Shown here piece by piece: positions 1 through 64,000 of a stretch of 64,000 nucleotides of DNA; the first letter of the stretch is position 1; every line of letters starts with the position of its first letter. Both the position numbers and the translations under genes were made by a program. Location of the stretch: IMG/VR virus record IMGVR_UViG_3300042147_000020, positions 124,001 through 188,000 of that record. The stretch is one strand, 5' to 3'. The notes under the pieces are model-generated. The model saw only the letters and a list, made by a program, of their open reading frames with translations, was not told the DNA's origin and searched no databases. This DNA comes from a virus.

Positions 1-568
1 ACTTACGAGCAATGTCAATACCAGGCTCGTTCACGTAGTCCCAGGTGACGATCGTACGGATGTGCTTGACCAGACGTCCGCCTTCGATCTTGTCGTCCGT
101 CAGTGAGCGTACAGAGAAGCACACGCTTTCGTTCGGATTCTCCATCGACTCGCCCAACGCCTGACCTTTCGGACCAGATGGCTTGACGTGACCGATGACA
201 GCAACCACACGATTACCTGACTTGTCTTTGATAGCGTCCTTCTCGATGCGAACATCTTTGAAGTGGCAGCAGACGTTATCTTCGTAGATCGTTGACACAC
301 GACGCAGGAAGCTGCGCATGTCTTGACCCGGCAGTTGTTTGGGGTGACCATACTCGCCACGGCAAGCACCAGTCTCGATACGACGCATCAGGTTCGAGGA
401 TTGCTCGAACAGTGACTGAGCCGATTTCAGCGGATAGAAAGCACCACCGCTGTTGTAGGTGTCCAAACCGCCCAGAACGAACTCGTAATAGCCGTCACTG
501 TCTGCGGTCATCTTCCCTACTTTGTTTGTGCCACGCAACGCGACACAACCGTAACTTACACGTTCCAT
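1..568 (-). CDS. Prohead protease-like protein (C-terminus beyond window edge)
   Basis: The frame is open from an ATG at 568 to the left edge, giving at least 189 residues. A GGTAGG Shine-Dalgarno lies just upstream. A GEYGHP motif puts a candidate catalytic His near residue 75. A CFSVRSL segment near residue 150 could hold the nucleophilic Ser. This His...Ser arrangement resembles the T4 gp21/phiKZ gp175 prohead protease group (family S80-like). Such proteases process capsid, scaffold and inner-head proteins after a Ser/Ala/Gly-x-Glu motif. The position next to RNAP beta and the giant virion protein matches the phiKZ gp175-gp181 neighbourhood. It is the last visible gene of a minus-strand run starting at 8910. 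Family assignment is from motifs only. Confidence 0.62.
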   Translation of the reverse strand, partial: MERVSYGCVALRGTNKVGKMTADSDGYYEFVLGGLDTYNSGGAFYPLKSAQSLFEQSSNLMRRIETGACRGEYGHPKQLPGQDMRSFLRRVSTIYEDNVCCHFKDVRIEKDAIKDKSGNRVVAVIGHVKPSGPKGQALGESMENPNESVCFSVRSLTDDKIEGGRLVKHIRTIVTWDYVNEPGIDIARK

Positions 569-575
569 AAGGCAC

Positions 576-1301
576 CTACCTTCTCAAGAGTCCTTCGATA
601 GGCTCCACTGTGTCAGATGGATTCACCAAAGCAGAGGTGAGGCCTTCTTCCCAGTAAGCACCTACCAGTTTTGCTGTAGTGTTACTTGCCCCGTACGTCA
701 CGCTTCGCAGAGGGATGTAGAACGCGGGGATAGTCCCCAGATCCTTTTCCAACTTCAAAGCGTGGCGATAGAACATTGACCGGTCTGCGGACAAACGACT
801 GATCGCAGCGATGATCATTTCCACGATGGCGAAGTTAGCACCCACAGACACACCAGCATGTTTCGGTGCACTCTCGAAGATACGCCCCAAGTCCTCGTAA
901 GACATGAACCAAGGAACGTGTCCCTTGGCAATGATCTCCGAATAGACTCGGTAAATGAAAGTGTCTCGTCTAACCAGGTTGAGGTCAGCAATAACCACAC
1001 TACCCGGATCGAAGACAAACTCAATGTAGTCCTCATCATCCAGTTTGATGTAGTTAGTACTTGTGGGTTCAATGCGCATCATGGCGTTGACCAACGACAC
1101 ACCGTAGTAGGCGTCATCGACCGTGATTGCAAAGATACCAGAGATCGAAGTCTCGGTACCTAAGAACGCCATCTGTTGTTCTGTAAAACGGGCAGGGATG
1201 TAAATCTTACACCCCTTCGTTGTTACCAACGTTCCGTCTTCCATCTCCCGCAGATACGCATGAACCTTCGAAGGATCTCGTTTGAACTTTCTCGGGTCCA
1301 T
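576..1301 (-). CDS. Conserved phage protein, probable virion component, function unknown
   Basis: This 241-residue ORF has a start fixed by AAGGA eight bases upstream of ATG 1301; that site overlaps the stop codon of the gene before it. It ends seven bases before the prohead protease start, so the two are probably co-transcribed and translationally coupled. It has no signal peptide, membrane segment or recognised catalytic motif. The sequence is mixed alpha/beta with an acidic patch near residue 95. By position it corresponds to the gene between phiKZ gp175 and gp177, so a head or tail assembly role is plausible but inferred. Confidence 0.85.
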   Translation of the reverse strand: MDPRKFKRDPSKVHAYLREMEDGTLVTTKGCKIYIPARFTEQQMAFLGTETSISGIFAITVDDAYYGVSLVNAMMRIEPTSTNYIKLDDEDYIEFVFDPGSVVIADLNLVRRDTFIYRVYSEIIAKGHVPWFMSYEDLGRIFESAPKHAGVSVGANFAIVEMIIAAISRLSADRSMFYRHALKLEKDLGTIPAFYIPLRSVTYGASNTTAKLVGAYWEEGLTSALVNPSDTVEPIEGLLRR

Positions 1302-1312
1302 CGGTTATTTCC

Positions 1313-2764
1313 TTAGGCGGACGGATTGACTTTGTCAGCGGTGATCAGAGTAGCAACCCAGTTCGGGATGTATTCGATCATTGCCAGCAGACCAGCCTCA
1401 CGAATGTCCAGGGTTGGGTTTTCTTTGGCCGCTGTGTCGAGCATGGTCAGAATTTCCAGTGCGTCGGTGTGCGGGAACATGACGTTGCAGACCACTTTGC
1501 GGCAGGTGAGGAACAGGCAGTCTTCGTACCAGTTGTTCGGCATGTCGCGCACGTAAGCGTGCAGGGCCGTGACGTAGATGCTGCGCTCGGTAACCAATAG
1601 GTCATCCGGCAGAGCAGCGATCTGTTGTTCAACCGCACGTACCAGACCAGTCAGGTAGTGGTTCGCCTTTTGCAGACGCAGGTTGGTCGACATCACACGC
1701 TCTTGGCTTTCCCAGATCTTGACGTACTGGTCTTTGCGATCGAGTAGCATGTCGAAGCTGTAGTTGCGGTCGGTCAGGAAAGCACCGAACAGAACTTCAG
1801 GAGAACCACCGGCTTCCAGGAACTTGCCGTACATGTCGCCGTTCACGCGGATCGCAATCGGAGTGATACCGATGTCGTCTTCACGGAACTGAGTCCAGTC
1901 GTTGATCAGAGTCTTCTTGCTAACAGCAGACTCACGACGCTCGAGCACACGCACCATCGCACGACCCGATTGGGCAACGATTTCAGCAACGAACTCTTTG
2001 TACTCGTTCAGTCCAGCACGCACACCTTCCGGAGTCACGTCCAACAGCTTGAGAGCCATCAGGTGGATCAGGAGGATCTGGTTCGGCTCAACGTACAGTG
2101 GGTTCAGCCACGACAGCAGGGACGGGTTGTAATCGTCGCCGCTCGAGACAAACACCTTGTTGTACAGGTCGGTGATGTAGTTCTCCGGCAGAGAAGCTAC
2201 GAACTCGGACAGGTCGCTGTTGAAACGGGAGATCCCAGTTTCGATCAACGCCATCGGAGAAGCCAGGTTTTCTGGCAGCGGAACAGTGATGCTCAGCTTG
2301 ACGTCCTTAACGGCAGTCTCGTTGAAGCGCTCAACCATACCGGCGAGGTAATGGCTACCCCAGATAGCGTGGTAGATGTCAGCCTTAACCGAGATCGCAG
2401 TGTTCTTCAAAGTCATCGCCGAAGCGGCGTAGTCTTCGATGAACTGGACAGCCGCATGAACGCACGGGTTAACTTGGTTACGTGCCAAGTCCATGCCCCA
2501 GGTGACGGTACGCTTCAGGACTTCGACCACTTCGTCCATGACGATGTCGTGTTCGCAGACGCCTTGAGCATTCTTGCAGGTAGAGCCGAACTGAATACGT
2601 TCTTCAGCCGACATATCCATACTACCGATGTCCGGGTTAGGTAGGTAGCCAGCAGTGATCAGCGTGGCCAGTGGAGTACCAGCGATTGCCTTGAGCTGCA
2701 AACCTTTCTTTTCCAGCTTGTCAGCCAAGCTGATGGCAGCGGTCAGGGAATTATAGTTAAGCAT
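1313..2764 (-). CDS. Conserved phage protein (483 aa), probable virion component
   Basis: A long uninterrupted ORF starts at ATG 2764, three bases after the stop of the upstream 64-residue gene. It is predicted mostly helical and soluble. Four cysteines are scattered and form no metal-site pattern. No enzymatic motif was recognised. It lies in the minus-strand block with RNAP subunits and prohead protease, at the position of phiKZ gp177. That suggests a structural or packaging-associated protein, but nothing in the sequence proves it. Confidence 0.85.
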   Translation of the reverse strand: MLNYNSLTAAISLADKLEKKGLQLKAIAGTPLATLITAGYLPNPDIGSMDMSAEERIQFGSTCKNAQGVCEHDIVMDEVVEVLKRTVTWGMDLARNQVNPCVHAAVQFIEDYAASAMTLKNTAISVKADIYHAIWGSHYLAGMVERFNETAVKDVKLSITVPLPENLASPMALIETGISRFNSDLSEFVASLPENYITDLYNKVFVSSGDDYNPSLLSWLNPLYVEPNQILLIHLMALKLLDVTPEGVRAGLNEYKEFVAEIVAQSGRAMVRVLERRESAVSKKTLINDWTQFREDDIGITPIAIRVNGDMYGKFLEAGGSPEVLFGAFLTDRNYSFDMLLDRKDQYVKIWESQERVMSTNLRLQKANHYLTGLVRAVEQQIAALPDDLLVTERSIYVTALHAYVRDMPNNWYEDCLFLTCRKVVCNVMFPHTDALEILTMLDTAAKENPTLDIREAGLLAMIEYIPNWVATLITADKVNPSA

Positions 2765-2766
2765 GG

Positions 2767-2961
2767 TTACACCACCCCTTGGTCTTTGGACAGCCGACGT
2801 TGAATGGTCGCCGCGATGGCGCTCTTCATGGTAGCTGGAGGAATCTTTTTCCCGTTGACAGTGTTGGACACTGCTTCACCGGCAACTGCCATGATCAGGC
2901 ACGCCGACAGTTCGATCGCATTACCCAAAACGGTCAGGTTTTGTTCAGTTACTTTGTTCAT
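2767..2961 (-). CDS. Small unknown protein (64 aa)
   Basis: A short ORF starts at ATG 2961 and ends three bases before the 483-residue gene. A mildly hydrophobic stretch around residues 16-30 (LSACLIMAVAGEAV) may be a weak membrane segment or a buried helix. The C-terminal half is basic. The upstream Shine-Dalgarno is poor. A strong hairpin at 2991-3014 separates it from the RNAP beta gene, so it may be expressed from its own promoter or by read-through. Its exact fit between neighbours supports it being real. Confidence 0.6.
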   Translation of the reverse strand: MNKVTEQNLTVLGNAIELSACLIMAVAGEAVSNTVNGKKIPPATMKSAIAATIQRRLSKDQGVV

Positions 2962-2990
2962 AGGAAGAACCCGATATGAGAGTTAACGTG

Positions 2991-3014
2991 GGTTAGGGGG
3001 CGAACCCCCTAACC
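2991..3014. terminator. Strong GC hairpin after the RNAP beta gene
   Basis: A perfect 10-bp stem (GGTTAGGGGG with its complement) closes a CGAA tetraloop. It begins two bases beyond the stop of the beta gene (3016). On the minus strand no U-run follows, so it may be a factor-dependent terminator, an attenuator or a processing site between beta and the downstream small gene. A T-rich run follows only in the plus direction. Confidence 0.55.
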
Positions 3015-3015
3015 T

Positions 3016-6000
3016 TTAACCTTTTTTGTACGCCTCTACTACCTTCTTGCTCAACACCTTCAACAGAGTTGTGGTGGTCCCGATTAGCTCAGGAGAGAGA
3101 CAGATCCGGTTTGAGAAACTGGTGTACGAGAAGATAGCATCCAAGTCTTCCCCAGACTCAGTCTGGTTACGACCCGACATCACCCGACCAAAGATCGTCT
3201 TCATCTGGTTGACGAATACACCTTTGTCACCTACCCCAGCAGACACGCGAGTTGTGATGTAGACGCGAATAGCCATAGAATCCATGTTCAAAGGATTACC
3301 AGCTACTCGCAAAGCACCGTCAACGCTACCCGTCAGCACTTTACGGTTGAGGTTTTTGGAGAGTTTAGCACGCTCCTTGTCACCCAGATCCGCAATGGCC
3401 CGCAGGCTTGGAGACATGTCTTCTTTGTCCCCGTTGTAGAACACTTCAATGCGTTCGATCACACCGTTGTGCTTTGCTTTAGGAGTTTGAGACCCCAACA
3501 AACGTAGCGTATCAATGGTGTCCTCATCGAACAGATCAGTGTTCGCCGTAACAGCGTCTTCGATAGTACATAAAATATCCTCACTATCGACCGTTTGCCC
3601 AGATTTGACGAAGTTACGCAAGGTCTGATCAAACGTTACAACGATGTCCCGGATCTCTGTGACCGAGGTGGTCATCAGCTTAGCAACACGCTCAGAGATG
3701 ATCGAGGAGTCTTCCAGAGTATCCGCACACTCAAGGATCGCAGTCCGTACCATCACACCCGTCTTCATCGAAACCTGTTTAGGGTTCAGAGTGGAAGGTT
3801 GGAAGTACAGAGTGTTGTAGGAGATCACGTCACCCGCTTTCACCTTCTGGCCGATCTTGAGATCAGTCTTCAAGTTGTGTGGGAACGTCTTACCCGCAAC
3901 CGTACCGAAACGACGACCGAGTTCTACGGACTTGGTGCTACCGTCTTTATATTGCACGGTAATGGCATCGTCACCCACAGCAGTGATCTGTCCATCGTCT
4001 TTCGCCGTGTAAGCAAACAGGTCATTCACACGGTGAGCGATTACTTCGTCGTAGCCAGTCTGAACCGGCTGGACTTGATAACCTTCAGAGAACATTGTCG
4101 AGTGGTACTGAATGCCGATAAAGTTAACCCGCTTAGGGTCATCTCGGTCAGCACAAGGCGATACCAACGCAGCGGTTGAGATCAACTTGGTAGCACCGTC
4201 CACCCCTGGCTTGTAACGACCAGAGATACCACGCAGCGAAGTGAAGTTAGGGTCAGCAGTCAGGAACGTCGAGATAGCTACGTCACCGGAGTCCACTGTC
4301 GACTCGGAGATTACCCCCATGTCGTTAGGGTGGAACACACGAGAACGTTTTACCATTGAACGACGGGAACGACCACCCACGCCACCGAAGGTCACAGCCT
4401 CTTGGGTACGCAAGCACTCAATTGGGTTGGACTCTTCCACCAGACCTTTCGACGGGTCTTCTTGAATAGCCTGCCAGATAGCGTGTGGTGCCATCTCCAG
4501 TTTGTTACCCGAACTACCACGGCGAGCATTGTGGATACGAGTCGAACGAACGATCTCAGCATACACAGCACCAGCAATACGTTCGTAGCCTTTGATCCGC
4601 ATGTACTCCATGTCAGTCTCAGCCGGAGCCCAATCAGTGATCAACAGTTCCACTGCACGAGTCAGCAGTCCTTCCCACTGGGTAGGTTCTTTCATCTCTA
4701 CGAGCAAGTCGTAGGTGACCGGGTCAACAAACATGTCACGCAACAGATCCAGCTCACGCAAGAAGCGCACACCGATCTTGTTGGTTTCCAGAACGTTGAG
4801 GTAAACGTCCTTGCGGTTGAAGTCTTGAACGCTGTAGTTCTTGATCGTTTTGGCGTACGTGTTAAAGCCTTCCATCAACAGCGCAATGACTTTGTCGTCA
4901 CGATGGAAGATCAGGTTCTCGTCAGCAAAGCGAACCACGTATTCACCGTCAGCCAACTTCAGTCGCTCACCCACCGGACCACGACGGAACGAGGTAGGCT
5001 TGAGTGATTTGATCACGCGTTCCAGACCGAGGTAGTAGCTGAGCACCAGACCCAAAGGAATGGTCTTGTTGAATACCCGCAGCTCCGCCATCTCCATTGG
5101 CGCATTCGTGATGTCGAGTTCCAACAGCTCTTCGATCTTGCCGAGTGGTTCCAAACCTTTGGCCTTGACCGCGTAGAGAGTATCAAATTGATCGACCAGA
5201 ACCAGTTCAGTTCCTTTACGACCAATGACTACCAGACCTTTACCTTCCGCAGCTTGCACAGCCTTGGCGCCAAACTCTTCTTCACGCTTGGTGTACTCTA
5301 GCACGAACTCAATACCCATCGCTTTGAAACGACGGAAGTGTTGAGCCAAAGTACTGTAGAGCTTCGGAACGTTGAGCAGGTGATTGAACACGTTCGACGG
5401 TTTCATGTCCGTCACACGTTTGTCAGCGTCGTCCAGACCCATAGCACGGATCTTGTTGCACAGCCATTTCGGGTAATCGTTTACAGCTCGCTCTGAGCGG
5501 TCAACGAACACTTTACCGTAATAGCTAGTGAGAGCAACACGGGACGAACTAACCTTGCGAATCGGTACATCGCCACGTTGCTTACGAAGGCTGTACCGGA
5601 CGCCGTTTGCCAGATATGATCCATCGGAGTCCACCTTAGGAATTTTGAATCGGATAGTCGAAGACTGCCCAGTAGCGGGAGTCAGTTTGATGGTGTGGAT
5701 CTCGTAGTGGTTCAGAACGTCTTCCACGTCTTCAACTTCGTACGAGGTAACAGCCACGCCAGCATTCTGGATCGACATCACCGAGTTCACCACGTCCTTA
5801 GGGAGGATGTCTTCGATGTAACGTTTGTCGAACTCGAGCAAAGACGATTGTAACATCGACTTGTCGAATACCGTCGGCGAGTCAGGAATCAACACCGGCT
5901 TGGTGATCAGTAGCGACTCAGGTTTGATAACCATATGGTCAGCCAGAGTTCCTTTACCGTACGGGTTCGGGATCTCTTTATAGCTGTTAGCGAGTTTCAT

Positions 6001-7275
6001 CAAGCGACGATACTCGGCACCGGAAACCATCCCTGTGTCAGCCAGTTCATTGGCCTTCTCGATGATCCCTTGATCCATCCCTTTACGCTCACCACCCACC
6101 ACAATCAGGTCAGTAGCGGTAATGGCTTCCCCTTCCGCAGCTTCGGCGTTTTCTTCAATCATGGTCAGACCACTGAGGTCTTTGTCCAGATCGTCGTCCA
6201 TCAGGCCGTCGGCTTTGGCTTGCTCCAAGTCTTCCTTGAGATGTCGTTCAACCTCCTCTTGGAAGCTAGCGTCGGAGATCATCTCCTCTTCATCGGTCAG
6301 AGCAATCGGGTTGAGATCTTCAGAACGCCGTTTAGGGATCGACTTCTTCTCGTTGTCCACACCATGGAGATCGTCCTCATCGTCGACTTGTTCAGCCTCT
6401 TCTTCGATGTCCACGATGGTGTGGGCTTCTTGGAGAGTCATCATCGACTTGAGGAAACGTTTCTGCAAGACGAACGGATCAACACCGTCAGTCTTCTTCC
6501 CGTTGACGAGCTTGGCGCGCCACGAATCCAACAACCCGAGATTGATACAGAACCATTTGTCTTGGCTCTGGAACACCATGTTGACTTTATCGAAGTTGGC
6601 TTCCTTGAGGTTACCCATCGGGGAGTCAGCACGTAGCTCACCCAACCACTGGAACATGTCCAGCAAGTTGTAGGCTTCCCAACCCTTGAGCTTGCCCAAG
6701 GTAGTCCGGTCGATGCGTTTCTCAGCCAACATCAAAGCAGGTAGAGCAGGCAACACCTCCGGTAAGATCAGCCGTACGAACTGATGACGCTCAGGCTGAG
6801 CATCAATCAACGCATCCATCTGCTTCCACATCGTGTGGCGAATGTTCACCCAACGGTAGTAGTTAGCAAAGAAGCTGGTCGTGTAACGCTTGGTGAACAG
6901 CAACGGGGCAAAGTTCTCAAGCACAACGGTTCGGGGGTTTGCAAACGCCGCTTGAGGGTTAACCAACAGACGGAGCTTAGTCCGGTTCTTCCGTTGATAG
7001 TCACGCAGAGGCTTACCCATGATGAATGGGGTCGGCTTTGGATTACCGATGTCGCTCTTCATTTCAGTGATGTGTTCGATGAAGACCATGCGCTCGGCAG
7101 TCTTGATCATCGAGTCTTCCACTGACGGACCGAAGTTCACCGTGTCTTCAGGGAACCAGTTGATTACCGCCCCCTGTGGGAGCGACATCTTACCGATCCC
7201 AAACGTGATAGGTAACGTAAATTGCGGTAGGCGCCGCACACCGAACCGACGGTACCAAATGGGGTACAGAATCAT
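3016..7275 (-). CDS. Multisubunit RNA polymerase beta subunit, single-chain (probable virion RNAP)
   Basis: This 1,419-residue protein matches cellular beta landmarks in order. A GGVGGRSRR...RVFHPNDMG block near residues 965-985 corresponds to the rifampicin-region REVRDVHPTHYGR. FSEGYQVQPVQTG follows. LEDSSIISERV, with Glu1188 and Asp1189, corresponds to NFEDSILVSERV. GVGDKGVF, with Lys1351, corresponds to the GNKGV catalytic-lobe lysine. Only about 70 residues follow that lysine, so the C-terminal clamp part of cellular beta is largely absent. Residues about 283-385 form a highly acidic, probably disordered insertion. The start follows a GGAG site and lies three bases after the beta-prime stop. 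In phiKZ the virion-RNAP beta is split between two genes (gp178, gp149); here both halves are in one ORF. Virion rather than non-virion RNAP is inferred from neighbours. Confidence 0.9.
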   Translation of the reverse strand: MILYPIWYRRFGVRRLPQFTLPITFGIGKMSLPQGAVINWFPEDTVNFGPSVEDSMIKTAERMVFIEHITEMKSDIGNPKPTPFIMGKPLRDYQRKNRTKLRLLVNPQAAFANPRTVVLENFAPLLFTKRYTTSFFANYYRWVNIRHTMWKQMDALIDAQPERHQFVRLILPEVLPALPALMLAEKRIDRTTLGKLKGWEAYNLLDMFQWLGELRADSPMGNLKEANFDKVNMVFQSQDKWFCINLGLLDSWRAKLVNGKKTDGVDPFVLQKRFLKSMMTLQEAHTIVDIEEEAEQVDDEDDLHGVDNEKKSIPKRRSEDLNPIALTDEEEMISDASFQEEVERHLKEDLEQAKADGLMDDDLDKDLSGLTMIEENAEAAEGEAITATDLIVVGGERKGMDQGIIEKANELADTGMVSGAEYRRLMKLANSYKEIPNPYGKGTLADHMVIKPESLLITKPVLIPDSPTVFDKSMLQSSLLEFDKRYIEDILPKDVVNSVMSIQNAGVAVTSYEVEDVEDVLNHYEIHTIKLTPATGQSSTIRFKIPKVDSDGSYLANGVRYSLRKQRGDVPIRKVSSSRVALTSYYGKVFVDRSERAVNDYPKWLCNKIRAMGLDDADKRVTDMKPSNVFNHLLNVPKLYSTLAQHFRRFKAMGIEFVLEYTKREEEFGAKAVQAAEGKGLVVIGRKGTELVLVDQFDTLYAVKAKGLEPLGKIEELLELDITNAPMEMAELRVFNKTIPLGLVLSYYLGLERVIKSLKPTSFRRGPVGERLKLADGEYVVRFADENLIFHRDDKVIALLMEGFNTYAKTIKNYSVQDFNRKDVYLNVLETNKIGVRFLRELDLLRDMFVDPVTYDLLVEMKEPTQWEGLLTRAVELLITDWAPAETDMEYMRIKGYERIAGAVYAEIVRSTRIHNARRGSSGNKLEMAPHAIWQAIQEDPSKGLVEESNPIECLRTQEAVTFGGVGGRSRRSMVKRSRVFHPNDMGVISESTVDSGDVAISTFLTADPNFTSLRGISGRYKPGVDGATKLISTAALVSPCADRDDPKRVNFIGIQYHSTMFSEGYQVQPVQTGYDEVIAHRVNDLFAYTAKDDGQITAVGDDAITVQYKDGSTKSVELGRRFGTVAGKTFPHNLKTDLKIGQKVKAGDVISYNTLYFQPSTLNPKQVSMKTGVMVRTAILECADTLEDSSIISERVAKLMTTSVTEIRDIVVTFDQTLRNFVKSGQTVDSEDILCTIEDAVTANTDLFDEDTIDTLRLLGSQTPKAKHNGVIERIEVFYNGDKEDMSPSLRAIADLGDKERAKLSKNLNRKVLTGSVDGALRVAGNPLNMDSMAIRVYITTRVSAGVGDKGVFVNQMKTIFGRVMSGRNQTESGEDLDAIFSYTSFSNRICLSPELIGTTTTLLKVLSKKVVEAYKKG

Positions 7276-7278
7276 GGG

Positions 7279-8910
7279 TTAATCTCCGGTCATATTTCTC
7301 AAAACAAGTTTCACCGTGGTTACGTTACACGAAGCTCGGAAGCCCCCACGCGGATCGAGGAATGCTTCACGACTGTTGAGCAGCTTGTCAATCTCTGCTA
7401 CAGCCTCAGTGGTGTAGACCAGCGTAGACGAAGCCGTGTCACCATCGAAGTCGGCGTCCAGACCTGCAAGGCGTGAAGGGTGGATTACTTGACTGTCCAC
7501 GAAAGCATTGGGTAAACGGGTTGGGAATTCCAACGTCATAAACTCATCGCCCATCCGCTGCCAGTGTTGATCCAGCTCGTAGCGCATTTCGCCCACAATA
7601 CTGGTCTTGGTGTAGATAGTAGAAGGGTAGGTTGAGCCGATACCAATTACAGGGTAACGAGTTACGATGGTCTTCAGACTGTTCCACTTGCGGTAACCCG
7701 ACAGGTAGAGCAGTTCAACCAACGTAATAGGTTCCACGTACTTGCGATCGAAACCTTCCGGCAGTTCATTGATGTCGCCAAAGATACGGAACGTCATGTC
7801 CGGCCCTTTGTAGATCAAACCGAGGTAACGTCCTTCCACCACGATAGGCTTGTGACGGTTCTCAACGATCCGATACGACTCAATGACTTTCTCCAAACCT
7901 TCTACCGTAATCCAACGGTCTCGAGTGTCTGAAGGGAGGTCAACCATCTCTGACTTGAGGGTCTTGGCATCCACGAGTCTAGCCGTAGTAGCAGAACCAC
8001 CCACAGAGAACACTTCACCCAGCCAACCGTTACGCAGCAAGTTGATGGTCAGGGGTAGTGCACCTTTGATCACTTGGAATAACCCGAGGATTGTGTCAGT
8101 GTAATCAGGAGCCTGTACGCCATCCAGATCCGCTGTGGAGGTATCCATCGCAGAGATTACGTTTCGTGTACCGTTAAAGATACGACGAGAACCGAACTTC
8201 TCTTGGATGAAACCTTTCTTCCCGGTAATCATTCCGAGGACGGTGTCGTAGATGTCGTTGAAGCCCGCCTGGAGCGACTTACGACTGTTGTCGTACAGAG
8301 GGGAGGTTTCTGCCCCGTCAGCCCCCACGATGACTTTAGAGGCTCCGAGGATACGACGATACACGTCGTTGATTTCATCCTCAGTCCCACGTCCACTGGC
8401 ATCAATCACAAAGTCACGCAAGCCTGCTGGCATCACGAGGATTTGTTTGGTGGTGGAGATGGCAATGTACTTCTGAATCATCTTGATTCGTTCAATACGA
8501 ACCGGAGACTTGGAGTCTTTGAACTTGATTTTACGCCAGTGTTTCAAGAAGAAAGCGTAGCCCGTCTCACCAGTCATTTCGTTGGCTGGGACGAAGTCAC
8601 TCTCGTCATTACTCCACTGAGCGTAAGCAGTACCACCCATGATGTCGCGATACAGAGAACGCAACTGCACCAAAGCGCGGTAAATAGTAGGATGAAGGAC
8701 ATTCAAGTGCATGTCGATATAAGAGAACTTCTGATCTCGAATTTCGTCACCTACTCGACCGAAAGTCAACACTGAGAACAAGCCATCTTCATGGAAGTTG
8801 CCAGTAACTTGATCGTAAACGTCCGGGGACTTTACGGGACGTAACATCTTGAGTTTCTCAGGTGTAAGATTCAAGATGGAAACGTTAAAAGGAATCTGAC
8901 TATTTTTCAT
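7279..8910 (-). CDS. RNA polymerase beta-prime subunit, N-terminal half (catalytic DFDGD)
   Basis: This 543-residue protein corresponds to the N-terminal half of cellular beta-prime. Near residues 45-60, GLFSVLTFGRVGD resembles the DGLFCARIFGPVKD block, but the zinc-binding cysteines of bacterial beta-prime are missing. RRIFNGTRNVISAM matches the region that reads RVDYSGRSVI in bacteria. ADFDGD supplies the three Mg-binding aspartates (487, 489, 491). The protein ends about 50 residues later, so the bridge helix, trigger loop and C-terminal half must be encoded elsewhere, as in phiKZ (gp180 plus gp80). ATG 8910 is preferred over an upstream TTG at 8916. It is the first gene of the minus-strand block, divergent from the giant virion protein. 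Confidence 0.9.
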   Translation of the reverse strand: MKNSQIPFNVSILNLTPEKLKMLRPVKSPDVYDQVTGNFHEDGLFSVLTFGRVGDEIRDQKFSYIDMHLNVLHPTIYRALVQLRSLYRDIMGGTAYAQWSNDESDFVPANEMTGETGYAFFLKHWRKIKFKDSKSPVRIERIKMIQKYIAISTTKQILVMPAGLRDFVIDASGRGTEDEINDVYRRILGASKVIVGADGAETSPLYDNSRKSLQAGFNDIYDTVLGMITGKKGFIQEKFGSRRIFNGTRNVISAMDTSTADLDGVQAPDYTDTILGLFQVIKGALPLTINLLRNGWLGEVFSVGGSATTARLVDAKTLKSEMVDLPSDTRDRWITVEGLEKVIESYRIVENRHKPIVVEGRYLGLIYKGPDMTFRIFGDINELPEGFDRKYVEPITLVELLYLSGYRKWNSLKTIVTRYPVIGIGSTYPSTIYTKTSIVGEMRYELDQHWQRMGDEFMTLEFPTRLPNAFVDSQVIHPSRLAGLDADFDGDTASSTLVYTTEAVAEIDKLLNSREAFLDPRGGFRASCNVTTVKLVLRNMTGD

Positions 8911-8924
8911 TGGCAACTCTCAGG

Positions 8925-8940
8925 AATTTATATGAATACC
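8925..8940 (+). promoter_or_regulatory. Candidate TATG late-promoter motif
   Basis: The 61-base divergent intergenic region between the beta-prime gene and the giant virion gene contains an AT-rich ATTTATATGAATA segment with TATG at 8931-8934, 38 bases upstream of ATG 8972. phiKZ late promoters are reported to carry a TATG core. The motif is short, so this is only a candidate. Confidence 0.3.
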
Positions 8941-8971
8941 AATACTTCACCCAAGAGCCGGGAGCGTAACC

Positions 8972-11900
8972 ATGGCTAAGGATAAGAACGAAATTGGGGA
9001 TGACGATCTCGATAATTGGGAAGACATGGAATTCGGTGATGATGACTTTGCCGACTTCGATGCACCGCCCCCAACAGACGATCGTAAACCTGTGGTTAAA
9101 GTTGCAACCTCGTTCTTAAAAGGTGCGGCTGAAGAACTCACAGACCCCACCAGGGTTCGCAAGATGGCCCTGGATGCGTTACCAGAAGGCTACGGTAAAG
9201 CAACTAATCTTGTCGATACTGTAGCGTCAACTGGACGCGAACTATACCATACGACCGCCGAGGAATTGAAGCCTGTAATTAAAGACGCAAAGCGCGTTGC
9301 CAGACGGGTTCTACCTCTTACCAAAAGCTTACTGCCAGATAAACTCCAAAAGAAACTGGAGGAGATGACTACTGACAACGACTATAAAGGTCCGTCGGTA
9401 GATCAAACCCGTGACGCTCAGATCAACTCTGAAGTAGCGGACATCTTCAAGCTTCAGATGGAGAATGATGCGCAGGACAAAGCTGAAGATCAAATCAACG
9501 ATGCGACCAAGCGTAAGCAGGACACAGCTCGGTTCAAGACTGAGTTGCAAACCCTCAACGCGATCTTGGGCGGCATTAACCGTCAGGTAGCCTACCAAGA
9601 CCAAATCGCTTCGAAGTATCAGAAGAAGCATCTGGAGTTACAATTTCTCCAGTACTTCACTCTGCGTGACACGTACGAGTTGCACAAGGCGTCCTCTAAG
9701 GAAACCAAACAGCAGCTCGATCTGGTGGTCAAGAACACCGGCTTGCCTGAGTATCAGAAAGCAAACCTCACCGAACACGCAGGTTTCTTGTTCCGTGAAC
9801 GGTTGTTGAACGCGGCTTCGTCGAAGGTGAACCAGTTCGCTAAGGGTTACATTGACAAGTACAAAGACAACATCATCAAATCCGGTAAGGAAAACATCGG
9901 AGCGTTTAAAGAAGCTGCGATGAACGGTATCATGTCAGGTGATGCCCTCTTGGATGCTCAAGAGTCTATGGCTGACATCGGTGAGAAGGCCGACAAGTAC
10001 AAGACTGGTGGTGGCTTCTTGGGTGGTCAGGCTGGTGGTTGGCTGGGAGGTAAGATCTCCAAGTTTGCTAAGCCGTTCCTCGAGAAGAACCCAGGCATTG
10101 CTAAGATGGGTAATAAGCTGGAATACGGGGTAGATAACTTTGCCTCGCTGGCTTCCGATTGGGCGAAAGGTGACCAAGGTGAAAACACCGGTTTGGATTG
10201 GTGGAACAAAGCTCTGCGGGGCTTTAAGAACCTGTCGCCTACTGAGGTTGTGGATTCCAGTCTGGGTGAGACTGACCTGACCAAGTCTCAGGACGCGGTT
10301 CCGTTCAACCATCTGGCTCGTAAAACACTCACGGACATTATCCCTGGCTACCTGTCTCGGATTCACCATGAGTTGGCAATCATCCGTACAGGTGATCCTT
10401 CGCTTAAGCGGTTGGGTTACGACCTGAAGGACGGTAGCTTTGCGAACATGGATAAGGTCACCAAGTCGATGGGTACGGCGTTGTTTGACCAGTCCAAAAA
10501 CTTCGACAAGGTTAAGGACACTACCAACAGTCTGATTGACGGTCTTGAAGAGAAGCACGGGAAGAAATTCTCGGACACTCAACGCAAGGCGCTCTATGAC
10601 AAGTTCATTGGAGAAGCTGCGTCGGGACAAGGTCGCTTCGACGTCAAGAAGTTCTCAGACGTGGATCAGTGGAAAGACCTGAGTGACGATGACGCTCTGC
10701 AACTGTCTTACATGTTCAGCGATGACGTGGGTGAAGAACAGCAGAATAAATACTCGAAAGAGTTCTTGAAGATCCGCGAAGGCGTCAACAACCCGACTGA
10801 CGCTATTAAAGGTCTGATTGATTCTGGTCAACTCGAGAGTATGCGAGCACTGGGACTGATTACAGGAGAAGGTGACAATCGCAAGGTATCACAGGAACGT
10901 ATCGTAGACATTCTACGTAATGGAGGTTTCGGTGAGCCAACTGATGAAGGAAATCCTCCTGTTGTTGATCCTCCTAACAATCTTAACAATCGTCCAGGTG
11001 GTGGAGGGCCTCTTGGCGATCTTCGCAATGCCAGCGACGCTCCTAAGGCTGCTGGGAAGAATGCTGGGGGGGTAGATGATCCCAAGAATCCGAACGATTT
11101 CATGGAGACCATCGGGGAGTACCAGATGCTGCTGTTGGAGGACATCCGTAAGGGTATCGCCAACCCGCAAGCGTTAGCGCAGTACGCTGATGCTGCACGC
11201 AGTGATCCAAAAGCAAGTGAGGAAGAATGCACTTGTGTGGACAAAATGATCGACGCCTACAAAGCAGGGAATGACGAACTGGCGCAACACTTAGCCAACG
11301 TCTACGAACTCCTCGCTTCAGGTCAGTTGCAAACCATGTCGATGAACATGCCGTTCGATGCTGAAGCCATGAAAGGTTTCAAAGGCTCGTTAGGTCGTGG
11401 TCTCGGGAAGATCAAGAACGCTGGTAAGTGGGGCTTCGGGAAAGTCGGAAGCTTCTACAAAGGTGCGATGGGTCTTCAAGCCAACATCATCAAAGGTGGC
11501 TTCAAAGGTGCGTGGGCTGGCATCAAAGGCACTGGTAAGATGCTGTTCGGCAAAGGGAAAGACAAGCTGAACGAATGGGGTGATGTCTACATCAAAGGAA
11601 CGGGTCGACCAATCCTGACGTGGGCTCAACTCAAGGCTGGCGAATACTTAAACGAAGACGGTACGCCGATCACTTCGTGGAAGGACGTCAAAGGTCCAGT
11701 GAAGAACAAAGCGGGTGCTTACGTTCTGACGGCTGAGCAGTTTGCAAAAGGCTTGGTTGATGAGCACGCTCGTCCAATGTTCACCAAGATCAAAGACTTC
11801 GGGATGAAATGGGCTGGTCGTTTGTCTAGCTTTATTACGTCTCCATTCCGTGGGATTAAAGATGCTATCAAAGGCACCTTTAACGCGGTGAAGGGCTTTG

Positions 11901-14900
11901 TTGAACGTCCTCGAGATATGTACCTGCCGGGCAATCCGATTCCGGTACTCTTGGCCTCTGTGATGTCTGCGGGTGGCTACAAGAACTCAGACGGTTCTCC
12001 TATCAAGAAGATGACTGACATCAAGGGTACGGTGTATGACCTCGAAGGCAACATCGTAATCTCGTTGGAATCTTTGAAAGCAGGTCTGGTTGACATTGCA
12101 GGTAAGAAATTCAAATCGTTGGGCGGTGCGGTGTGGGATGGTGCTAAGAAGTTAGTCGGTGGTGCGGTCGGCCTCGGCGTTAAAGCTTTCAAAGGCGTCA
12201 CTAACACGCTCAGCAAAACGATTGGTGGGCTGAAGAAAGGTGCTGGTAATCTCCTCAACAAAGGCAAGGGAATGCTGAAAGGCATGAAGATGCCTGGGTC
12301 GGGTGGTAGTTCAGAAATGATGGAAGTGATTGGTGAATACCAAATCCTTCTGCTCGAAGAGATTCGAGACGCTATCCGGGATCAATCGCCTAAGAAGATT
12401 AAAGGCGACTTTGATGGAGACGGTGTTCGTAACGGCGCTGGTTCGATGCTCAGTGCAGGTCGGAAGAAGAGCCGTGAAGAACGTGAGGCCAAACAGAAAG
12501 CCCGAGAGGAAGAACGTAACAAAGGTAAGGGTGAGAAGAAAGGCGGTCTCATGGGGTTGTTGACCATGATCGGTGGCGCTGTGATGGGGATGGCTAAAGG
12601 TCTTATGGATCTGCCTAAAACCCTGCTCACTGCAATGCGAGCCATGAGTGCAGCTAAGGCTCTGGGTGGCGCTGCTGACTTGGCTGGAGACGTAGCGGGT
12701 CGTGGTGGGAAGTTAGGGCGTGCGGCGAGAGGCGTAGGTCGTGGCTTGCTCGGTGGCGGTAAGATGCTCGGTCGAGCCGCCATGGGTGTTGGTCGTTTGG
12801 CGTTTGGTGGTGTCGGTGGCATTGCTCGTGGTGCTTGGGCCATTGGCTCTGCTGCGATTGGTGTCCTCGGTGCTCCAGTAGTCTTGGGTATCGCTGCTGC
12901 TGCGGCTGTTGGGTACTTAGGTTTCAAAGCTTGGAAGGCTTACAAGAAATCCAAGAACAGTGACCTGTTGAAGTACCGGGTAGCACAGTACGGTCTTGAC
13001 TACGATGATGATGATCAAACCAGCAAAGTGTTTGAGCTGGAAAGTATGATTGGTCCGAACATCAAGTTCAATTCCACAGCTCCGTCGATCGACTGGAAGA
13101 ACGTTGACGTTAAACGTATCCGTGAGGTCTTCGGGATTAAGGAAGACGATCCTGAGGCTATCGCTCGCTTCGGTAAATGGTTCGAGACTCGCTTTGGTCC
13201 GATCTTTGTTAGTCACATGAAAATGCTTCAGAAGTTTTCAAAAGCGACTAAGATCGAAGAGGCTGATGAAGCGGTTGAGATCAAGGACAAACTCAAGTTC
13301 CTCGAAGGTGTACAAGTCGATGATGCTGAAGCGACGTACGGGGAGCTGACCAGTCCGTTCGATGATGATGAACTTCCAATGGGTCCTTCTGCTGTTAAGA
13401 AGGTCTACGACGAAGTAGTTGCACACATCAAAGAGAACCTACCGGAGAATAAAGACAAAGCTGCGGCTAACGAGAGCACGCTGTCTAAAGTCGCTAGCAT
13501 GGCGGCTAATTTCACTCCGATGGGCTTAGCTGCCAAAGGGTTGAAGAAGCTGGCGGACATGACTGGGTTAACTGGTCTGGCTCAGAAGGCTGGCGCTTGG
13601 GTGTCCGACAACGCTAGCACGATCGCTAAGTTCGCAATGCCAGGCATCGGCTTGGGCATCATGGCCTACAACTGGCTTAAGGATAAGCTGATCGGGAAGG
13701 AGTTCAAAGTCCCGAGTATCCTGAATCGTAACATCGACCCACTGACGTCTATTCGTTACCGGTTGTACGGCGTGTTCTCTATGGAGTACGTCCGAGTGTC
13801 GCCGATCTCTAGGCTGGAAGAGCTGGTAATCAAAGACATCTCCTACAACGGGATGAAGAAAGCTGAATGGGATGGTGACACTGACGACGTCTGGAAAGAG
13901 GTGGGTAGTTCCTTTACCAACAGCCCTGATTCAGAAGACGTTAAGACCCGCTGGATGAAATGGTTCGGTGAGCGATTCCTCCCAGTCATGATCTCGTACT
14001 TGACTGCCGTTCAGAAGTTCTTGTCTAACGGTAACCCGTTCGAAGCTTACGACCGCTTGAAGCCGTCTCAGAGTTATGAGATTGCTCGTTTCATCAACGG
14101 TACTACCAGTAACGAAGAGAAAGACGGACCTTCAGTCTGGACTGTCTCTGCATCCCCGTTTGACGAATACCAGCTCAACACTGACTCTAGTATTGTGAAG
14201 CCATTCATGGACGCTCTGTTGGAGGAGGCTAACAAAGAGACTCTCAACGAGAAAGTCAAGACTGGTCAAGCAGCCAAGGTTCAGGCGTTGGTGGACAAAG
14301 TCACGGGCGGTACTGGTGCTAACGGACCCCCTAGTCCTTTGTATAAGGATCGTGGTGTTGCCGAGCGTAGTGGTGCTCCTAAAGCTTTGCTCAAAGCCAT
14401 GTACGGTACGATGCCGATGGCTGGTGGGGAAGCTGGCTACACGACCGGCGGTTTGGGTACGTTGGATGTGGGTGCTGGTTCCGGTGGTACGATTGCCGGG
14501 TTGCCAGAAGTCACAGGTCCAGATGGACAGTACTCAACCTACAAAGACATGATTATTGCTGTGTCGAAGATGGTGGGTGTTGACCCTGGTTTGATGGCTA
14601 CGATGGCCTCGATTGAATCGGGCTTCCGTGGTCGAGTCAAAGCCAGTACGTCGTCTGCTACAGGTCTGTACCAATTCATCAGTGGTACGTGGAAAACCAT
14701 GTTGGCGAAGTACGGTCCGAAGTATGGGTTAGATCCTAATACTCCGCCGTCCGATCCACGTGCCAACGCCCTGATGGGTGCTGAGTATATCCGTGAGAAC
14801 TCTGAGATCCTCAAGTCCAAGACTGGTCGGGCTCCTTCAGACACGGACATCTACTTGGCTCACTTCTTGGGTCCTGGTGGCGCGTCTAAACTACTGAAGG

Positions 14901-15763
14901 CTGATCCTGCTGCCAACGCCGCTACACTGATGCCTCAAGCGGCCTCTGCGAACAAGTCTATCTTCTTCGACAATGGTCGCCCACGCACAGTGGCTCAGGT
15001 TTACGCAGAGATTGACCGTCGGGTTAAGGTTCACCGTACCAAGTACGCGGGTGATGCTCGTAGTGCTGCCGGGTTCTCTGGCGACACTGCTACTGCTACC
15101 CCAACTCCAAACATTCCGGGCGTAACAGCTCCGGGTGGTTCGAGTGCAGCTCCTGGTGCGTCTGCTCCGGCAGCTCCATCGGGTGCTGGTACTGTAGGGA
15201 TCATGGCTCCGGCCTCGACTCCTACACCGGGTGCTCCAGCAGGTGAAACTCCTCCAGCAGCTCCGTCTGTTGAGGCTCCTGCGAACTCACTCTCACCGAT
15301 GGCTAAAACCGTTGGTGTGATGATGCCTACTCCGACCAGCAGTGCCCCTGTTACCGTAGCACCAGTGACTGCGAGTGTACCTGCAAGCGCTGGCGGTGGT
15401 ATGGGTGAACCCGCATTGGGTGGAGTTGTAGCTGAAGCCGCTGTAATCCGTAAGGCACAGGCTGAGAGACAAGCGCAAGCAACCTCGTTGCAAGACCAGG
15501 AATCTAGCGCTGCGTTGAATCAGAACTTCAGTGGTGTTGCGGACGTAATGAAGAAACAACTGGAAACTCAGTTGGCGATGGCTCAGTCGTTGGATAACAT
15601 CGACAAAGGCATCCAGTCACTGGTTCAAGGTGGCGGCACTTCTACCGGTCAAGAGGCTGCTCGACCAGAGTCTCAGACCACGCGAACCAACACCGCAGCG
15701 AAACCGACGGACGTGCCTGTACGGATGACGCCGATTAGCATGAAGCGGATTCAGTCGAAGTAA
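8972..15763 (+). CDS. Giant virion protein with lytic transglycosylase domain (phiKZ gp181-like)
   Basis: At 2,263 residues this is close to phiKZ gp181, with the same neighbours. The N-terminus is strongly acidic (residues 3-40). Helical and coiled-coil-like sequence follows to about residue 600. A Gly/Ala/Lys-rich part with a hydrophobic segment near 1290-1320 is a possible membrane insertion region. An SLT-type transglycosylase domain spans about residues 1855-1990, with Glu1882 in ASIESGF as the likely catalytic acid and GLYQFISGTW after it. A long Pro/Ala/Thr linker runs from about 2030 to 2190. Internal duplications are visible: an IGEYQ(M/I)LLLE(D/E)I motif near 710 and 1116, and a roughly 165-residue module at about 1331-1492 and 1592-1760. 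It probably acts in the tail or ejected virion material to open the peptidoglycan during infection. Confidence 0.85.
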   Translation: MAKDKNEIGDDDLDNWEDMEFGDDDFADFDAPPPTDDRKPVVKVATSFLKGAAEELTDPTRVRKMALDALPEGYGKATNLVDTVASTGRELYHTTAEELKPVIKDAKRVARRVLPLTKSLLPDKLQKKLEEMTTDNDYKGPSVDQTRDAQINSEVADIFKLQMENDAQDKAEDQINDATKRKQDTARFKTELQTLNAILGGINRQVAYQDQIASKYQKKHLELQFLQYFTLRDTYELHKASSKETKQQLDLVVKNTGLPEYQKANLTEHAGFLFRERLLNAASSKVNQFAKGYIDKYKDNIIKSGKENIGAFKEAAMNGIMSGDALLDAQESMADIGEKADKYKTGGGFLGGQAGGWLGGKISKFAKPFLEKNPGIAKMGNKLEYGVDNFASLASDWAKGDQGENTGLDWWNKALRGFKNLSPTEVVDSSLGETDLTKSQDAVPFNHLARKTLTDIIPGYLSRIHHELAIIRTGDPSLKRLGYDLKDGSFANMDKVTKSMGTALFDQSKNFDKVKDTTNSLIDGLEEKHGKKFSDTQRKALYDKFIGEAASGQGRFDVKKFSDVDQWKDLSDDDALQLSYMFSDDVGEEQQNKYSKEFLKIREGVNNPTDAIKGLIDSGQLESMRALGLITGEGDNRKVSQERIVDILRNGGFGEPTDEGNPPVVDPPNNLNNRPGGGGPLGDLRNASDAPKAAGKNAGGVDDPKNPNDFMETIGEYQMLLLEDIRKGIANPQALAQYADAARSDPKASEEECTCVDKMIDAYKAGNDELAQHLANVYELLASGQLQTMSMNMPFDAEAMKGFKGSLGRGLGKIKNAGKWGFGKVGSFYKGAMGLQANIIKGGFKGAWAGIKGTGKMLFGKGKDKLNEWGDVYIKGTGRPILTWAQLKAGEYLNEDGTPITSWKDVKGPVKNKAGAYVLTAEQFAKGLVDEHARPMFTKIKDFGMKWAGRLSSFITSPFRGIKDAIKGTFNAVKGFVERPRDMYLPGNPIPVLLASVMSAGGYKNSDGSPIKKMTDIKGTVYDLEGNIVISLESLKAGLVDIAGKKFKSLGGAVWDGAKKLVGGAVGLGVKAFKGVTNTLSKTIGGLKKGAGNLLNKGKGMLKGMKMPGSGGSSEMMEVIGEYQILLLEEIRDAIRDQSPKKIKGDFDGDGVRNGAGSMLSAGRKKSREEREAKQKAREEERNKGKGEKKGGLMGLLTMIGGAVMGMAKGLMDLPKTLLTAMRAMSAAKALGGAADLAGDVAGRGGKLGRAARGVGRGLLGGGKMLGRAAMGVGRLAFGGVGGIARGAWAIGSAAIGVLGAPVVLGIAAAAAVGYLGFKAWKAYKKSKNSDLLKYRVAQYGLDYDDDDQTSKVFELESMIGPNIKFNSTAPSIDWKNVDVKRIREVFGIKEDDPEAIARFGKWFETRFGPIFVSHMKMLQKFSKATKIEEADEAVEIKDKLKFLEGVQVDDAEATYGELTSPFDDDELPMGPSAVKKVYDEVVAHIKENLPENKDKAAANESTLSKVASMAANFTPMGLAAKGLKKLADMTGLTGLAQKAGAWVSDNASTIAKFAMPGIGLGIMAYNWLKDKLIGKEFKVPSILNRNIDPLTSIRYRLYGVFSMEYVRVSPISRLEELVIKDISYNGMKKAEWDGDTDDVWKEVGSSFTNSPDSEDVKTRWMKWFGERFLPVMISYLTAVQKFLSNGNPFEAYDRLKPSQSYEIARFINGTTSNEEKDGPSVWTVSASPFDEYQLNTDSSIVKPFMDALLEEANKETLNEKVKTGQAAKVQALVDKVTGGTGANGPPSPLYKDRGVAERSGAPKALLKAMYGTMPMAGGEAGYTTGGLGTLDVGAGSGGTIAGLPEVTGPDGQYSTYKDMIIAVSKMVGVDPGLMATMASIESGFRGRVKASTSSATGLYQFISGTWKTMLAKYGPKYGLDPNTPPSDPRANALMGAEYIRENSEILKSKTGRAPSDTDIYLAHFLGPGGASKLLKADPAANAATLMPQAASANKSIFFDNGRPRTVAQVYAEIDRRVKVHRTKYAGDARSAAGFSGDTATATPTPNIPGVTAPGGSSAAPGASAPAAPSGAGTVGIMAPASTPTPGAPAGETPPAAPSVEAPANSLSPMAKTVGVMMPTPTSSAPVTVAPVTASVPASAGGGMGEPALGGVVAEAAVIRKAQAERQAQATSLQDQESSAALNQNFSGVADVMKKQLETQLAMAQSLDNIDKGIQSLVQGGGTSTGQEAARPESQTTRTNTAAKPTDVPVRMTPISMKRIQSK

Positions 15764-15767
15764 CACA

Positions 15768-15787
15768 GAGTGGGGGCAACCCCACTC
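15768..15787 (+). terminator. Intergenic hairpin between two virion genes
   Basis: An 8-bp stem GAGTGGGG/CCCCACTC with a GCAA tetraloop lies five bases after the giant-gene stop and is followed by a moderately T-rich stretch. It could partly terminate or stabilise the transcript before the next plus-strand gene. Confidence 0.5.
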
Positions 15788-15814
15788 TACCTTTACCTTA
15801 AACGAGATCAGGTT

Positions 15815-17773
15815 ATGGCCGAATTAAAGGACACAGACTGGATCAGACAATCGTTTATGTTGCCACGTAAGTCCATTGCGAATGCTGACTCCATTCGACG
15901 GACTCTGACGGATGCTCGGTTCAAGTTTACCGATACGACGTTAGGGGGCAACTTCGCGATTAACCCTCCTCCTCAGTTTACTCGTTATGCTGACTTGGTG
16001 GTGCCTAGCTTGTACAGTAAGTCCACGGGGATGGGTCGTTATTACAGTGAGGCCATCGACGACAACGCACAACTGATCCACATGCGTTTCGGTGTACCAG
16101 AGTTCAACTCCCTCACGAACTTCTTCTTCAACTTCTATAACCCCCAAGCAGCCACACTGGCTCGCACTGGTCGGGCGAACGAGATCTCGTTTGCTCTGGG
16201 TAAGTTGTTGGGGACGATTATCACCATTCCTGCACAGTTGTTTATCACCGCAGGTTCGGCACTGAACTTCTTCTTGGGTCGCCCTACGTCGAAGTACTAC
16301 TACCTCAAAGCAGCGATGCCTCTGTATTGGAACGCTGTGAACACCATCGCCAACGGCATTGCCGTGAACATGGGTCTGACTCCTCGAACCTTTCAGGACG
16401 ATGAAAAGAAATCCATTCCAGGTTCTATCGAGAACACGGCAGAGCAAGCCAAGCTCTACCACAAGCTTAATCCGGGTCTGTGGCACGAGTCTGGTCAACT
16501 CGACGTCTGGTCGATGGCAACCAAAGCACAGCGACTGGCAAACAGTCAACGTGACAAGATGGCAGAGATCCTCGAAACCCGAGAGACTCCTTCTGCTATC
16601 CGGAATGCGATCTTGGGGTTCAAAGAAAACCCTCAGCTCAGCGACAACCGAATCCACAAAGACTTCGAGTCTTACCTAGCTGCCTATCAAGGTCTCAACG
16701 AACGGAAGTCCGATACGGATGACGGTGCGGCTGAGATGACGGGTGACAAGCGTGAGTACAAGAAGAACTTCATGGAGTTCGTGGAAGCAGAGCACAACGA
16801 CGGTGCCCAGTGGGTGACCTTCAACGTGGAACACACAGGCACTGCTTCGGAGACTTTCAACTCCAGTGCTCGTGAGTCAGACATCTCCTCGAAACTGAAC
16901 GGGTTGTCTGCTGCTGGTCGTGGTGCTCGTTTCAGTTCTGCTGATGGTCAGTCTGGCATTAACTTTGTCGACGAAGCCATGAGTATGGTGGGTAGCTTCA
17001 TTGGTGGTGCTCTGGAATCTGTGAAGCTCTCGGGCTTGATGGCGTTCTCGGGTATGGCCATTGCGGACATTCCAAAGATGTGGGAATCGTCTTCAGCGAA
17101 CCTACCTCGGATGGACTACACCATCAAACTACGTACCCCGTACGGCAACAAGATGTCACGCTTCACCGACTTGTATGTTCCCCTGTCGATGTTGCTGGCT
17201 GCTGCTCTCCCGATCTCCACGGGTAAACAGTCGTACACCGCTCCGTTCCTTTGCGAGCTGTACAGTAAGGGTCGGGCACAAACGCGTCTGGGCATGATCG
17301 AGTCGCTGAGTATCACTCGCGGTACTGGTAACTTGGGTTGGACTCAAGACGGTGAAGCTCTGGGCATCGACGTGACGTTCTCGGTAGTGGACATGTCCTC
17401 TATCATGCACATGCCGATCAACGCAGGCTTTAAAGTCAACGACGCAGTAGGCGTTGCTTTGGGTGCTGCTACCGCTATTGCTGGTGGTGGTGGCGTTAAA
17501 GCTTTGGCTGCTGGTGCGTCTCTGGTTGCAGGCACTGACTTCGCTAAGGGTGTATTCGCTGAGGACACCATGTTCTCAGACTACCTTGCGATCCTCAGTA
17601 GTATGTCACTGGTGGAGCAAACATACACGTACCAAAAGCTCCGGCTGAACCTTGCGAAACAAATGGGTTCGATGGACACGTGGTTCTCCAAGTCGCACTT
17701 TGCTAACTGGTTCATGAACACCTCCCCCGCACGGCTGATCTCTAGCTTTGCCACGGGTACAGGTATCTACTGA
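15815..17773 (+). CDS. Virion structural protein (652 aa), phiKZ gp182-like by position
   Basis: ATG 15815, with an AGG ribosome site eight bases upstream, is preferred over an in-frame GTG at 15770 that lies inside the hairpin. Hydrophobic stretches occur near residues 130-160 (LLGTIITIPAQLFITAGSAL) and near 550-580 (Ala/Gly/Val-rich), which may be membrane-active or buried in an oligomer. No enzymatic motif was found. It immediately follows the gp181-like gene and ends at a bidirectional terminator, so the two form one transcription unit. A structural or ejected role is inferred from context. Confidence 0.85.
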   Translation: MAELKDTDWIRQSFMLPRKSIANADSIRRTLTDARFKFTDTTLGGNFAINPPPQFTRYADLVVPSLYSKSTGMGRYYSEAIDDNAQLIHMRFGVPEFNSLTNFFFNFYNPQAATLARTGRANEISFALGKLLGTIITIPAQLFITAGSALNFFLGRPTSKYYYLKAAMPLYWNAVNTIANGIAVNMGLTPRTFQDDEKKSIPGSIENTAEQAKLYHKLNPGLWHESGQLDVWSMATKAQRLANSQRDKMAEILETRETPSAIRNAILGFKENPQLSDNRIHKDFESYLAAYQGLNERKSDTDDGAAEMTGDKREYKKNFMEFVEAEHNDGAQWVTFNVEHTGTASETFNSSARESDISSKLNGLSAAGRGARFSSADGQSGINFVDEAMSMVGSFIGGALESVKLSGLMAFSGMAIADIPKMWESSSANLPRMDYTIKLRTPYGNKMSRFTDLYVPLSMLLAAALPISTGKQSYTAPFLCELYSKGRAQTRLGMIESLSITRGTGNLGWTQDGEALGIDVTFSVVDMSSIMHMPINAGFKVNDAVGVALGAATAIAGGGGVKALAAGASLVAGTDFAKGVFAEDTMFSDYLAILSSMSLVEQTYTYQKLRLNLAKQMGSMDTWFSKSHFANWFMNTSPARLISSFATGTGIY

Positions 17774-17777
17774 CCGA

Positions 17778-17812
17778 CGGCATAGAGGCTCCCTTCGGGG
17801 AGCCTCGTTATG
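17778..17812. terminator. Bidirectional terminator between convergent genes
   Basis: The hairpin has stem GAGGCTCCC, a TTCG loop and complement GGGAGCCTC, extended by flanking GGCATA and TATGC arms. It lies between the plus-strand gene ending at 17773 and the minus-strand gene ending at 17816. Confidence 0.75.
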
Positions 17813-17815
17813 CGC

Positions 17816-18820
17816 TTACAAATTGACACCGGGGTAGTACTGACGAATCAACGCCGGTAAGGCCACTGACTTGTGACTTGGTGCGATCATCACTGGGAGC
17901 TTGTATTCCTCTTTACGACCCAACAGCGTCAGGGCGTTAGCTGAGGCGTATGTGAACATCTCGAGGTTATCAATCATCTCACCGTTACGTTGGTACTTAG
18001 CCCAATTCGGGTTAATGTGATTCAAGACCGCTAGAAGCTCGGTGGTGCGTGCTTCGTACTGAGCCGGTGTGGTTTTATCGGCGTACTTGTAAAACATCAG
18101 GATGCGCTTACAGGCGTCTGGTAGCGTGCTTAACACACCCCCTGCCGTCATCGTTTCACCCATCAGGCTCAAAGCTTCGATATTACTCGACATCACAGCC
18201 ACAGTGTACGTCTTATTGAAAGCGTACAGCGTCACTGAATGATCACTGACCGAAGCAACAGCCTCTTGTAGTAAACCAGTACCACCAGACTTGATCGCGT
18301 AGTCAATGATAGTCGAAGCCATCGCTGCTTCTGCTGCCAAGTCGAACACGCTGAACACGTCAGACTTACCGGTCAACTCACGAGCCAAACTTGCCAGCCC
18401 ATTGATGTCGTCCAAGTTCCCAGACATATACGCTTTCACGCCAGTCTTGGTTGCCCCCATGATAGAAGCGACTGTCCCCTTCGAGACACCGAACTTATCA
18501 AAGGTATCGAACATCGTGTTTTGCATGGTTCCGGTTAGGCCCTTAATCAAACCTGAAGAACCCATGCTCTTACCGATACGCATCAACGCATCAGCCTTCG
18601 ACAGACGACCGCTCTTAGCAGCCACAACATCACCCATAATGCGTTTGAGCATTGCTGGGTTCTTACGGATGGTCTGTGCCGCATCCGCACTGAAGTTCTT
18701 AAGAACGTCAGGTAACGCATTGAGTGTTTGGTTGGCCTTCTGTTTGTAGGTGTCGACCGTTAGAAGTGCATCCACCGGTCCAGACTTAAACAGAGAACTT
18801 GCAATCTTACCTGTAGACAC
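17816..18820 (-). CDS. Unknown phage protein (334 aa), possible virion component
   Basis: This ORF starts at ATG 18820 with AGGAGATAACC upstream. The protein is largely helical, rich in Ala, Ser, Thr and Lys in its N-terminal half, and has hydrophobic patches near residues 160-180. No signal peptide or catalytic motif was recognised. A terminator hairpin lies just upstream on the same strand, so it probably has its own promoter or depends on read-through. Its position beside gp181/gp182-like genes hints at a structural role. Confidence 0.8.
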   Translation of the reverse strand: MSTGKIASSLFKSGPVDALLTVDTYKQKANQTLNALPDVLKNFSADAAQTIRKNPAMLKRIMGDVVAAKSGRLSKADALMRIGKSMGSSGLIKGLTGTMQNTMFDTFDKFGVSKGTVASIMGATKTGVKAYMSGNLDDINGLASLARELTGKSDVFSVFDLAAEAAMASTIIDYAIKSGGTGLLQEAVASVSDHSVTLYAFNKTYTVAVMSSNIEALSLMGETMTAGGVLSTLPDACKRILMFYKYADKTTPAQYEARTTELLAVLNHINPNWAKYQRNGEMIDNLEMFTYASANALTLLGRKEEYKLPVMIAPSHKSVALPALIRQYYPGVNL

Positions 18821-18839
18821 GGTTATCTCCTAATCGAGG

Positions 18840-18877
18840 CAAAAAAAAAAGAAGGGGCGAACCCCTCCTTCTTTCTT
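18840..18877 (-). terminator. Rho-independent terminator on the minus strand
   Basis: Read on the minus strand, an AAGAAGG-GGGG type stem closed by a TTCG loop (two-base bulge) is followed by a run of ten T residues. It lies eight bases after the stop of the gene at 18884-19192. Confidence 0.8.
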
Positions 18878-18883
18878 CAGAGC

Positions 18884-19192
18884 TTAGAAATGCTGGGTGC
18901 CGACTGGCCGCTCCAGTTTACACAGCTTCAGGAAACCAGCGGCTTCCAGCTTCTGCATGAACACAGCAGGAGGATACAACAGCTTACCGATCTGCACGAA
19001 GTCGCCATCTTGCACGTCTTCAGGCTGATGGAATTCAAAGCCAGCCATGGTAGGCGGTACCAAACGAACCATGTGGTCGTGATACGCTTTACCAGTAACT
19101 TTACGCCAGTACGTCATGTCGGTGGGATTCAGCTTCGGAAGCGGAGTTTCTTCACCAACAATGCGACACTTCAGAACAGATTCCAAACTCAT
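18884..19192 (-). CDS. Unknown small protein (102 aa)
   Basis: The ORF starts at ATG 19192, preceded by GGGAAG within the end of the upstream gene; the intergenic gap is two bases. The protein is hydrophilic, with two cysteines far apart and no membrane segment. It is the last gene of a minus-strand unit that includes the NADAR-like gene and ends at a strong terminator. No function can be assigned from the sequence. Confidence 0.75.
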   Translation of the reverse strand: MSLESVLKCRIVGEETPLPKLNPTDMTYWRKVTGKAYHDHMVRLVPPTMAGFEFHQPEDVQDGDFVQIGKLLYPPAVFMQKLEAAGFLKLCKLERPVGTQHF

Positions 19193-19194
19193 CT

Positions 19195-19695
19195 TTATTT
19201 CTTCCCAATCAATCCAGTATGACCAGCTTTCAAGAAGGCACGGATGTCTTCCAAGTCGGTCACCAACGTTCCTGTTTCCTTGGCGTTTACCACTTTACAT
19301 TTCTCCAAGGAGTCAGGGTCTCCATAGTAATAGTAATGGGTAAACGGTAGCTCGCTCTCGATGAACATCTCGAACAGCTCTTGGTTCTGTGTAATCTTGG
19401 CTACTAAGCCAATACGGAACATCCAGTCGAACTGTAGATCGAAAGCCATGTGTTCACGGCTCAGCTCTACACCCAACTCTTTTGCCTTGTAGCCCCACAG
19501 CTTACGGAACTCCTGAAACCGGCGTCCTGTCTTCAGGAAGTAATGGAGTCCCTCGGAGGATTCGAACTGACCCAGCAACGGATGCCAGAACGGTTCATGG
19601 GCGAAGTTAGTTAGCTTCAGTCCCAGTGGCGTCTTCGCCTTGGTGTATACGTTCAGATGGGTGATCCCATCGAACTTAGGGTGCCAATCGCTCAC
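19195..19695 (-). CDS. NADAR-domain-like protein (putative ADP-ribose glycosidase)
   Basis: This 166-residue protein uses a GTG start with AAAAGG eight bases upstream. An N-terminal L.TNFAHEPFWHP...FESSEGLHYFLK pattern, followed by EFRKLWGYKAKELG and LVAKITQNQELFEMF, follows the order of NADAR/YbiA motifs (SNF, S.E..YQ, A..LG, KF.QN..L...L). NADAR enzymes cleave N-glycosidic bonds of ADP-ribosylated or riboflavin-related substrates. In phages they have been linked to reversing ADP-ribosylation by host defence. The final W-G motif of classic members is replaced by a Tyr-rich HYYYYGD segment, so this would be a divergent member. Motif matching is by eye only. Confidence 0.55.
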   Translation of the reverse strand: MSDWHPKFDGITHLNVYTKAKTPLGLKLTNFAHEPFWHPLLGQFESSEGLHYFLKTGRRFQEFRKLWGYKAKELGVELSREHMAFDLQFDWMFRIGLVAKITQNQELFEMFIESELPFTHYYYYGDPDSLEKCKVVNAKETGTLVTDLEDIRAFLKAGHTGLIGKK

Positions 19696-19715
19696 ACTAA
19701 AAACCTTTTCTTTTT

Positions 19716-19745
19716 TTGGGCATAAAGCCGCCTCGTTAGAAGCGG
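19716..19745 (-). terminator. Possible hairpin terminator upstream of the NADAR-like gene
   Basis: GCCGCCTC and GAAGCGGC can pair (one mismatch) around a GTTA loop, in a context with GGGCATA on one side and AGGCAT on the other. It follows the stop of the gene at 19753-20229. There is no clear U-run on the minus strand, so termination is uncertain. Confidence 0.4.
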
Positions 19746-19752
19746 CGGTGAG

Positions 19753-20229
19753 TTAGGCATCTTTGTGTGCATCAGTGATTGCTTTGATTGCCTCAGCGAG
19801 GTTCGCAGCAGTCACCCCAGGATGCTTAACGGGAATAGCAGTTTCATCAGACTCTTGCTCAGACTTGTCGCCCACATGAATGATAGCAGAGTACTCGGTC
19901 TTGAGTCCAGTGCGCCATTCAAATTCCAGAGTTAGCCGGACACGTCCCGGATTCAGGAATCGGATTGCTTTCTCAAAGACGCCCCATGTCATGGAACGCT
20001 TCAAGAGTTCTTTCGACAAGTTACCCCTTGCGGAGGACATGTCTCGAGAGTTTTGTGGGATACGGTTGCGGGGATCTTTCAAGTACCGCAGCATGTTACG
20101 GTTCCACGTGTTCATGCTGAAGTTCTGGTCACTCAAGATCTGCCGAAACAGTTTGCTCAACGTACCAGTGGCTTCTTCGGCCCTTTTCGTTTTAGAGCTG
20201 AGTACCTGATTGAGTTCCTTGTTTTGCAT
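19753..20229 (-). CDS. Unknown protein (158 aa)
   Basis: A basic, hydrophilic protein with an N-terminal helix-rich region and a central strand-rich segment (VRLTLEFEWRTG). The start at ATG 20229 lies 38 bases inside the upstream gene, indicating translational coupling. No recognisable domain was found; a structural or assembly role is possible but unsupported. Confidence 0.75.
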   Translation of the reverse strand: MQNKELNQVLSSKTKRAEEATGTLSKLFRQILSDQNFSMNTWNRNMLRYLKDPRNRIPQNSRDMSSARGNLSKELLKRSMTWGVFEKAIRFLNPGRVRLTLEFEWRTGLKTEYSAIIHVGDKSEQESDETAIPVKHPGVTAANLAEAIKAITDAHKDA

Positions 20230-20824
20230 ACGTTTGGACCTCCAGGAAAGCTTTAACTACGGCTTCCACATCACCCATCAGGTGCGTGAATTGACGGGTG
20301 TAGTAATCGACTCCGCTTTTAGAGTCAGCGCTTTCGAACAGCAAAGCTTTCTGGAGATATTCCAGTTGTAGGTTGAGTGCATTATAAACCTCCACAGGTT
20401 CTAGTTGATGACCCTTGTCAGTAGCCAAGTAGTCATCCAGTTTTACAAAGCGCACGTTACCGGGTAGGTTACGGCTTTTCTGGATACGTTCAGGCACTAA
20501 GCCTTTGTCATGTACGATGCGTGAACTCTCGTTCAGCAACAGTAACAAGGAATGTACCGTAGGGTTGATCACGCTGACATTGATAGAAAGTCCCATCAAT
20601 GGTGTGTATCGCTTGAGTTGTGCGGGATCAACCAACCGTGCCAAATCCATGCAGTAACGAACGTCGGCATGAACGACTCCGTCTACTGTGTGTTTCAGGA
20701 TCACCGATTCGATTTGATTCTGCAACGTGGGTGTCTTTCCAAATCCTCCACTAAGCAGTTTTCTCAAACTAGCTTCAATGGAATAATATACATTTGTAAT
20801 CTTTTTAAGCGAGGAACTGAACAT
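20192..20824 (-). CDS. Unknown protein (210 aa), start uncertain
   Basis: The frame is clearly coding to the stop at 20192. The chosen ATG 20824 has AAAGG about nine bases upstream, but it overlaps the start of the divergent plus-strand gene (ATG 20823) in a palindromic ACATGT. A TATATTATT sequence inside the first 15 codons on the minus strand resembles an early promoter, so a later start remains possible. The C-terminal region is helical and coiled-coil-like. No domain was recognised. Confidence 0.7.
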   Translation of the reverse strand: MFSSSLKKITNVYYSIEASLRKLLSGGFGKTPTLQNQIESVILKHTVDGVVHADVRYCMDLARLVDPAQLKRYTPLMGLSINVSVINPTVHSLLLLLNESSRIVHDKGLVPERIQKSRNLPGNVRFVKLDDYLATDKGHQLEPVEVYNALNLQLEYLQKALLFESADSKSGVDYYTRQFTHLMGDVEAVVKAFLEVQTYAKQGTQSGTQL

Positions 20825-21251
20825 GTCTGAGGACCTTTTAACGGACGACAACATTCTACGGTTTACCCAAAAGCAACGTAAAGCCCTTGAGGCCGAGTTG
20901 ATGAAAAATGGGTGGCCTAAGGATTCCGACACCCAAGAGCAGTTGATGACTCTGTGGAACGACATGGACCGTCAGGCCTTGGGCAACAAGCGTATCGGCG
21001 CGGCAGAGAAACTGGCTGACTCTGATAAGTACGTAGCGAGCGTTATTGCTGACGTGGTGCGTAAGTTTGGCTCGAACATTCCTTATGAGAACGGTGCGGC
21101 CATGACTGTCGGTGGAGGCTTACTAATTGAACAGTACGTCGATGGCGAGCAACACAAACTCCCAGCAGCACTACCAGTTCCTGGGGAAATGGGTATCGGT
21201 ACAGCGAACATGAACTTCAACGACTTCGTGAAAGACTTCGAAGACGAGTGA
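20823..21251 (+). CDS. Unknown acidic protein (142 aa)
   Basis: ATG 20823 is preceded by GCGAGGA. The protein is acidic and hydrophilic, opens with SEDLLTDDN and ends with a DFVKDFEDE tail. No cysteine, membrane segment or catalytic motif is apparent. It is a lone plus-strand gene, divergent from the 210-residue gene and ending at a bidirectional terminator. Function unknown. Confidence 0.75.
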   Translation: MSEDLLTDDNILRFTQKQRKALEAELMKNGWPKDSDTQEQLMTLWNDMDRQALGNKRIGAAEKLADSDKYVASVIADVVRKFGSNIPYENGAAMTVGGGLLIEQYVDGEQHKLPAALPVPGEMGIGTANMNFNDFVKDFEDE

Positions 21252-21297
21252 ACGACATAGTATCGTCATACACCGTAATTTTAAATACGGTCATAGA

Positions 21298-21317
21298 GAG
21301 AGGCCAGAAGGCCTCTC
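21298..21317. terminator. Bidirectional terminator
   Basis: A perfect 8-bp stem GAGAGGCC/GGCCTCTC closes an AGAA loop. It is flanked by GTCATA and CTTATGCC and lies between convergent genes ending at 21251 and 21327. Confidence 0.8.
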
Positions 21318-21326
21318 CTTATGCCG

Positions 21327-22031
21327 TTACCGAACAGGACAGAACTGCTTAACCCCTAACAACTGAAGATTCATGTACAGCTTGTTGGTGAACTCCAGCA
21401 TCTCGAAAGGAGACACCACACCAACGTTGGGCACTGTAATGTCTTCCTCAGTGAAATCCCCTACCGCTGAGATCCCTGGGGCAAAGACAGTGATCGAGGG
21501 AATCACCTTGTCGATGAACCGCTGTTCCTGACATCCCATCCAGTGGTTGTAGTCATACAGGATGTAAGCCGAGTAGTCAGCATCCAAGAACGCAGGAGTG
21601 ATCTCGTCAGGAGCCATCCACGTGTGTTCCAGATGGACTTCATTGTTGACGAACACGGAGATGCTGGTGAGGTAAGCCTCGATCTCCTCGTTGGTCAAAT
21701 GGTACGGGTAGAAGTTGATGGTCAGCTTAACGTCCGACACTAGGGGCGTGTTGATCCGCTGGTCACACAGGTTTGCAAAGATGCTCGTCAAAGACAGACA
21801 CATCTCTGTGGCTAACCCACCCCGTAGCGTATCGACGTCCCTTTTGGCGTACTGAGCTTTGTAAGCCTCATTCGTGATCATCCCGTCCGTGTACTTCTCA
21901 AAGTCGTCAGACAGTCGCAGCCAATAATAGTCCATGACCATCTTGGCTGCTGCATCCGGATTGACCCGAGCAATGGAAGGGAGTCGGGTATCAATCAGGG
22001 CATCAATCTCGCAAAGGATGTGTTGATCCAT
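21327..22031 (-). CDS. Unknown protein (234 aa)
   Basis: The ORF starts at ATG 22031, overlapping the TAA stop of the upstream gene by one base. The protein is soluble and mixed alpha/beta, rich in Tyr and Asp, with four cysteines that form no clear metal site. It is the last gene of a three-gene coupled set (23181 to 21327). No domain was recognised. Confidence 0.8.
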   Translation of the reverse strand: MDQHILCEIDALIDTRLPSIARVNPDAAAKMVMDYYWLRLSDDFEKYTDGMITNEAYKAQYAKRDVDTLRGGLATEMCLSLTSIFANLCDQRINTPLVSDVKLTINFYPYHLTNEEIEAYLTSISVFVNNEVHLEHTWMAPDEITPAFLDADYSAYILYDYNHWMGCQEQRFIDKVIPSITVFAPGISAVGDFTEEDITVPNVGVVSPFEMLEFTNKLYMNLQLLGVKQFCPVR

Positions 22032-22510
22032 TACGCAACTTCCTCTTCAGGGCGCAGGCCAGCCAAAACGACGTTGAGGTCTAAGAAGTCAACCAGCAAC
22101 ACCAGCACCAACCACGGGTAGTAAGTCATGAAGAGTTTGAGGTTAGCCTTGGAGGCCATCCGCTCCAACAGGTCTTCACCAATGGTTTCCTCTTCGGTCA
22201 ACTCAATGCTGGCTTCGTAGTGGACGGTGAAAGCATCAGACAGGTCTTCGATCAAACTGGTCCAAGCTTCACTACCCAGAATGAAACGCATCTGCTGAGC
22301 ACCACCGTGAATGAAGTCAACCAGCACTTCTTTGTCACGAATGTGTTCCCACAGTTCCTGAATCTGAGTCGCAGTAGCCAGTTGGTTCAGACGGATGTCG
22401 TTCTGGAGGAAAAAAAGAAACTCCACTACATCCACTTTACCTGCGTCATCCAACATCGCATCGAAGCGACGACGGAGAGCAGCAGTGATGTCATTCAGTA
22501 ACTCTTTCAT
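22031..22510 (-). CDS. Unknown helical protein (159 aa)
   Basis: A mostly helical acidic protein. The C-terminal stretch PWLVLVLLVDFLDLNVVLAGL is hydrophobic and could be a membrane-associated helix. It overlaps both neighbouring genes by one base, a sign of translational coupling and perhaps of a complex among the three products. Function unknown. Confidence 0.8.
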   Translation of the reverse strand: MKELLNDITAALRRRFDAMLDDAGKVDVVEFLFFLQNDIRLNQLATATQIQELWEHIRDKEVLVDFIHGGAQQMRFILGSEAWTSLIEDLSDAFTVHYEASIELTEEETIGEDLLERMASKANLKLFMTYYPWLVLVLLVDFLDLNVVLAGLRPEEEVA

Positions 22511-23181
22511 TACTTGTCCAGTGTGTTATCGAGGTGGATGGTTTTAAGTAGGGTTGACAGGGTAGTCACCGACTTAACCTTGGTGCCGAACTGGGCTAAG
22601 TATTCAATACTCACCCCACCGTTCTCGATGATGGCACGGTTCATGGCGTTAAAGGCCTTGGCGTCACCACCACGGAACTTAATCAGCTCAGTGATCGTTG
22701 CATCCAGACCCTGAGCGAACAACACCTGCAACTCAGGGAAGGAGATCTTCGAACCTTTGGAAGGGCCGGTGGATTGGCCAGACAGTTCGTCGATGTGCTT
22801 GTTGTTCTCAGGGATGGTTGCCTTACTCTGCAACAGTTGAACCTGACGACGCAGTGGAACGTCAATGACCAGATACTTCACAGGAGTCTTGTAGACCTCA
22901 CCGGTAGTCGGGTCTGTCAGGATCAGGTATTGGAAGAAGTCGTGACCCAGTTCCTTAGCGATTGCCAAGTTACGTTGCAAGTCTAACTTCTGCTTCGACA
23001 GGTTCGGAGTCTTGATGGTTAGGATCTCAGTCCCGTCATCCAGATTCTTCATGAAACGGTCGAACTCAGCGTCTGACATCTCAGCCAAACGTTTTGCGTA
23101 GAACGCGGTATTCGGGCTACCGGGTAGGATCTTTTCGATGTACTTCAAGATCATATCGGTAGCAGCTTTACGATTGCCCAT
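22510..23181 (-). CDS. Unknown protein (223 aa)
   Basis: The first gene of a tightly coupled trio, starting at ATG 23181 after an AGGACA site. It has an alternating helix/strand pattern, a short GQSTGPSKGSK linker near residue 135 and no cysteines. No recognised motif. Co-expression with the two overlapping downstream genes is likely. Confidence 0.8.
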   Translation of the reverse strand: MGNRKAATDMILKYIEKILPGSPNTAFYAKRLAEMSDAEFDRFMKNLDDGTEILTIKTPNLSKQKLDLQRNLAIAKELGHDFFQYLILTDPTTGEVYKTPVKYLVIDVPLRRQVQLLQSKATIPENNKHIDELSGQSTGPSKGSKISFPELQVLFAQGLDATITELIKFRGGDAKAFNAMNRAIIENGGVSIEYLAQFGTKVKSVTTLSTLLKTIHLDNTLDK

Positions 23182-23211
23182 GATGAGTGTCCTAATTAGT
23201 TCCCTATAGGA

Positions 23212-23805
23212 TCACTCATTAAGAACGAACTTAAGATAAGACAGACCGTGTGCGTAGGTCAATGTAGCGAAGTGCGACTGTTGGGAGAAGTTCTGTGTGG
23301 CCATACGTCGCGATGTGAATTCGACAGCATGGGTACATTGTTTCAGGAGGTGATCCAACGCTTCTTGGGCTTCTACATTGTCTCTTGATAACCGAACGCC
23401 ATGGTGGGGTAGGCGTTGCTTGGTTACGCAGTAGGTCATTGCGTTAACAAACTCTGTACAACCTGACATGTGAACCACTACACCGACACGCGGTAGTTCT
23501 GGGTCCCATCCCAAGTCTTTCAATAAACTCAGCACGGTGTTCTCAATCGACACCATGTCCCCTACGAAATCTGAGCAATACACCAGCAGGTGTATGATGT
23601 CGTAAAGACCACGGGTTTGATACCGCACTTCATACGAAGGCATTGCGTCGTTGCATTCCCTCACACTACTAACATTGTTGAATAGCGTCTGATCAAAACC
23701 ATCTGGCATCACAATCCCCACCGGTGCCTTGCGGACAGCCTTCTGAACCAAAGCAAATATATCAATAGAACCATCAGCACGGATGAAAGGGATGTCGACG
23801 TTCAT
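23212..23805 (-). CDS. Unknown protein (197 aa)
   Basis: The ORF starts at ATG 23805, four bases after the stop of the upstream 93-residue gene. It contains several cysteines and histidines (LPHHGVRL near residue 132, LKQCTHAVEF near 154), but their spacing does not match a known metal site. Function unknown. A weak imperfect hairpin spans its stop codon. Confidence 0.78.
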   Translation of the reverse strand: MNVDIPFIRADGSIDIFALVQKAVRKAPVGIVMPDGFDQTLFNNVSSVRECNDAMPSYEVRYQTRGLYDIIHLLVYCSDFVGDMVSIENTVLSLLKDLGWDPELPRVGVVVHMSGCTEFVNAMTYCVTKQRLPHHGVRLSRDNVEAQEALDHLLKQCTHAVEFTSRRMATQNFSQQSHFATLTYAHGLSYLKFVLNE

Positions 23806-23809
23806 GATC

Positions 23810-24091
23810 TTACTTCCAGGCAGGCAACCCGTAGGCTACAATTGTTGGGGCTACGTGTTTGTTAAAGAGACGCAACCATTCGCGCTCAGTGACATCATCC
23901 ATCAAGCATTCACGCTCGTTAACAGTCGAGCACGGCAACATGCCCAACTGAACCCGCAGGTAGTTGTTGAGGTGAACCATCGGACTCGCTCCGTTGTGGG
24001 CGTGAGCCGGGGCGTGTTGGGACAGTTTGGTTGCAGCATCGTTACTGTGTTTACTCAAGCATTGTACAACTGATTCGAAGAAGGGATTCAT
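23810..24091 (-). CDS. Unknown small protein (93 aa)
   Basis: A short ORF starts at ATG 24091. It has His-rich segments (HAPAHAHNG near residue 30) and five cysteines or histidines that might bind metal. It follows a strong terminator of the upstream gene and so should start its own transcript; the leader at 24092-24165 contains an AT-rich TAACTATATAG segment on the minus strand. Its fit with the next gene supports coding. Confidence 0.65.
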   Translation of the reverse strand: MNPFFESVVQCLSKHSNDAATKLSQHAPAHAHNGASPMVHLNNYLRVQLGMLPCSTVNERECLMDDVTEREWLRLFNKHVAPTIVAYGLPAWK

Positions 24092-24170
24092 TTTCTAAGC
24101 CTCTAAAGTTAGGAGAAGGAGACACCACCTATATAGTTACCTCGTTGTATTAAGAATTACAGGGAATAAA

Positions 24171-24202
24171 AAAATAACCCTCTGGACAAGCCGGGTTATT
24201 TT
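24171..24202 (-). terminator. Rho-independent terminator on the minus strand
   Basis: A 10-bp stem AAAATAACCC/GGGTTATTTT with a 12-base loop is followed on the minus strand by further T-rich sequence. It starts nine bases after the stop of the gene at 24211. Confidence 0.8.
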
Positions 24203-24210
24203 GATTACGT

Positions 24211-24597
24211 TCAGTTGCTAATCCGATTACGGATAGCGTCGATCTCGTTATTGATCGCTGTGGCGCGACCACTGATGCGCTCAGCAATACATCCAATACG
24301 TTGAGCTTGATGCTGTCGCACCCGTTCGATTCGAATGCAGTACTGAATATCGGCACCGACTTGTTCGATAGCCGCCATCCAGAACTCCATCATAAACAAG
24401 TCCCAACTTAAGATTGCAGCGAGACTATGAGTCAACAGCGTCACCATGTTGTCTTCGGTGTACGGCATGTCGGGACTCTTCACCACACGATCAGCCAGAC
24501 CGCGCACTCGATGTAGCTTCTTTTGAAGCTTACCGAGTTCGATCATTTTGACATTGATCAGGATACGACCAGCGTTGTATTGTGCGTCAGTTACCAT
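24211..24597 (-). CDS. Unknown helical protein (128 aa)
   Basis: Two in-frame ATGs exist. The downstream one (24597) is chosen because GGAG lies eight bases upstream and the same leader precedes the next gene, where it clearly acts as a ribosome site; starting at 24612 would add five residues. The protein is helical and hydrophilic with a central hydrophobic stretch (SLAAILSWDLFMMEFWM near residues 58-75). Function unknown. It is transcribed with the 112-residue gene and ends at a strong terminator. Confidence 0.75.
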   Translation of the reverse strand: MVTDAQYNAGRILINVKMIELGKLQKKLHRVRGLADRVVKSPDMPYTEDNMVTLLTHSLAAILSWDLFMMEFWMAAIEQVGADIQYCIRIERVRQHQAQRIGCIAERISGRATAINNEIDAIRNRISN

Positions 24598-24603
24598 TTT
24601 CTC

Positions 24604-24617
24604 GTTCTCCATAGAAC
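24604..24617 (-). repeat. 14-base palindromic leader repeat, copy 1
   Basis: Read on the minus strand, GTTCTATGGAGAAC is an inverted repeat (GTTCT/AGAAC) around ATGG and contains the Shine-Dalgarno. An identical copy lies at 24981-24994 in front of the preceding gene. Confidence 0.7.
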
Positions 24618-24636
24618 TTCAGATTAGTGTTGCAAC

Positions 24637-24975
24637 TTACCAGATGCGGGTAACGCCCCACAGAGTGTTGTCATCCCAGTCACGGTAGGTGCGAACACGT
24701 TCTTCCATAGGAAGGTTTTCAGCATTCAGTTTATTACCCACTGCCCCACGAGCCCAATGGAGTTCGTTGTTCTGGAAGTCCAGAGTGCACATGGTTACTG
24801 CTTCACCGTCCACCAGACCTACTACAGCTTCGTACTCACCTTCGTTACCGAAGAGAGCAGCGTGAGTCAGGCGTACAGTAGTCTTGCGGCGTTCGTCGTA
24901 AACGATACCGCCAGAAGCTTTCAGGGTGTTGATGATGGATTCATTACGAGCACGGCGGATTTCGATGTTGTTCAT
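24637..24975 (-). CDS. Unknown small protein (112 aa)
   Basis: ATG 24975, with GGAG at good spacing, is chosen over an upstream in-frame start at 25080 that lies before the likely promoter. The protein is soluble and strand-rich, with an ARNESIINTLKASGG beginning and one cysteine. It is the first gene after a candidate early promoter, which fits a small early protein that takes over host functions, but no function can be read from the sequence. Confidence 0.75.
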   Translation of the reverse strand: MNNIEIRRARNESIINTLKASGGIVYDERRKTTVRLTHAALFGNEGEYEAVVGLVDGEAVTMCTLDFQNNELHWARGAVGNKLNAENLPMEERVRTYRDWDDNTLWGVTRIW

Positions 24976-24980
24976 GATGT

Positions 24981-24994
24981 GTTCTCCATAGAAC
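24981..24994 (-). repeat. 14-base palindromic leader repeat, copy 2
   Basis: Identical to the copy at 24604-24617. It holds the GGAGAAC ribosome site six bases before ATG 24975. The GTTCT/AGAAC arms could form a small hairpin over the ribosome site. Confidence 0.7.
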
Positions 24995-25035
24995 GATAGA
25001 TTAGGTTTGAACAAGAGATTTATTATCCTATTCAC

Positions 25036-25056
25036 TTTTGTAATATATATCTGAGA
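25036..25056 (-). promoter_or_regulatory. Candidate phiKZ-type early promoter
   Basis: On the minus strand the sequence AGATATATATTACAAAAG contains TATATTAC, the core reported for phiKZ early promoters recognised by the virion RNAP. It lies about 65 bases upstream of ATG 24975 in an AT-rich leader, after the terminator of the upstream operon. Confidence 0.55.
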
Positions 25057-25084
25057 TTTTTTTAATTGGACAAACGGCATAAAA

Positions 25085-25104
25085 GCCCAACCCGAAGGTC
25101 AGGC
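25085..25104 (-). terminator. Terminator after the UvsX operon
   Basis: On the minus strand GCCTGACC and GGTTGGGC pair, including two G-U pairs in RNA, around a TTCG loop, followed by TTTTATGCCG. It lies nine bases after the stop of the 56-residue gene. Confidence 0.65.
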
Positions 25105-25112
25105 CTCTATGG

Positions 25113-25283
25113 TTAATCTTTGGAACGACGAAGACAGAGCCGAAGCAATCCACTTAGGGAAATCTTCTTAAGCTCCAACCGCCGGAGGGTGAACAACCAG
25201 AAGGTGATGCGATCATCAGTCACCAGATCGAGACACTTCTTTTTCAAGTCCATTCGCTTGATAGGACCAGGACGCCAATCCAT
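25113..25283 (-). CDS. Small basic protein (56 aa) coupled to the UvsX-like gene
   Basis: The ATG at 25283 overlaps the TAA stop of the UvsX-like gene (TAATG), and the ORF runs to a stop just before a terminator. The product is rich in Lys, Arg and Leu (LKKKC, LFTLRRLELKK) and contains two cysteines. The overlap and terminator placement argue for a real gene. A role with the recombinase is conceivable, but no motif supports it. Confidence 0.6.
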   Translation of the reverse strand: MDWRPGPIKRMDLKKKCLDLVTDDRITFWLFTLRRLELKKISLSGLLRLCLRRSKD

Positions 25284-26689
25284 TACGCTGCTGCCTTATT
25301 GACAGTACCTTTGTACCAGTAAGGAACGTACTCGCCTTTGGCCATACGCAACAGGTCGAAGGTGGACATGAACTGTTTAGGGTTCTTGTTCTCTTCGAAG
25401 TCCCAGTAACCACGAGTGTCCAACAACTCGTCCCAGTTGTAACCCATGGCCTTGATCTTCTCGTACAGATCTTTAGGCTCCATCAGGTAACCACGAGTTT
25501 GAACAAACCCGAGGTTTTCCATCTGGCACAGCTCGGAGGTGATTTCCATCGCCCGCTGGAGACGCACGTTGTCGCGGATCTTGCCTCGGACTGTGGTCCG
25601 CTGCATGGTGATCTCAGGACACAGTTCCATGTAGTACGCACGGTCGTGACCACCAATACCGTACTTGAAGAACTTACAGTAGTTGAACTCAGTCATCCCA
25701 ACCAACAAACCTTCACGCTGGGAGTAGATCACTTCGAACGGCATCCCTGTAGGGCCCGCCTTAGCTCGCAGGTTCTGTAGAACCAACAAGTTCAGGTCAG
25801 TGTCGCCTTCAAGGTTGTCATCTGGTCCTGCTGGGAACTCAGGAGCTTTGGTGGCCTTGTTCTGGAGTACCGTAACGCTGTTGCAGTACCACAGGTTGTT
25901 CGTGAGGAAGGTGAACTTCTCAGGAACGTTCTTGAAGACGTTCTTCCCTTTGAGGAAGGCCAGCTTCTTCGGATCAGGTGCGTACTGATCGAGCTGGTGT
26001 TTGTCGCCCACGTGTGCCGTTGCGATCAGGTAGTTGTTAGCACCCGCCGTCAGGTTCGGCAACTGCATCAACATCTGCGTTTTGGCCGCAGCAGAACGCA
26101 AGGCGTCAGTGTTAGCTGCCGAGTCACCGATCTCGTTCTTGTCGTAGATGCCTTCGACCGAGTCAGTGATGAACATACTGAGGGAGTCGATCTCGAACAA
26201 GTGCGGCAGGATGCACTTGATGAACTCACCTTTGTTGTCGATGAAAGGCATGGTCCGTTGTAGGGACTTCGCTTCTTTCTTCTTGAGGATCGACATGTCG
26301 CGGAACTTGTCGAACCACTTGTTACCCGACACCATGGTGGAGTCAGTCAGAACCAGCTTCTTCAGCTCAGCCAGATCTTCGCCCATGATTTCAGGGAATT
26401 GCATCGCCAGTTGATACAGGCGTTCCAACGTCATCGAAGTTTCGGTGTCGTAGAAGTTAGCCTTGGCCAGATAGCGTGCCATGATGCGCAGGATCATGAA
26501 GTGGGCAATGAGCGACTTACCCATGTTGCCGCGACCAGCGATACCAGTGAACGGAGACAGTCCCCCGTTCATGATCATCTCCCCGTTCTTACCTTTGTAG
26601 TAGCGTCCGGTAGGGAGGTCAAACAGGCAGCCCAAGTTAAAGAATGGGCGCAAGCGTGGTGCCTGTTCGAAAAAGTCGTCTAATTCCAT
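25283..26689 (-). CDS. UvsX/RecA-like recombination ATPase
   Basis: This 468-residue P-loop protein has a Walker A at about residues 51-60 (GRGNMGKSLIA). FYDTETS near residue 80 fits the RecA-fold Walker-A-following acidic strand. SMFITDSVEG near 170 is the probable Walker B, and YLIATAHVGD near 220 a sensor-like strand. The order matches RecA/UvsX/KaiC-type ATPases, and jumbo phages of this group encode a UvsX-like recombinase. Expected role: ATP-dependent strand exchange in recombination or replication restart. Its RuvC-like, RNase H and Rad50-like neighbours fit. A DnaB-type or other RecA-superfamily ATPase cannot be excluded by eye. Confidence 0.7.
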   Translation of the reverse strand: MELDDFFEQAPRLRPFFNLGCLFDLPTGRYYKGKNGEMIMNGGLSPFTGIAGRGNMGKSLIAHFMILRIMARYLAKANFYDTETSMTLERLYQLAMQFPEIMGEDLAELKKLVLTDSTMVSGNKWFDKFRDMSILKKKEAKSLQRTMPFIDNKGEFIKCILPHLFEIDSLSMFITDSVEGIYDKNEIGDSAANTDALRSAAAKTQMLMQLPNLTAGANNYLIATAHVGDKHQLDQYAPDPKKLAFLKGKNVFKNVPEKFTFLTNNLWYCNSVTVLQNKATKAPEFPAGPDDNLEGDTDLNLLVLQNLRAKAGPTGMPFEVIYSQREGLLVGMTEFNYCKFFKYGIGGHDRAYYMELCPEITMQRTTVRGKIRDNVRLQRAMEITSELCQMENLGFVQTRGYLMEPKDLYEKIKAMGYNWDELLDTRGYWDFEENKNPKQFMSTFDLLRMAKGEYVPYWYKGTVNKAAA

Positions 26690-26753
26690 GTTTTACTCGC
26701 TACTGTGAATGGAAAAATAATGTTCTAAACTCATTTGATACGTCCCGTGAGTT

Positions 26754-26768
26754 TAATTTTATGTGTCT
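26754..26768 (+). promoter_or_regulatory. Candidate TATG late-promoter motif
   Basis: The divergent region 26690-26803 contains AATTTTATGTG with TATG at 26760-26763, 41 bases upstream of ATG 26804. It resembles the short phiKZ late-promoter core; weak evidence alone. Confidence 0.3.
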
Positions 26769-26803
26769 TTGCTCAATCGAGCTTTCCCACTTAAGGTGAC
26801 CCC

Positions 26804-27616
26804 ATGCAAATCTCTTTAGAACAACAGGCCAGTGTCCTGTCAATGGAGGCGTTTAACCTACGTGCTTCTCTGACTACACTGACCAAAGTCTTCCCTGCGT
26901 ACGCTCGTGGCATTGGCGACACTATCAGTTCATATCTGGCCAATGACCAGATGCTGATCCCGTTGGTTAAGGTTGACAAGAAAACCAACCTCGCCAAATC
27001 GGTGGACTACTCAGCCCATCGTAAGACCGCTATCTATGGCCCTGCCGGTTTGCAGACCACGTACCTCAATTACCTGAGTGCCGTAGAAGGCTCTGTAGCG
27101 CTCGCTAAGGAAGTCTACGCCGAACAACTGGTACCGTTCAACGCGTGGATCGGTGGCCTCTTGGGCGACCCTGAGTCGCTCAGTACCATCGCTGTCAAGC
27201 AGGACGTGTTGAAGTTCGACGAGTCCGACATCGAGAAGTGCAAGAAGCAACTGGAGAAATGCGTTAACCGCGCCAGCTCCCAGACCAAGCACGAGTACGG
27301 TAAGCTCGTGAAGCAGAACGCTGAATGGGACGAGATCCTGACCAAGACCAACCAACTGGTCGTGTCCTACCAAACAGTCAACCGCACTGCGGTGCTGAAC
27401 GAAGTAGACGCCCTCAACGAACAACTGCTCAAGTTGGCTCAGCGTATTCAAGATGAACCCGAAGTCTATAAGGCTTCCGGCATCACCATCTCTGAACTGG
27501 CTAAGCGTTGCTTGGTGGTGGCTCGTTCGGTAGAATTCTACTCGATCACTGGTTACTTGATGACTGAACTGTCAACGACTGTCCAATCTTCAGTAGATGC
27601 ACTGAAGCGTCTGTAA
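26804..27616 (+). CDS. Putative inner-head or capsid-processed protein (270 aa)
   Basis: Helical, coiled-coil-like protein starting at ATG 26804 after TTAAGGTG. The first 15 residues contain two Ser-x-Glu motifs (SLE at 4-6, SME at 13-15) of the kind cut by phiKZ-type prohead proteases to release short propeptides. SME motifs also occur in the 521-residue protein at 57599. Such N-terminal propeptides are typical of inner-body proteins packaged with DNA in jumbo-phage heads. The rest has no catalytic motif. Assignment rests on the cleavage-motif pattern and helical character. Confidence 0.5.
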   Translation: MQISLEQQASVLSMEAFNLRASLTTLTKVFPAYARGIGDTISSYLANDQMLIPLVKVDKKTNLAKSVDYSAHRKTAIYGPAGLQTTYLNYLSAVEGSVALAKEVYAEQLVPFNAWIGGLLGDPESLSTIAVKQDVLKFDESDIEKCKKQLEKCVNRASSQTKHEYGKLVKQNAEWDEILTKTNQLVVSYQTVNRTAVLNEVDALNEQLLKLAQRIQDEPEVYKASGITISELAKRCLVVARSVEFYSITGYLMTELSTTVQSSVDALKRL

Positions 27617-27625
27617 GCGTCATAA

Positions 27626-27661
27626 AGACTGACTACCCGGCTGAGGCTAGGTAGTCAGTCT
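27626..27661. terminator. Bidirectional terminator
   Basis: A perfect 12-bp stem AGACTGACTACC/GGTAGTCAGTCT surrounds a 12-base loop between convergent genes ending at 27616 and 27677; GTCATA and CTATGC flank it. Confidence 0.8.
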
Positions 27662-27676
27662 GCTATGCTGGTTGTT

Positions 27677-28084
27677 TTAAACCAACCCCAACCGTGCCGT
27701 TTGAATAACAGTTCGGGCATCTTCTACCATTTTGGCAGTGTCGCCGTATTGCATCCACTTTGGCATTGCTTGCACTACCTGGTCTGCACCCGCTTTAAGC
27801 GAACCACAGGCAACCGCTTTGTCCAAGTCACAGTTCTGCCAAATCCGTTTGGAGAATAGAGCTGGAATCTCAAGCGCTTCTGCACAAGAAGCCAAGCTCA
27901 TCTTCTCATTCAGCAGTTCAAGGTCTTTCAACTCAGTATGGGAGAGTTGCTTCAGTCCCGCGAAAAGACTAACGACAAAGAATAGTCTCTTCCCGTAACG
28001 TGGCAACCCCACCCGCAAGAGACGCGACAGTAGACGTTTGTTCAACTCACTGACGCGCTCCGTGATGGAGGTGATAGGGTTCAT
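27677..28084 (-). CDS. Unknown protein (135 aa)
   Basis: The ORF starts at ATG 28084, 14 bases after the stop of the RNase H gene. It has a basic N-terminus with a short hydrophobic stretch (RLFFVVSLFAGL, residues 33-44), then a helical, cysteine-containing region. It is the last gene of the RNase H transcript before a bidirectional terminator. No function recognised. Confidence 0.75.
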   Translation of the reverse strand: MNPITSITERVSELNKRLLSRLLRVGLPRYGKRLFFVVSLFAGLKQLSHTELKDLELLNEKMSLASCAEALEIPALFSKRIWQNCDLDKAVACGSLKAGADQVVQAMPKWMQYGDTAKMVEDARTVIQTARLGLV

Positions 28085-28098
28085 AGGGCGTTCTCAGT

Positions 28099-29634
28099 TC
28101 AACTGGTCAATAGACAAATGTTGGAATAAATACCAGCCCAAATACCAATGTCGTCGTCCGTCTGAATGATGGTAGCGTAACGGAAGGCCGTATCGCTCTC
28201 ACGCCATGTGATCAAATGGACTTTGGGATTCAAGGCCGCCAACGCCGACAGCGTATTACGGTTTGCGATGTCAATCCCGATCGTGACCGGGAGTTTGAAC
28301 ACACCCGCCTTCACTCCTGTGTCATACGCCGCTTCAATCTCCAGACGTTTAACCGTGCTGTTAATTGCTGGGAGTAACTTCGTCACAGGTTTCTTCTTTG
28401 CGGTATTTACCTCATAGAGTAGACCTGTAATGTCGTTAACAACGACCCCCTTGGCAGTTGGGTTGCCAATGTAGTCGATCAACATGCTTTCCATGACACC
28501 CATCTGTTGCATCACACGGAAGGCGATACGAGGTGGACGGAGTTCTTTCGTCAGGAGCAGGTTGGCTGGCGTGAACAGATCCATCTTGCCGTAGTTGTGT
28601 TGATGGAGGAACTTGTCCCCGTACTTCTCCAACTCGGTGTAGACCTTAGCCGAGGTAATGTTGTTGACCCGACCGATAACCATGCTGTTGAAGCCACCGG
28701 TGTCCAAAGAATCTTGGTGCGCAGTGATCATCTCCAGTACAGGGTTACGCTCTTTGAGGAACAATACCGAGAAGGAAGCCGAGCTGACAGGTTTACCTAC
28801 GAAGTCGTCTTCTGCACCGTGTTCACCGAGGTAGTAGACCACACGACCATCGGGACTCTTCTGAGTCCCGCCCACGTTGGTATTGAAGTACCAGTATGGG
28901 TGAGAGATCATGCGGTTGTAGTCGGCCTTGAAGCTCCAGTAACCTTTGGAGTCTGTGAGTTCCACAGAACGAATCGACAAACCTTTCTTACCGGCAATGA
29001 CTGCCGATGAAGCCAGCAGGTCAACCGCATCGTTACCGAGATCACCACTGTGACCGCGTACCCAACGCGTGTAGATCTGCGTGCCACGTTCTTCGAGGAT
29101 GCGCTTGGCTTCCAAGACCTGTTGCCACAACTCAGCGTTAGCCACTGGTGTGGTGTCAGGTCGCACCCAATTGTTGGCTGCCCATTTACGCGACCAGTTC
29201 AGCAGGCCGTTCAGGGCATACTTGCTGTCGATTACCAACATCACGTCGACTACCGCTTTGTTCTCGATGACGACTTGAAGCGCCTCGAGTAAACCGGTGA
29301 CCTCGGCAATGTTGTTGGTCGACTCTGGAATTTGCGAACCGTACCCGTCAATGTACTGTAGAGGTGTGACGAGTCTGATCTGCGGGTCCACGAAATGCTC
29401 GACCTCAGGATCACGGTCCGCTGCTTTGTAGTTATAGAAGGAACTCCCCGGAGCCCCTTCCACTGCGTCGATGTACCCGAAGTTGGTTACTTGTTGGGGA
29501 CACCCAGTACCTTGTTTTGCTTTTTCGGTCGTGTAGATGTATCCATGGATACCCCAACCACCCACACCGCGAGACGGCTTGCAGCCACCGTCAGTGTAGA
29601 TCACGGCGTGAAGGCTTGCTTCCTCTTTGCTCAT
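28099..29634 (-). CDS. RNase H with long C-terminal extension
   Basis: The N-terminal ~220 residues carry all RNase HI landmarks: Asp15 in YTDGGC, Glu in NNIAEVTGLLEAL, Asp in VIDSKYAL, and a GHSGDLGNDAVDLLA segment with the last Asp. The protein is 511 residues, far longer than the usual ~155. A ~60-residue insertion lies between the first Asp and the Glu, and about 280 residues of unknown function follow. The predicted role is removal of RNA from RNA:DNA hybrids during phage replication. The extension may bind nucleic acid or a partner. phiKZ also encodes an RNase H in its recombination/replication region. Confidence 0.85.
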   Translation of the reverse strand: MSKEEASLHAVIYTDGGCKPSRGVGGWGIHGYIYTTEKAKQGTGCPQQVTNFGYIDAVEGAPGSSFYNYKAADRDPEVEHFVDPQIRLVTPLQYIDGYGSQIPESTNNIAEVTGLLEALQVVIENKAVVDVMLVIDSKYALNGLLNWSRKWAANNWVRPDTTPVANAELWQQVLEAKRILEERGTQIYTRWVRGHSGDLGNDAVDLLASSAVIAGKKGLSIRSVELTDSKGYWSFKADYNRMISHPYWYFNTNVGGTQKSPDGRVVYYLGEHGAEDDFVGKPVSSASFSVLFLKERNPVLEMITAHQDSLDTGGFNSMVIGRVNNITSAKVYTELEKYGDKFLHQHNYGKMDLFTPANLLLTKELRPPRIAFRVMQQMGVMESMLIDYIGNPTAKGVVVNDITGLLYEVNTAKKKPVTKLLPAINSTVKRLEIEAAYDTGVKAGVFKLPVTIGIDIANRNTLSALAALNPKVHLITWRESDTAFRYATIIQTDDDIGIWAGIYSNICLLTS

Positions 29635-29689
29635 CGGGTTGTTCCTAAAAGTTAGTTCTTCTCAAGAGATTCGTGGTGACCGTAATTAC

Positions 29690-30115
29690 TTACTTGTGCT
29701 TATTACCCCGAGTGCGTTCGAACTCCAAACTCACTTCCAAGTCAGCAACTCGTTTCTCCATCCAGATCTTTTCGGCTTTCACCGCAGCATGATCTATCTC
29801 TTGATTGTGGTGTTCGTCGCGGAGGGCTTCGTATTTGCCAACCAGATCAGCATGGTCGGTGATCAGACTTTGGTACTTGGTAGTAGTCTCTCGACTCTCT
29901 CTCAAGACACGATCGTATAACCGAGCATACTCATGAGAACTCTTAGCGTTCCCAACAGTCAACAGCAGGAGCACCAACGATGAACACAGCAGGGTTACGA
30001 TACTTTTGTTGCTGACGATAGCATCCCTGAAGTCTTTGTTCTTGAAGAACACTTCCCTCACGAATGGCCACAGCTTCAAAAGAAACTTGAACAAAAGAAC
30101 AGCATTGGCGATCAT
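29690..30115 (-). CDS. Membrane-anchored coiled-coil protein (141 aa), spanin-like topology
   Basis: The N-terminus has two hydrophobic stretches (residues 4-22 and a strong one at about 39-56, SIVTLLCSSLVLLLLTVG), followed by a charged coiled coil to the end. One membrane anchor plus a long periplasmic coiled coil is the layout of an inner-membrane spanin (Rz), but no overlapping outer-membrane lipoprotein gene was found, so this is only an analogy. It divides divergently from the gene at 30196. Confidence 0.65.
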   Translation of the reverse strand: MIANAVLLFKFLLKLWPFVREVFFKNKDFRDAIVSNKSIVTLLCSSLVLLLLTVGNAKSSHEYARLYDRVLRESRETTTKYQSLITDHADLVGKYEALRDEHHNQEIDHAAVKAEKIWMEKRVADLEVSLEFERTRGNKHK

Positions 30116-30195
30116 GGTAAAGTTTGCTCCGTCTAATGCTCAAGAATGGTATAGGTAAATTCTTACTGAACCCTACCCACCCTCGAGGTCCTTAC

Positions 30196-31515
30196 ATGTA
30201 TAATCTTAAAGGGTTTATGGTCTTCGCGCCATTGGCTGACAACTCATTCGACGTAATTGCACCTCTTGGGGAACTCTCAACCCATTGTGCAACCTTTGCT
30301 AAAGAGAAGGGACAATACACTAACGCTACTTACGCTGATTCTAAACTAATCAGTTTCCTGAGTCAACAGGTAGCAGTAGACGGAACCAAAACTCAAGTCG
30401 CTACTCCGGTAATTCACCAGAACGCTGCACTGAGTTTGGCCCAATGGGTTTTCACCAAATCCATGGCTCAAGAGATCTCCCTCGACCGCGAAGCTTTCGG
30501 CTCCGCACTGATCACAAGTTACGGTCTGACTCACTTGGAGTTAGCCTTCGGTGAGATCATTGGTGACGGCTCTCGTTACATGCCTGAGTGGATCAGCTAT
30601 AAGCTGGACGACTCGGAAGACAACCGTGTACGTCTGTGGTTTGCCGATGACTCGTTCCGTCGTCAGTACGATGAATACGAACTGGGCTTCGTTCCACCGA
30701 TTCCTGTACTCGACGATTTCTTTAAAGACCCCCTGATCGTGAAGGCGGCAGTTGACGCGTGGACTCTGACCCAAGCTCTGGAAAAGGCAGACGTGTTGAA
30801 AAACCGTAAGCCTGAAACCGTGATGCTGAACAAGGTCTACAAGTACTTCGCTCAACTGGCTCCGTTCATTGATCTTGATACCAACTGGACCATCATCATC
30901 TGGGGTCCGGCTGGTAATAACCCAGACGTCATCAAGCAAGAACTGGCCAAATGGATTCTGGCGAACTCACAACATACCGAAGAAGAATGGATGGACATCT
31001 TTCCAGACATCTTCACGTCGACTGAGTACGTCATCACCCCGTTCTGGGATGAAGTGGCCATCGAACAGAAGACGATCATCACCGGTGTGTATTCACCGAC
31101 TGTTCTGGTCAAGGATGCCATTGCAGTTTCGAACCTGACCATCAAGGGTAAGAACTACAACCAGCTCCACATCGACGAGAACCTCTGCGTCTCCAGCGTC
31201 CTGTATGGCTCGCTGTGTATGTCCGTCTGTGGTGGTCCGTACAACCGTGATGGCATCAAGAAGTTCAACGACCAGTGGCCTGACTATATCAACGTGTCGA
31301 CCAACTCGCCAGACTTCAACCGCATGAAGTTGCCGACTCAAGACTTCGTCAACCTCCTGTACTCGATGTTGCTCGTCGCTGAGAACGCCACTCTGTTCTC
31401 TGACATTCCTTTGGGCATGTCTCGGGTTACTCGTGATGGTATCGTTTACATCGCGGCTTCCATGAACGACATTCTGTATCTGGTAGTTACCAAGTACTCG
31501 ATGCTCGACATCTGA
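30196..31515 (+). CDS. Unknown phage protein (439 aa), probable virion component
   Basis: ATG 30196, with GAGGT seven bases upstream, is chosen over an in-frame upstream start at 30124 in the divergent promoter region. The protein is soluble, rich in aromatics and strands, and shows no catalytic motif. It is followed after eight bases by a second unknown gene and then a bidirectional terminator. Similar long domain-free proteins in phiKZ relatives are mostly virion proteins, but this is only context. Confidence 0.8.
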   Translation: MYNLKGFMVFAPLADNSFDVIAPLGELSTHCATFAKEKGQYTNATYADSKLISFLSQQVAVDGTKTQVATPVIHQNAALSLAQWVFTKSMAQEISLDREAFGSALITSYGLTHLELAFGEIIGDGSRYMPEWISYKLDDSEDNRVRLWFADDSFRRQYDEYELGFVPPIPVLDDFFKDPLIVKAAVDAWTLTQALEKADVLKNRKPETVMLNKVYKYFAQLAPFIDLDTNWTIIIWGPAGNNPDVIKQELAKWILANSQHTEEEWMDIFPDIFTSTEYVITPFWDEVAIEQKTIITGVYSPTVLVKDAIAVSNLTIKGKNYNQLHIDENLCVSSVLYGSLCMSVCGGPYNRDGIKKFNDQWPDYINVSTNSPDFNRMKLPTQDFVNLLYSMLLVAENATLFSDIPLGMSRVTRDGIVYIAASMNDILYLVVTKYSMLDI

Positions 31516-31523
31516 GGTGAGTA

Positions 31524-32135
31524 ATGGCTGGTATCACTCCTCCGCTGTTAACGAAAGGTCGCTACACGTTAGTTGAACCTTTCACCGCTCTACCCACCGT
31601 CCTTTATACGTGTTCTGCTCTGCGTACATTCGACGAGTGTTTGGCTGGTGGTGTGGATGTCCTTAACGGGATCTACATTCTCGCAGGCCTGACGAAGGCT
31701 GAGTACGACCGTGACTATAAGGCTGGCAAGAAGATTGTCACCCTGATGTCCGATACTGAGACTCCGATCTACGTACCGGATTCTTACATCGAGTCGTTCC
31801 CCAACTTCGACGCAGTTAACTACAACCACATCGTGTGCTCACTGGACTTCGGTGCGTTGCCGGACTTCATGAATCTGGCAAACTTGCAACTTGAGATTGC
31901 TGGGTTGGCTTCTGATGTCGTGGGTAAAGAACCTGTGGTGAAGATCCATCGAGCAGCTTCGAGTGGGCTGATCACTCCAACAGAACACGAAACGGCTGAA
32001 GTGGCACGGTTGGCTGCAATCAGTCGCCGCACTACCTACCGGGCTGAGAACATTCAACTCCGGGCACAGGTGACTACGTTGACAGAACAGAATGCGGTCT
32101 TGGTAGCACTGCTCCAAGAGAACAACATTTTGTGA
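31524..32135 (+). CDS. Unknown protein (203 aa) with C-terminal coiled coil
   Basis: ATG 31524 follows GAGGTGAGTA, with the ribosome site overlapping the end of the preceding gene. The N-terminal two-thirds are globular. The last ~35 residues (RAENIQLRAQVTTLTEQNAVLV) form a leucine-zipper-like coiled coil, suggesting a homo-oligomer. It probably works with the 439-residue product. Function unknown. Confidence 0.8.
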   Translation: MAGITPPLLTKGRYTLVEPFTALPTVLYTCSALRTFDECLAGGVDVLNGIYILAGLTKAEYDRDYKAGKKIVTLMSDTETPIYVPDSYIESFPNFDAVNYNHIVCSLDFGALPDFMNLANLQLEIAGLASDVVGKEPVVKIHRAASSGLITPTEHETAEVARLAAISRRTTYRAENIQLRAQVTTLTEQNAVLVALLQENNIL

Positions 32136-32143
32136 CGGCATAG

Positions 32144-32165
32144 GGAGAGGGCGTGAGCCCTCTCC
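32144..32165. terminator. Bidirectional terminator
   Basis: A perfect 9-bp stem GGAGAGGGC/GCCCTCTCC closes a GTGA loop and is followed by TTTTATGC, between convergent genes ending at 32135 and 32168. Confidence 0.82.
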
Positions 32166-32167
32166 TT

Positions 32168-32680
32168 TTATGCGATGAAACGGAAGATCGTAATCCCCCG
32201 AGCGTTAGCGTACTGTTGTACGAATAACAACTCGACCAACCAAGAGATGAAGGCGTCCGACCAAATACCGCGTAAGTCTCGAGTAAGAAATCTTTCAATC
32301 TCTTTCTGACGAGCCTGTCGACGGTTGTTGAGAATCGGAAACAACATCTGAACGTACAGCACAGCCAAAGTCACTTGAAGGTCAAACTGATTACGCCCAC
32401 GATCAATACAAAGCTCGTAAGCAAACTCGTTGGCCCGCTGTAGTTGTTCAGTCATCAACTCCGGCTTACTGAACAGGAGTACAACCCCAGCCTCAGTAAA
32501 CTGATGGAGTAGAGAGTTCACAGTCATTTCGAACGTGATGTTGTTCTCACCATCAAAGGTCCTGCTGAAGACCATGTCGCGGTGTTCCTTGAACAACCCA
32601 TCTCGCAAACGAGTGTAAGCCGGGTGGTATTGGAACAATGCTGACTGAGGGATGTAACCGTGAACGAAGGTTCTACTCAC
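32168..32680 (-). CDS. Unknown protein (170 aa)
   Basis: A GTG start at 32680 overlaps the TGA stop of the upstream gene (GTGA), a classic coupled start, and is preferred to the longer frame starting at 32728. The protein is helical and rich in Phe, Leu and Arg. No domain recognised. It is the last gene of the Rad50/MazG operon, before a bidirectional terminator. Confidence 0.72.
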   Translation of the reverse strand: MSRTFVHGYIPQSALFQYHPAYTRLRDGLFKEHRDMVFSRTFDGENNITFEMTVNSLLHQFTEAGVVLLFSKPELMTEQLQRANEFAYELCIDRGRNQFDLQVTLAVLYVQMLFPILNNRRQARQKEIERFLTRDLRGIWSDAFISWLVELLFVQQYANARGITIFRFIA

Positions 32681-33042
32681 ACGGAGTACTCCCAGCGAAG
32701 GTCTTGGTCCTCGTAACGGGAGAACCACCCCAGCCTGTTGGCATTCAGATCAGCACCTGAGAAACCAAACGCCGCAGTGGCACTGCCCATTACACCACGA
32801 TGTAGGCAAACTGCGTAGCGATCCCACGCCATTTCCAGACATGGCGTCACCTGAATGTCCATAGCGACTGGAGAGAAGCAGTAGTTATACGCTTCCAGAA
32901 CCTCACACTCACCAACGGCACACGGAATTCCATCACGTTTCGGGATGTAGAAAATCGGTACCCCAGAGATCAGCTCATGCTGCTCCAGTAAGAAATCTTC
33001 AACCTTTTCAACCACACCCAGCGCATCGAGATCACTCATCAT
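32677..33042 (-). CDS. Unknown protein (121 aa)
   Basis: It starts at ATG 33042, 12 bases after the stop of the MazG-like gene. It contains five cysteines (IPCAVGECEV, VTPCLEM and others) without an evident metal pattern, and an aromatic-rich C-terminus. It overlaps the next gene by four bases. Function unknown. Confidence 0.75.
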   Translation of the reverse strand: MMSDLDALGVVEKVEDFLLEQHELISGVPIFYIPKRDGIPCAVGECEVLEAYNYCFSPVAMDIQVTPCLEMAWDRYAVCLHRGVMGSATAAFGFSGADLNANRLGWFSRYEDQDLRWEYSV

Positions 33043-33054
33043 TAAGCCGCCTTA

Positions 33055-33720
33055 TTACACGTCGTTAGAACCAGATTCTTCTTCCTCTTCTTCGTCAGAA
33101 GAGTCTTCTTCTTCGAGGTCGTCTTCTTCAGACTCCTCTTCGTCTCCGCCATCGTCCCCGGCGCCGGAGTCGTCACCGGAAGTATCGTCACCGGAGCCTT
33201 CCTCACCATCCGAATCGTCGGAACCGCCATCGCCGTCGCCGAGACCGTCGGAACCATCGCCGCCACCGGCACTGCCGTCAGCGTCATCAGCACCAGTACC
33301 ATCAGCACCCAGGCCTTCACCTTCACCTTCGCCATTGCCTTGGTCTCCGTCGCCACCGTCGCCATTATCTGGCAGACCGTTATCGGCTTCGTTCACCCCT
33401 TCAGGGCGTGGGTTTTGGTCGTCTTCGGACAGGACGAGGGTACCAGCTTTCATGGCCTCTTCCATACCCTGAACGATTACACCTTTGGCTTCACCTACGG
33501 CCACCGGATCACCGATGCCAGCCATAGCGATGCCACGGTCGCGCAGGAGTTCTACGCAGGCCAGGATTTCGTTGAGTTGCTTGATCGCATCCAGAACCAG
33601 AGGTTGGCCGGTTTCTGGGTCAGTGGCTTTGATGCCCATGAAGTTCAGCTTCGAAAGAGCCTTACCCAGCTCACAAGCTTCCTCAGTGGCCTTCGAGACC
33701 AGAGTTTCAATAAGGTTCAT
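33055..33720 (-). CDS. MazG-like protein with a long acidic low-complexity tail
   Basis: ATG 33720, with AAAGGT upstream, gives 221 residues. Residues 1-70 resemble small MazG-like all-alpha NTP pyrophosphohydrolases of phages: an EEACELGKALSK helix with an ExxE pair, then LNEILACVELLRDRGI in place of the usual ELNDVLAVVELLRERG. The second metal-binding pair is altered (Gln and Glu for Glu and Asp), so activity is uncertain. The C-terminal ~115 residues are almost entirely Asp, Glu, Gly and Ser, probably disordered and DNA-mimic-like. The gene lies in the Rad50-like operon. MazG enzymes normally remove unwanted NTPs or dampen alarmone levels. Confidence 0.6.
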   Translation of the reverse strand: MNLIETLVSKATEEACELGKALSKLNFMGIKATDPETGQPLVLDAIKQLNEILACVELLRDRGIAMAGIGDPVAVGEAKGVIVQGMEEAMKAGTLVLSEDDQNPRPEGVNEADNGLPDNGDGGDGDQGNGEGEGEGLGADGTGADDADGSAGGGDGSDGLGDGDGGSDDSDGEEGSGDDTSGDDSGAGDDGGDEEESEEDDLEEEDSSDEEEEEESGSNDV

Positions 33721-33757
33721 GCGTATTACCTTTACAGTGGGTTTAAAAGAGTACCGC

Positions 33758-33830
33758 ACCGCCCAGCATTGGGTGGTGACTGAGCGGTGGTTGACGTCCT
33801 TTCACCTTATACGTGAAGGTGGAGTTATCA
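33758..33830 (-). other. Intergenic segment between the MazG-like and Rad50-like genes, with two hairpins
   Basis: The 127-base gap holds an ACCGCCCA/TGGGTGGT hairpin with a GCAT loop and a CACCTT/AAGGTG hairpin nearer the Rad50-like stop. Neither is followed by a U-run on the minus strand. They may protect or attenuate the transcript; no small ORF is evident. Confidence 0.35.
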
Positions 33831-33847
33831 AACCATTAGTGCGGCGA

Positions 33848-36304
33848 TCAGACCATTGTAACGTGTTGGTTGTGTTTCACCGGGACAGAGATGTTGCTCG
33901 AATCCATCACCATGACTTCTGCTTGGGTGAAAGCCCCGTGAGAAGAAGCGTAGTGAGAGATCATGAATACTTGAGAGAATCCTTTCGATTCCACCAAGTC
34001 TTTAATGAAGTTCATCACGTTGACCTTGTGAGTTTCATCAAAGGTTGCCCCCAGTTCATCCAGATACAGCGGGTAGTTTGTCAGACGCAGATAGAACATC
34101 ACCAACAACACGAATGAGAAGTTGATCATCTCCTTCTGACCACGGGAAGTCCGACCCACGTCTTCAGGACCGTTTGGCTCACCCGCAATCCGAACAGGGA
34201 AGCGGTAGTTCAGTTCACCTGAGTCGGTCCCACACGCCAATACTTCCAACTGGTACGTCCACACGTTCTCAATGATGGCGTTCATGTGCTCAGTGAAGCC
34301 GGAGATAAAGCCAGACATCTGCTCAGCAATGTAACCGTCCTTAGGAGAGAGGATGTCAGCAATCAGCTTGTTAGCTTTATGTTTGACGTCCACCTCGTTA
34401 CGGAACCGTTCCATGTCCTCCAACAACGCTTGGATGGTTTTCTTCTCGTTCAACTTACCATTCAGGAAAGCCAGACGGGATTGGTGTGCACGCGTCATCT
34501 CAGCAATAGAGTCATCACGCATCTCTACCACGAAGTCTTCGAACGCAGTCAGAGACTTGTCGTAACCCTGACGTAGTTGGGCATCCATCTGCATAAGCTG
34601 TTCAGCCTTCTGCTTCATGATCACCAACTCGGTACGACTGGACTCCAGTTCGATCATCTGTTCTGTCAGCGAAGAGATCTTCTGATTGTTCTGTTCGATA
34701 CGTACAGACAGTTGTTCCGACCCATTGGTCTTGCGTAGAGCGTCTACCGTTAGCTCCAGCTTGTCAATGCGTTGCATCGCAGTATGGACTTCCAACCAGA
34801 CCTTAGCGTCCTTAGAGAAGCCAGAGAACTCAGCCAACCAAGACTTAGGATCATTGTTGACTGCATCCACGTCCAACATCGCATTCCAGAACAGACCCAG
34901 TGAAGGGTTGTTAGAAACCAATGCACGGAAACGCATGAAGTAGCCAGAGAACTCACTGGCCTCCTCCAGATACTTCTCCACTGCTTTCAAGTCGTCAGTA
35001 GCGTTCTGCAACTTCTGACGGAACTCAACAACATCATTCTCCGCGTTGATCCGACGAGACTCAGAGATACCCGGCAACCACGTATACGTACACTGTGGGC
35101 ACTCAGTCTTACAAGCACCAGCAATGTGTTCCAGAGTCGCTTCTTCTTTAGCCACTCGGTTAGCGAACCCTTCGACAGACTTCTTGAACTCCAGTCGAGA
35201 GTCACGAGCCTGTTGAACAGTCTGCTTATTGAAGTGCTTGTCAGAGTTGTTGGGGATATTGCGCAGTACGTCTCCCAGCTCCTCCTGCACGCTCTCAATC
35301 GAGTTGAGCATAGCGCGTGGGTCAGCCTCCCCAAAGTCTTTCCACTTCACCAGATGCGTCTGTAGCTCGCACACGGTGTCACGTAGACGCCCTAACTCGG
35401 CTTCGGCTTCTTCTAGTGACTCGACGCCCCCACCTTCCACTGTTTTCTGCAACTGGTGGAGGTCTTCGAGTGCTTCGGTTGTCCACTCACGCAAACCTTT
35501 GACGAGGTTCGCTTCCTTATCAATGGTGTTGATTCGGTCAGTGAGTTCTTCCATGGAACTGAACTTGCCTTTAATGGGATTACCCATTGCGAGCATACGG
35601 TCAGCCATCTGACATTCCCAGTCAATCATCTTGGCAATGCGTTGTTCACCACCGGAGAGGTTACGGTTGGAACGACTGAGGAACAGGATCTCCAATTCTT
35701 TCTGGAGGTGTTCTGCTTCTTCTGCCCATTCTTCTGTGTCACCCAGTGCTTTGAGTTTCTTCTGTTCGTTCACCAGACGCTCAGACAGCTCTTTAAACGT
35801 ACCCTGTGCATCTCGGGCAGAGCTGCTGTACTTCTTGAACATGTTGAGTGCGTAGGTGAAGTCAGTGTCGCTGAGCATAGTCAGCCACTTACGACGATCA
35901 GCAGTCGACATATCGGTGAACAAGACTTGACCCGTAACCAGTTCGTGGATCATGTCGGTCACGCGGAATTCTTGCCAGACCAGTTCTTTCTGGACTGAGA
36001 CGGTGCCCCCAGGGTTTAGTTCTACCCCGTTCTTCAAAAAGGAATGCTTGGCGCTACCCTTAAAGGTAGAAGTGAGGACGTAGTCTTGTCCTTCGTGCTC
36101 CCACACAGTCATCTTCAGACCACCCTTGATGTAATCCTTGGGGTCTGCTGGTAAAGGGGTTGCATCGTTGACTACAGAACTCTTGCCACTACCATTAGTG
36201 CCGATGATGATTTGGTACAGGTTGGTTGGCTTGTAGTGTAGGGTCTTGATGTTATTTAGCATCAGTCTACGACTGCCTTCCATTAACAGCTCTAGCATTC
36301 GCAT
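33848..36304 (-). CDS. Rad50/SbcC-like (T4 gp46-like) recombination ATPase
   Basis: 818 residues from ATG 36304, with GGGGAAG nine bases upstream; an in-frame extension to 36490 would run through the divergent intergenic region and into the spike gene. Walker A GTNGSGKSS lies at residues 35-43. A long coiled-coil middle holds a zinc hook (ECPQC near 400). A C-terminal signature TSRGQKE lies near 718 and Walker B LYLDELGATFD near 745. This is the full SMC-type layout of SbcC/Rad50/gp46, which works with an Mre11-type nuclease (gp47/SbcD, not in this window) to process DNA ends. An extra NLSGGEQRI motif at about residue 215 inside the first arm is unusual. Confidence 0.85.
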   Translation of the reverse strand: MRMLELLMEGSRRLMLNNIKTLHYKPTNLYQIIIGTNGSGKSSVVNDATPLPADPKDYIKGGLKMTVWEHEGQDYVLTSTFKGSAKHSFLKNGVELNPGGTVSVQKELVWQEFRVTDMIHELVTGQVLFTDMSTADRRKWLTMLSDTDFTYALNMFKKYSSSARDAQGTFKELSERLVNEQKKLKALGDTEEWAEEAEHLQKELEILFLSRSNRNLSGGEQRIAKMIDWECQMADRMLAMGNPIKGKFSSMEELTDRINTIDKEANLVKGLREWTTEALEDLHQLQKTVEGGGVESLEEAEAELGRLRDTVCELQTHLVKWKDFGEADPRAMLNSIESVQEELGDVLRNIPNNSDKHFNKQTVQQARDSRLEFKKSVEGFANRVAKEEATLEHIAGACKTECPQCTYTWLPGISESRRINAENDVVEFRQKLQNATDDLKAVEKYLEEASEFSGYFMRFRALVSNNPSLGLFWNAMLDVDAVNNDPKSWLAEFSGFSKDAKVWLEVHTAMQRIDKLELTVDALRKTNGSEQLSVRIEQNNQKISSLTEQMIELESSRTELVIMKQKAEQLMQMDAQLRQGYDKSLTAFEDFVVEMRDDSIAEMTRAHQSRLAFLNGKLNEKKTIQALLEDMERFRNEVDVKHKANKLIADILSPKDGYIAEQMSGFISGFTEHMNAIIENVWTYQLEVLACGTDSGELNYRFPVRIAGEPNGPEDVGRTSRGQKEMINFSFVLLVMFYLRLTNYPLYLDELGATFDETHKVNVMNFIKDLVESKGFSQVFMISHYASSHGAFTQAEVMVMDSSNISVPVKHNQHVTMV

Positions 36305-36327
36305 TATAAATAGCTTCCCCAATGTTA

Positions 36328-36372
36328 CTAACATAAAGTACAGAGAGCGGATAATAATTAACGTATGGTTTG
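36328..36372. promoter_or_regulatory. Divergent promoter region with TATG motifs on both strands
   Basis: The 94-base gap between the Rad50-like gene and the spike gene has TATG at 36364-36367 on the plus strand (AACGTATGG) and at 36332-36335 on the minus strand (CTTTATGTT), both in AT-rich sequence 28-32 bases before the flanking starts. This fits short phiKZ-type late promoters in both directions. Confidence 0.4.
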
Positions 36373-36398
36373 AAAGCCCATAACTAAGGAGTCTCGTA

Positions 36399-37163
36399 AT
36401 GGAAGCTACCTGTTTTAAAATCGTCTCCTTAGGTATCGTTGCTGAGAACAAGCCGATGCGGAACGCAGACGGTAGTTGGTGCCACACCATTCAAGCCACA
36501 CCGATTGAAAGTCAGTCCATGCTTGACGGCGAACTGAAGTCTAACCCGACGGCGGTTGAAGTAAACGGTGTGGACGGTTCAGGACAAAGTTTCTCCTCTA
36601 AGGCCACTGTAGACTCGACGGTAGAGGCCACGTGGCTTCCACTGGGTCAGAACCGTATAACCGCCCCAGACGTTCGTAGGGGCGTTAGAGTGTACCTTTG
36701 GCAAGCAGCCGACAGTGATAAGTATTACTGGACGAACGCTGGTCTCGATGCTGGGATGTTCAAACTGGAAACGGTGATCTTTGCGTTCAGTGCTACTAAA
36801 GATGAAGGTAGCTCAGGCATCGACATCAACAAGTGTTACTTTATCGAAGTCTCGACTCACAGCAAAGCTATTACCTTACAGACCAGTTCTGAGAACGGCG
36901 AGCCTTTCGAATACACCTTCCAGTTCAATACCGCTGAAGGTGCAGTGACTCTGGCAGACGACGTAGGTAATTACTTCGAGTTGGACAGTCAAGCCCACAA
37001 GCTGACACTGAAGAACCAAGATCAGTCACACGTAATCCTCGACAAGACTCGCATCAACATCAAAGCCACTGATGAAGTAGTCATTGATGTAGGGGCCACT
37101 AAGGTTACGATGACTCCGAGTGGAACCATCTGGAAAACTCCGAAGTTCGATGGGGGTAGTTAA
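36399..37163 (+). CDS. Baseplate spike/hub protein (gp5/VgrG-like)
   Basis: 254 residues from ATG 36399 with AAGGAG upstream. A central strand-rich domain (VRRGVRVYLWQAAD...YYWTN, about residues 104-125) has OB-fold character. The last ~75 residues (LTLKNQDQSHVILDKTRINI and the following DEVVIDVGATKVTM) are the short repeating strands of a triangular beta-helix, as in gp5C and VgrG spikes. The next gene, overlapping by one base, is a PAAR tip. Together they should form the membrane-piercing needle. No lysozyme domain is present; that function may lie in the giant virion protein. Confidence 0.75.
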   Translation: MEATCFKIVSLGIVAENKPMRNADGSWCHTIQATPIESQSMLDGELKSNPTAVEVNGVDGSGQSFSSKATVDSTVEATWLPLGQNRITAPDVRRGVRVYLWQAADSDKYYWTNAGLDAGMFKLETVIFAFSATKDEGSSGIDINKCYFIEVSTHSKAITLQTSSENGEPFEYTFQFNTAEGAVTLADDVGNYFELDSQAHKLTLKNQDQSHVILDKTRINIKATDEVVIDVGATKVTMTPSGTIWKTPKFDGGS

Positions 37164-37426
37164 TGTCTGGTATTTCTCAAGTAGGGATCGCTACAGCAGG
37201 CGGGGTTATCACAGGTCCCGGAGCAGCCAACTTCACGCTAGACGGTGCCAAGGTGTCTTTGTTAGGTGATGACGTCGCAGGACACGGCACAGGCTCTCAC
37301 GCAGGCCCTAAGATGGTTGAGGGTTCGGCATGGATGACATGGAACGGAATCCCTGTGGTCAGAGCCGGACATAAAGCCAGTTGCAGTGATCAAGCAACAG
37401 GTCACGGTACGTGGTCGATTGAATGA
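37163..37426 (+). CDS. PAAR-domain spike tip protein
   Basis: The 87-residue protein begins in the TAATG overlap with the spike gene. It carries the PAAR-family arrangement: GDDVAGHGTGSHAG, a central hydrophobic GIPVVRAGHKASC, and a terminal TGHGTWS. Histidines and the cysteine can bind the single metal at the tip. It caps the trimeric spike and sharpens the tail needle. Fusion and strand overlap with the spike gene support this strongly. A bidirectional terminator follows. Confidence 0.88.
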   Translation: MSGISQVGIATAGGVITGPGAANFTLDGAKVSLLGDDVAGHGTGSHAGPKMVEGSAWMTWNGIPVVRAGHKASCSDQATGHGTWSIE

Positions 37427-37433
37427 GCGCATA

Positions 37434-37456
37434 GAGGAGGGCACGAAGCCCTCCTC
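37434..37456. terminator. Bidirectional terminator
   Basis: A perfect 9-bp stem GAGGAGGGC/GCCCTCCTC with a five-base loop is flanked by GCATA and GTTATGCC, between convergent genes ending at 37426 and 37466. Confidence 0.82.
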
Positions 37457-37465
37457 GTTATGCCG

Positions 37466-38710
37466 TCACAAATCAGAACCGATCTTCAGGAAGTACGCTT
37501 TGGAGAAACGGAACGGGTTGATAGTCGACTGAGTGTTGTCAATCGAATTACCCAGTCCCCAGTCCGTGGTTTCAAAGTTGTACTCTGGACGTTGGTTGTC
37601 AGCACCAGCCAACACGTAGGTGTCGCCCTCAGTGATGCTCCAGTAGTCGAAGATGCGACCCTTACCAAAGATCACCGGCCAGATAGGACGAGTCCGAGTG
37701 AAGTAACGATCTGGCGTCTGAGTCAAACCCAACTGCTCACGATCTACATAGACGTCGTTGTTGTTGATCACAATTAGGAAAGACTGTGACAGAGTCAACA
37801 TAGCCTTCACGACAGCGTCACTGCTGAATTCGTCCAAACCAATCTGGTCGTAACCACCGTTCTTGTAAGTCAGGTGATTCTCGATGGAGGTCAGGTCAAT
37901 GAGACGCTTGGCATCAAAGAACCAATCGGCCACCACTTGATTGCGCAGATCCAGACTGAATGCGGAATCCCCAATCCGACGGAACGCACGCTCCATTGGT
38001 AGCAAGTAACCCATGAAGCTGAACATCACCGTCTTATCCACAAACGATTCTTCTGTGGAGATAATGGCGTTGACATTGAGATCAGCCACCGTACCACCTG
38101 GAGTGATCATGTCTTCAGTGATCGGAATACAACGAACCCCACCGAGGTCTCGGAAGCTCAGGATACCAACGTGGTTGTCGTTAGTGATCCGTCGAGTGGA
38201 ACCAGCACCGTAGACATGGATACCATTAGAGTCGTAGTCGGAGTAGTGTAGCAGTCCGTTTACGTCCACCAAACAGTTCTCAAAGAACTGCTGATGGTTC
38301 AGGCCTTCTTTGGTCAACAGTAAGTCAGTCATGTCCGCTGGGACGACATCGTTACCCGGTGCGATGGTACGGTGAATTGGAGTCAGCGAGTAACCCGCTT
38401 GGACAGCATCACGGTACTGAACGTACTTGGCTTTCAGTTGTGGGATCGTGGTGCTAGTCGGCAAAGACTGATTCCCCAACCCTGCCAACCATTGAGTCAC
38501 GGTGGTGCCCGGCTTGACTAAGGTGATCCGACTGCGGACTTCATTCAAGTCCAAAGACACCTGCCCAACAACAACTGGGTTGGTCAAGATCAAGTAGATC
38601 CGAGAGTAATCTGTCCAGAGCTTGAAGACATCCATCTCTGAAAGATCAACTTCTGACCAACTACCAGTACGACCACGCGTTCTGGCTAACGATTTTACGA
38701 GTGAGTACAT
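37466..38710 (-). CDS. Virion structural protein (414 aa), baseplate/tail candidate
   Basis: ATG 38710, with AAGAGA upstream, is preferred to an upstream in-frame start at 38809 that would cross the divergent tail-fibre promoter. The protein is strand-rich and soluble with no catalytic motif. It sits alone on the minus strand between the PAAR/spike pair and the tail-fibre cluster, so a baseplate or tail role is likely by context. Confidence 0.75.
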   Translation of the reverse strand: MYSLVKSLARTRGRTGSWSEVDLSEMDVFKLWTDYSRIYLILTNPVVVGQVSLDLNEVRSRITLVKPGTTVTQWLAGLGNQSLPTSTTIPQLKAKYVQYRDAVQAGYSLTPIHRTIAPGNDVVPADMTDLLLTKEGLNHQQFFENCLVDVNGLLHYSDYDSNGIHVYGAGSTRRITNDNHVGILSFRDLGGVRCIPITEDMITPGGTVADLNVNAIISTEESFVDKTVMFSFMGYLLPMERAFRRIGDSAFSLDLRNQVVADWFFDAKRLIDLTSIENHLTYKNGGYDQIGLDEFSSDAVVKAMLTLSQSFLIVINNNDVYVDREQLGLTQTPDRYFTRTRPIWPVIFGKGRIFDYWSITEGDTYVLAGADNQRPEYNFETTDWGLGNSIDNTQSTINPFRFSKAYFLKIGSDL

Positions 38711-38746
38711 GGCTAAATTCTCTTGAAGGGCGGAACACGAGCCGGG

Positions 38747-38760
38747 TAATAGTATGGTGC
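38747..38760 (+). promoter_or_regulatory. Candidate TATG late-promoter motif
   Basis: The divergent region 38711-38813 contains AATAGTATGG with TATG at 38753-38756, 58 bases upstream of the tail-fibre ATG. It matches the short late-promoter core only. Confidence 0.3.
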
Positions 38761-38813
38761 GTATTCTTTTACAGGCAACTATAACATTCGCTGTTTTAAC
38801 AGGAGTCAACGGT

Positions 38814-41090
38814 ATGGCGCAAACCTATACTTACCCTTTTGACCCTACCGGTTCGGCGACATCGAACGCTGTTGCTAACGAGCGACACGTCCTGTCACCA
38901 CCGGCATGGAAGGACTATTACTTCATAGTCCCAAAGCAAGCCCCTTACTTCCGGGACTCGTTGCGCGTTATCCATCGTCCATCGGGTAAGCTCCTCGTCG
39001 AAGGTGTGGATTACCACTGCACTCACTATTTCCACGCAGCTTCACACGGCGTGGCACGGCGAGTGTACGGTTCGATCACGATGCTCGACAAGACGCTCAC
39101 GGGTGTCCTCGAGATCAGCTACCAGACCATTGGTGGCGATTGGATTCTGGATGCGTCGGCTGACCTCACCCGTCTGACCAATACGCAAACGAACCCTCGG
39201 ATCACTACGTGGGAAGAAGTGGTTGATGTCCCATACCAGTTCCCCCCGATTGACCACGAATGGAACCTCGAAGACCTGAAAGGCGTTGAAGCCATCCTCC
39301 CGATTCTGGAAGAGATGACTGAAGCCATTCGGACTGCCTCCGGTTCCGAGTTTGCAGCTCACGTTGCAGACAAAGAAAACCCTCACTCAGTCACCAAGAC
39401 TCAAGTGGGGCTTGACCAAGTTCAGAACTTCCCGTTGGCGAATATTGCAGAAGCCCAAGCTGGCTCTCTCAACACTCGCTACATGACGCCTGTTCGCACC
39501 AAGAACTTCGTTGACGCCTACCTGATTCCGATGCTCGACACTCACAAAGACGACCTGAATAACCCTCACGGGGTTACGAAGGCGCAAGTGGGTCTGAGTG
39601 CTGTCCTGAACTACGGTGTCGCTACTCAAGCGGAAGCCGAAGCGGGGAGTGTGGCCAACAAGTACATGACGCCTTTGCAGACCAAGCAGGCCATTGCGGC
39701 GCTGGCTACTACGGGTCTAACAGCTCACTTGGGTGATGTCAATAACCCACACGCTACAACCAAAGCTCAAGTAGGCTTGGCTAGTGTGGAGAACTTGCCA
39801 CTCGCCAGTATTGCTGAAGCAGAAGCGGCTTCGCGCAACGACCGTTACATGACGCCACTGATGACGGCGAAGCAGATCCAGGTCTTGGTAAAAGACTCGA
39901 TGGACCTGCACATCAACGCAACCAACAACCCTCACATGACGACCAAGTCTCAGGTGGGTTTGAGTGCCGTTCAGAACTACGGTCTGGCTACACAAGCCGA
40001 GGCTGAAGCCGGTCTGATTGCCACTGCTTACATGACTCCGTTGATGACCCGTAAAGCGATCGAAGCGATTGCGACAGGTTCCATCGGTGCTCACTTGGCA
40101 GACAGCAACAACCCGCACGCAACTACCAAGACTCAAGTGGGTCTGGGTTCGGTGCAGAACTACTCAGTGGCCAGTACAGTCGAAGCAGAGTTGGGTGAGT
40201 CCAACATTCGCTATATGACCCCTCTGTTGGTGAAAGCGGCTATCGACGCACAAGTGGGTGGCGGTATCGGGGATCACGTTGCCAACATCAGTAACCCTCA
40301 CCAAGTGACGGCGGCTCAAGTGGGTACGTACACCTCGGGTGCTCTGGACATCAAGTTCGATGAGAAGTTGAACAAGTTGGACCCAGCCACTGACAGTGCT
40401 AAGTTGGGTGGGCACACTTACGACGAAGTGTTGGAAGCAGCTCAGTCTCAACTGGCGGATGACAGTGCTAAGTTGGGTGGTCAAACGCTCCAACAAATCA
40501 TTGACACCATCACTGCGGACGGCGTAGACAACGCTACTAAGCTGGAAGGTAAATCCCTCGATGAAGTCAGTGACTACATTGATGGTCGAATCCCTTACAC
40601 CAAGCAGTACCGCGTACCTGACTACGAGTACACTCCTGGTGGTAGTGCTGTATATGTCCCACTGATCACTGCTACACCTGACCTCGGTGTGGACCACGAA
40701 GACATCGTGGTGTTGATTAACGGTTTGATCGAGTATGGTGACCTCGGCACTACGTCGATGTTGCGGATTAACTTCGTAGCGGACGTGGCACAAGTAATCG
40801 TTCTTTCAGGTCAAGCCAAAACGGTTGATCTGGTCTGGTCTCACGTGGGTGGCGTGGTTCGTGTTTGGTTGCGTACACTCGACGAACATTGCGGTACTAA
40901 CATCACCATTCTGTCTGGTAAGAAGTTTACATACCTCGACCCAGCAGCAACAGTGTTGACGTCGTTACCAGCTAACAGTGCTGACGTACCGGTCTTGGAA
41001 TTCACTACCGATGCTGAACACCAAACCACGCTGACTTCACTGACCACTGCCTTCGATACCATGAACACCACCCTCGCGGCGTTTGGTTAA
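38814..41090 (+). CDS. Tail fibre protein with NPH repeats (758 aa)
   Basis: ATG 38814 with AGGAG upstream; an in-frame start at 38754 lies in the promoter region. Residues 1-110 form an attachment-type domain (YPFDPTGSA, RVIHRPSGKLLVEGVDY) shared with the second fibre at 44000. From residue 183, five copies of a ~66-residue unit follow (NNPH.TTK.QVGL..V.NY...T.AEAEAG....YMTPL), plus a terminal half-copy. A C-terminal domain of about 200 residues with DSAKLGG motifs follows. Such NPH repeats occur in many phage fibre and Mu gpS-like proteins and form elongated trimers. The likely role is receptor contact. Confidence 0.85.
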   Translation: MAQTYTYPFDPTGSATSNAVANERHVLSPPAWKDYYFIVPKQAPYFRDSLRVIHRPSGKLLVEGVDYHCTHYFHAASHGVARRVYGSITMLDKTLTGVLEISYQTIGGDWILDASADLTRLTNTQTNPRITTWEEVVDVPYQFPPIDHEWNLEDLKGVEAILPILEEMTEAIRTASGSEFAAHVADKENPHSVTKTQVGLDQVQNFPLANIAEAQAGSLNTRYMTPVRTKNFVDAYLIPMLDTHKDDLNNPHGVTKAQVGLSAVLNYGVATQAEAEAGSVANKYMTPLQTKQAIAALATTGLTAHLGDVNNPHATTKAQVGLASVENLPLASIAEAEAASRNDRYMTPLMTAKQIQVLVKDSMDLHINATNNPHMTTKSQVGLSAVQNYGLATQAEAEAGLIATAYMTPLMTRKAIEAIATGSIGAHLADSNNPHATTKTQVGLGSVQNYSVASTVEAELGESNIRYMTPLLVKAAIDAQVGGGIGDHVANISNPHQVTAAQVGTYTSGALDIKFDEKLNKLDPATDSAKLGGHTYDEVLEAAQSQLADDSAKLGGQTLQQIIDTITADGVDNATKLEGKSLDEVSDYIDGRIPYTKQYRVPDYEYTPGGSAVYVPLITATPDLGVDHEDIVVLINGLIEYGDLGTTSMLRINFVADVAQVIVLSGQAKTVDLVWSHVGGVVRVWLRTLDEHCGTNITILSGKKFTYLDPAATVLTSLPANSADVPVLEFTTDAEHQTTLTSLTTAFDTMNTTLAAFG
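39360..40330 (+). repeat. Tandem NPH tail-fibre repeats (5 full + 1 partial)
   Basis: Coding repeats of about 66 codons, each with H....NNPH..TK.QVGL near its start and YMTPL near its end. The DNA copies have diverged, so this is a protein-level repeat. Confidence 0.85.
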
Positions 41091-41106
41091 TTCCTGACGG
41101 CACTGT

Positions 41107-41133
41107 GGTGACATTCTTAGGGGTGTCACCCCT
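41107..41133 (+). terminator. Two mutually exclusive hairpins between fibre genes
   Basis: GGTGACA (41107-41113) can pair with TGTCACC (41124-41130), or AGGGGT (41119-41124) with ACCCCT (41128-41133). The second is followed by TTAACATTTCTTTT. It could be a weak terminator or attenuator; both structures are short. Confidence 0.35.
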
Positions 41134-41159
41134 TTAACATTTCTTTTAGGATGACAACT

Positions 41160-41534
41160 ATGGCTACCACTGCCGCTTTGCTAGCCTCACTGAAGGCTAG
41201 TGTGGATACAGCGGTTGCAACGCTTGCGGCTCTCGTAAAGCACGTGCCCAAACGCATCGTGGGTGAGTTCGTAACAGTTGCAGCCGGGGGTAACAAAGAG
41301 TACGACTTACAGACGCTGCTCGGTGTTAAACACACTGCGTTCGACAAGGACGCTGCTCTGGTCCACGTTCGGGTTAAGGATACGGTATCTGGCTCCCCTA
41401 CTCTCAACATGTATATCAACTCCGAGGCGATGATTACTCACGCCGTTCGGGCGAACCGTTACGTTCGGGTACTCAACCAGACTGACGCTTCGTTGGACCT
41501 GTACATCGGTGTTTCTGTTCCACGTCTACCTTAA
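41160..41534 (+). CDS. Small tail-associated protein (124 aa)
   Basis: ATG 41160 has AGGA at correct spacing; the ATG at 41151 overlaps that ribosome site. The N-terminus is an Ala-rich helix (ATTAALLASLKASVDTAVATL), followed by a strand-rich domain ending in DLYIGVSVPRLP. It sits between fibre genes, so it may be a fibre accessory, attachment or chaperone protein. No catalytic motif. Confidence 0.75.
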   Translation: MATTAALLASLKASVDTAVATLAALVKHVPKRIVGEFVTVAAGGNKEYDLQTLLGVKHTAFDKDAALVHVRVKDTVSGSPTLNMYINSEAMITHAVRANRYVRVLNQTDASLDLYIGVSVPRLP

Positions 41535-41544
41535 GGGGTGATTC

Positions 41545-43977
41545 ATGGCTAACTTAGCATTAAGCGTTGCTCCTGGGTATTACCTCGAAGCACAAAACGC
41601 AAGCTGGGTGCTGGGGGCGAACGTTGACTTCGTTAGCTTCACGGAGGATGGTCCTACACCGACCGTCTCTAAGTACATCGCTTACGACACCTTGGTGCCG
41701 CCTAACCCGTTTATCGCGGTGACACAGGACGGTACCGGGAACGTTGTTTACGATGGCGGTTTCCCCAAGTTCTATAACAACGTAGCCCCAGCCCTAGGTA
41801 CTCCGTTCGCTTCACTTGGTGCCCAATGGAAGTACCTGTACAACGCACTAAACTTCTGTGCCAACCCTACGAAAGTGGCGGCAGGTAATAAGAAAGTTCT
41901 GGTTCTGGGTGACGTCATTTCCACTGGTTCGTATCCGGTTAAGGGTACGGGGACCAATGGCTTCTTCACTGCCATGACCAACATCTGTAGTATCGCTGGC
42001 TACACGCCAACGTTCAAAGATGTGAGTGACTACGCTGGCGGTACAGTATTGAACCCTACCTTGGCTGAGTTGAATGAATATTGCTGCGTGTTGTTCTTCT
42101 CGACGGCGTACAACAGCCTGAACACGGACTTGATTACAGAGTCTGCGATCACTGACTTTGCAACCTATCGTCAGCAGGGTAACGGCATTACGTTCATCAC
42201 CGACCACGGTAGTACGCCGTTCACTGACATTTCTCAGATTCGCCTACACCCACAAGGCACTGGCTTCTACGCCACGGCTAACCGGATCATGGCAAACTTT
42301 GGCGCATTCTTCAGCGGCGACTACAACCGGACTCCGGTGAACGTTGGGTTTATTCGTAGCACTTACGGAGACCACCCACTGTACGCTGGGATGTTAGATA
42401 CCGAGAACATTGCGGCTGGTGGTTCTGAATCAAAGATCATCCTCCCGAACTTCACCAAGTACACGCAAGCTAACATCCCGAACGTGTCGATCGCCAACAA
42501 CGGTGTGAACTCGATCAAAGCCATTGCAATGATGAATGATGGTACGGTTGAAACCTACAACTTTGTCTACGTGATTGCGACGGGTCAGTTGTTGAAAATC
42601 ACCGATGCGAACGGTGTGGAGATCAACTCTCTTCCGTCTGGATTCCGTGTCAGTCGAACGTTCAACGTGGAGGTGATCGGCGCTGGGTTGGGGTCGATTG
42701 TAGGTGACATCTTGCTCAATGGTCGTCGTGTAGCTGAACTGAGTTACAGTGAGGCTTTGGGTTCGGTCGAAGCTTGGTACGTTGGCGGAAGTCAATTTAT
42801 CCCGGTTAGAAACGGCGACCTCTACGAGATCCGCATTACCAGCCCATTCACCTTTAGTCGTCAGTTACCGGTGACTCGTAACCACCCTGGGGTCGCTATA
42901 ACCGCTAGGTTGGCAATGAAGATCAAGATAATGAAAGACAACGGGTTGTCGGGGTCTCACCCTAACGCCGTAATTCGAGATGCTTTGGCCCAGATGAACT
43001 TGGACTACTCGCACCTTCAGAATTACTTACACGGTGACTCGGCGTCTAACCTGAAAGTGTTGTACAAGTACTTTGCAGGTGAGTTGGACCTAGCTCCGAT
43101 GAGCGTCTACGCCTATCCTTCGGTTGCTCTGGCTGCGGATGCGATGTCACGATTGGTACCGCCCTCACAAGCCGCGATCTTCAACACATGGGACCGGTTT
43201 GTGAACAACGAGTACTTCCCCGGTGGGGTTGGTGCTACGGGTGAAGCCGCTGGATGGGTTTGGGATGCTGCGAAACAAGCCGCAGTGATGCCGTTGAACA
43301 CCGGCGGTTGGGTTGGCTTTGTGTCTCCCGATCTCGTCGACAACTACGTGTTGGATGTCGTGATCAAGTCGGATAACGCAGACGACGATAACAACGGTTT
43401 GATTCTGGCCTTTAACCGGGTAGCGAGTGTCAACAACCGCTTAATCATCAACGCACAACGCGGTGGTGGTTTGAACCCGACGTTCTCACACGGAGTATAC
43501 GTTAACACAACGCTCCCTGCGATCGCCCAGTCGGATTTCGCGGGACACCAAGCCCCTAACGCTGGGGATGGTTGGTCAGGTCGTTTCACTCGTATCCGCG
43601 TTACTCGAACGGGGGACAACTTCAAGGTCGAGTGCAGTCCTTGGAACTCAATGCTATTCGATCCGGCGGGAACGTTTACCTTCACTCTGAATGATCGACC
43701 AGATCTGGCTCAGTTTAAAGGAAGGAAAGCTTACGGTCTCATCAACCAGTCTCAGTCGCAGACGTACTTCACCACCCTCTCCTTTAAAGGGGGTCAGTTG
43801 TACGACATCGTAGTGGATGCGTCCTCGAACAAAGTTTACCGTTACTCAAACGGAGCGTGGTCATTACTTACTGGGCTCGATGTCCGGGATGTCTTCAGCG
43901 CCCCACGTACCTTGGTGAACTCGGAAACCGATGCGTCGTTCAAGGTAAACCTCGACGGCTCGATCACCCCACTTTGA
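41545..43977 (+). CDS. Large tail protein with a glutamine-amidotransferase-like fold and lectin-like region (810 aa)
   Basis: It starts at ATG 41545 after AAGGGGTG. After a ~100-residue N-terminal domain, residues about 115-230 (KKVLVLGDVIS...CCVLFFSTAY...GNGITFITDHG) read like the alternating strand/helix core of class-I amidotransferase-like proteins. The catalytic Cys-His-Glu triad is not evident, so it may be a structural carbohydrate-binding derivative. Residues about 550-740 are strand-rich and resemble concanavalin-type beta-sandwiches (WVGFVSPDLVDNYVLDVVIK). The C-terminus ends in a short strand-rich head. Flanked by the two NPH fibres, it is a good candidate for a receptor-binding or baseplate-fibre protein. 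Confidence 0.7.
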   Translation: MANLALSVAPGYYLEAQNASWVLGANVDFVSFTEDGPTPTVSKYIAYDTLVPPNPFIAVTQDGTGNVVYDGGFPKFYNNVAPALGTPFASLGAQWKYLYNALNFCANPTKVAAGNKKVLVLGDVISTGSYPVKGTGTNGFFTAMTNICSIAGYTPTFKDVSDYAGGTVLNPTLAELNEYCCVLFFSTAYNSLNTDLITESAITDFATYRQQGNGITFITDHGSTPFTDISQIRLHPQGTGFYATANRIMANFGAFFSGDYNRTPVNVGFIRSTYGDHPLYAGMLDTENIAAGGSESKIILPNFTKYTQANIPNVSIANNGVNSIKAIAMMNDGTVETYNFVYVIATGQLLKITDANGVEINSLPSGFRVSRTFNVEVIGAGLGSIVGDILLNGRRVAELSYSEALGSVEAWYVGGSQFIPVRNGDLYEIRITSPFTFSRQLPVTRNHPGVAITARLAMKIKIMKDNGLSGSHPNAVIRDALAQMNLDYSHLQNYLHGDSASNLKVLYKYFAGELDLAPMSVYAYPSVALAADAMSRLVPPSQAAIFNTWDRFVNNEYFPGGVGATGEAAGWVWDAAKQAAVMPLNTGGWVGFVSPDLVDNYVLDVVIKSDNADDDNNGLILAFNRVASVNNRLIINAQRGGGLNPTFSHGVYVNTTLPAIAQSDFAGHQAPNAGDGWSGRFTRIRVTRTGDNFKVECSPWNSMLFDPAGTFTFTLNDRPDLAQFKGRKAYGLINQSQSQTYFTTLSFKGGQLYDIVVDASSNKVYRYSNGAWSLLTGLDVRDVFSAPRTLVNSETDASFKVNLDGSITPL

Positions 43978-43999
43978 ATAATTAAGGAATAGGTTAGTC

Positions 44000-45625
44000 A
44001 TGGGCACAATCATTCTTAAGTACCCAGAAGACCCTACTGGTATCAATCCGAACAACTTGGTCATCAACGAACCTCATGACTTGGGACCTGCCCGTAACCG
44101 GGCATTCGTTCCCAACTACGGCTCCTACTTCACGGAGTCGATGATTGTCACTGAGGCGTCGACCGGTCGGGTGCTCACCAAGGGTGTTCACTACATCGCG
44201 GCACAACTGCAACAAGATGCCACTCTGGCGATGGACAAAGAGATTTGTGCTGTCGTCGTGGTAACTGATCCTGACGTTCTGGATAGCTTGCTGTTCACTT
44301 ACCAAGTTGTTGGTGGTGTGTTCAGTACTTCGGCTTCGGCCTTGGCGAAGATGATCGAGAACCTCGACATCGACGAGCGTGCAGTCGAGTGGGGTTCTGT
44401 TATTGGTATCCCTTCAGCTTTCCCTCCTGCTCCTCACTTACACGACATCGGTGACCTGTACGGTTTCGAATACCTCGTGGAAGCGTTGGATGCACTGCGT
44501 AACGCAATCCTGATTGGCGACGAAGCTGCTCATGATGAATTGCGTCAGTTCATCAACTACCAAGACGGGTTGCTCCAAGCCGCTCTGGATGACCTTCGTA
44601 GTGACTTCGAAACACACGAGAACAACAAGGCCAACCCACACGCGGTGACGAAACTCCAAGTGGGTTTGGGACAAGTCCAAGACTACGGGATTGCAACAAC
44701 CGCTGAAGCACAGGCCGGTACTGTTAACAATAAGTACATGACCCCACTGCTGACGTCTCAAGCAATCACGCAGTTGGCGTTGATCCCGCTGAACAACCAC
44801 ATCGCGGATAAAACGAACCCACACGCAACGACTAAAGCACAGGTCGGTTTGGCACTGGTAGAAAACTACCAACCTGCGACTCAAGCTGAAGCCGAAGCAG
44901 GGACTCGTAGCGATCGTTACCTCACACCGTTGACGACTAAGCAAGCCATTACCTTCCAGGCACTGGTTCCGCTGAACACGCACATCAACGATCAGACCAA
45001 CCCGCACAACACCACCAAGCTACAAGTCGGCCTCGGTAGTGTTCAGGACTACGCAATCGCGAACCAAGCCGAAGCGGAGATCGGTACCTCGAACCTGAAG
45101 TACATGACTCCCCTGCGGACTGCTAACGCCATTGCTACTCAAGCCCTTGTGCCTCTGACCACCCACATCAACAACGTCAACAACCCACACGCAACTACCA
45201 AGGCGCAAGTAGGTTTGGGTAGTGTTGATAACTACGCTACTGCCACCACGGCTGAAGCGCAAGTGGGCGCAGTGAATACGAAGTTCATGACTCCGTTGCT
45301 CACTGCTCAGGCCATCACACAACAAGCGGTTACACCGCTGAACAACCACATCAACAACCTGAGTAACCCGCACCAAGTCAGCAAGTCACAAGTTGGCTTG
45401 AGTCAGATCCCTAACGCAATCACAGCTTCACGGGCCTTCAACTCCGATGCTGCTCTGTTGACGGCCAAAGGGATGTACGACCACACAGTGTCGGCTGACC
45501 ACGATGCTCGCTACGCTCCAAAGAACACCGCTGGTGTTGACTGCTCGGTTCACTGGAACGGTTCGGGGGTGTACGTCTGGGGTGGCGGTACGTGGCGCCA
45601 GATTTGGCCTGCTCAGTGGTCGTAG
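44000..45625 (+). CDS. Second tail fibre protein with NPH repeats (541 aa)
   Basis: A paralogue of the fibre at 38814: the N-terminal domain shares YP.DPTG...N and GRVLTKGVHY-type segments, and four full plus one terminal NPH repeat start at residue 206. It lacks the long C-terminal domain and ends with a short head (SADHDARYAPKN...VHWNGSGVYVWGGG), a common tip in phage fibres. It starts at ATG 44000 with AAGGAATAGG upstream and ends directly before the radical-SAM cassette. Confidence 0.85.
   Translation: MGTIILKYPEDPTGINPNNLVINEPHDLGPARNRAFVPNYGSYFTESMIVTEASTGRVLTKGVHYIAAQLQQDATLAMDKEICAVVVVTDPDVLDSLLFTYQVVGGVFSTSASALAKMIENLDIDERAVEWGSVIGIPSAFPPAPHLHDIGDLYGFEYLVEALDALRNAILIGDEAAHDELRQFINYQDGLLQAALDDLRSDFETHENNKANPHAVTKLQVGLGQVQDYGIATTAEAQAGTVNNKYMTPLLTSQAITQLALIPLNNHIADKTNPHATTKAQVGLALVENYQPATQAEAEAGTRSDRYLTPLTTKQAITFQALVPLNTHINDQTNPHNTTKLQVGLGSVQDYAIANQAEAEIGTSNLKYMTPLRTANAIATQALVPLTTHINNVNNPHATTKAQVGLGSVDNYATATTAEAQVGAVNTKFMTPLLTAQAITQQAVTPLNNHINNLSNPHQVSKSQVGLSQIPNAITASRAFNSDAALLTAKGMYDHTVSADHDARYAPKNTAGVDCSVHWNGSGVYVWGGGTWRQIWPAQWS
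44615..45420 (+). repeat. Tandem NPH tail-fibre repeats (4 full + 1 partial)
   Basis: The same ~66-codon unit as in the 38814 fibre: H....NPH..TK.QVGL, then AEAEAG and Y(M/L)TPL. The last copy is truncated after QVGLSQIP. Confidence 0.85.
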
Positions 45626-45639
45626 TAAAAAAATAAACA

Positions 45640-45675
45640 CTCAAGGAATCCTATAAGAATTTACTTAGCCTTGAG
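45640..45675 (+). promoter_or_regulatory. Hairpin whose right arm overlaps the ribosome site of the cassette's first gene
   Basis: CTCAAGG (45640-45646) pairs with CCTTGAG (45669-45675). The right arm overlaps the GAGGG Shine-Dalgarno (45673-45677) of ATG 45686. It could act as a weak terminator after the fibre gene or limit translation of the first cassette gene. Confidence 0.35.
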
Positions 45676-45685
45676 GGATTGTGAA

Positions 45686-46195
45686 ATGTTGCGCAAGTTA
45701 GATGATTTCAAGTTTGACGGAATCACGGAGTCTACTCTACGGGTGGATGACGTTCTCGCAAGTCACTTTCCTTACGAACAGGGTTTGGTGAAGTACGTAG
45801 TAGGTGGGCGTTCGATGGACGCCCACAGTCCTTGGGACGCAGTTCAACATGAGGACTGCGTGTTTAAGGTTGAGGGTTACGATAAACTCAACCTTAAACT
45901 TTTTGACGAGTGTCGCTATCTAGCGGATCACTTCAAACATATCGGACCGGTGACCTGTCATCTGTTCAAGTCTCCTCTCGGAGCAACCAGTTTCCCAGCA
46001 CACACTGATCCTGATGACGTAGTGTTACTTATGGTTAGTGGTGCTAAGCAGTTTGAAACCGACGACGGTGTGATCACTCTCAATGAGGGTGAGATCCTGT
46101 TTATTCCCGCTGGTTCTAAACACCGAGCAATCAACACAGAGAGTTCTCTGATGTTGAGCTTTGGGTTAGAGCGTTTTCTAGTTGAGAAACTGTAG
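45686..46195 (+). CDS. JmjC/cupin-like Fe(II)-dependent oxygenase (169 aa)
   Basis: ATG 45686 with GAGGG eight bases upstream; TTG 45671 is in-frame but lacks a site. The C-terminal half has the double-stranded beta-helix pattern FPAHTDPDDVVLLMVSGAKQF, then EGEILFIPAGSKHRA. This is an H-x-D pair followed by a distal His, the iron ligands of JmjC-type 2OG oxygenases such as ribosomal oxygenases, and it conserves the G-K after them. It is the first gene of the cassette, and its TAG is followed directly by the ATG of a radical-SAM gene. It may hydroxylate a residue of the cassette substrate, but substrate identity is unknown. Confidence 0.65.
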   Translation: MLRKLDDFKFDGITESTLRVDDVLASHFPYEQGLVKYVVGGRSMDAHSPWDAVQHEDCVFKVEGYDKLNLKLFDECRYLADHFKHIGPVTCHLFKSPLGATSFPAHTDPDDVVLLMVSGAKQFETDDGVITLNEGEILFIPAGSKHRAINTESSLMLSFGLERFLVEKL

Positions 46196-47233
46196 ATGAC
46201 GTTTAAGACAATCTTTGTGAAGACCACGGGAACGTGTAATCTGAACTGCGATCATTGCTTCACCAACGGTAAGTCCGGTGACAAGACTCACTTTGATCCT
46301 GTGCAAACGGGTCAGTGGGTTAAAGAATTCATTGCTAAGTACTCACCCGACACACACCACCACTTGGAGCTACACGGCGGTGAACCATTCTTGGTCCCGG
46401 TGCGGGTGTTGACTCAGTTTGCTGCACAGTTTCGTGACTACGACAACGTGTCGATGTGTGCGAACTCTAACCTGACCTTTAAGTTGACTCCAGAGATCCT
46501 CTCATTCATTGACGAGTACTTGGGTCAACAAGTGGGCACCAGTTGGGATTACTGGATTCGCTGGAGTAATCAGAAGCAGTTTGACCTGTGGAAGAGCAAC
46601 TTAGCGGTCTTGAAAGCTCGGGGTGTCAGGATCTGTTTGAAAGTGTCTGTCAGCAGGCCGCTGGTGGCTTCTACAGCCGATTGGTTCCTCGACCAGATGG
46701 ATGCACTGGGTGTCGATGAAGTAGCCTTAGAACGCATTACAGTCGGTGGGAATTCTGTGGTCAACATGGACGTCTTTCCCGACAATGAGGAGCAGGACAA
46801 TTGGTACCTAGCCCTCTACAAGCGTTATAAGGAACGTAATCCTTCTTATGACATTAAAACCCTAGACCTGATTGAGCAGAAGCTTAAGTTAGGTATGGTG
46901 AAAGTCGACACCAATTGTCGTAATTGCGAACAAAACGTGGTGACGATCAATTCAAACGGTACCTTGGGAGGCTGCCCTAACGTAGCCACCGAACACCGAC
47001 ATGCTACCATACAAGAACCTGTGAAGGTCTTTCTGGAGTCTGACGGGCGTGTTAATGAAATAGTCAAAGAACTTGATTTCTCTGAGTCTTGTGTGCGTTG
47101 TGACGTATTCGATCTATGTGGTGGCGACTGTCACCGACTACCTTGGCAAGAAGGTCGATGTGGCGGTTTAAAGAATACCCTCCGACACCTGTCAGGCAGA
47201 TCCACACAATCCAATTTAATTCTGAAGGTGTAG
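46196..47233 (+). CDS. Radical SAM/SPASM protein 1
   Basis: 345 residues. The cluster motif CNLNCDHC (Cys14, Cys18, Cys21) binds the [4Fe-4S]-SAM cluster. HGGEPFL near residue 62 is the SAM-binding GGE motif. A full C-terminal SPASM set is present: CRNC, then NGTLGGCP, CVRCDVFDLCGGDC, and a last Cys in GRCGG, for two auxiliary clusters. SPASM proteins typically modify ribosomally made peptides (thioether, C-C or epimerisation chemistry) or proteins (anSME). It lies immediately upstream of the CH-repeat protein and is the strongest candidate for acting on it. Confidence 0.88.
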   Translation: MTFKTIFVKTTGTCNLNCDHCFTNGKSGDKTHFDPVQTGQWVKEFIAKYSPDTHHHLELHGGEPFLVPVRVLTQFAAQFRDYDNVSMCANSNLTFKLTPEILSFIDEYLGQQVGTSWDYWIRWSNQKQFDLWKSNLAVLKARGVRICLKVSVSRPLVASTADWFLDQMDALGVDEVALERITVGGNSVVNMDVFPDNEEQDNWYLALYKRYKERNPSYDIKTLDLIEQKLKLGMVKVDTNCRNCEQNVVTINSNGTLGGCPNVATEHRHATIQEPVKVFLESDGRVNEIVKELDFSESCVRCDVFDLCGGDCHRLPWQEGRCGGLKNTLRHLSGRSTQSNLILKV

Positions 47234-47237
47234 CGTT

Positions 47238-47789
47238 ATGGCTAACTTAGCAAAAGCCGATGTTGCGTATTATGCGAATGTCCTCATTCGCAACAATGCC
47301 AACGCAGGCATCTCTTGGGGTACTAACAACTATCCAGCAGGGGCTCTACCGGAATGGTTCGGTGGCACAACTGCTGGGCGTGGGGAGATCTTCGGGGCTG
47401 GTGATTTGGCAAACCCACCCACTGGTCGTCAGGTCAGTTCTGCGCTCAACAATTTTGCAGCGATGTTTGCTGCTATCCGTGCACTGCGTATCGTTATCTA
47501 CTATCGCAAGACGGGCTCTAAGAACACCACGGCGGGTGACTACACGTATGTCGCTTATGACGGCACCGCGATTGCACACACGGCTTGGGCGGTAGGTGGC
47601 GTGGGTAACGACGTACCGCCGGTACTTACCAGAGGGGTTCCAGCTCGAGCTGGGGACGTCTGGTCCTACTGTGATCGCCTCTGGCAGCGCTACAACCAAC
47701 TGTGTCGCGCGACAGCCATGACGGCGTACAACACCATTTGCCACACCAGTTGCCATGGCGCTTGCCACGGTAGTCGCGGTCGTCGTTAA
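47238..47789 (+). CDS. Candidate modified substrate/precursor with C-terminal Cys-His repeats (183 aa)
   Basis: ATG 47238 is preceded by AAGGTG, which overlaps the stop of radical-SAM 1. The first ~160 residues look like a folded protein (YYANVLIRNNANAG, an Ala-rich helix, IVIYYRKTGS). Only the last ~16 residues stand out: three consecutive Cys-His-x-x units, then SRGRR. Two other Cys lie just before (SYCDRL, NQLCRA). The split into a folded leader or virion domain plus a short Cys/His tail resembles a RiPP leader-core arrangement, with the tail as the likely modified core. Its location beside the fibres suggests it could also be a small virion protein whose tail is matured. No named family was recognised. 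Confidence 0.7.
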   Translation: MANLAKADVAYYANVLIRNNANAGISWGTNNYPAGALPEWFGGTTAGRGEIFGAGDLANPPTGRQVSSALNNFAAMFAAIRALRIVIYYRKTGSKNTTAGDYTYVAYDGTAIAHTAWAVGGVGNDVPPVLTRGVPARAGDVWSYCDRLWQRYNQLCRATAMTAYNTICHTSCHGACHGSRGRR

Positions 47790-47809
47790 TTAACCAAGGC
47801 GTGTTACCC

Positions 47810-48538
47810 ATGGAAAAGATTGTCACTACAGCCCCGATCCCAATTGCTGTGTTGAAGCGCAAGTTCACCGAAGACATCCACTTCGCCATCGACTACGCCA
47901 ACAGTAAGTTCAAGGGTAAGACCCTGATCACTTACCTCAGTAACCTCAACATCAAGTGCAACCTCATGTTGCAAGACGTTGAAGAAGCATTGGCGTTGAC
48001 TGCCGAATACCTCTACATTCCAGCCGTGGCTTCAATCCCCGATCTGGAAGACGTGGTGATCAACTTGCTGTTGGCCTATCAAGGTAAACAGAACTGGTTG
48101 AATTTTGACATCGACCCATTCGTTGCCGAGCACCGTGAAATCATCGAACTGTGGATCAAGCGTATCAACTCGCTTCCGCTGTTCGCCTTACACTGCTCCG
48201 GTCTGTACAAAGAACACGTCGACACCTTCCCTAAAGACGACGACAAGTCGATTGCAGGGATCAACTTCGTCCAACTGATCAAGCACCCATTGTTCCCACT
48301 GTTGGTTGCCAACATTGACGAGTGCGACTTCAGTTACAACGAAATGTGGTTCAACGAGTATGTATTTGCTGGTTCGAACCTGTTCTCGTTCTTCGCCGTT
48401 AAAGAGAACCCATTGTACCTTGGGTTGATCTCACAACTGGCACCTGATCCTGAAGACAGGGAGATTGATCAAATCTTGGCAGACACAATTGCCGAGTACA
48501 ACGCTGTCATGGGAGAATCCAATGTTCCACTTATTTAA
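47810..48538 (+). CDS. Cassette protein A, unknown (242 aa)
   Basis: ATG 47810 is preceded by AAGG; an upstream GTG at 47801 lacks a good site. The protein is soluble and mixed alpha/beta with LDF-like acidic helices. Four Cys are dispersed and do not form a metal motif. It overlaps the next gene by 17 bases and sits between the CH-repeat protein and radical-SAM 2. It may be a recognition or scaffold protein (RRE-like) or a partner subunit; no sequence motif confirms it. Confidence 0.72.
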   Translation: MEKIVTTAPIPIAVLKRKFTEDIHFAIDYANSKFKGKTLITYLSNLNIKCNLMLQDVEEALALTAEYLYIPAVASIPDLEDVVINLLLAYQGKQNWLNFDIDPFVAEHREIIELWIKRINSLPLFALHCSGLYKEHVDTFPKDDDKSIAGINFVQLIKHPLFPLLVANIDECDFSYNEMWFNEYVFAGSNLFSFFAVKENPLYLGLISQLAPDPEDREIDQILADTIAEYNAVMGESNVPLI

Positions 48539-49586
48539 CGACGTCTACGTTCAGTCTGAGATCTTCATGGCGTCGGACTTGGACCGCATCAACATCTCCC
48601 CGACGACTGGTTTTGAGTACCACAAGACTTTCGCTGATGACCCCGAGTTGACCCAACTGGGTTTCGCCAAGAGTCTTGATGACTTCACTGGGGAGAAGTT
48701 CCTAGAGCTGTTGCGTCTGGCAGCTAACAACCCCACCAAGGTCTTTGTGTTTGTCGATTCGGCAACCTACTCACGACTTTACGCGATTCAACTCAAGGCC
48801 CTGTTCCCGAATATCTCGTACGAACACTTCAAGTTCTTCTTCGTTTGTAAGAAGGCAGTGATCGACGGTCGGGCTGCTACGTCCTACGCACCAAGCATTG
48901 ATCCTCGTGCCGGGGCTAAAATCAACAACGCAGTCGTGGACGAGCTATACCACAAAGACGACTCCGAATTGATCGAAGCGATGGCTGACGTACTGAACGA
49001 CGAAGGGGTTAACCTCTCCCTCGAATGGAACGTCCTGAAGTTGTTGACCGACGGTGAGATCGGCACTATCCCTGATAAGGTCAAGAACCTCGTCAAGCGG
49101 GTAGCGCTGTCAGTAGTCCACGAGACTCTGGGTTCGGTAGGGTTCTCGGTCACTGATCCTCGTAACTGGGAGTTCTTGGGTTGTGACGCTGACACCCTGT
49201 TGGAATACGACAGTATCTTCCAGGGCTGCACCAACCTCGGTTACATGAACAACCCTGCGTTCTTGGGCAAGTCGACCTTGGGCTTGAAGATGCCGGACCA
49301 GTGGATGATCGAGTTGATCAAACAAGTCCGTGAGTTCCTCGTGTTGAGCGGTGAAGTCAAGTCGCATCTGTTCATGGGCGTGATCCTTGAACTGTACGAG
49401 GGTGGCTTCAAGTACGAAACTGCTGAGGACTGCATCGCTGCGGTAACGAGCGTGTTTGCTAACGCTGAACGGACCGTCAGTCTGCCACACAGCGACCTCG
49501 GTAAGTACGACGAGAACTTGATCCGCTTCTTGCTACGTAGCGATCGCAAAGAAATCACTGCACTCCGGGAAGGTTCGCAATGGTAG
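48522..49586 (+). CDS. Cassette protein B, unknown (354 aa)
   Basis: ATG 48522 with GGGAGAATCCA upstream; the 48465 start would lie deep inside the previous gene. The protein is helical with no metal ligands. The stop overlaps the ATG of radical-SAM 2 by seven bases, giving strong translational coupling. It has no similarity recognisable by eye, including to protein A. Tight integration in the operon suggests a role in substrate binding or assembly. Confidence 0.72.
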   Translation: MFHLFNDVYVQSEIFMASDLDRINISPTTGFEYHKTFADDPELTQLGFAKSLDDFTGEKFLELLRLAANNPTKVFVFVDSATYSRLYAIQLKALFPNISYEHFKFFFVCKKAVIDGRAATSYAPSIDPRAGAKINNAVVDELYHKDDSELIEAMADVLNDEGVNLSLEWNVLKLLTDGEIGTIPDKVKNLVKRVALSVVHETLGSVGFSVTDPRNWEFLGCDADTLLEYDSIFQGCTNLGYMNNPAFLGKSTLGLKMPDQWMIELIKQVREFLVLSGEVKSHLFMGVILELYEGGFKYETAEDCIAAVTSVFANAERTVSLPHSDLGKYDENLIRFLLRSDRKEITALREGSQW

Positions 49587-50593
49587 GATTAATACCGCTA
49601 GTGGATGTCCTCCAAGACAAAAAGGGGGCAACTAAAGAAGCTCACCTGATTCTGTTCGAGAAGTGCAACCTGCGGTGTTCGTTCTGCCACCAGGATCACG
49701 ACTCCGAAGTAGGGATGGAAGCCGAAGCCATCATGCAGAAGGCTCTCACCCTCATTGAGACTGGAGACCCAGAAGCTCCAATCGTGATCAACCTCACAGG
49801 CGGGGAGCTGTTCTCGGACAACATCCCCGATTGGATGTTCGGTTACTACCTGTCGGCTGGACAACTGCTACTGCGTCACTTCAAGCGGGCTAAGTTGGTC
49901 TGGGGTACAAACCTGATCTACAGTGACCTCTTCCGAGTAATGCGGTTGATCAGCATGCTGCGGGCCGAGGCTAGTAAAGATCAGAACGTATGTTTGGCAA
50001 CGTCCCACGACCCAGCGGGACGCTTCACTGTAGGTAATCGGGAACTGTTTCTACGGAACCTGATGGTCGTCAAGCCTTACGTTGAAACTGTGAACGTGGT
50101 GATCACTCGACAGAACATCCAGTTGTTCCTCAGTGGTAATGAGGGTAAAGAGTTTGACTGGTTGTGTCGTAACTTCGATGTGTATTTCGATCACTACATT
50201 CCCTCCGAGCGTTACCAAGAGCACCAACCGACTGAGTCAGCTATCAGTCAGCTCTACTTAGCCCTCGACAAGAAGTACCCAAACTCCTACCCCATCAAAG
50301 CGTGGAAGGAGAACCGTTTCAATGACACCACCTGTCGCTCTACGAAGATCATCAACAAAGATGGCGTAGTGACAACGTGTTGGTCCGAAGCGGGTAAGGA
50401 CTCTGTCTTGGACGAAGGGGCTGGCTTGAAAGCCAAGAACGAAGCCGAAGAGCGTTTCCTTGAGCACTACGGTTGTATGTCGTGTGAGTACTTCCAACGA
50501 TGTGGCTTACGGTGCTTCTTGCACCACAGCTTCATTGAAGGTACGACTACCGAATGTGAAATCAAAAAGATGTTCGATCAGATACTGGTCTGA
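49580..50593 (+). CDS. Radical SAM/SPASM protein 2
   Basis: 337 residues. CNLRCSFC (Cys29, Cys33, Cys36) is the SAM cluster motif and LTGGELF near residue 76 is the GGE motif. The C-terminus has SPASM-type cysteines: CRSTKIINKDGVVTTC, CMSCEYFQRCGLRC, then a last Cys in TTTEC. An RKNLT-like pre-cluster strand (ILFEKCNL) is typical. It ends before a terminator-like hairpin, so it may close one transcription unit. The role, presumably peptide or protein modification, is inferred from SPASM architecture. Confidence 0.86.
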   Translation: MVGLIPLVDVLQDKKGATKEAHLILFEKCNLRCSFCHQDHDSEVGMEAEAIMQKALTLIETGDPEAPIVINLTGGELFSDNIPDWMFGYYLSAGQLLLRHFKRAKLVWGTNLIYSDLFRVMRLISMLRAEASKDQNVCLATSHDPAGRFTVGNRELFLRNLMVVKPYVETVNVVITRQNIQLFLSGNEGKEFDWLCRNFDVYFDHYIPSERYQEHQPTESAISQLYLALDKKYPNSYPIKAWKENRFNDTTCRSTKIINKDGVVTTCWSEAGKDSVLDEGAGLKAKNEAEERFLEHYGCMSCEYFQRCGLRCFLHHSFIEGTTTECEIKKMFDQILV

Positions 50594-50598
50594 AGTGT

Positions 50599-50620
50599 CG
50601 GGGTGGGTAACACCACCCCG
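50599..50620 (+). terminator. Terminator-like hairpin inside the cassette
   Basis: An 8-bp stem CGGGGTGG/CCACCCCG with a six-base loop is followed by GTTTTAT. It lies between radical-SAM 2 and 3 and could divide the cassette into two units, or set relative expression. Confidence 0.6.
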
Positions 50621-50649
50621 GTTTTATGTTCGTCATTAAGGAGTCCTCT

Positions 50650-51741
50650 GTGGACCTTATCATTAAACCCACCGTGGCGTGCAATTTCAAGTGTACTTTC
50701 TGCTCCAGTACTAAATTGTCCGAGGACCCTAAAGAGATCGTAGAGCTAGAGGAAATTGAAGCTTTCATCAAGCGGTTTCCTAACACCAACACCGTGATCG
50801 TGAACGGTGGTGACCCTTTGATGATGCCTCCGAGTTACTACTGGTCGCTGATTGACATCTTGGACCGTCATAACTGTCCTGCCACGATTGCGTTTACCAC
50901 TAACCTGTGGGCGTTCTATAAAAAGCCTGAGCTGTGGGTAGACTTGTTTCGTCATCCGCGTGTGGGCGTTGCTACTTCGTTTCAATACGGTGACAAACGA
51001 CTCAAGGGTGACTTGAAACCGTTCACCGAAGCTGAATTCTGGGCCTGCTCTGATCTGATGTTGGAGCTGGTGGGTTATCGACCGACGTTCATTGCGGTCA
51101 TTGACAAAGACAATGAAGACTCTGTACTCGACACGGTGTTACTGGCTGCTCGTATGGGAGTAGAGGTCAAGCTGAATCACGCACTGGCTTCAGGTCCAGA
51201 GGTGGACTATAAAGGTGTGGTGATGGGGAACCAAAACAAGTTCTTCACTCAAGCTGACATCTACCGACACTACTTGGCCATTTATGACGCTGGGTTAGAG
51301 GAACACGAGTACAACACTAAACAGATGACCCGTCGTCTGCGTAATGGTGCAACCACCTGTCCGTTGGCTCGTAACTGCGACCAACACATCCGTGCATTAC
51401 AACCGGGTGGTGGTAACTACTTCTCGTGTGGAGCTTTCGGGGATGACAATGAATACCCTATCGACTTTCAGCGTGAGATGTCTGGCGAGTTCTTTACTCC
51501 GTTAGAGAGTCAACCTGAACTGTTCAGTATGAAAGACGCCTGTGCTGCGTGTCCGATGTTTGCGATCTGCAACGGGTGCAAGAAGACCATTGCCGACACC
51601 AAACGTTTGGGCCTAACTGAACACCACTGTCGCACAATGAAATCGTTGGCTCCTCGGATCATCGAGGCTAACGGTCTAACGGGTCAGTTAGAACCCACTC
51701 CGTATGAAGATGAAACTCCCGTTTTGATTGCCCGAGGTTAA
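50650..51741 (+). CDS. Radical SAM/SPASM protein 3
   Basis: The GTG start at 50650 is preceded by AAGGAG at ideal spacing. An in-frame ATG at 50626 immediately abuts the terminator hairpin and lacks a site. CNFKCTFC (Cys11, Cys15, Cys18) is the cluster motif and NGGDPLMM near residue 55 is a GGE variant. The C-terminus holds a SPASM pattern: CPLARNC, YFSCGAFG, CAACPMFAICNGC, then TEHHC. Protein length is 363 residues. It may be transcribed from read-through or its own promoter after the hairpin. Confidence 0.85.
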   Translation: MDLIIKPTVACNFKCTFCSSTKLSEDPKEIVELEEIEAFIKRFPNTNTVIVNGGDPLMMPPSYYWSLIDILDRHNCPATIAFTTNLWAFYKKPELWVDLFRHPRVGVATSFQYGDKRLKGDLKPFTEAEFWACSDLMLELVGYRPTFIAVIDKDNEDSVLDTVLLAARMGVEVKLNHALASGPEVDYKGVVMGNQNKFFTQADIYRHYLAIYDAGLEEHEYNTKQMTRRLRNGATTCPLARNCDQHIRALQPGGGNYFSCGAFGDDNEYPIDFQREMSGEFFTPLESQPELFSMKDACAACPMFAICNGCKKTIADTKRLGLTEHHCRTMKSLAPRIIEANGLTGQLEPTPYEDETPVLIARG

Positions 51742-51742
51742 A

Positions 51743-52714
51743 ATGAAGCCTGTTGTCCTCTCCGTGAATCCATGGTACTTCTGTAACTTTCGCTGCTCGT
51801 TCTGTTATCTGACCGAACAACAACTCAGTGACCGTAAACTATTACCGCTAGAACGGTTGGCGGAGATGGTAGACGAAGTACAAGCCGCAGGTTACACCGT
51901 TGAACACATCGACATCTATGGGGGTGAAGTGCTGTTACTGCCCGCTGATTACCTCAACGGGATGAAGCAAGTCTTCCACGACCGAGGGATTGACGATCTG
52001 TGTCTGATCACCAACCTGTCTCTGGTGAATGACGTAGCACTCGATGATGACTACGAGTTGTCGGTGTCGTACGATTTCGAAGCCCGTGAGAAACATGAGA
52101 AAGTCTTTGACAACATGCTTGCCTTACCTCGACAGTTTAACGTGTTGAGTTTGGTGGGTCGTAAGTTCTTGGACGTCGTTACTCCAGACGAATACGTACA
52201 CACCCTGAACCTGCTCTCCCAGCTCTGGTGTGTGGAACTTAAGCCGTACAGCGAGAACCAAGCCAACGCTGACGCAGTGTCGTTCAAAGAGTTCGAGGAC
52301 TTCGTGTGGGCAGTGATCAAACACCCTGACCGTGAGTTCTATCTGGAGAACGAATCCCTGATTCGCAAAGCGGCTGAAACCAAGACTCGTAATGCGTTCA
52401 GTGACAATCACATCTACATCACCCCTGCGGGTCGTTACGCGGTACTGGAGTTTGATGCCAACGACCGTGAGTTCTTCTTGGAGCTGGATGACTTAGCTGG
52501 TTATCAAGCCTGGTGTGCACTTGAAAAAGAGCGGGTTACCGCCAATGAGTTTTGCAGTAAGTGTCAATTCAAAGGCGGGTGTTTATCCGAACACCTAAGA
52601 GACGTTAGGTCGTTAGAGAACTCCTGTAACGGGTTCCACGACCTGTTAGTGAGGTGGGTAGATGAAGGTAGTCCAACACAGACAGAGACTCGAGATCACG
52701 CTCGATCTGTTTAA
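51743..52714 (+). CDS. Radical SAM protein 4 (short SPASM/twitch-like C-terminus)
   Basis: ATG 51743, with GAGG five bases upstream, is used; the upstream TTG at 51728 would overlap the previous gene. CNFRCSFC (Cys14, Cys18, Cys21) and YGGEVLLL near residue 65 are present. The C-terminus has CSKCQFKGGC and a last CNG, a reduced SPASM-like or twitch set, so it may hold one auxiliary cluster. It overlaps the next gene by 53 bases. Confidence 0.82.
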   Translation: MKPVVLSVNPWYFCNFRCSFCYLTEQQLSDRKLLPLERLAEMVDEVQAAGYTVEHIDIYGGEVLLLPADYLNGMKQVFHDRGIDDLCLITNLSLVNDVALDDDYELSVSYDFEAREKHEKVFDNMLALPRQFNVLSLVGRKFLDVVTPDEYVHTLNLLSQLWCVELKPYSENQANADAVSFKEFEDFVWAVIKHPDREFYLENESLIRKAAETKTRNAFSDNHIYITPAGRYAVLEFDANDREFFLELDDLAGYQAWCALEKERVTANEFCSKCQFKGGCLSEHLRDVRSLENSCNGFHDLLVRWVDEGSPTQTETRDHARSV

Positions 52715-53678
52715 AGGTTGTGGTCATTCCTGCGGTGGCTGCATGATTGATAAAAGTTTGGGTGGAGACGTGAAAGATCTCCCCGAACTCTTAGCCCTGA
52801 TTCAAGAAATGGTCGGGGTGGGTTACGTAGCGTTTGACCTCGGTGTAGGACCGACGGACTACATGACTGCTGATAACCGTCTCGAAGTGATGCAGAACCG
52901 AACCTTCCAAGAGATGGCTCAACAGTTTCATCAGGTAACATTCAACGCAGCCTTCCTCGACACTAACCTGCTCAACTACGGGGTGATGTGTTACGAGATT
53001 GATTGTGCAGTACCAGACAAGCCGATTCGCTTTCTGATCCCAGCCGTACCGGCTCATTTCAAGAATGAGAAGTTCGGCTTGATGATTAAAGAAAAGTTGG
53101 AGTACATCAAAAAGAACCTGATCGTAGCTCGACTGAACGAAGCAGGTTTTGTGGTGAACTGTACACAGGAAACTGTGGACGAGAAGTTTGAGGAGCACCT
53201 ACGTAATGGGTTTGATATTGAATTCGTGGTGGACAAAGACGACATCCTCACCATCCCTTACGGACGAGCCCCAAACAAAGACTTGCTGGTGGCGCAGAAT
53301 GTTCGTCGAGTGTCTCACCGAATCAGTTCTTTCTATGCGGGGCTGAATGGGGAAGACGAACGTCGACGTAACCCTGATCTCCACTACGACACTGGGACAA
53401 TGGTTAACCTGTTGTACACCGGGGGTAAACTGTACTGGGTTCCTTTCCTCAAAGACGACTGTCCGTTCATAGACGACGACTTTGTGATCCCTCGACCTTG
53501 GACTATGGCTAACCTGTTAGAAGCCCGTAATCGCGCTCGTGATAGCTCCTTGGACTATCTGGAAGGCAGTGAGTGTATGGAGTGTCCTCACCTCGGGAGC
53601 TGTGCCGAGAAAGGCATCACCAGCATCATGCAGAAGTTGTCGATTCGGGATTGCTTAGTGGGGTTGGCCGATGTTTAA
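52662..53678 (+). CDS. Divergent radical SAM protein 5 (GPTD variant)
   Basis: CGHSCGGC (Cys20, Cys24, Cys27) has the CxxxCxxC spacing. The usual GGE is replaced by GVGPTDYM near residue 65. The C-terminal ECMECPHLGSC with a later Cys resembles a short auxiliary-cluster motif. The protein is 338 residues and is paralogous to radical-SAM 6 (GPTD, CFVNTC). ATG 52662 with GAGGTG upstream lies 53 bases inside the previous gene. The motif change suggests different SAM binding or a distinct subfamily; function unknown. Confidence 0.7.
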   Translation: MKVVQHRQRLEITLDLFKGCGHSCGGCMIDKSLGGDVKDLPELLALIQEMVGVGYVAFDLGVGPTDYMTADNRLEVMQNRTFQEMAQQFHQVTFNAAFLDTNLLNYGVMCYEIDCAVPDKPIRFLIPAVPAHFKNEKFGLMIKEKLEYIKKNLIVARLNEAGFVVNCTQETVDEKFEEHLRNGFDIEFVVDKDDILTIPYGRAPNKDLLVAQNVRRVSHRISSFYAGLNGEDERRRNPDLHYDTGTMVNLLYTGGKLYWVPFLKDDCPFIDDDFVIPRPWTMANLLEARNRARDSSLDYLEGSECMECPHLGSCAEKGITSIMQKLSIRDCLVGLADV

Positions 53679-54717
53679 CGAATATGGCGTGATCTCTGTC
53701 AACCTCACGATGGAGATCCTAAAAGGCTGTGGGTTCAGTTGTAGTGACTGTGCCGTACAGAAAGACTTCACTACCTCAGACATTCCTCCAGAGGACTCAC
53801 AGGACCTCCTAGGGCTACTGGATGACCTGCGTGTCAATGAAGTTCGTCTGTTTGAGTTCACTGTAGGTCCAACTGACTTTATCAGTGCCCAGAATGGCTT
53901 CGAGACCTTTAAGCATCCGTTAGTCTTGGGATTAGCTGAACGGTTTGAATCCATGACGTTGTCGTTGGCAATGTTGAGTGACAACCGCTTGGTGGAATTG
54001 GGTGGGGTGATTGACCGTATGATCCCCGAGAAGAAGTTCCGGTTGGTGATCCCTGCCACCCTAAAGAACTTACAGAAACCCAAGTACGTGGAAGCCTTAC
54101 GTCGCCGAGTACACTTGTTGCGCGACAGCCTCCATTCTGCGAAGTTCTACCAGATCTACTTGAACTCCAACATGGTACAGGAGAACCTGAACGAACTGTC
54201 GTACGAGACGGTGTCGAACTCAGGGGCGGCTGACTTAGGGGTTCGTACCACGTTGGAGCACGGCTTCGGTCATGCCCGAGCAGGCTTTCAAAACTTGTTT
54301 AACCGTGATCGGTTCATCTACGACCTGAAGCTCTACGTGGAGCGCAGTAAGGTGCTGAAGGACACCCGGTACCAACGTAAGCTGATTCCGATAACGACCG
54401 ATGCGTTAGAGCTGACGTACCGTGCAGGCAAGCTTTATTACACACCGGTGGTGATTGAGAAGTTCCACATCTTTGATCCGGTGTTTGAGATCCCTAAACC
54501 GTGGACAGCACAAGCGGTACTCGATTTCAAAGAGCAGTTGTACTACCGCATGTTAGAAAAATACGTGGTACACCCATTATGTAGAGATTGTTGCTTTGTC
54601 AACACCTGTGCTTTGGGGGATCATCATGTGGTCATGGATTACCTGAAACACGATGAGTGTTTGACCGACATGAAGAACCGCCACGATATGGATCGAAAGG
54701 ATACCCACGGTGAGTGA
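53671..54717 (+). CDS. Divergent radical SAM protein 6 (GPTD variant)
   Basis: Paralogue of the preceding gene, 348 residues. CGFSCSDC (Cys20, Cys24, Cys27), VGPTDFIS near residue 68, and C-terminal CRDCCFVNTC with a later DEC. ATG 53671 overlaps the previous stop by eight bases. Adjacent paralogous pairs suggest duplication, possibly with heterodimer formation or separate target residues. Confidence 0.7.
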   Translation: MFNEYGVISVNLTMEILKGCGFSCSDCAVQKDFTTSDIPPEDSQDLLGLLDDLRVNEVRLFEFTVGPTDFISAQNGFETFKHPLVLGLAERFESMTLSLAMLSDNRLVELGGVIDRMIPEKKFRLVIPATLKNLQKPKYVEALRRRVHLLRDSLHSAKFYQIYLNSNMVQENLNELSYETVSNSGAADLGVRTTLEHGFGHARAGFQNLFNRDRFIYDLKLYVERSKVLKDTRYQRKLIPITTDALELTYRAGKLYYTPVVIEKFHIFDPVFEIPKPWTAQAVLDFKEQLYYRMLEKYVVHPLCRDCCFVNTCALGDHHVVMDYLKHDECLTDMKNRHDMDRKDTHGE

Positions 54718-55138
54718 ACATAAAGAGTATCAACGCCTGTACGCCCAACTGGTCACAGATCACCCCGATGACTTTGCCAAGATGGAGATCGTCGAGTCTG
54801 AGGAGCTGGTGGAGAACGCTAAGCACTACTTCCGCGAAGCCACCTTCCCGCTGATCTATCCAGCGAAGTCAATGGCTGTCGCTGTAATCTACGCCCTGTT
54901 ACTGGAAGAGACTTACGGGTTACATCCGTTTGACTCCCTTAAAGACCCAGACCTATTCTTAGGTCAAGACCCATACTTCCGTCCGTATGACCAACATCCC
55001 CGTGAATACGATCAATTGATCTGGTGGGTGGCGGAACAACCGAACTGGAAAGAAATGGGCTGGGCACCAAAGACAGTTGAATACTTCTACCTTGAGTGCA
55101 CTGAAGCTGGTATCAGTAAAATCAACGAAGGGGTTTGA
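54710..55138 (+). CDS. Cassette protein C, unknown (142 aa)
   Basis: A GTG start at 54710 overlaps the previous gene by eight bases. The protein is acidic, rich in Tyr, Trp and Pro, with a single Cys near its end (YLECTEAG) and a hydrophobic SMAVAVIYALLLEETYG helix. No catalytic motif is visible. Its position between radical-SAM 6 and the first 2OG oxygenase suggests a helper or substrate-recognition role; not proven. Confidence 0.7.
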   Translation: MSEHKEYQRLYAQLVTDHPDDFAKMEIVESEELVENAKHYFREATFPLIYPAKSMAVAVIYALLLEETYGLHPFDSLKDPDLFLGQDPYFRPYDQHPREYDQLIWWVAEQPNWKEMGWAPKTVEYFYLECTEAGISKINEGV

Positions 55139-55139
55139 A

Positions 55140-55697
55140 ATGAAATATGTTGAACCGTGGAGCACTCAATTAGCCCACTTCAATGTCGCAGACTTAGTCG
55201 ACTTGGGTGCCTTGCGTGACGAGATCTTCAATCTACACTGTTTGACCGAAGGGGACGACCCAGGACAGAAGTGGATCACCTCTGAGTTCGTACCTGAAAT
55301 TATCCGCATGCGTGATGAACTGATTACCCCACGGGTGATTCAGTACGCCAAAGAGTTGTGGGACTACGACATCCCCAAGATTGAAGTAGAGACCTCGGGT
55401 AAGTGGATTCCTGAAGGTGAAGGACTGTTCCCCCACGTTCATGGTGGTTCGTGTATCAGTACGATCTTTTACCCCTCACCAACTAACTTCGGGTTGAGTT
55501 TTTTCGACCCTCGTTCCAATGCTGGCCGGGGTTATCCGAAAGAGATCCGTGATCGGTTCTTTAAAGCCTTCCCGATTGTTCCTGCGGCGGGGGACATTTG
55601 GATCTTCCCAAGTTACTTACAGCACAGTGTGTCGCACGTCCAAGAGAACGTCCGGTTGAGCATGCTGTGTGAATACTACTTGCGGGAGAACGTTTGA
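55140..55697 (+). CDS. 2OG-Fe(II) oxygenase paralogue 1
   Basis: ATG 55140 with AAGGGG upstream (the 55077 start would overlap protein C). The C-terminal core has HVHGGSCISTIFYP, FDPR, GDIWIFPSYLQHSV and VRLSML: an H-x-H pair, distal His and terminal Arg as in the putative 2OG-Fe(II) oxygenase family related to TIGR02466 (PF13759). Two related genes follow. All open with E.(W/P)W.T..A..NV. The likely reaction is hydroxylation of a protein or peptide residue; the substrate is unknown. Confidence 0.75.
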   Translation: MKYVEPWSTQLAHFNVADLVDLGALRDEIFNLHCLTEGDDPGQKWITSEFVPEIIRMRDELITPRVIQYAKELWDYDIPKIEVETSGKWIPEGEGLFPHVHGGSCISTIFYPSPTNFGLSFFDPRSNAGRGYPKEIRDRFFKAFPIVPAAGDIWIFPSYLQHSVSHVQENVRLSMLCEYYLRENV

Positions 55698-56263
55698 TGG
55701 AACTGTTCCGTCCTTGGCAAACCAGTATTGCCAGAATCAACGTGGCTGAGTTGTGTGACTTGGATCAGCTTACTCAAGAGATCCTAATTGTCTCTGCCGG
55801 CGGCACTGTAGCCGTCCCACAAGACGCTACACGCGACGATCCGTTCGTAGGTGGCATCGTTACTCTACGTGACGACGTAATCACCCCCAGAGTCATGGAG
55901 TACATTCGCACAGAGTACGGTCTCAACTGTGATCCTGAAACGGTTGCTATGGAAACGTGGGGGATGAACATCGCTCCCGGTAGTGACTTGGAAACACACA
56001 TCCACGGTTTGTCCAACTTCACGACGGTGTTCTACCCCTGTGAGTCAGACGCTCGCTTAGTACTGGTTGATCCTCGTTTGAATGCAGCACGAGGGTTCTC
56101 TAAGTCTTTGCGTGACCGTAACTTCGGTAACCTACGAGTTGACCCTAAACCCGGAGACTTGTGGATCTTCCCAAGCTTCGTCCCCCATTCTGTGACGTCA
56201 GTAGGTAACGAGTTCCGCCTGTCTTTGGTGAACGATTACTTCCTAGACCCCACCCTCGATTAA
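55697..56263 (+). CDS. 2OG-Fe(II) oxygenase paralogue 2
   Basis: It starts at ATG 55697, overlapping the previous TGA by one base (TGATG). The core HIHGLSNFTTVFYPC, VDPRLN, GDLWIFPSFVPHSV and FRLSLV keeps the same ligands as the first copy. Length 188. The N-terminal half differs from its paralogues (an inserted VSAGGTVAVPQDATRDD segment), which suggests a different binding partner. Confidence 0.75.
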   Translation: MELFRPWQTSIARINVAELCDLDQLTQEILIVSAGGTVAVPQDATRDDPFVGGIVTLRDDVITPRVMEYIRTEYGLNCDPETVAMETWGMNIAPGSDLETHIHGLSNFTTVFYPCESDARLVLVDPRLNAARGFSKSLRDRNFGNLRVDPKPGDLWIFPSFVPHSVTSVGNEFRLSLVNDYFLDPTLD

Positions 56264-56274
56264 GAGACCTGAAC

Positions 56275-56829
56275 ATGGAACTGATTCAACCTTGGAACAC
56301 GTCGATCCTTAAAGCGAACGTGTCCCACATGTGTAACGTGGAAGCGATTGCCGATGAGATCCTGTCACTACACAGTCTCTCCCCACAACAGTCCACCACG
56401 CAGTACAAAATCACCCCAGAAGAGTTCCCAGCTCTGTGTGACTTCCGTGACCGGGTGGTAACTAACCTGGTGAAAGAATTCGTCAAACAAACGATGCGTT
56501 TCGACCTGACACAGTTCACCGTCGATACGTTCGGTAAGTGGTTCGAGAAAGGCATGGATCTTTCTCCGCACACTCACGGTAGCACTGGGATCACCTCTGT
56601 GTTCTACCCGGCTGACTACAAGTCGGGAATGACCGTGTACGATCCGCGTGGTAATGCTTGCCGTGGCTACCCGCGTCAAATCCGGGACGACTACTTCGCT
56701 CCCTTTTACGTCTACCCCAAGGCTGGTGATTTGATCATCATGCCGTCGTTCTTGCAACACTACGTCCCCACCGTAGAAGACGACCTGCGTCTGTCGTTGA
56801 TCAACGATTACATGTTCCCAAGCGTATAA
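56275..56829 (+). CDS. 2OG-Fe(II) oxygenase paralogue 3
   Basis: 184 residues with HTHGSTGITSVFYPA, YDPRGN, GDLIIMPSFLQHYV and LRLSLI: the same H-x-H, distal His and Arg set. Closest in pattern to copy 1. It is the last gene of the cassette and ends five bases before a terminator hairpin. Confidence 0.75.
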   Translation: MELIQPWNTSILKANVSHMCNVEAIADEILSLHSLSPQQSTTQYKITPEEFPALCDFRDRVVTNLVKEFVKQTMRFDLTQFTVDTFGKWFEKGMDLSPHTHGSTGITSVFYPADYKSGMTVYDPRGNACRGYPRQIRDDYFAPFYVYPKAGDLIIMPSFLQHYVPTVEDDLRLSLINDYMFPSV

Positions 56830-56833
56830 ACAG

Positions 56834-56854
56834 AGGAGGGGTTCGTCCCCTCCT
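56834..56854 (+). terminator. Terminator at the end of the radical-SAM/oxygenase cassette
   Basis: An AGGAGGGG/CCCCTCCT stem with a TTCGT loop is followed by TTTTATGCC. It closes the plus-strand unit ending at 56829. Confidence 0.72.
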
Positions 56855-56861
56855 TTTATGC

Positions 56862-56878
56862 CGTCATCTTATGTAAGC
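56862..56878 (+). promoter_or_regulatory. Candidate TATG late-promoter motif before the endolysin
   Basis: After the cassette terminator, TCTTATGTAAGC contains TATG at 56870-56873, 36 bases before the endolysin ATG (56909). It would allow independent late expression of lysis genes. Confidence 0.35.
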
Positions 56879-56908
56879 TTTTAGCAAATCACGGAAGGGT
56901 GAAGCATT

Positions 56909-57586
56909 ATGTTTGAAGTCGTGGATAAGGGCGCTATTAAAGAGAAACAGCGCAAGTTGAAAGAGCTGGGCCTGTATGAAGGGAATGTGGACGGTATCTG
57001 GGGACCTCTGAGTCAAGCGGCTTGGGATAAGACTCAAGGTGACAAAGTTGTGTCTGCTCCGTTTGATACCACTCGGATCATCTGGGCCACCAAGGTCTCC
57101 AAAGAGTTCATCCTCAAAGTACGGGACATCGCCAAACGTCTTGAGATGCCCACAGAGGGCTCTAACTGGTTGATGGCGTGTATGGCCTTCGAGACCGGTG
57201 AAACCTTCTCACCGACGATCAAGAACGGTGCTGGCGCTCCTTACTACGGACTGATCCAGTTCGGTGAAGCAGCAGCCAAAGATTGTGGCACTACGGTGGC
57301 CGCTCTGGTAAAGATGACTGCTGAGCAACAGCTCGACTACGTATACAAGTTCTTCAAGCCGTACACCGGTAAGCTGAAGACCCTCAGCGACGTTTACTCT
57401 CGCATCATCTGGCCAGTGGCCGTGGGTAAGTCAGAAGACTACGTGATCTTTGACACGAAGGTACGTCCTACTGCGTACGTTCAGAACAAGGGTCTGGACA
57501 TCAACAAGGACGGCCTCGTCACCAAAGCTGAATGTGCGGCGAAGGTCCAAGAAAAATACGTGCGTGGACTGAAGTTCGTCGCCTAA
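56909..57586 (+). CDS. Endolysin, lytic transglycosylase type (phiKZ gp144-like)
   Basis: 225 residues. The first ~45 residues (IKEKQRKLKELGLYEGNVDGIWGPLSQAAW) are a peptidoglycan-binding domain. The catalytic domain has MACMAFETGETFSP with a likely catalytic Glu95, then YYGLIQFGEAA, as in phiKZ gp144 (Glu115 in that protein). phiKZ gp144 has the same domain order. It cleaves the peptidoglycan glycan chain at lysis. ATG 56909 lies after a candidate late promoter and is followed after 12 bases by a probable inner-head gene. Confidence 0.88.
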   Translation: MFEVVDKGAIKEKQRKLKELGLYEGNVDGIWGPLSQAAWDKTQGDKVVSAPFDTTRIIWATKVSKEFILKVRDIAKRLEMPTEGSNWLMACMAFETGETFSPTIKNGAGAPYYGLIQFGEAAAKDCGTTVAALVKMTAEQQLDYVYKFFKPYTGKLKTLSDVYSRIIWPVAVGKSEDYVIFDTKVRPTAYVQNKGLDINKDGLVTKAECAAKVQEKYVRGLKFVA

Positions 57587-57598
57587 TGGAATCTATAC

Positions 57599-59164
57599 AT
57601 GAGTAAGCTAGCCGCCTACCTCCCCTCGATGGAGGAAGAACAATACGAACCAGAAATCCGTGACGATCACACTGAGTTCTCTCAGTTCGACGTGACTACC
57701 ACTGGTGCTGAAGTTGACCAAGCACTCGCCGACCACAGTACCACTGGTGAGATCATCGCCACGTTGGAAAGTATCCTCGACGACATCGAAGCTACTGACA
57801 GTCTGACTCCGCAGTCGCGTGTGTTTATCGGCCATTCGATTCAGTCGGTACAACACCGCATCGGCTTGGTTGTTCGCACGCCTTCGATGGAAGCGAATGA
57901 TGAAGACGGTCGCCAGATCTCCATGGAAGGGATCGCCCAAGGGTTGGCTAAACTCTGGGAAGGCACTGTTGAACTGATCCGTAAGATCCTTCGCAGCATC
58001 CGTGACTTCTTCGCCACGATCCTCGGCTTCGGTAAACGTAAAGAGAAGCGCATCAAGTATCAACTGGAGAAGGCCAAGGAAGGTGGCAACGATGCGTCGA
58101 TCTCCAAGCTGGCTGAGAAGAACCTGCTCAAGCACTTGAAAGACGTGTCTTCGGTACAGAAGGTTCTCGACAATCTGGTAGCTACGCCACTGGGGAAGGA
58201 ACGTCCAGAGCAACTGGTTCTACTGTCTCCAGCGTCAGCCCAGATCGTGGTGCGTGAAAGCGATGGTCAGGTGGACAGTTCTCGTCCAATGACGGTCAAC
58301 GGTCAAGACATCGTGGCCATGCGTAAGAAAGACGTGCAGGCCGTGAGTCATATGTCCTTGGGTCAGGTCAAACACGCTCTGATTACTGCCATGGTGGTTA
58401 ACGGTGGTCGTACGTTCCTTACTAAGGAGAAGGACTTCGTCTTGATGTCTCACGAAGACGTCAACGAGATGGTGTGGGACACTGCGTTCCGGGGTAAGGA
58501 AGCCCGTCAGAAAGGTAAGGAGCTGTCAGCACTGCTGATGAAGATTGCTAATAAAGCTGAGAAAGCTTTTACTAGCGTCGATGCTTTTAACCGACACAAT
58601 GTCAACATCTCAGACGAGTTGTTAAACGCCACTCGCATTGAGCGCGCCGCTGTCTTCAAGCTCTTCCGTGAGTTCGTTGGTAAGGGCGACATGGTACCGT
58701 TGGGTTCAGCAATGTTGCGCGTAGTGGATCATCATCCTGAACACTTGCAGATTGCCAAGTTCGATCACATTCCTGTGGTCAGCGAGAACATCGGTAAAGT
58801 CGTGAAGATCAAGTTCCCACAATACGGGGAAGTGAAGAAAGCGGCTGACGGTATCGTGACGGTTACACTGTTGAGTAACTTCAACGGTTCAATCGACGCT
58901 GCACTCAAAGGCTTCGAGGACGTACTGAAAGTCTACGAGCGGTTACAAGCGTGGGCGATTAGTAATGCGAAGGGTGATAACATCATCCAACGTCAGGTCA
59001 GTAGCTGCATCCGTGAAATGTACGACGAGCCAGTGAAGTACTTCAGTTCGTACATCCGTGCGGTTGGCGTAATGGAAACAGTCGTGATTGGTTGGGGTGA
59101 TTCTATCACTCACCCGTTGAGCAAGCTGACAGATTCCAAGAACCTGATGGCTGAACTCGCCTAA
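57599..59164 (+). CDS. Putative inner-head protein with N-terminal SME processing sites (521 aa)
   Basis: ATG 57599 follows the endolysin gene. The N-terminal ~110 residues are acidic and carry three Ser-Met-Glu motifs (10-12, 96-98, 108-110), matching Ser-x-Glu sites cut by phiKZ-type prohead protease. A helical, amphipathic region starts right after the last site (GIAQGLAKLWEGTVELIRKI). Proteins of this type with removable propeptides form the inner body of jumbo-phage heads. No catalytic motif. Assignment is inferred from the cleavage motifs. Confidence 0.6.
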   Translation: MSKLAAYLPSMEEEQYEPEIRDDHTEFSQFDVTTTGAEVDQALADHSTTGEIIATLESILDDIEATDSLTPQSRVFIGHSIQSVQHRIGLVVRTPSMEANDEDGRQISMEGIAQGLAKLWEGTVELIRKILRSIRDFFATILGFGKRKEKRIKYQLEKAKEGGNDASISKLAEKNLLKHLKDVSSVQKVLDNLVATPLGKERPEQLVLLSPASAQIVVRESDGQVDSSRPMTVNGQDIVAMRKKDVQAVSHMSLGQVKHALITAMVVNGGRTFLTKEKDFVLMSHEDVNEMVWDTAFRGKEARQKGKELSALLMKIANKAEKAFTSVDAFNRHNVNISDELLNATRIERAAVFKLFREFVGKGDMVPLGSAMLRVVDHHPEHLQIAKFDHIPVVSENIGKVVKIKFPQYGEVKKAADGIVTVTLLSNFNGSIDAALKGFEDVLKVYERLQAWAISNAKGDNIIQRQVSSCIREMYDEPVKYFSSYIRAVGVMETVVIGWGDSITHPLSKLTDSKNLMAELA

Positions 59165-59175
59165 CACGCGGCATA

Positions 59176-59199
59176 GAGGGAGGGCTCACGCCCTCCCTC
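59176..59199. terminator. Bidirectional terminator
   Basis: A perfect 10-bp stem GAGGGAGGGC/GCCCTCCCTC with a TCAC loop, flanked by GGCATA and GTTATGCC, between convergent genes ending at 59164 and 59201. Confidence 0.85.
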
Positions 59200-59200
59200 G

Positions 59201-59617
59201 TTATGCCCCTTGTGCTCCAAGTAACAACTTCACCAGCTCCATGCCGGTACTGAAGATAGTGTTCAGGGTTTCTACGTCCATCCCACCTTCTTCACTAGAG
59301 TACATAAAGGTGGACATCGCTCCAATCACCACCATGGCCAACGCAATGATCACCGCACCGGCTTTCATAATGTTCACCCCACGGGATGAGCTTGAACCGA
59401 AGCCCTCCAGGTTACCGATGTCCATGGTCAGAATAGCGACTTGGGTTTTATCCTCCATCACTACAATCTTTTCCATAACTTGGTCACCAGTATCGGCCAA
59501 AGTAACCAGCTTGTCGTCTGGCAGATGGAAGTTGCAGATCTTCACGATCATTCCTCCCCATGACTTAGTGCCGATTGCCTCTGAACCGAGAACCCCTAGC
59601 GCGCCTCCGATGTTCAT
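59201..59617 (-). CDS. Membrane protein of unknown function (138 aa)
   Basis: It starts at ATG 59617. A strong transmembrane stretch lies near residues 85-105 (AGAVIIALAMVVIGAMSTFM), after a ~80-residue N-terminal domain. The C-terminus is amphipathic. A holin-like function cannot be shown: only one transmembrane segment and a large N-terminal domain. It is encoded in a minus-strand group with the next small membrane protein and RuvC. Confidence 0.72.
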   Translation of the reverse strand: MNIGGALGVLGSEAIGTKSWGGMIVKICNFHLPDDKLVTLADTGDQVMEKIVVMEDKTQVAILTMDIGNLEGFGSSSSRGVNIMKAGAVIIALAMVVIGAMSTFMYSSEEGGMDVETLNTIFSTGMELVKLLLGAQGA

Positions 59618-59648
59618 ATTGCTCCCCTCGCTCGCAATGCGTGCTATA

Positions 59649-59891
59649 TCAGCTATCCATCTGGTACCTCGAGGTAATCTGGACTCTGGTCTGAGTCTTC
59701 AACCCCTTTGCCTCTATTTCCAACTGCTGGTTGGTTCCTTCCAAGCTCTCTGCCTTTTGAGCAGCTTCGGCTAAAGCTTTAGCAGTGTCATCGTAGTACC
59801 AATACAGTCCATAGAACAGACCGGTAACTAGAAGTAGTCGGAGACTATGTTTACCAGTCCCCCTGAAAATTAACACCATCCGTGATTTCAT
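59649..59891 (-). CDS. Small membrane protein with coiled coil (80 aa)
   Basis: One N-terminal transmembrane segment (about residues 17-33, LRLLLVTGLFYGLYWYY) is followed by a charged coiled coil. It overlaps the RuvC stop by four bases (ATGA), so it is translationally coupled to it. Topology resembles a small spanin-like protein, but there is no lipoprotein partner, so the role is unknown. Confidence 0.68.
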   Translation of the reverse strand: MKSRMVLIFRGTGKHSLRLLLVTGLFYGLYWYYDDTAKALAEAAQKAESLEGTNQQLEIEAKGLKTQTRVQITSRYQMDS

Positions 59892-60478
59892 ATCCCCGCA
59901 CCCTTAACGAAATTGATTAACGCTAAGCATTTGAAGTAACCTACGGCGATGCTGTCAGTGGAGTGCTCGTCGAGATCCTCAATGCGCTTACCAGACATGT
60001 TCCGAAAGTTAGGCAACTTCAGAATAGCCCACTTGACATCATCTTTGTTCTTGCTCTTACCAGACACGCCCACTGCCATCTTTGCCGAAGGAGGATCAAC
60101 TGTCTCCAAAGGCATGCAGAGATCGTATTCGTAGAGCGCGCGACGGATGGCAGTCTTGCATTCAACCAGTGCTTCGAAGGCCTGCGGAAATCGCCCCAAG
60201 AAGGGCGACTCACAGATCAAAGAATGAATACCAAAGTAGCGCATCCAGTTCAACAGCTCCACGCCGTGAGAATGGAGTTTAGCCCATCGACCACCGTGTA
60301 CTTCTTCTACGCCGGGATACCGACGCATGTTACGGCTCCCGTGTAGGGTGTTGACGTCCCGAAGGATAATCTCCCCAGTAAAGAGATCCACGTCGAGGAT
60401 ACAAGTCCCCAAGGTGTCTGTACCAGGGTCGATAGCGCCTACACGAAAGTAACGACTGTGTTCAGGGATAAACAACAT
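59888..60478 (-). CDS. RuvC-like Holliday junction resolvase
   Basis: 196 residues. The first strand gives GAIDPGTDTLG with Asp17. ICESPFLGRFPQAFEALVE holds the central Glu, and DEHSTDSIAVGY the C-terminal Asp pair. The order matches RuvC/RNase-H-fold resolvases such as phage CCE1-like forms. It would cut branched DNA during replication and packaging, alongside the UvsX-like and Rad50-like proteins. ATG 60478 is six bases after the next gene's stop. Confidence 0.8.
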   Translation of the reverse strand: MLFIPEHSRYFRVGAIDPGTDTLGTCILDVDLFTGEIILRDVNTLHGSRNMRRYPGVEEVHGGRWAKLHSHGVELLNWMRYFGIHSLICESPFLGRFPQAFEALVECKTAIRRALYEYDLCMPLETVDPPSAKMAVGVSGKSKNKDDVKWAILKLPNFRNMSGKRIEDLDEHSTDSIAVGYFKCLALINFVKGAGI

Positions 60479-60484
60479 AAGCGA

Positions 60485-61351
60485 TTAACCGTTGTTAGCA
60501 CTCACGTAGTCGGCGTCAGACAGCAACGGCTCGGTAGCACCCAGTTCGATGTCCTGAGTGAAGCCTTTGTTAGTGAAGGCTACGGAGTGGTGAGTAGTGA
60601 TGAAGGAGTTCACCTGACAGGCGATAACTTCTTTCATGTTGAACTGCGTGTTACCTGGACCTTGAACAGTCAGGGTACGGTCAACACCGGAACACAGACC
60701 GATCTCGGAGATCACGGCGTAGGCTTCGTTGTCGAACAGAATGCGGCAAGCGTCGATCAGCTCTTTCACGTCTTCGGCACTGAAGATCAGTGTCAAGATA
60801 CTCGAGGTCGACAGGTAGTCGCCAGACGAACTGATCACACCGGTGTTCGACATCACTGGTGGAGTCGGGTTCAGGTTAGCCAGGTTCGGTACGTACGGTT
60901 CGGTAACTTTCTGGTCACCGTCGACGATCGTGTGGTTGATGGCCGGAGCAGTGTTCGCCAAGCTGATGCGCTTGAGGTAGTACGCCCAGTAGTTGGTACC
61001 AGCGATGTTCAACAGTACCCGCAGTGCGTAACGACTACGTTCGATGACGGTCAGGTCATTGTCGACGCGGCGCAGTACAAAAGGCAGGTGACGGTACAGA
61101 GCAGCATCGGAAGCTCGGTGTGGCAAAGGAGATGTGTAAGGAACACCATCGGCGCCCACCATGTTCTTGTGACCGCCGTTACCGATACAGTAGTACTGCA
61201 TTGCGGGGCGTTCGAGTTCACTGAGTTCTTCATCAACAAAGACGTTGAACTTCTCGTTGAGAGTGGTGTGGTCCAGAATCGTTGGGCGTTGACCCAGAAG
61301 CAATGAGGTCTGAAGGGATGAGCCCCAGACACTACGGGTAATTGTTTTCAT
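60485..61351 (-). CDS. Virion-like structural protein (288 aa)
   Basis: ATG 61351, with AAAGG nine bases upstream, is preferred to a longer frame starting at 61399. The protein is strand-rich and soluble with no catalytic motif; its three cysteines lie apart. It sits directly after the hairpin at 61444-61461. A baseplate, tail or capsid-accessory role is inferred from context only. Confidence 0.75.
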   Translation of the reverse strand: MKTITRSVWGSSLQTSLLLGQRPTILDHTTLNEKFNVFVDEELSELERPAMQYYCIGNGGHKNMVGADGVPYTSPLPHRASDAALYRHLPFVLRRVDNDLTVIERSRYALRVLLNIAGTNYWAYYLKRISLANTAPAINHTIVDGDQKVTEPYVPNLANLNPTPPVMSNTGVISSSGDYLSTSSILTLIFSAEDVKELIDACRILFDNEAYAVISEIGLCSGVDRTLTVQGPGNTQFNMKEVIACQVNSFITTHHSVAFTNKGFTQDIELGATEPLLSDADYVSANNG

Positions 61352-61443
61352 TTGAAAAACCTTTATCAACAAGAGGTGACAGAGTCGACACAGGGCCAAC
61401 TAAATTAATCTGGTTCACAGTATAACTGTACAGACGGCATAGA

Positions 61444-61461
61444 AGGAGGCCGAAGCCTCCT
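61444..61461 (-). terminator. Terminator between two minus-strand genes
   Basis: AGGAGGC/GCCTCCT with a CGAA loop, 7 bp, located eight bases after the stop at 61469; T-rich TTCTATGCC follows on the minus strand. Confidence 0.6.
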
Positions 61462-61468
61462 CGTATGT

Positions 61469-62041
61469 TTAAGCATCCATCGTGGTAACAGAACCCAGCG
61501 TAGTAGTACCCGCCAAGTAATCCAATTGACCACCACTCGGATCAACCACCTTAATGTAGAAACTGCCACCACCAGCGCTCTTCGGAATGAACCGAGGAGA
61601 CTTGTCAGCGACCTTCAACTCGAACACACCCGCCACAGCCATCGCAGCCGTGATCTGAGTATCGTCAGTCATCAACGTGGTCGTGTTTGGAATCAAGACG
61701 TCTTGTGCCTCGATCACCAAACCGTACTGTACTTTGAGACTGGCTTTCAGTGTAGAGAAGCTGAAAGGGAAGTTGGCAGGGAATGGTAGTTGCACCACGC
61801 CGTTCATCAGGGTCGTGACGTTACCGCGTTTGTACTTCAGAGTCATCGCCCCTTTGTACTTACCCGGAGTCCCGTCGGTGGCTACGATCCGAGCGGTACC
61901 CACCACTGTGATCATGTCAGCAGCGTGGGTGTAGATCAGATCCAGATGAGGAATCTCCAGATACACATCGTTCGAATCTTGGAACAATGCGATCAGCGTT
62001 TCGTCACCCGTGCTCTTTAAAACTGTTGCTAATTCCAACAC
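61469..62041 (-). CDS. Unknown strand-rich protein (190 aa)
   Basis: It starts at ATG 62041 after AGGAGTAATCGCC, which lies in the gap after the preceding gene's stop. The protein is almost all beta (LKYKRGNVTTLMNGVVQL, FSTLKASLKVQYG) with no catalytic motif, the character of a tail or fibre accessory protein. Ends at a terminator. Function unknown. Confidence 0.75.
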   Translation of the reverse strand: MLELATVLKSTGDETLIALFQDSNDVYLEIPHLDLIYTHAADMITVVGTARIVATDGTPGKYKGAMTLKYKRGNVTTLMNGVVQLPFPANFPFSFSTLKASLKVQYGLVIEAQDVLIPNTTTLMTDDTQITAAMAVAGVFELKVADKSPRFIPKSAGGGSFYIKVVDPSGGQLDYLAGTTTLGSVTTMDA

Positions 62042-62053
62042 GGCGATTACTCC

Positions 62054-63304
62054 TTACAATTTACTCAGGTTATAGTGGATCAACAGTTTGCCCCGCGCGT
62101 TAGTACAGAACTCCTCATTCAACTTCACAACGAAGATGTAACCAAAGTACACGTTGTATGCTTCAGGGTACCGTCTGTTGTAACCGTTGAACTCCACCGT
62201 GGCCCCGTAGAGGTTGTTGGGTGATGGGCGATTCACACATTTAAAGCGTGCTTCGCCCACAGCGTCTGCTTGACGATAGATGTCATTCAGGAACGCTACA
62301 TCCAAGTTGTGAGTGAGGAACTGGTAGTCGGTTGGGAACTGGACAATCTGTGCAGGGTAGTTGTGTCCGTGGACTTGACCCAGACCTAACAACTCAGCCG
62401 GTTGCTTGAACACAATCGGGAACTCTGGAATGATGACCGGAATCCGTGAGTTGTAATAGACGACCAACGTACCCGAGACATCGGTACAGTGGGCTGGTGA
62501 CAATTGAATCACCAACACCTTAGTCGAAGCACGGTTATACGGTACCGCACCAATGTCTTCCACTCGACCGTTAAACGTCACACGAGCACCGAAGAGGTTC
62601 TTAGGTCCAGGTGTAGCAGCGTACGTCCAAGTCTGACCTACACCGACTCCAAGGTTGGCGTAGAGGGTATCCATGATGGTAGCGAGATACGCACCGTCTT
62701 GAACCGCCCCACGTTTGATCACCTTCAGATAACTACCGTAGTAGATACCGTCGGTGAAAGGTTTGTCGTAGGTGACGAAAGGACGGCCTTGGTTCTGTAC
62801 TGGATTCAACGAACCCAAGTCAGTTACCAGAGCAATGTCCGCCAAGTCTTCCCGAGGCATCAGGTTGACTACGAGTTCCCCAATCCACCGGAGAGAACGA
62901 GGAGTAGCACGCAGCCGATAACCGTGAGCATTGGCCACAGTAATGATTTCTTCATAGAAGTCGTCCGAGTCGAACTGGTAACCATAAGCATCCCGCAAGA
63001 TGTCTAGGAACGCTGAGGTGGTGGTGGGTAAGTCCATCGTGACGTTGATCTTAACGCCATCGAAGAACGTGGCTGCATCCAGCCGGTTGTATGTGAAGTC
63101 TGCCTCACCCACAAACGGGACTGGGGCAAACGGATCAAAGCTTTTACGTACCTTGAGCAGTACTTTGGTTTCACGACCAGAAACGACTGTTGGGTTCAAG
63201 ATGGCAATAGTGTCGTCTTGCAACTGTATAGTGTTTCGTGAGTTGATCAGTTCAAGCAAAGCCGCTCTAGGAGATAAGTTGAGCAAACCAATCGTGTCTA
63301 GCAC
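62054..63304 (-). CDS. Virion-like protein with a duplicated C-terminal module (416 aa)
   Basis: GTG 63304, with AAAGGAG eight bases upstream, is the start; the longer frame to 63343 would start inside a terminator. Two similar modules are visible: PGPKNLFGARVTFNG...HCTDVSGTLVVYYN (about residues 225-290) and PSPNNLYGATVEFNG...FCTNARGKLLIHYN (about 355-414). Each has one Cys. Internal duplication of a beta-rich domain is common in tail proteins. No enzymatic motif. Confidence 0.75.
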   Translation of the reverse strand: MLDTIGLLNLSPRAALLELINSRNTIQLQDDTIAILNPTVVSGRETKVLLKVRKSFDPFAPVPFVGEADFTYNRLDAATFFDGVKINVTMDLPTTTSAFLDILRDAYGYQFDSDDFYEEIITVANAHGYRLRATPRSLRWIGELVVNLMPREDLADIALVTDLGSLNPVQNQGRPFVTYDKPFTDGIYYGSYLKVIKRGAVQDGAYLATIMDTLYANLGVGVGQTWTYAATPGPKNLFGARVTFNGRVEDIGAVPYNRASTKVLVIQLSPAHCTDVSGTLVVYYNSRIPVIIPEFPIVFKQPAELLGLGQVHGHNYPAQIVQFPTDYQFLTHNLDVAFLNDIYRQADAVGEARFKCVNRPSPNNLYGATVEFNGYNRRYPEAYNVYFGYIFVVKLNEEFCTNARGKLLIHYNLSKL

Positions 63305-63339
63305 TATCCTCACTCCTTTACACAAAAAAGAAAAGGCCC

Positions 63340-63368
63340 CCACACACCCTGTGTTAAAGGATGTGTGG
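63340..63368 (-). terminator. Rho-independent terminator of the GFDY-repeat gene
   Basis: On the minus strand CCACACATCC pairs with GGGTGTGTGG (one mismatch) around a short loop and is followed by GGGCCTTTTCTTTTTTG. It is 17 bases after the stop at 63385. Confidence 0.8.
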
Positions 63369-63384
63369 AGACCCTCCGATGGGG

Positions 63385-64000
63385 TTAATCAGGTGGGTTC
63401 AATGACAAACCTAGCAGTAGAGATGCCTCAACTCCTAGCAATCGTTGTAGCACCAACCCAGGCTGTCGCGTAGTGAGGATCACGTCAGCCAGAGGGGTGG
63501 CGTACGTGAATCCAACGAGCTGAGGATTCAGTACGAGCTGGTCAGGCGACGGTGGATAGTCTAAACCACCCATGTCAGGGATCAGGTTCAGTCGGCGTTC
63601 AGTGTTCTTATAATCGAACCCTAAGCCAACATCATTGATCGCCAGTGCAGGTGGCGGTTCTGGATAATCCAACCCATCCGACTCAGCAGCTATCAACAGC
63701 GGCTGTTGTACAGGCTCATACTCAAACCCAGACAGTGTAGGACTTACGGTCAACTCGCCCTCTGGTGGCGTGTAGTCAAACCCGTCTTGAACCGCTGTCA
63801 ACTCTAAGTGAGGTGGAACGATCTCGTACGTAAAGCCGTCCAATGTATCAGCCAGTACCATTGTTGGAACAGGGCTTGGGCTGTAGTCAAAACCGTTAGG
63901 CTGAACCAAGGCCAAAGCTGTTTCATCAAAGACTGGGTAATCAAACCCATTGACAGTAATCTCTTCCCACGGAATGTCCGTAGTCGGAGCGTAGTCAAAG
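63385..64000 (-). CDS. Repeat protein with GFDY-type units (N-terminus beyond window edge)
   Basis: The frame is open from the right edge to the stop at 63385, at least 205 residues; the start lies outside. It consists of ~20-residue units of the form (D/N/x)G(F/L)(D/T/E)Y..., then PP or SP, then a hydrophobic strand (L.L.....). At least eight copies are visible (NGFDYP, NGFDYSP, DGFTYE, DGFDYTP, SGFEYEP, DGLDYPEP, GLGFDYK, GGLDYPP, VGFTYATP). The last ~35 residues are non-repetitive. It is probably an extended or solenoid-like beta protein; a virion surface or tail role is a guess. No known family was recognised. Confidence 0.72.
   Translation of the reverse strand, partial: FDYAPTTDIPWEEITVNGFDYPVFDETALALVQPNGFDYSPSPVPTMVLADTLDGFTYEIVPPHLELTAVQDGFDYTPPEGELTVSPTLSGFEYEPVQQPLLIAAESDGLDYPEPPPALAINDVGLGFDYKNTERRLNLIPDMGGLDYPPSPDQLVLNPQLVGFTYATPLADVILTTRQPGLVLQRLLGVEASLLLGLSLNPPD
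63505..64000 (-). repeat. Protein-level GFDY tandem repeats
   Basis: About nine units, 19-22 codons apart, each with a G-aromatic-acidic-Tyr core and Pro-rich link. DNA sequences have diverged, so the repeat is under protein-level selection rather than recent duplication. Confidence 0.75.

Follow-up and report, generated by a model that had tools for sequence, protein, structure and literature searches.

A jumbo phage was found to encode a protein, which may be a virion component, ending in three Cys-His-x-x units followed by RGRR, and its gene lies among six genes for radical-SAM enzymes. Interestingly, the same tail recurs together with the same enzymes in many diverse phages and in the chromosomes of predatory bacteria, so that the tail is probably chemically modified, likely to make contact with the cell under attack, although both the modification and its chemistry are inferred. 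The window analysed here is a stretch of 64,000 nucleotides corresponding to bases 124001-188000 of a 238.8-kb virus record (IMGVR_UViG_3300042147_000020). Within it, the CDS at 47238-47789 starts 4 bases after the stop codon of a radical-SAM/SPASM gene, and it is followed by two conserved partners, five more radical-SAM genes, a small conserved protein, and three 2OG-Fe(II) oxygenase genes, with a cupin gene at the head of the run. The features of the region are as follows:

44000-45625 (+): upstream fibre-like protein with repeated NPHxTTKAQVGLGxVxNY units and no significant Pfam match
45671-46195 (+): cupin/JmjC-like protein, conserved upstream of rSAM1
46196-47233 (+): rSAM1, radical SAM/SPASM enzyme, with CNLNCDHC at residues 14-21 and a SPASM CxxCx5C at 299
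47238-47789 (+): CHxS-tail (CH) protein, 183 aa, with a predicted body of about residues 1-166 plus an exposed tail
47739-47786 (+): C-terminal (CHx[S/A])3-RGRR tail, with the stop codon at 47787-47789
47810-48538 (+): conserved partner protein (phrog_20767), 242 aa, the most constant neighbour of the CH gene
48522-49586 (+): second conserved partner, of unknown function
49580-50593 (+): rSAM2, radical SAM/SPASM
50626-51741 (+): rSAM3, radical SAM/SPASM
51728-52714 (+): rSAM4, radical SAM/SPASM
52662-53678 (+): rSAM5, divergent radical SAM (CGHSCGGC, CMECPHLGSC), with no NCBIfam match
53671-54717 (+): rSAM6, divergent radical SAM (CGFSCSDC, CRDCCFVNTC), with no NCBIfam match
54710-55138 (+): small conserved cluster protein (phrog_20737)
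55140-55697 (+): 2OG-Fe(II) oxygenase a (PF13759)
55697-56263 (+): 2OG-Fe(II) oxygenase b, a paralogue of a
56275-56829 (+): 2OG-Fe(II) oxygenase c, a paralogue of a

All six radical-SAM proteins keep CxxxCxxC near the N-terminus and a SPASM-type CxxCx5C near the C-terminus. The four Pfam radical-SAM matches detected in the whole 239-kb record are all located in this cluster, whereas rSAM5 and rSAM6 are too divergent for the Pfam model, although their homologues in Pseudomonas phage DT01 are annotated as radical SAM.

Translation of 47238-47786 gave 183 aa ending TICHTSCHGACHGSRGRR, with the tail segment ...CHTSCHGACHGSRGRR organized as CHTS-CHGA-CHGS-RGRR. This confirms the preliminary description of three Cys-His tetrads ending in a basic motif, except that the start proposed there (47741) is 2 bases off, as the 16-residue tail begins at 47739. 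The CH..CH pattern occurs only once in the six frames of the window. The preliminary description, which proposed that the tail is a core peptide or a metal-binding tail rather than part of a fold, was also supported by all the sequence tests that it suggested: repeated CHxx tails exist in large numbers of other proteins, the tail is conserved while the body varies, and radical-SAM genes are directly adjacent. Sequence alone does not decide between core peptide and metal-binding tail, or whether both apply, but the array of four to six radical-SAM/SPASM enzymes favours modification. Neither the probable presence of the protein in the virion nor the sharing of the system with predatory bacteria had been foreseen in that description.

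The tail was read at this place in five cultured phages: Pseudomonas phage DT01 (CHTSCHTSCHSARGRR), Burkholderia phages FLC6 and SURPRISE13 (CHSSCHTSCHGSRGRR), Agrobacterium phage Atu_ph07 (CHSSCHASCHNSRSRR), and Sinorhizobium phage Phosso (CHTSCHASCHSSRSRR), in each case beside homologues of rSAM1, the cupin, and the 47810 partner. The window and FLC6 bodies are 22% identical over a pairwise alignment, while their tails agree at 13 of 16 positions. In the Burkholderia phages, two dihydrofolate-reductase-like genes were found in tandem in the middle of the radical-SAM cluster (positions 14216-15429 of the FLC6 locus, L003, and 14001-15178 of locus L006). In contrast, a DNA-level search of phages with the 8.7-kb region gave no match, and a search for related loci with the whole CH protein gave none, as the bodies are too divergent. 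Searches by tblastn with a short tandem type and with a 190-aa type of CH protein also gave no match among isolated phages, so many carriers are uncultured.

In order to know how widespread the tail is, a degenerate DNA pattern for (CHxx)3-RxRR followed by a stop codon was used, which gave at least 120 stretches in viral contigs, where about none is expected, and 19 stretches in a scan of one genome each of 84,980 bacterial and archaeal species. Among 150 distinct proteins, the positions not forced by the pattern revealed that the underlying unit is C-H-x-S, in the form (C-H-x-S)3-R-G-R-R-COOH, with Ser at unit position 4 in 136, 118, and 135 of them and Gly between the first two Arg in 135, the middle unit of the window (CHGA) being a minority variant. 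In addition, 176 distinct full proteins showed 166 different tail DNA sequences but only 88 tail peptides, using both Cys codons, both His codons, and all six Arg codons, so selection is on the protein. Of 143 tail loci, 134 hold radical-SAM ORFs of the window's families, and most of the rest are short or end-truncated stretches, one being a chance hit. In 22 loci with enough flanking sequence, three to six radical-SAM ORFs were present in each, and the 47810-type partner in all. Three genome hits, from Frankia, Pseudoalteromonas, and Bordetella, showed none of the cluster's ORFs and were taken as chance.

As these loci were partly chosen by the tail pattern, a control that does not force the motif was carried out starting from rSAM1. 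Of 385 relatives found, 80 were kept and 77 had enough downstream DNA, of which 72 presented the exact tail in a following ORF and three more presented variants (two units; four units without the Arg end; a third unit reading CN). In the remaining two, the next ORF is another enzyme-sized one, and one of these loci (L225) is on the same contig as a tandem pair of CH genes (L081). Overall, the variants detected in loci L163, L171, L037, and L180 comprise two units (CHSNCHINRSRR), four units with a different end (CHSSCHYSCHSSCHGDGPGNGGGV), four units with RSRR, and a third unit reading CN. A second type of carrier was also found (L007, L030, L048, L072, L080, L089, and others), with two tandem CH genes of 124-140 aa and a different body, followed by rSAM6-type enzymes instead of being preceded by rSAM1. 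Bodies are about 25% identical and fall into ten groups with no BLAST link at 1e-3, while 63 aligned members, from loci partly chosen by the tail pattern, share invariant C168, H169, C172, H173, C176, H177, R180, R182, and R183. Nevertheless, the loci in viral contigs are related to one another and cannot be considered independent.

An AlphaFold2 model built on the 63-row alignment showed a mean pLDDT of 89, with the tail at about 53-56 after the last strand, so the tail is not part of the predicted fold. The body showed no PDB fold match at E<=0.001, but it matched the DT01-length protein A0A8A6C8P8 (178 aa, 37% identical) and Atu_ph07 gp170 (296 aa) in a library of viral models (BFVD), so bodies without sequence similarity can share the predicted fold. 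Three long proteins of a single virus, Myoviridae sp. ctijX18 (A0A8S5USJ8, A0A8S5USV2, and A0A8S5USJ7), share this fold too. The 47810 partner was predicted with high confidence (pLDDT 92) and also matched no PDB fold at E<=0.001, and no RRE-like recognition domain was identified, as judged from this model.

Location in the virion is suggested indirectly by a published proteome of Atu_ph07, in which 131 virion proteins were identified by ESI-MS/MS, most of them encoded in clusters CDS 31-76, CDS 170-215, and CDS 284-329 (PMC6102473). In the matching numbering, gp215 is the major capsid protein and gp170 is the CHxS-tail protein, while gp171 (rSAM1) and gp172 (cupin) lie inside that range. A cluster that opens exactly at gp170 suggests that gp170 was detected, although this inference rests on the cluster boundary and not on the list of detected proteins itself. 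The position of the gene supports it, as it follows fibre-like or virion structural genes in DT01, FLC6, and the window. In addition, a phiKZ-like internal head protein (PF12699, E 2.5e-14) lies downstream in the window (57599-59164), placing the phage near the phiKZ group.

Besides contigs that look viral, the genome hits that carry the enzymes are Bdellovibrionota, by title or by phylum sampling. The 47810 partner was found in 15 of 291 Bdellovibrionota genomes and in 0 of 299 Pseudomonadota genomes, both being samples of their phyla, with nine known positives serving as control. These clusters are chromosomal and not phage contigs binned by mistake, as housekeeping-like genes flank them and one lies on a 4.15-Mb contig. 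Five further genomes presented shortened or altered tails such as YCHGNFPPPCHGSRGRR and YCHSNHCSHSNHGSRGRR, showing that the first CH and the SRGRR end are the most constant parts there; some have two CH units and a spacer, so three units are not essential. Interestingly, in nine of nine Bdellovibrionota genomes checked, a match to the phage-fibre chaperone domain S74 lies within about 16 kb of the cluster, out of 2-19 S74 matches per genome, although this linkage may partly reflect shared ancestry of the region. In the seven examined with Pfam, S74 was found in the neighbour, and a type IV prepilin N-methylation signal was detected by Pfam in five and is visible by eye in the other two (loci L227 and L265). 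Such prepilin-Peptidase_S74 genes lie beside the cluster in the chromosomal loci L227-L232, L241, L264, L265, and L268, each next to a protein of ~190-200 aa of unknown family. A B12-binding radical-SAM protein, not seen in the phage clusters read, was present inside two predator clusters (L228, 4571-6310, and L232, 13568-15280), suggesting an added methylation step. S74 fibre proteins of Bdellovibrio are displayed on the predator surface, and one mosaic adhesive trimer (MAT) fibre was shown to bind prey glycans (PMC10769870); that paper mentions neither radical SAM nor pilin, and the neighbours found here are short pilin-S74 chimeras. A FastTree phylogeny of rSAM1 mixed predator and phage sequences in several places, some with low support, suggesting more than one exchange.

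Taken together, we favour with reasonable but not full confidence a RiPP-like maturation system whose substrate is a folded, fibre- or baseplate-associated surface protein. In this hypothesis, four to six radical-SAM/SPASM enzymes, a cupin, and, in many phages, 2OG-Fe(II) oxygenases, guided by the conserved partner at 47810, would modify the flexible (CHxS)3-RGRR tail while the protein is made in the infected cell, and the modified tail would stay on the particle and contact or breach the envelope of the bacterium being attacked. Predatory Bdellovibrionota would use the same system beside a pilin-S74 fibre for the same purpose. That the tail is under strong protein-level constraint, is exposed in the model, and is tied to radical-SAM/SPASM enzymes is clear, whereas its role as their substrate is inferred, no modification having been measured. 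The families most often matched by rSAM1 homologues are peptide- or protein-modifying SPASM enzymes (DarE, anSME, PapB, DynA, YhhB, HxsB), and the closest solved relatives by sequence include an anaerobic sulfatase-maturating enzyme and radical-SAM peptide enzymes. However, these matches are weak and rSAM1 is far below every curated cut-off of a full-length maturase family, so no chemistry can be assigned. As a guess, each H-x-S could be cross-linked by rSAM1 as a three-residue His-x-Ser cyclophane, with the Cys residues changed by other enzymes, as several different enzymes per locus suggest more than one kind of change, giving a rigid, possibly metal-binding tip. The contact of this tip with the victim's surface rests on gene neighbours (fibres in phages, pilin-S74 in predators) and is the weakest link. 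About as likely as not is the broader reading that phages and predatory bacteria, two unrelated kinds of killers of bacteria, share and exchange a dedicated radical-SAM pathway that builds a chemically new tip on a surface protein used to engage or breach the victim's envelope, that is, a ribosomally encoded natural product carried on the outside of a virion.

Other explanations were considered less likely. The tail could be an unmodified metal-binding tip, in which paired Cys/His ligands from an oligomer hold Fe, Zn, or Cu, as HxH motifs seem to do in spike and fibre tips of other phages, the radical-SAM enzymes acting on something else. CH pairs at period 4 are good ligands and the invariance of Cys and His would fit, but this unlikely alternative does not explain the near-obligatory linkage to four to six radical-SAM/SPASM enzymes, the conserved Ser positions, or the RxRR end. 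Equally doubtful is that the tail is a precursor cut off to yield a small redox cofactor or peptide, as PqqA or MftA, with the body as a mere leader or carrier. Radical-SAM/SPASM enzymes of this broad group include mycofactocin-type maturases, and the RGRR end could be a processing or recognition signal; however, the 183-aa protein has a confidently predicted folded body, unlike short precursors with a removable leader, bodies reach 364 aa, no dedicated protease family was seen among the cluster proteins scanned, and the Atu_ph07 homologue bounds the virion-protein cluster.

More remote still is the possibility that the enzymes act on host or phage targets unrelated to the tail, such as nucleotides or glycans, and that the tail protein is a co-transcribed scaffold docking the enzymes through its Cys/His tail. 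In its favour, rSAM5 and rSAM6 match no characterised family and 2OG oxygenases in phages are often assigned to other roles (PHROG category), but rSAM1 and the tail co-occur almost without exception across diverse phages and chromosomes, and most rSAM1 matches are peptide modifiers. An ordinary structural protein with a random Cys/His-rich tail has no support beyond a single-sequence view and is refuted by the invariance of the tail while bodies diverge. Finally, a c-type cytochrome was rejected, as the spacing is CxxxCH and not the CxxCH of the haem motif.

Regarding known systems, the His-Xaa-Ser (Hxs) radical-SAM system (TIGR03977/TIGR03978) also has repeated H-x-S in a target protein and two or more radical-SAM maturases. 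Here, however, each H-x-S is preceded by Cys, and the setting is a phage or a predator, with cupin, oxygenases, and unrelated partner proteins. Furthermore, rSAM1 scored 23.8 bits against the HxsB cut-off of 370 (with weak hits in 12 of 15 homologues, best E 5e-15), and rSAM2, rSAM3, and rSAM4 scored 14.8-23.3 bits against the HxsC cut-off of 267.9. No NCBIfam hit to the HxsD partner appeared in the ten window proteins scanned, although it was not searched for specifically. The CXXX-repeat target system (TIGR04115) shares Cys at period four in the presumed target, but its maturase is not among the matches of the window rSAM1 at E<=1e-5, only 3 of 15 homologues match it weakly (best E 9.6e-8), and the target here is a folded surface or virion protein, as predicted, with conserved His and an RxRR end. 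Cyclophane-forming systems (triceptides; YhhB, FxsB, GrrM), which probably act on aromatic/His-x-x tripeptides, are among the weak best matches of the window's rSAM1, at 48.4 of 445 bits for YhhB and 43.1 of 370 bits for FxsB, and differ by the several radical-SAM enzymes per locus found here and by a protein tail that is probably retained instead of a small secreted peptide.

The CH protein matches no Pfam or NCBIfam family and only a PHROG of unknown function. Members of the cluster are held in phrog_1802 (radical SAM), phrog_35144, phrog_20767, and phrog_20737, each listed separately, mostly as of unknown function, and not recognised there as one system. No family, solved fold, or paper describing the system was found, the literature search being limited to PMC open-licence papers, and papers on carrier phages list the enzymes as miscellaneous genes. 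Radical-SAM peptide chemistry is known from small secreted products, peptide-derived cofactors, and a few enzyme activations. What appears to be new is the system as a whole and not its enzyme class, and the novelty would be smaller if the modification were a standard Hxs-type reaction. A conserved multi-enzyme pathway aimed at the exposed tail of a phage surface protein, found in jumbo and ordinary-sized phage contigs and in Bdellovibrionota chromosomes, would be a new class of virion modification and a new link between phage infection and bacterial predation, and would give a function to phage genes now scattered under radical SAM, 2OG oxygenase, and hypothetical annotations.

In addition to the genes described above, the protein encoded directly after the oxygenases of the window (56909-57586) showed a weak peptidoglycan-binding match at its start and an EF-hand-like LDINKDGLVTKAE stretch, and its DT01 counterpart is annotated as a transglycosylase.
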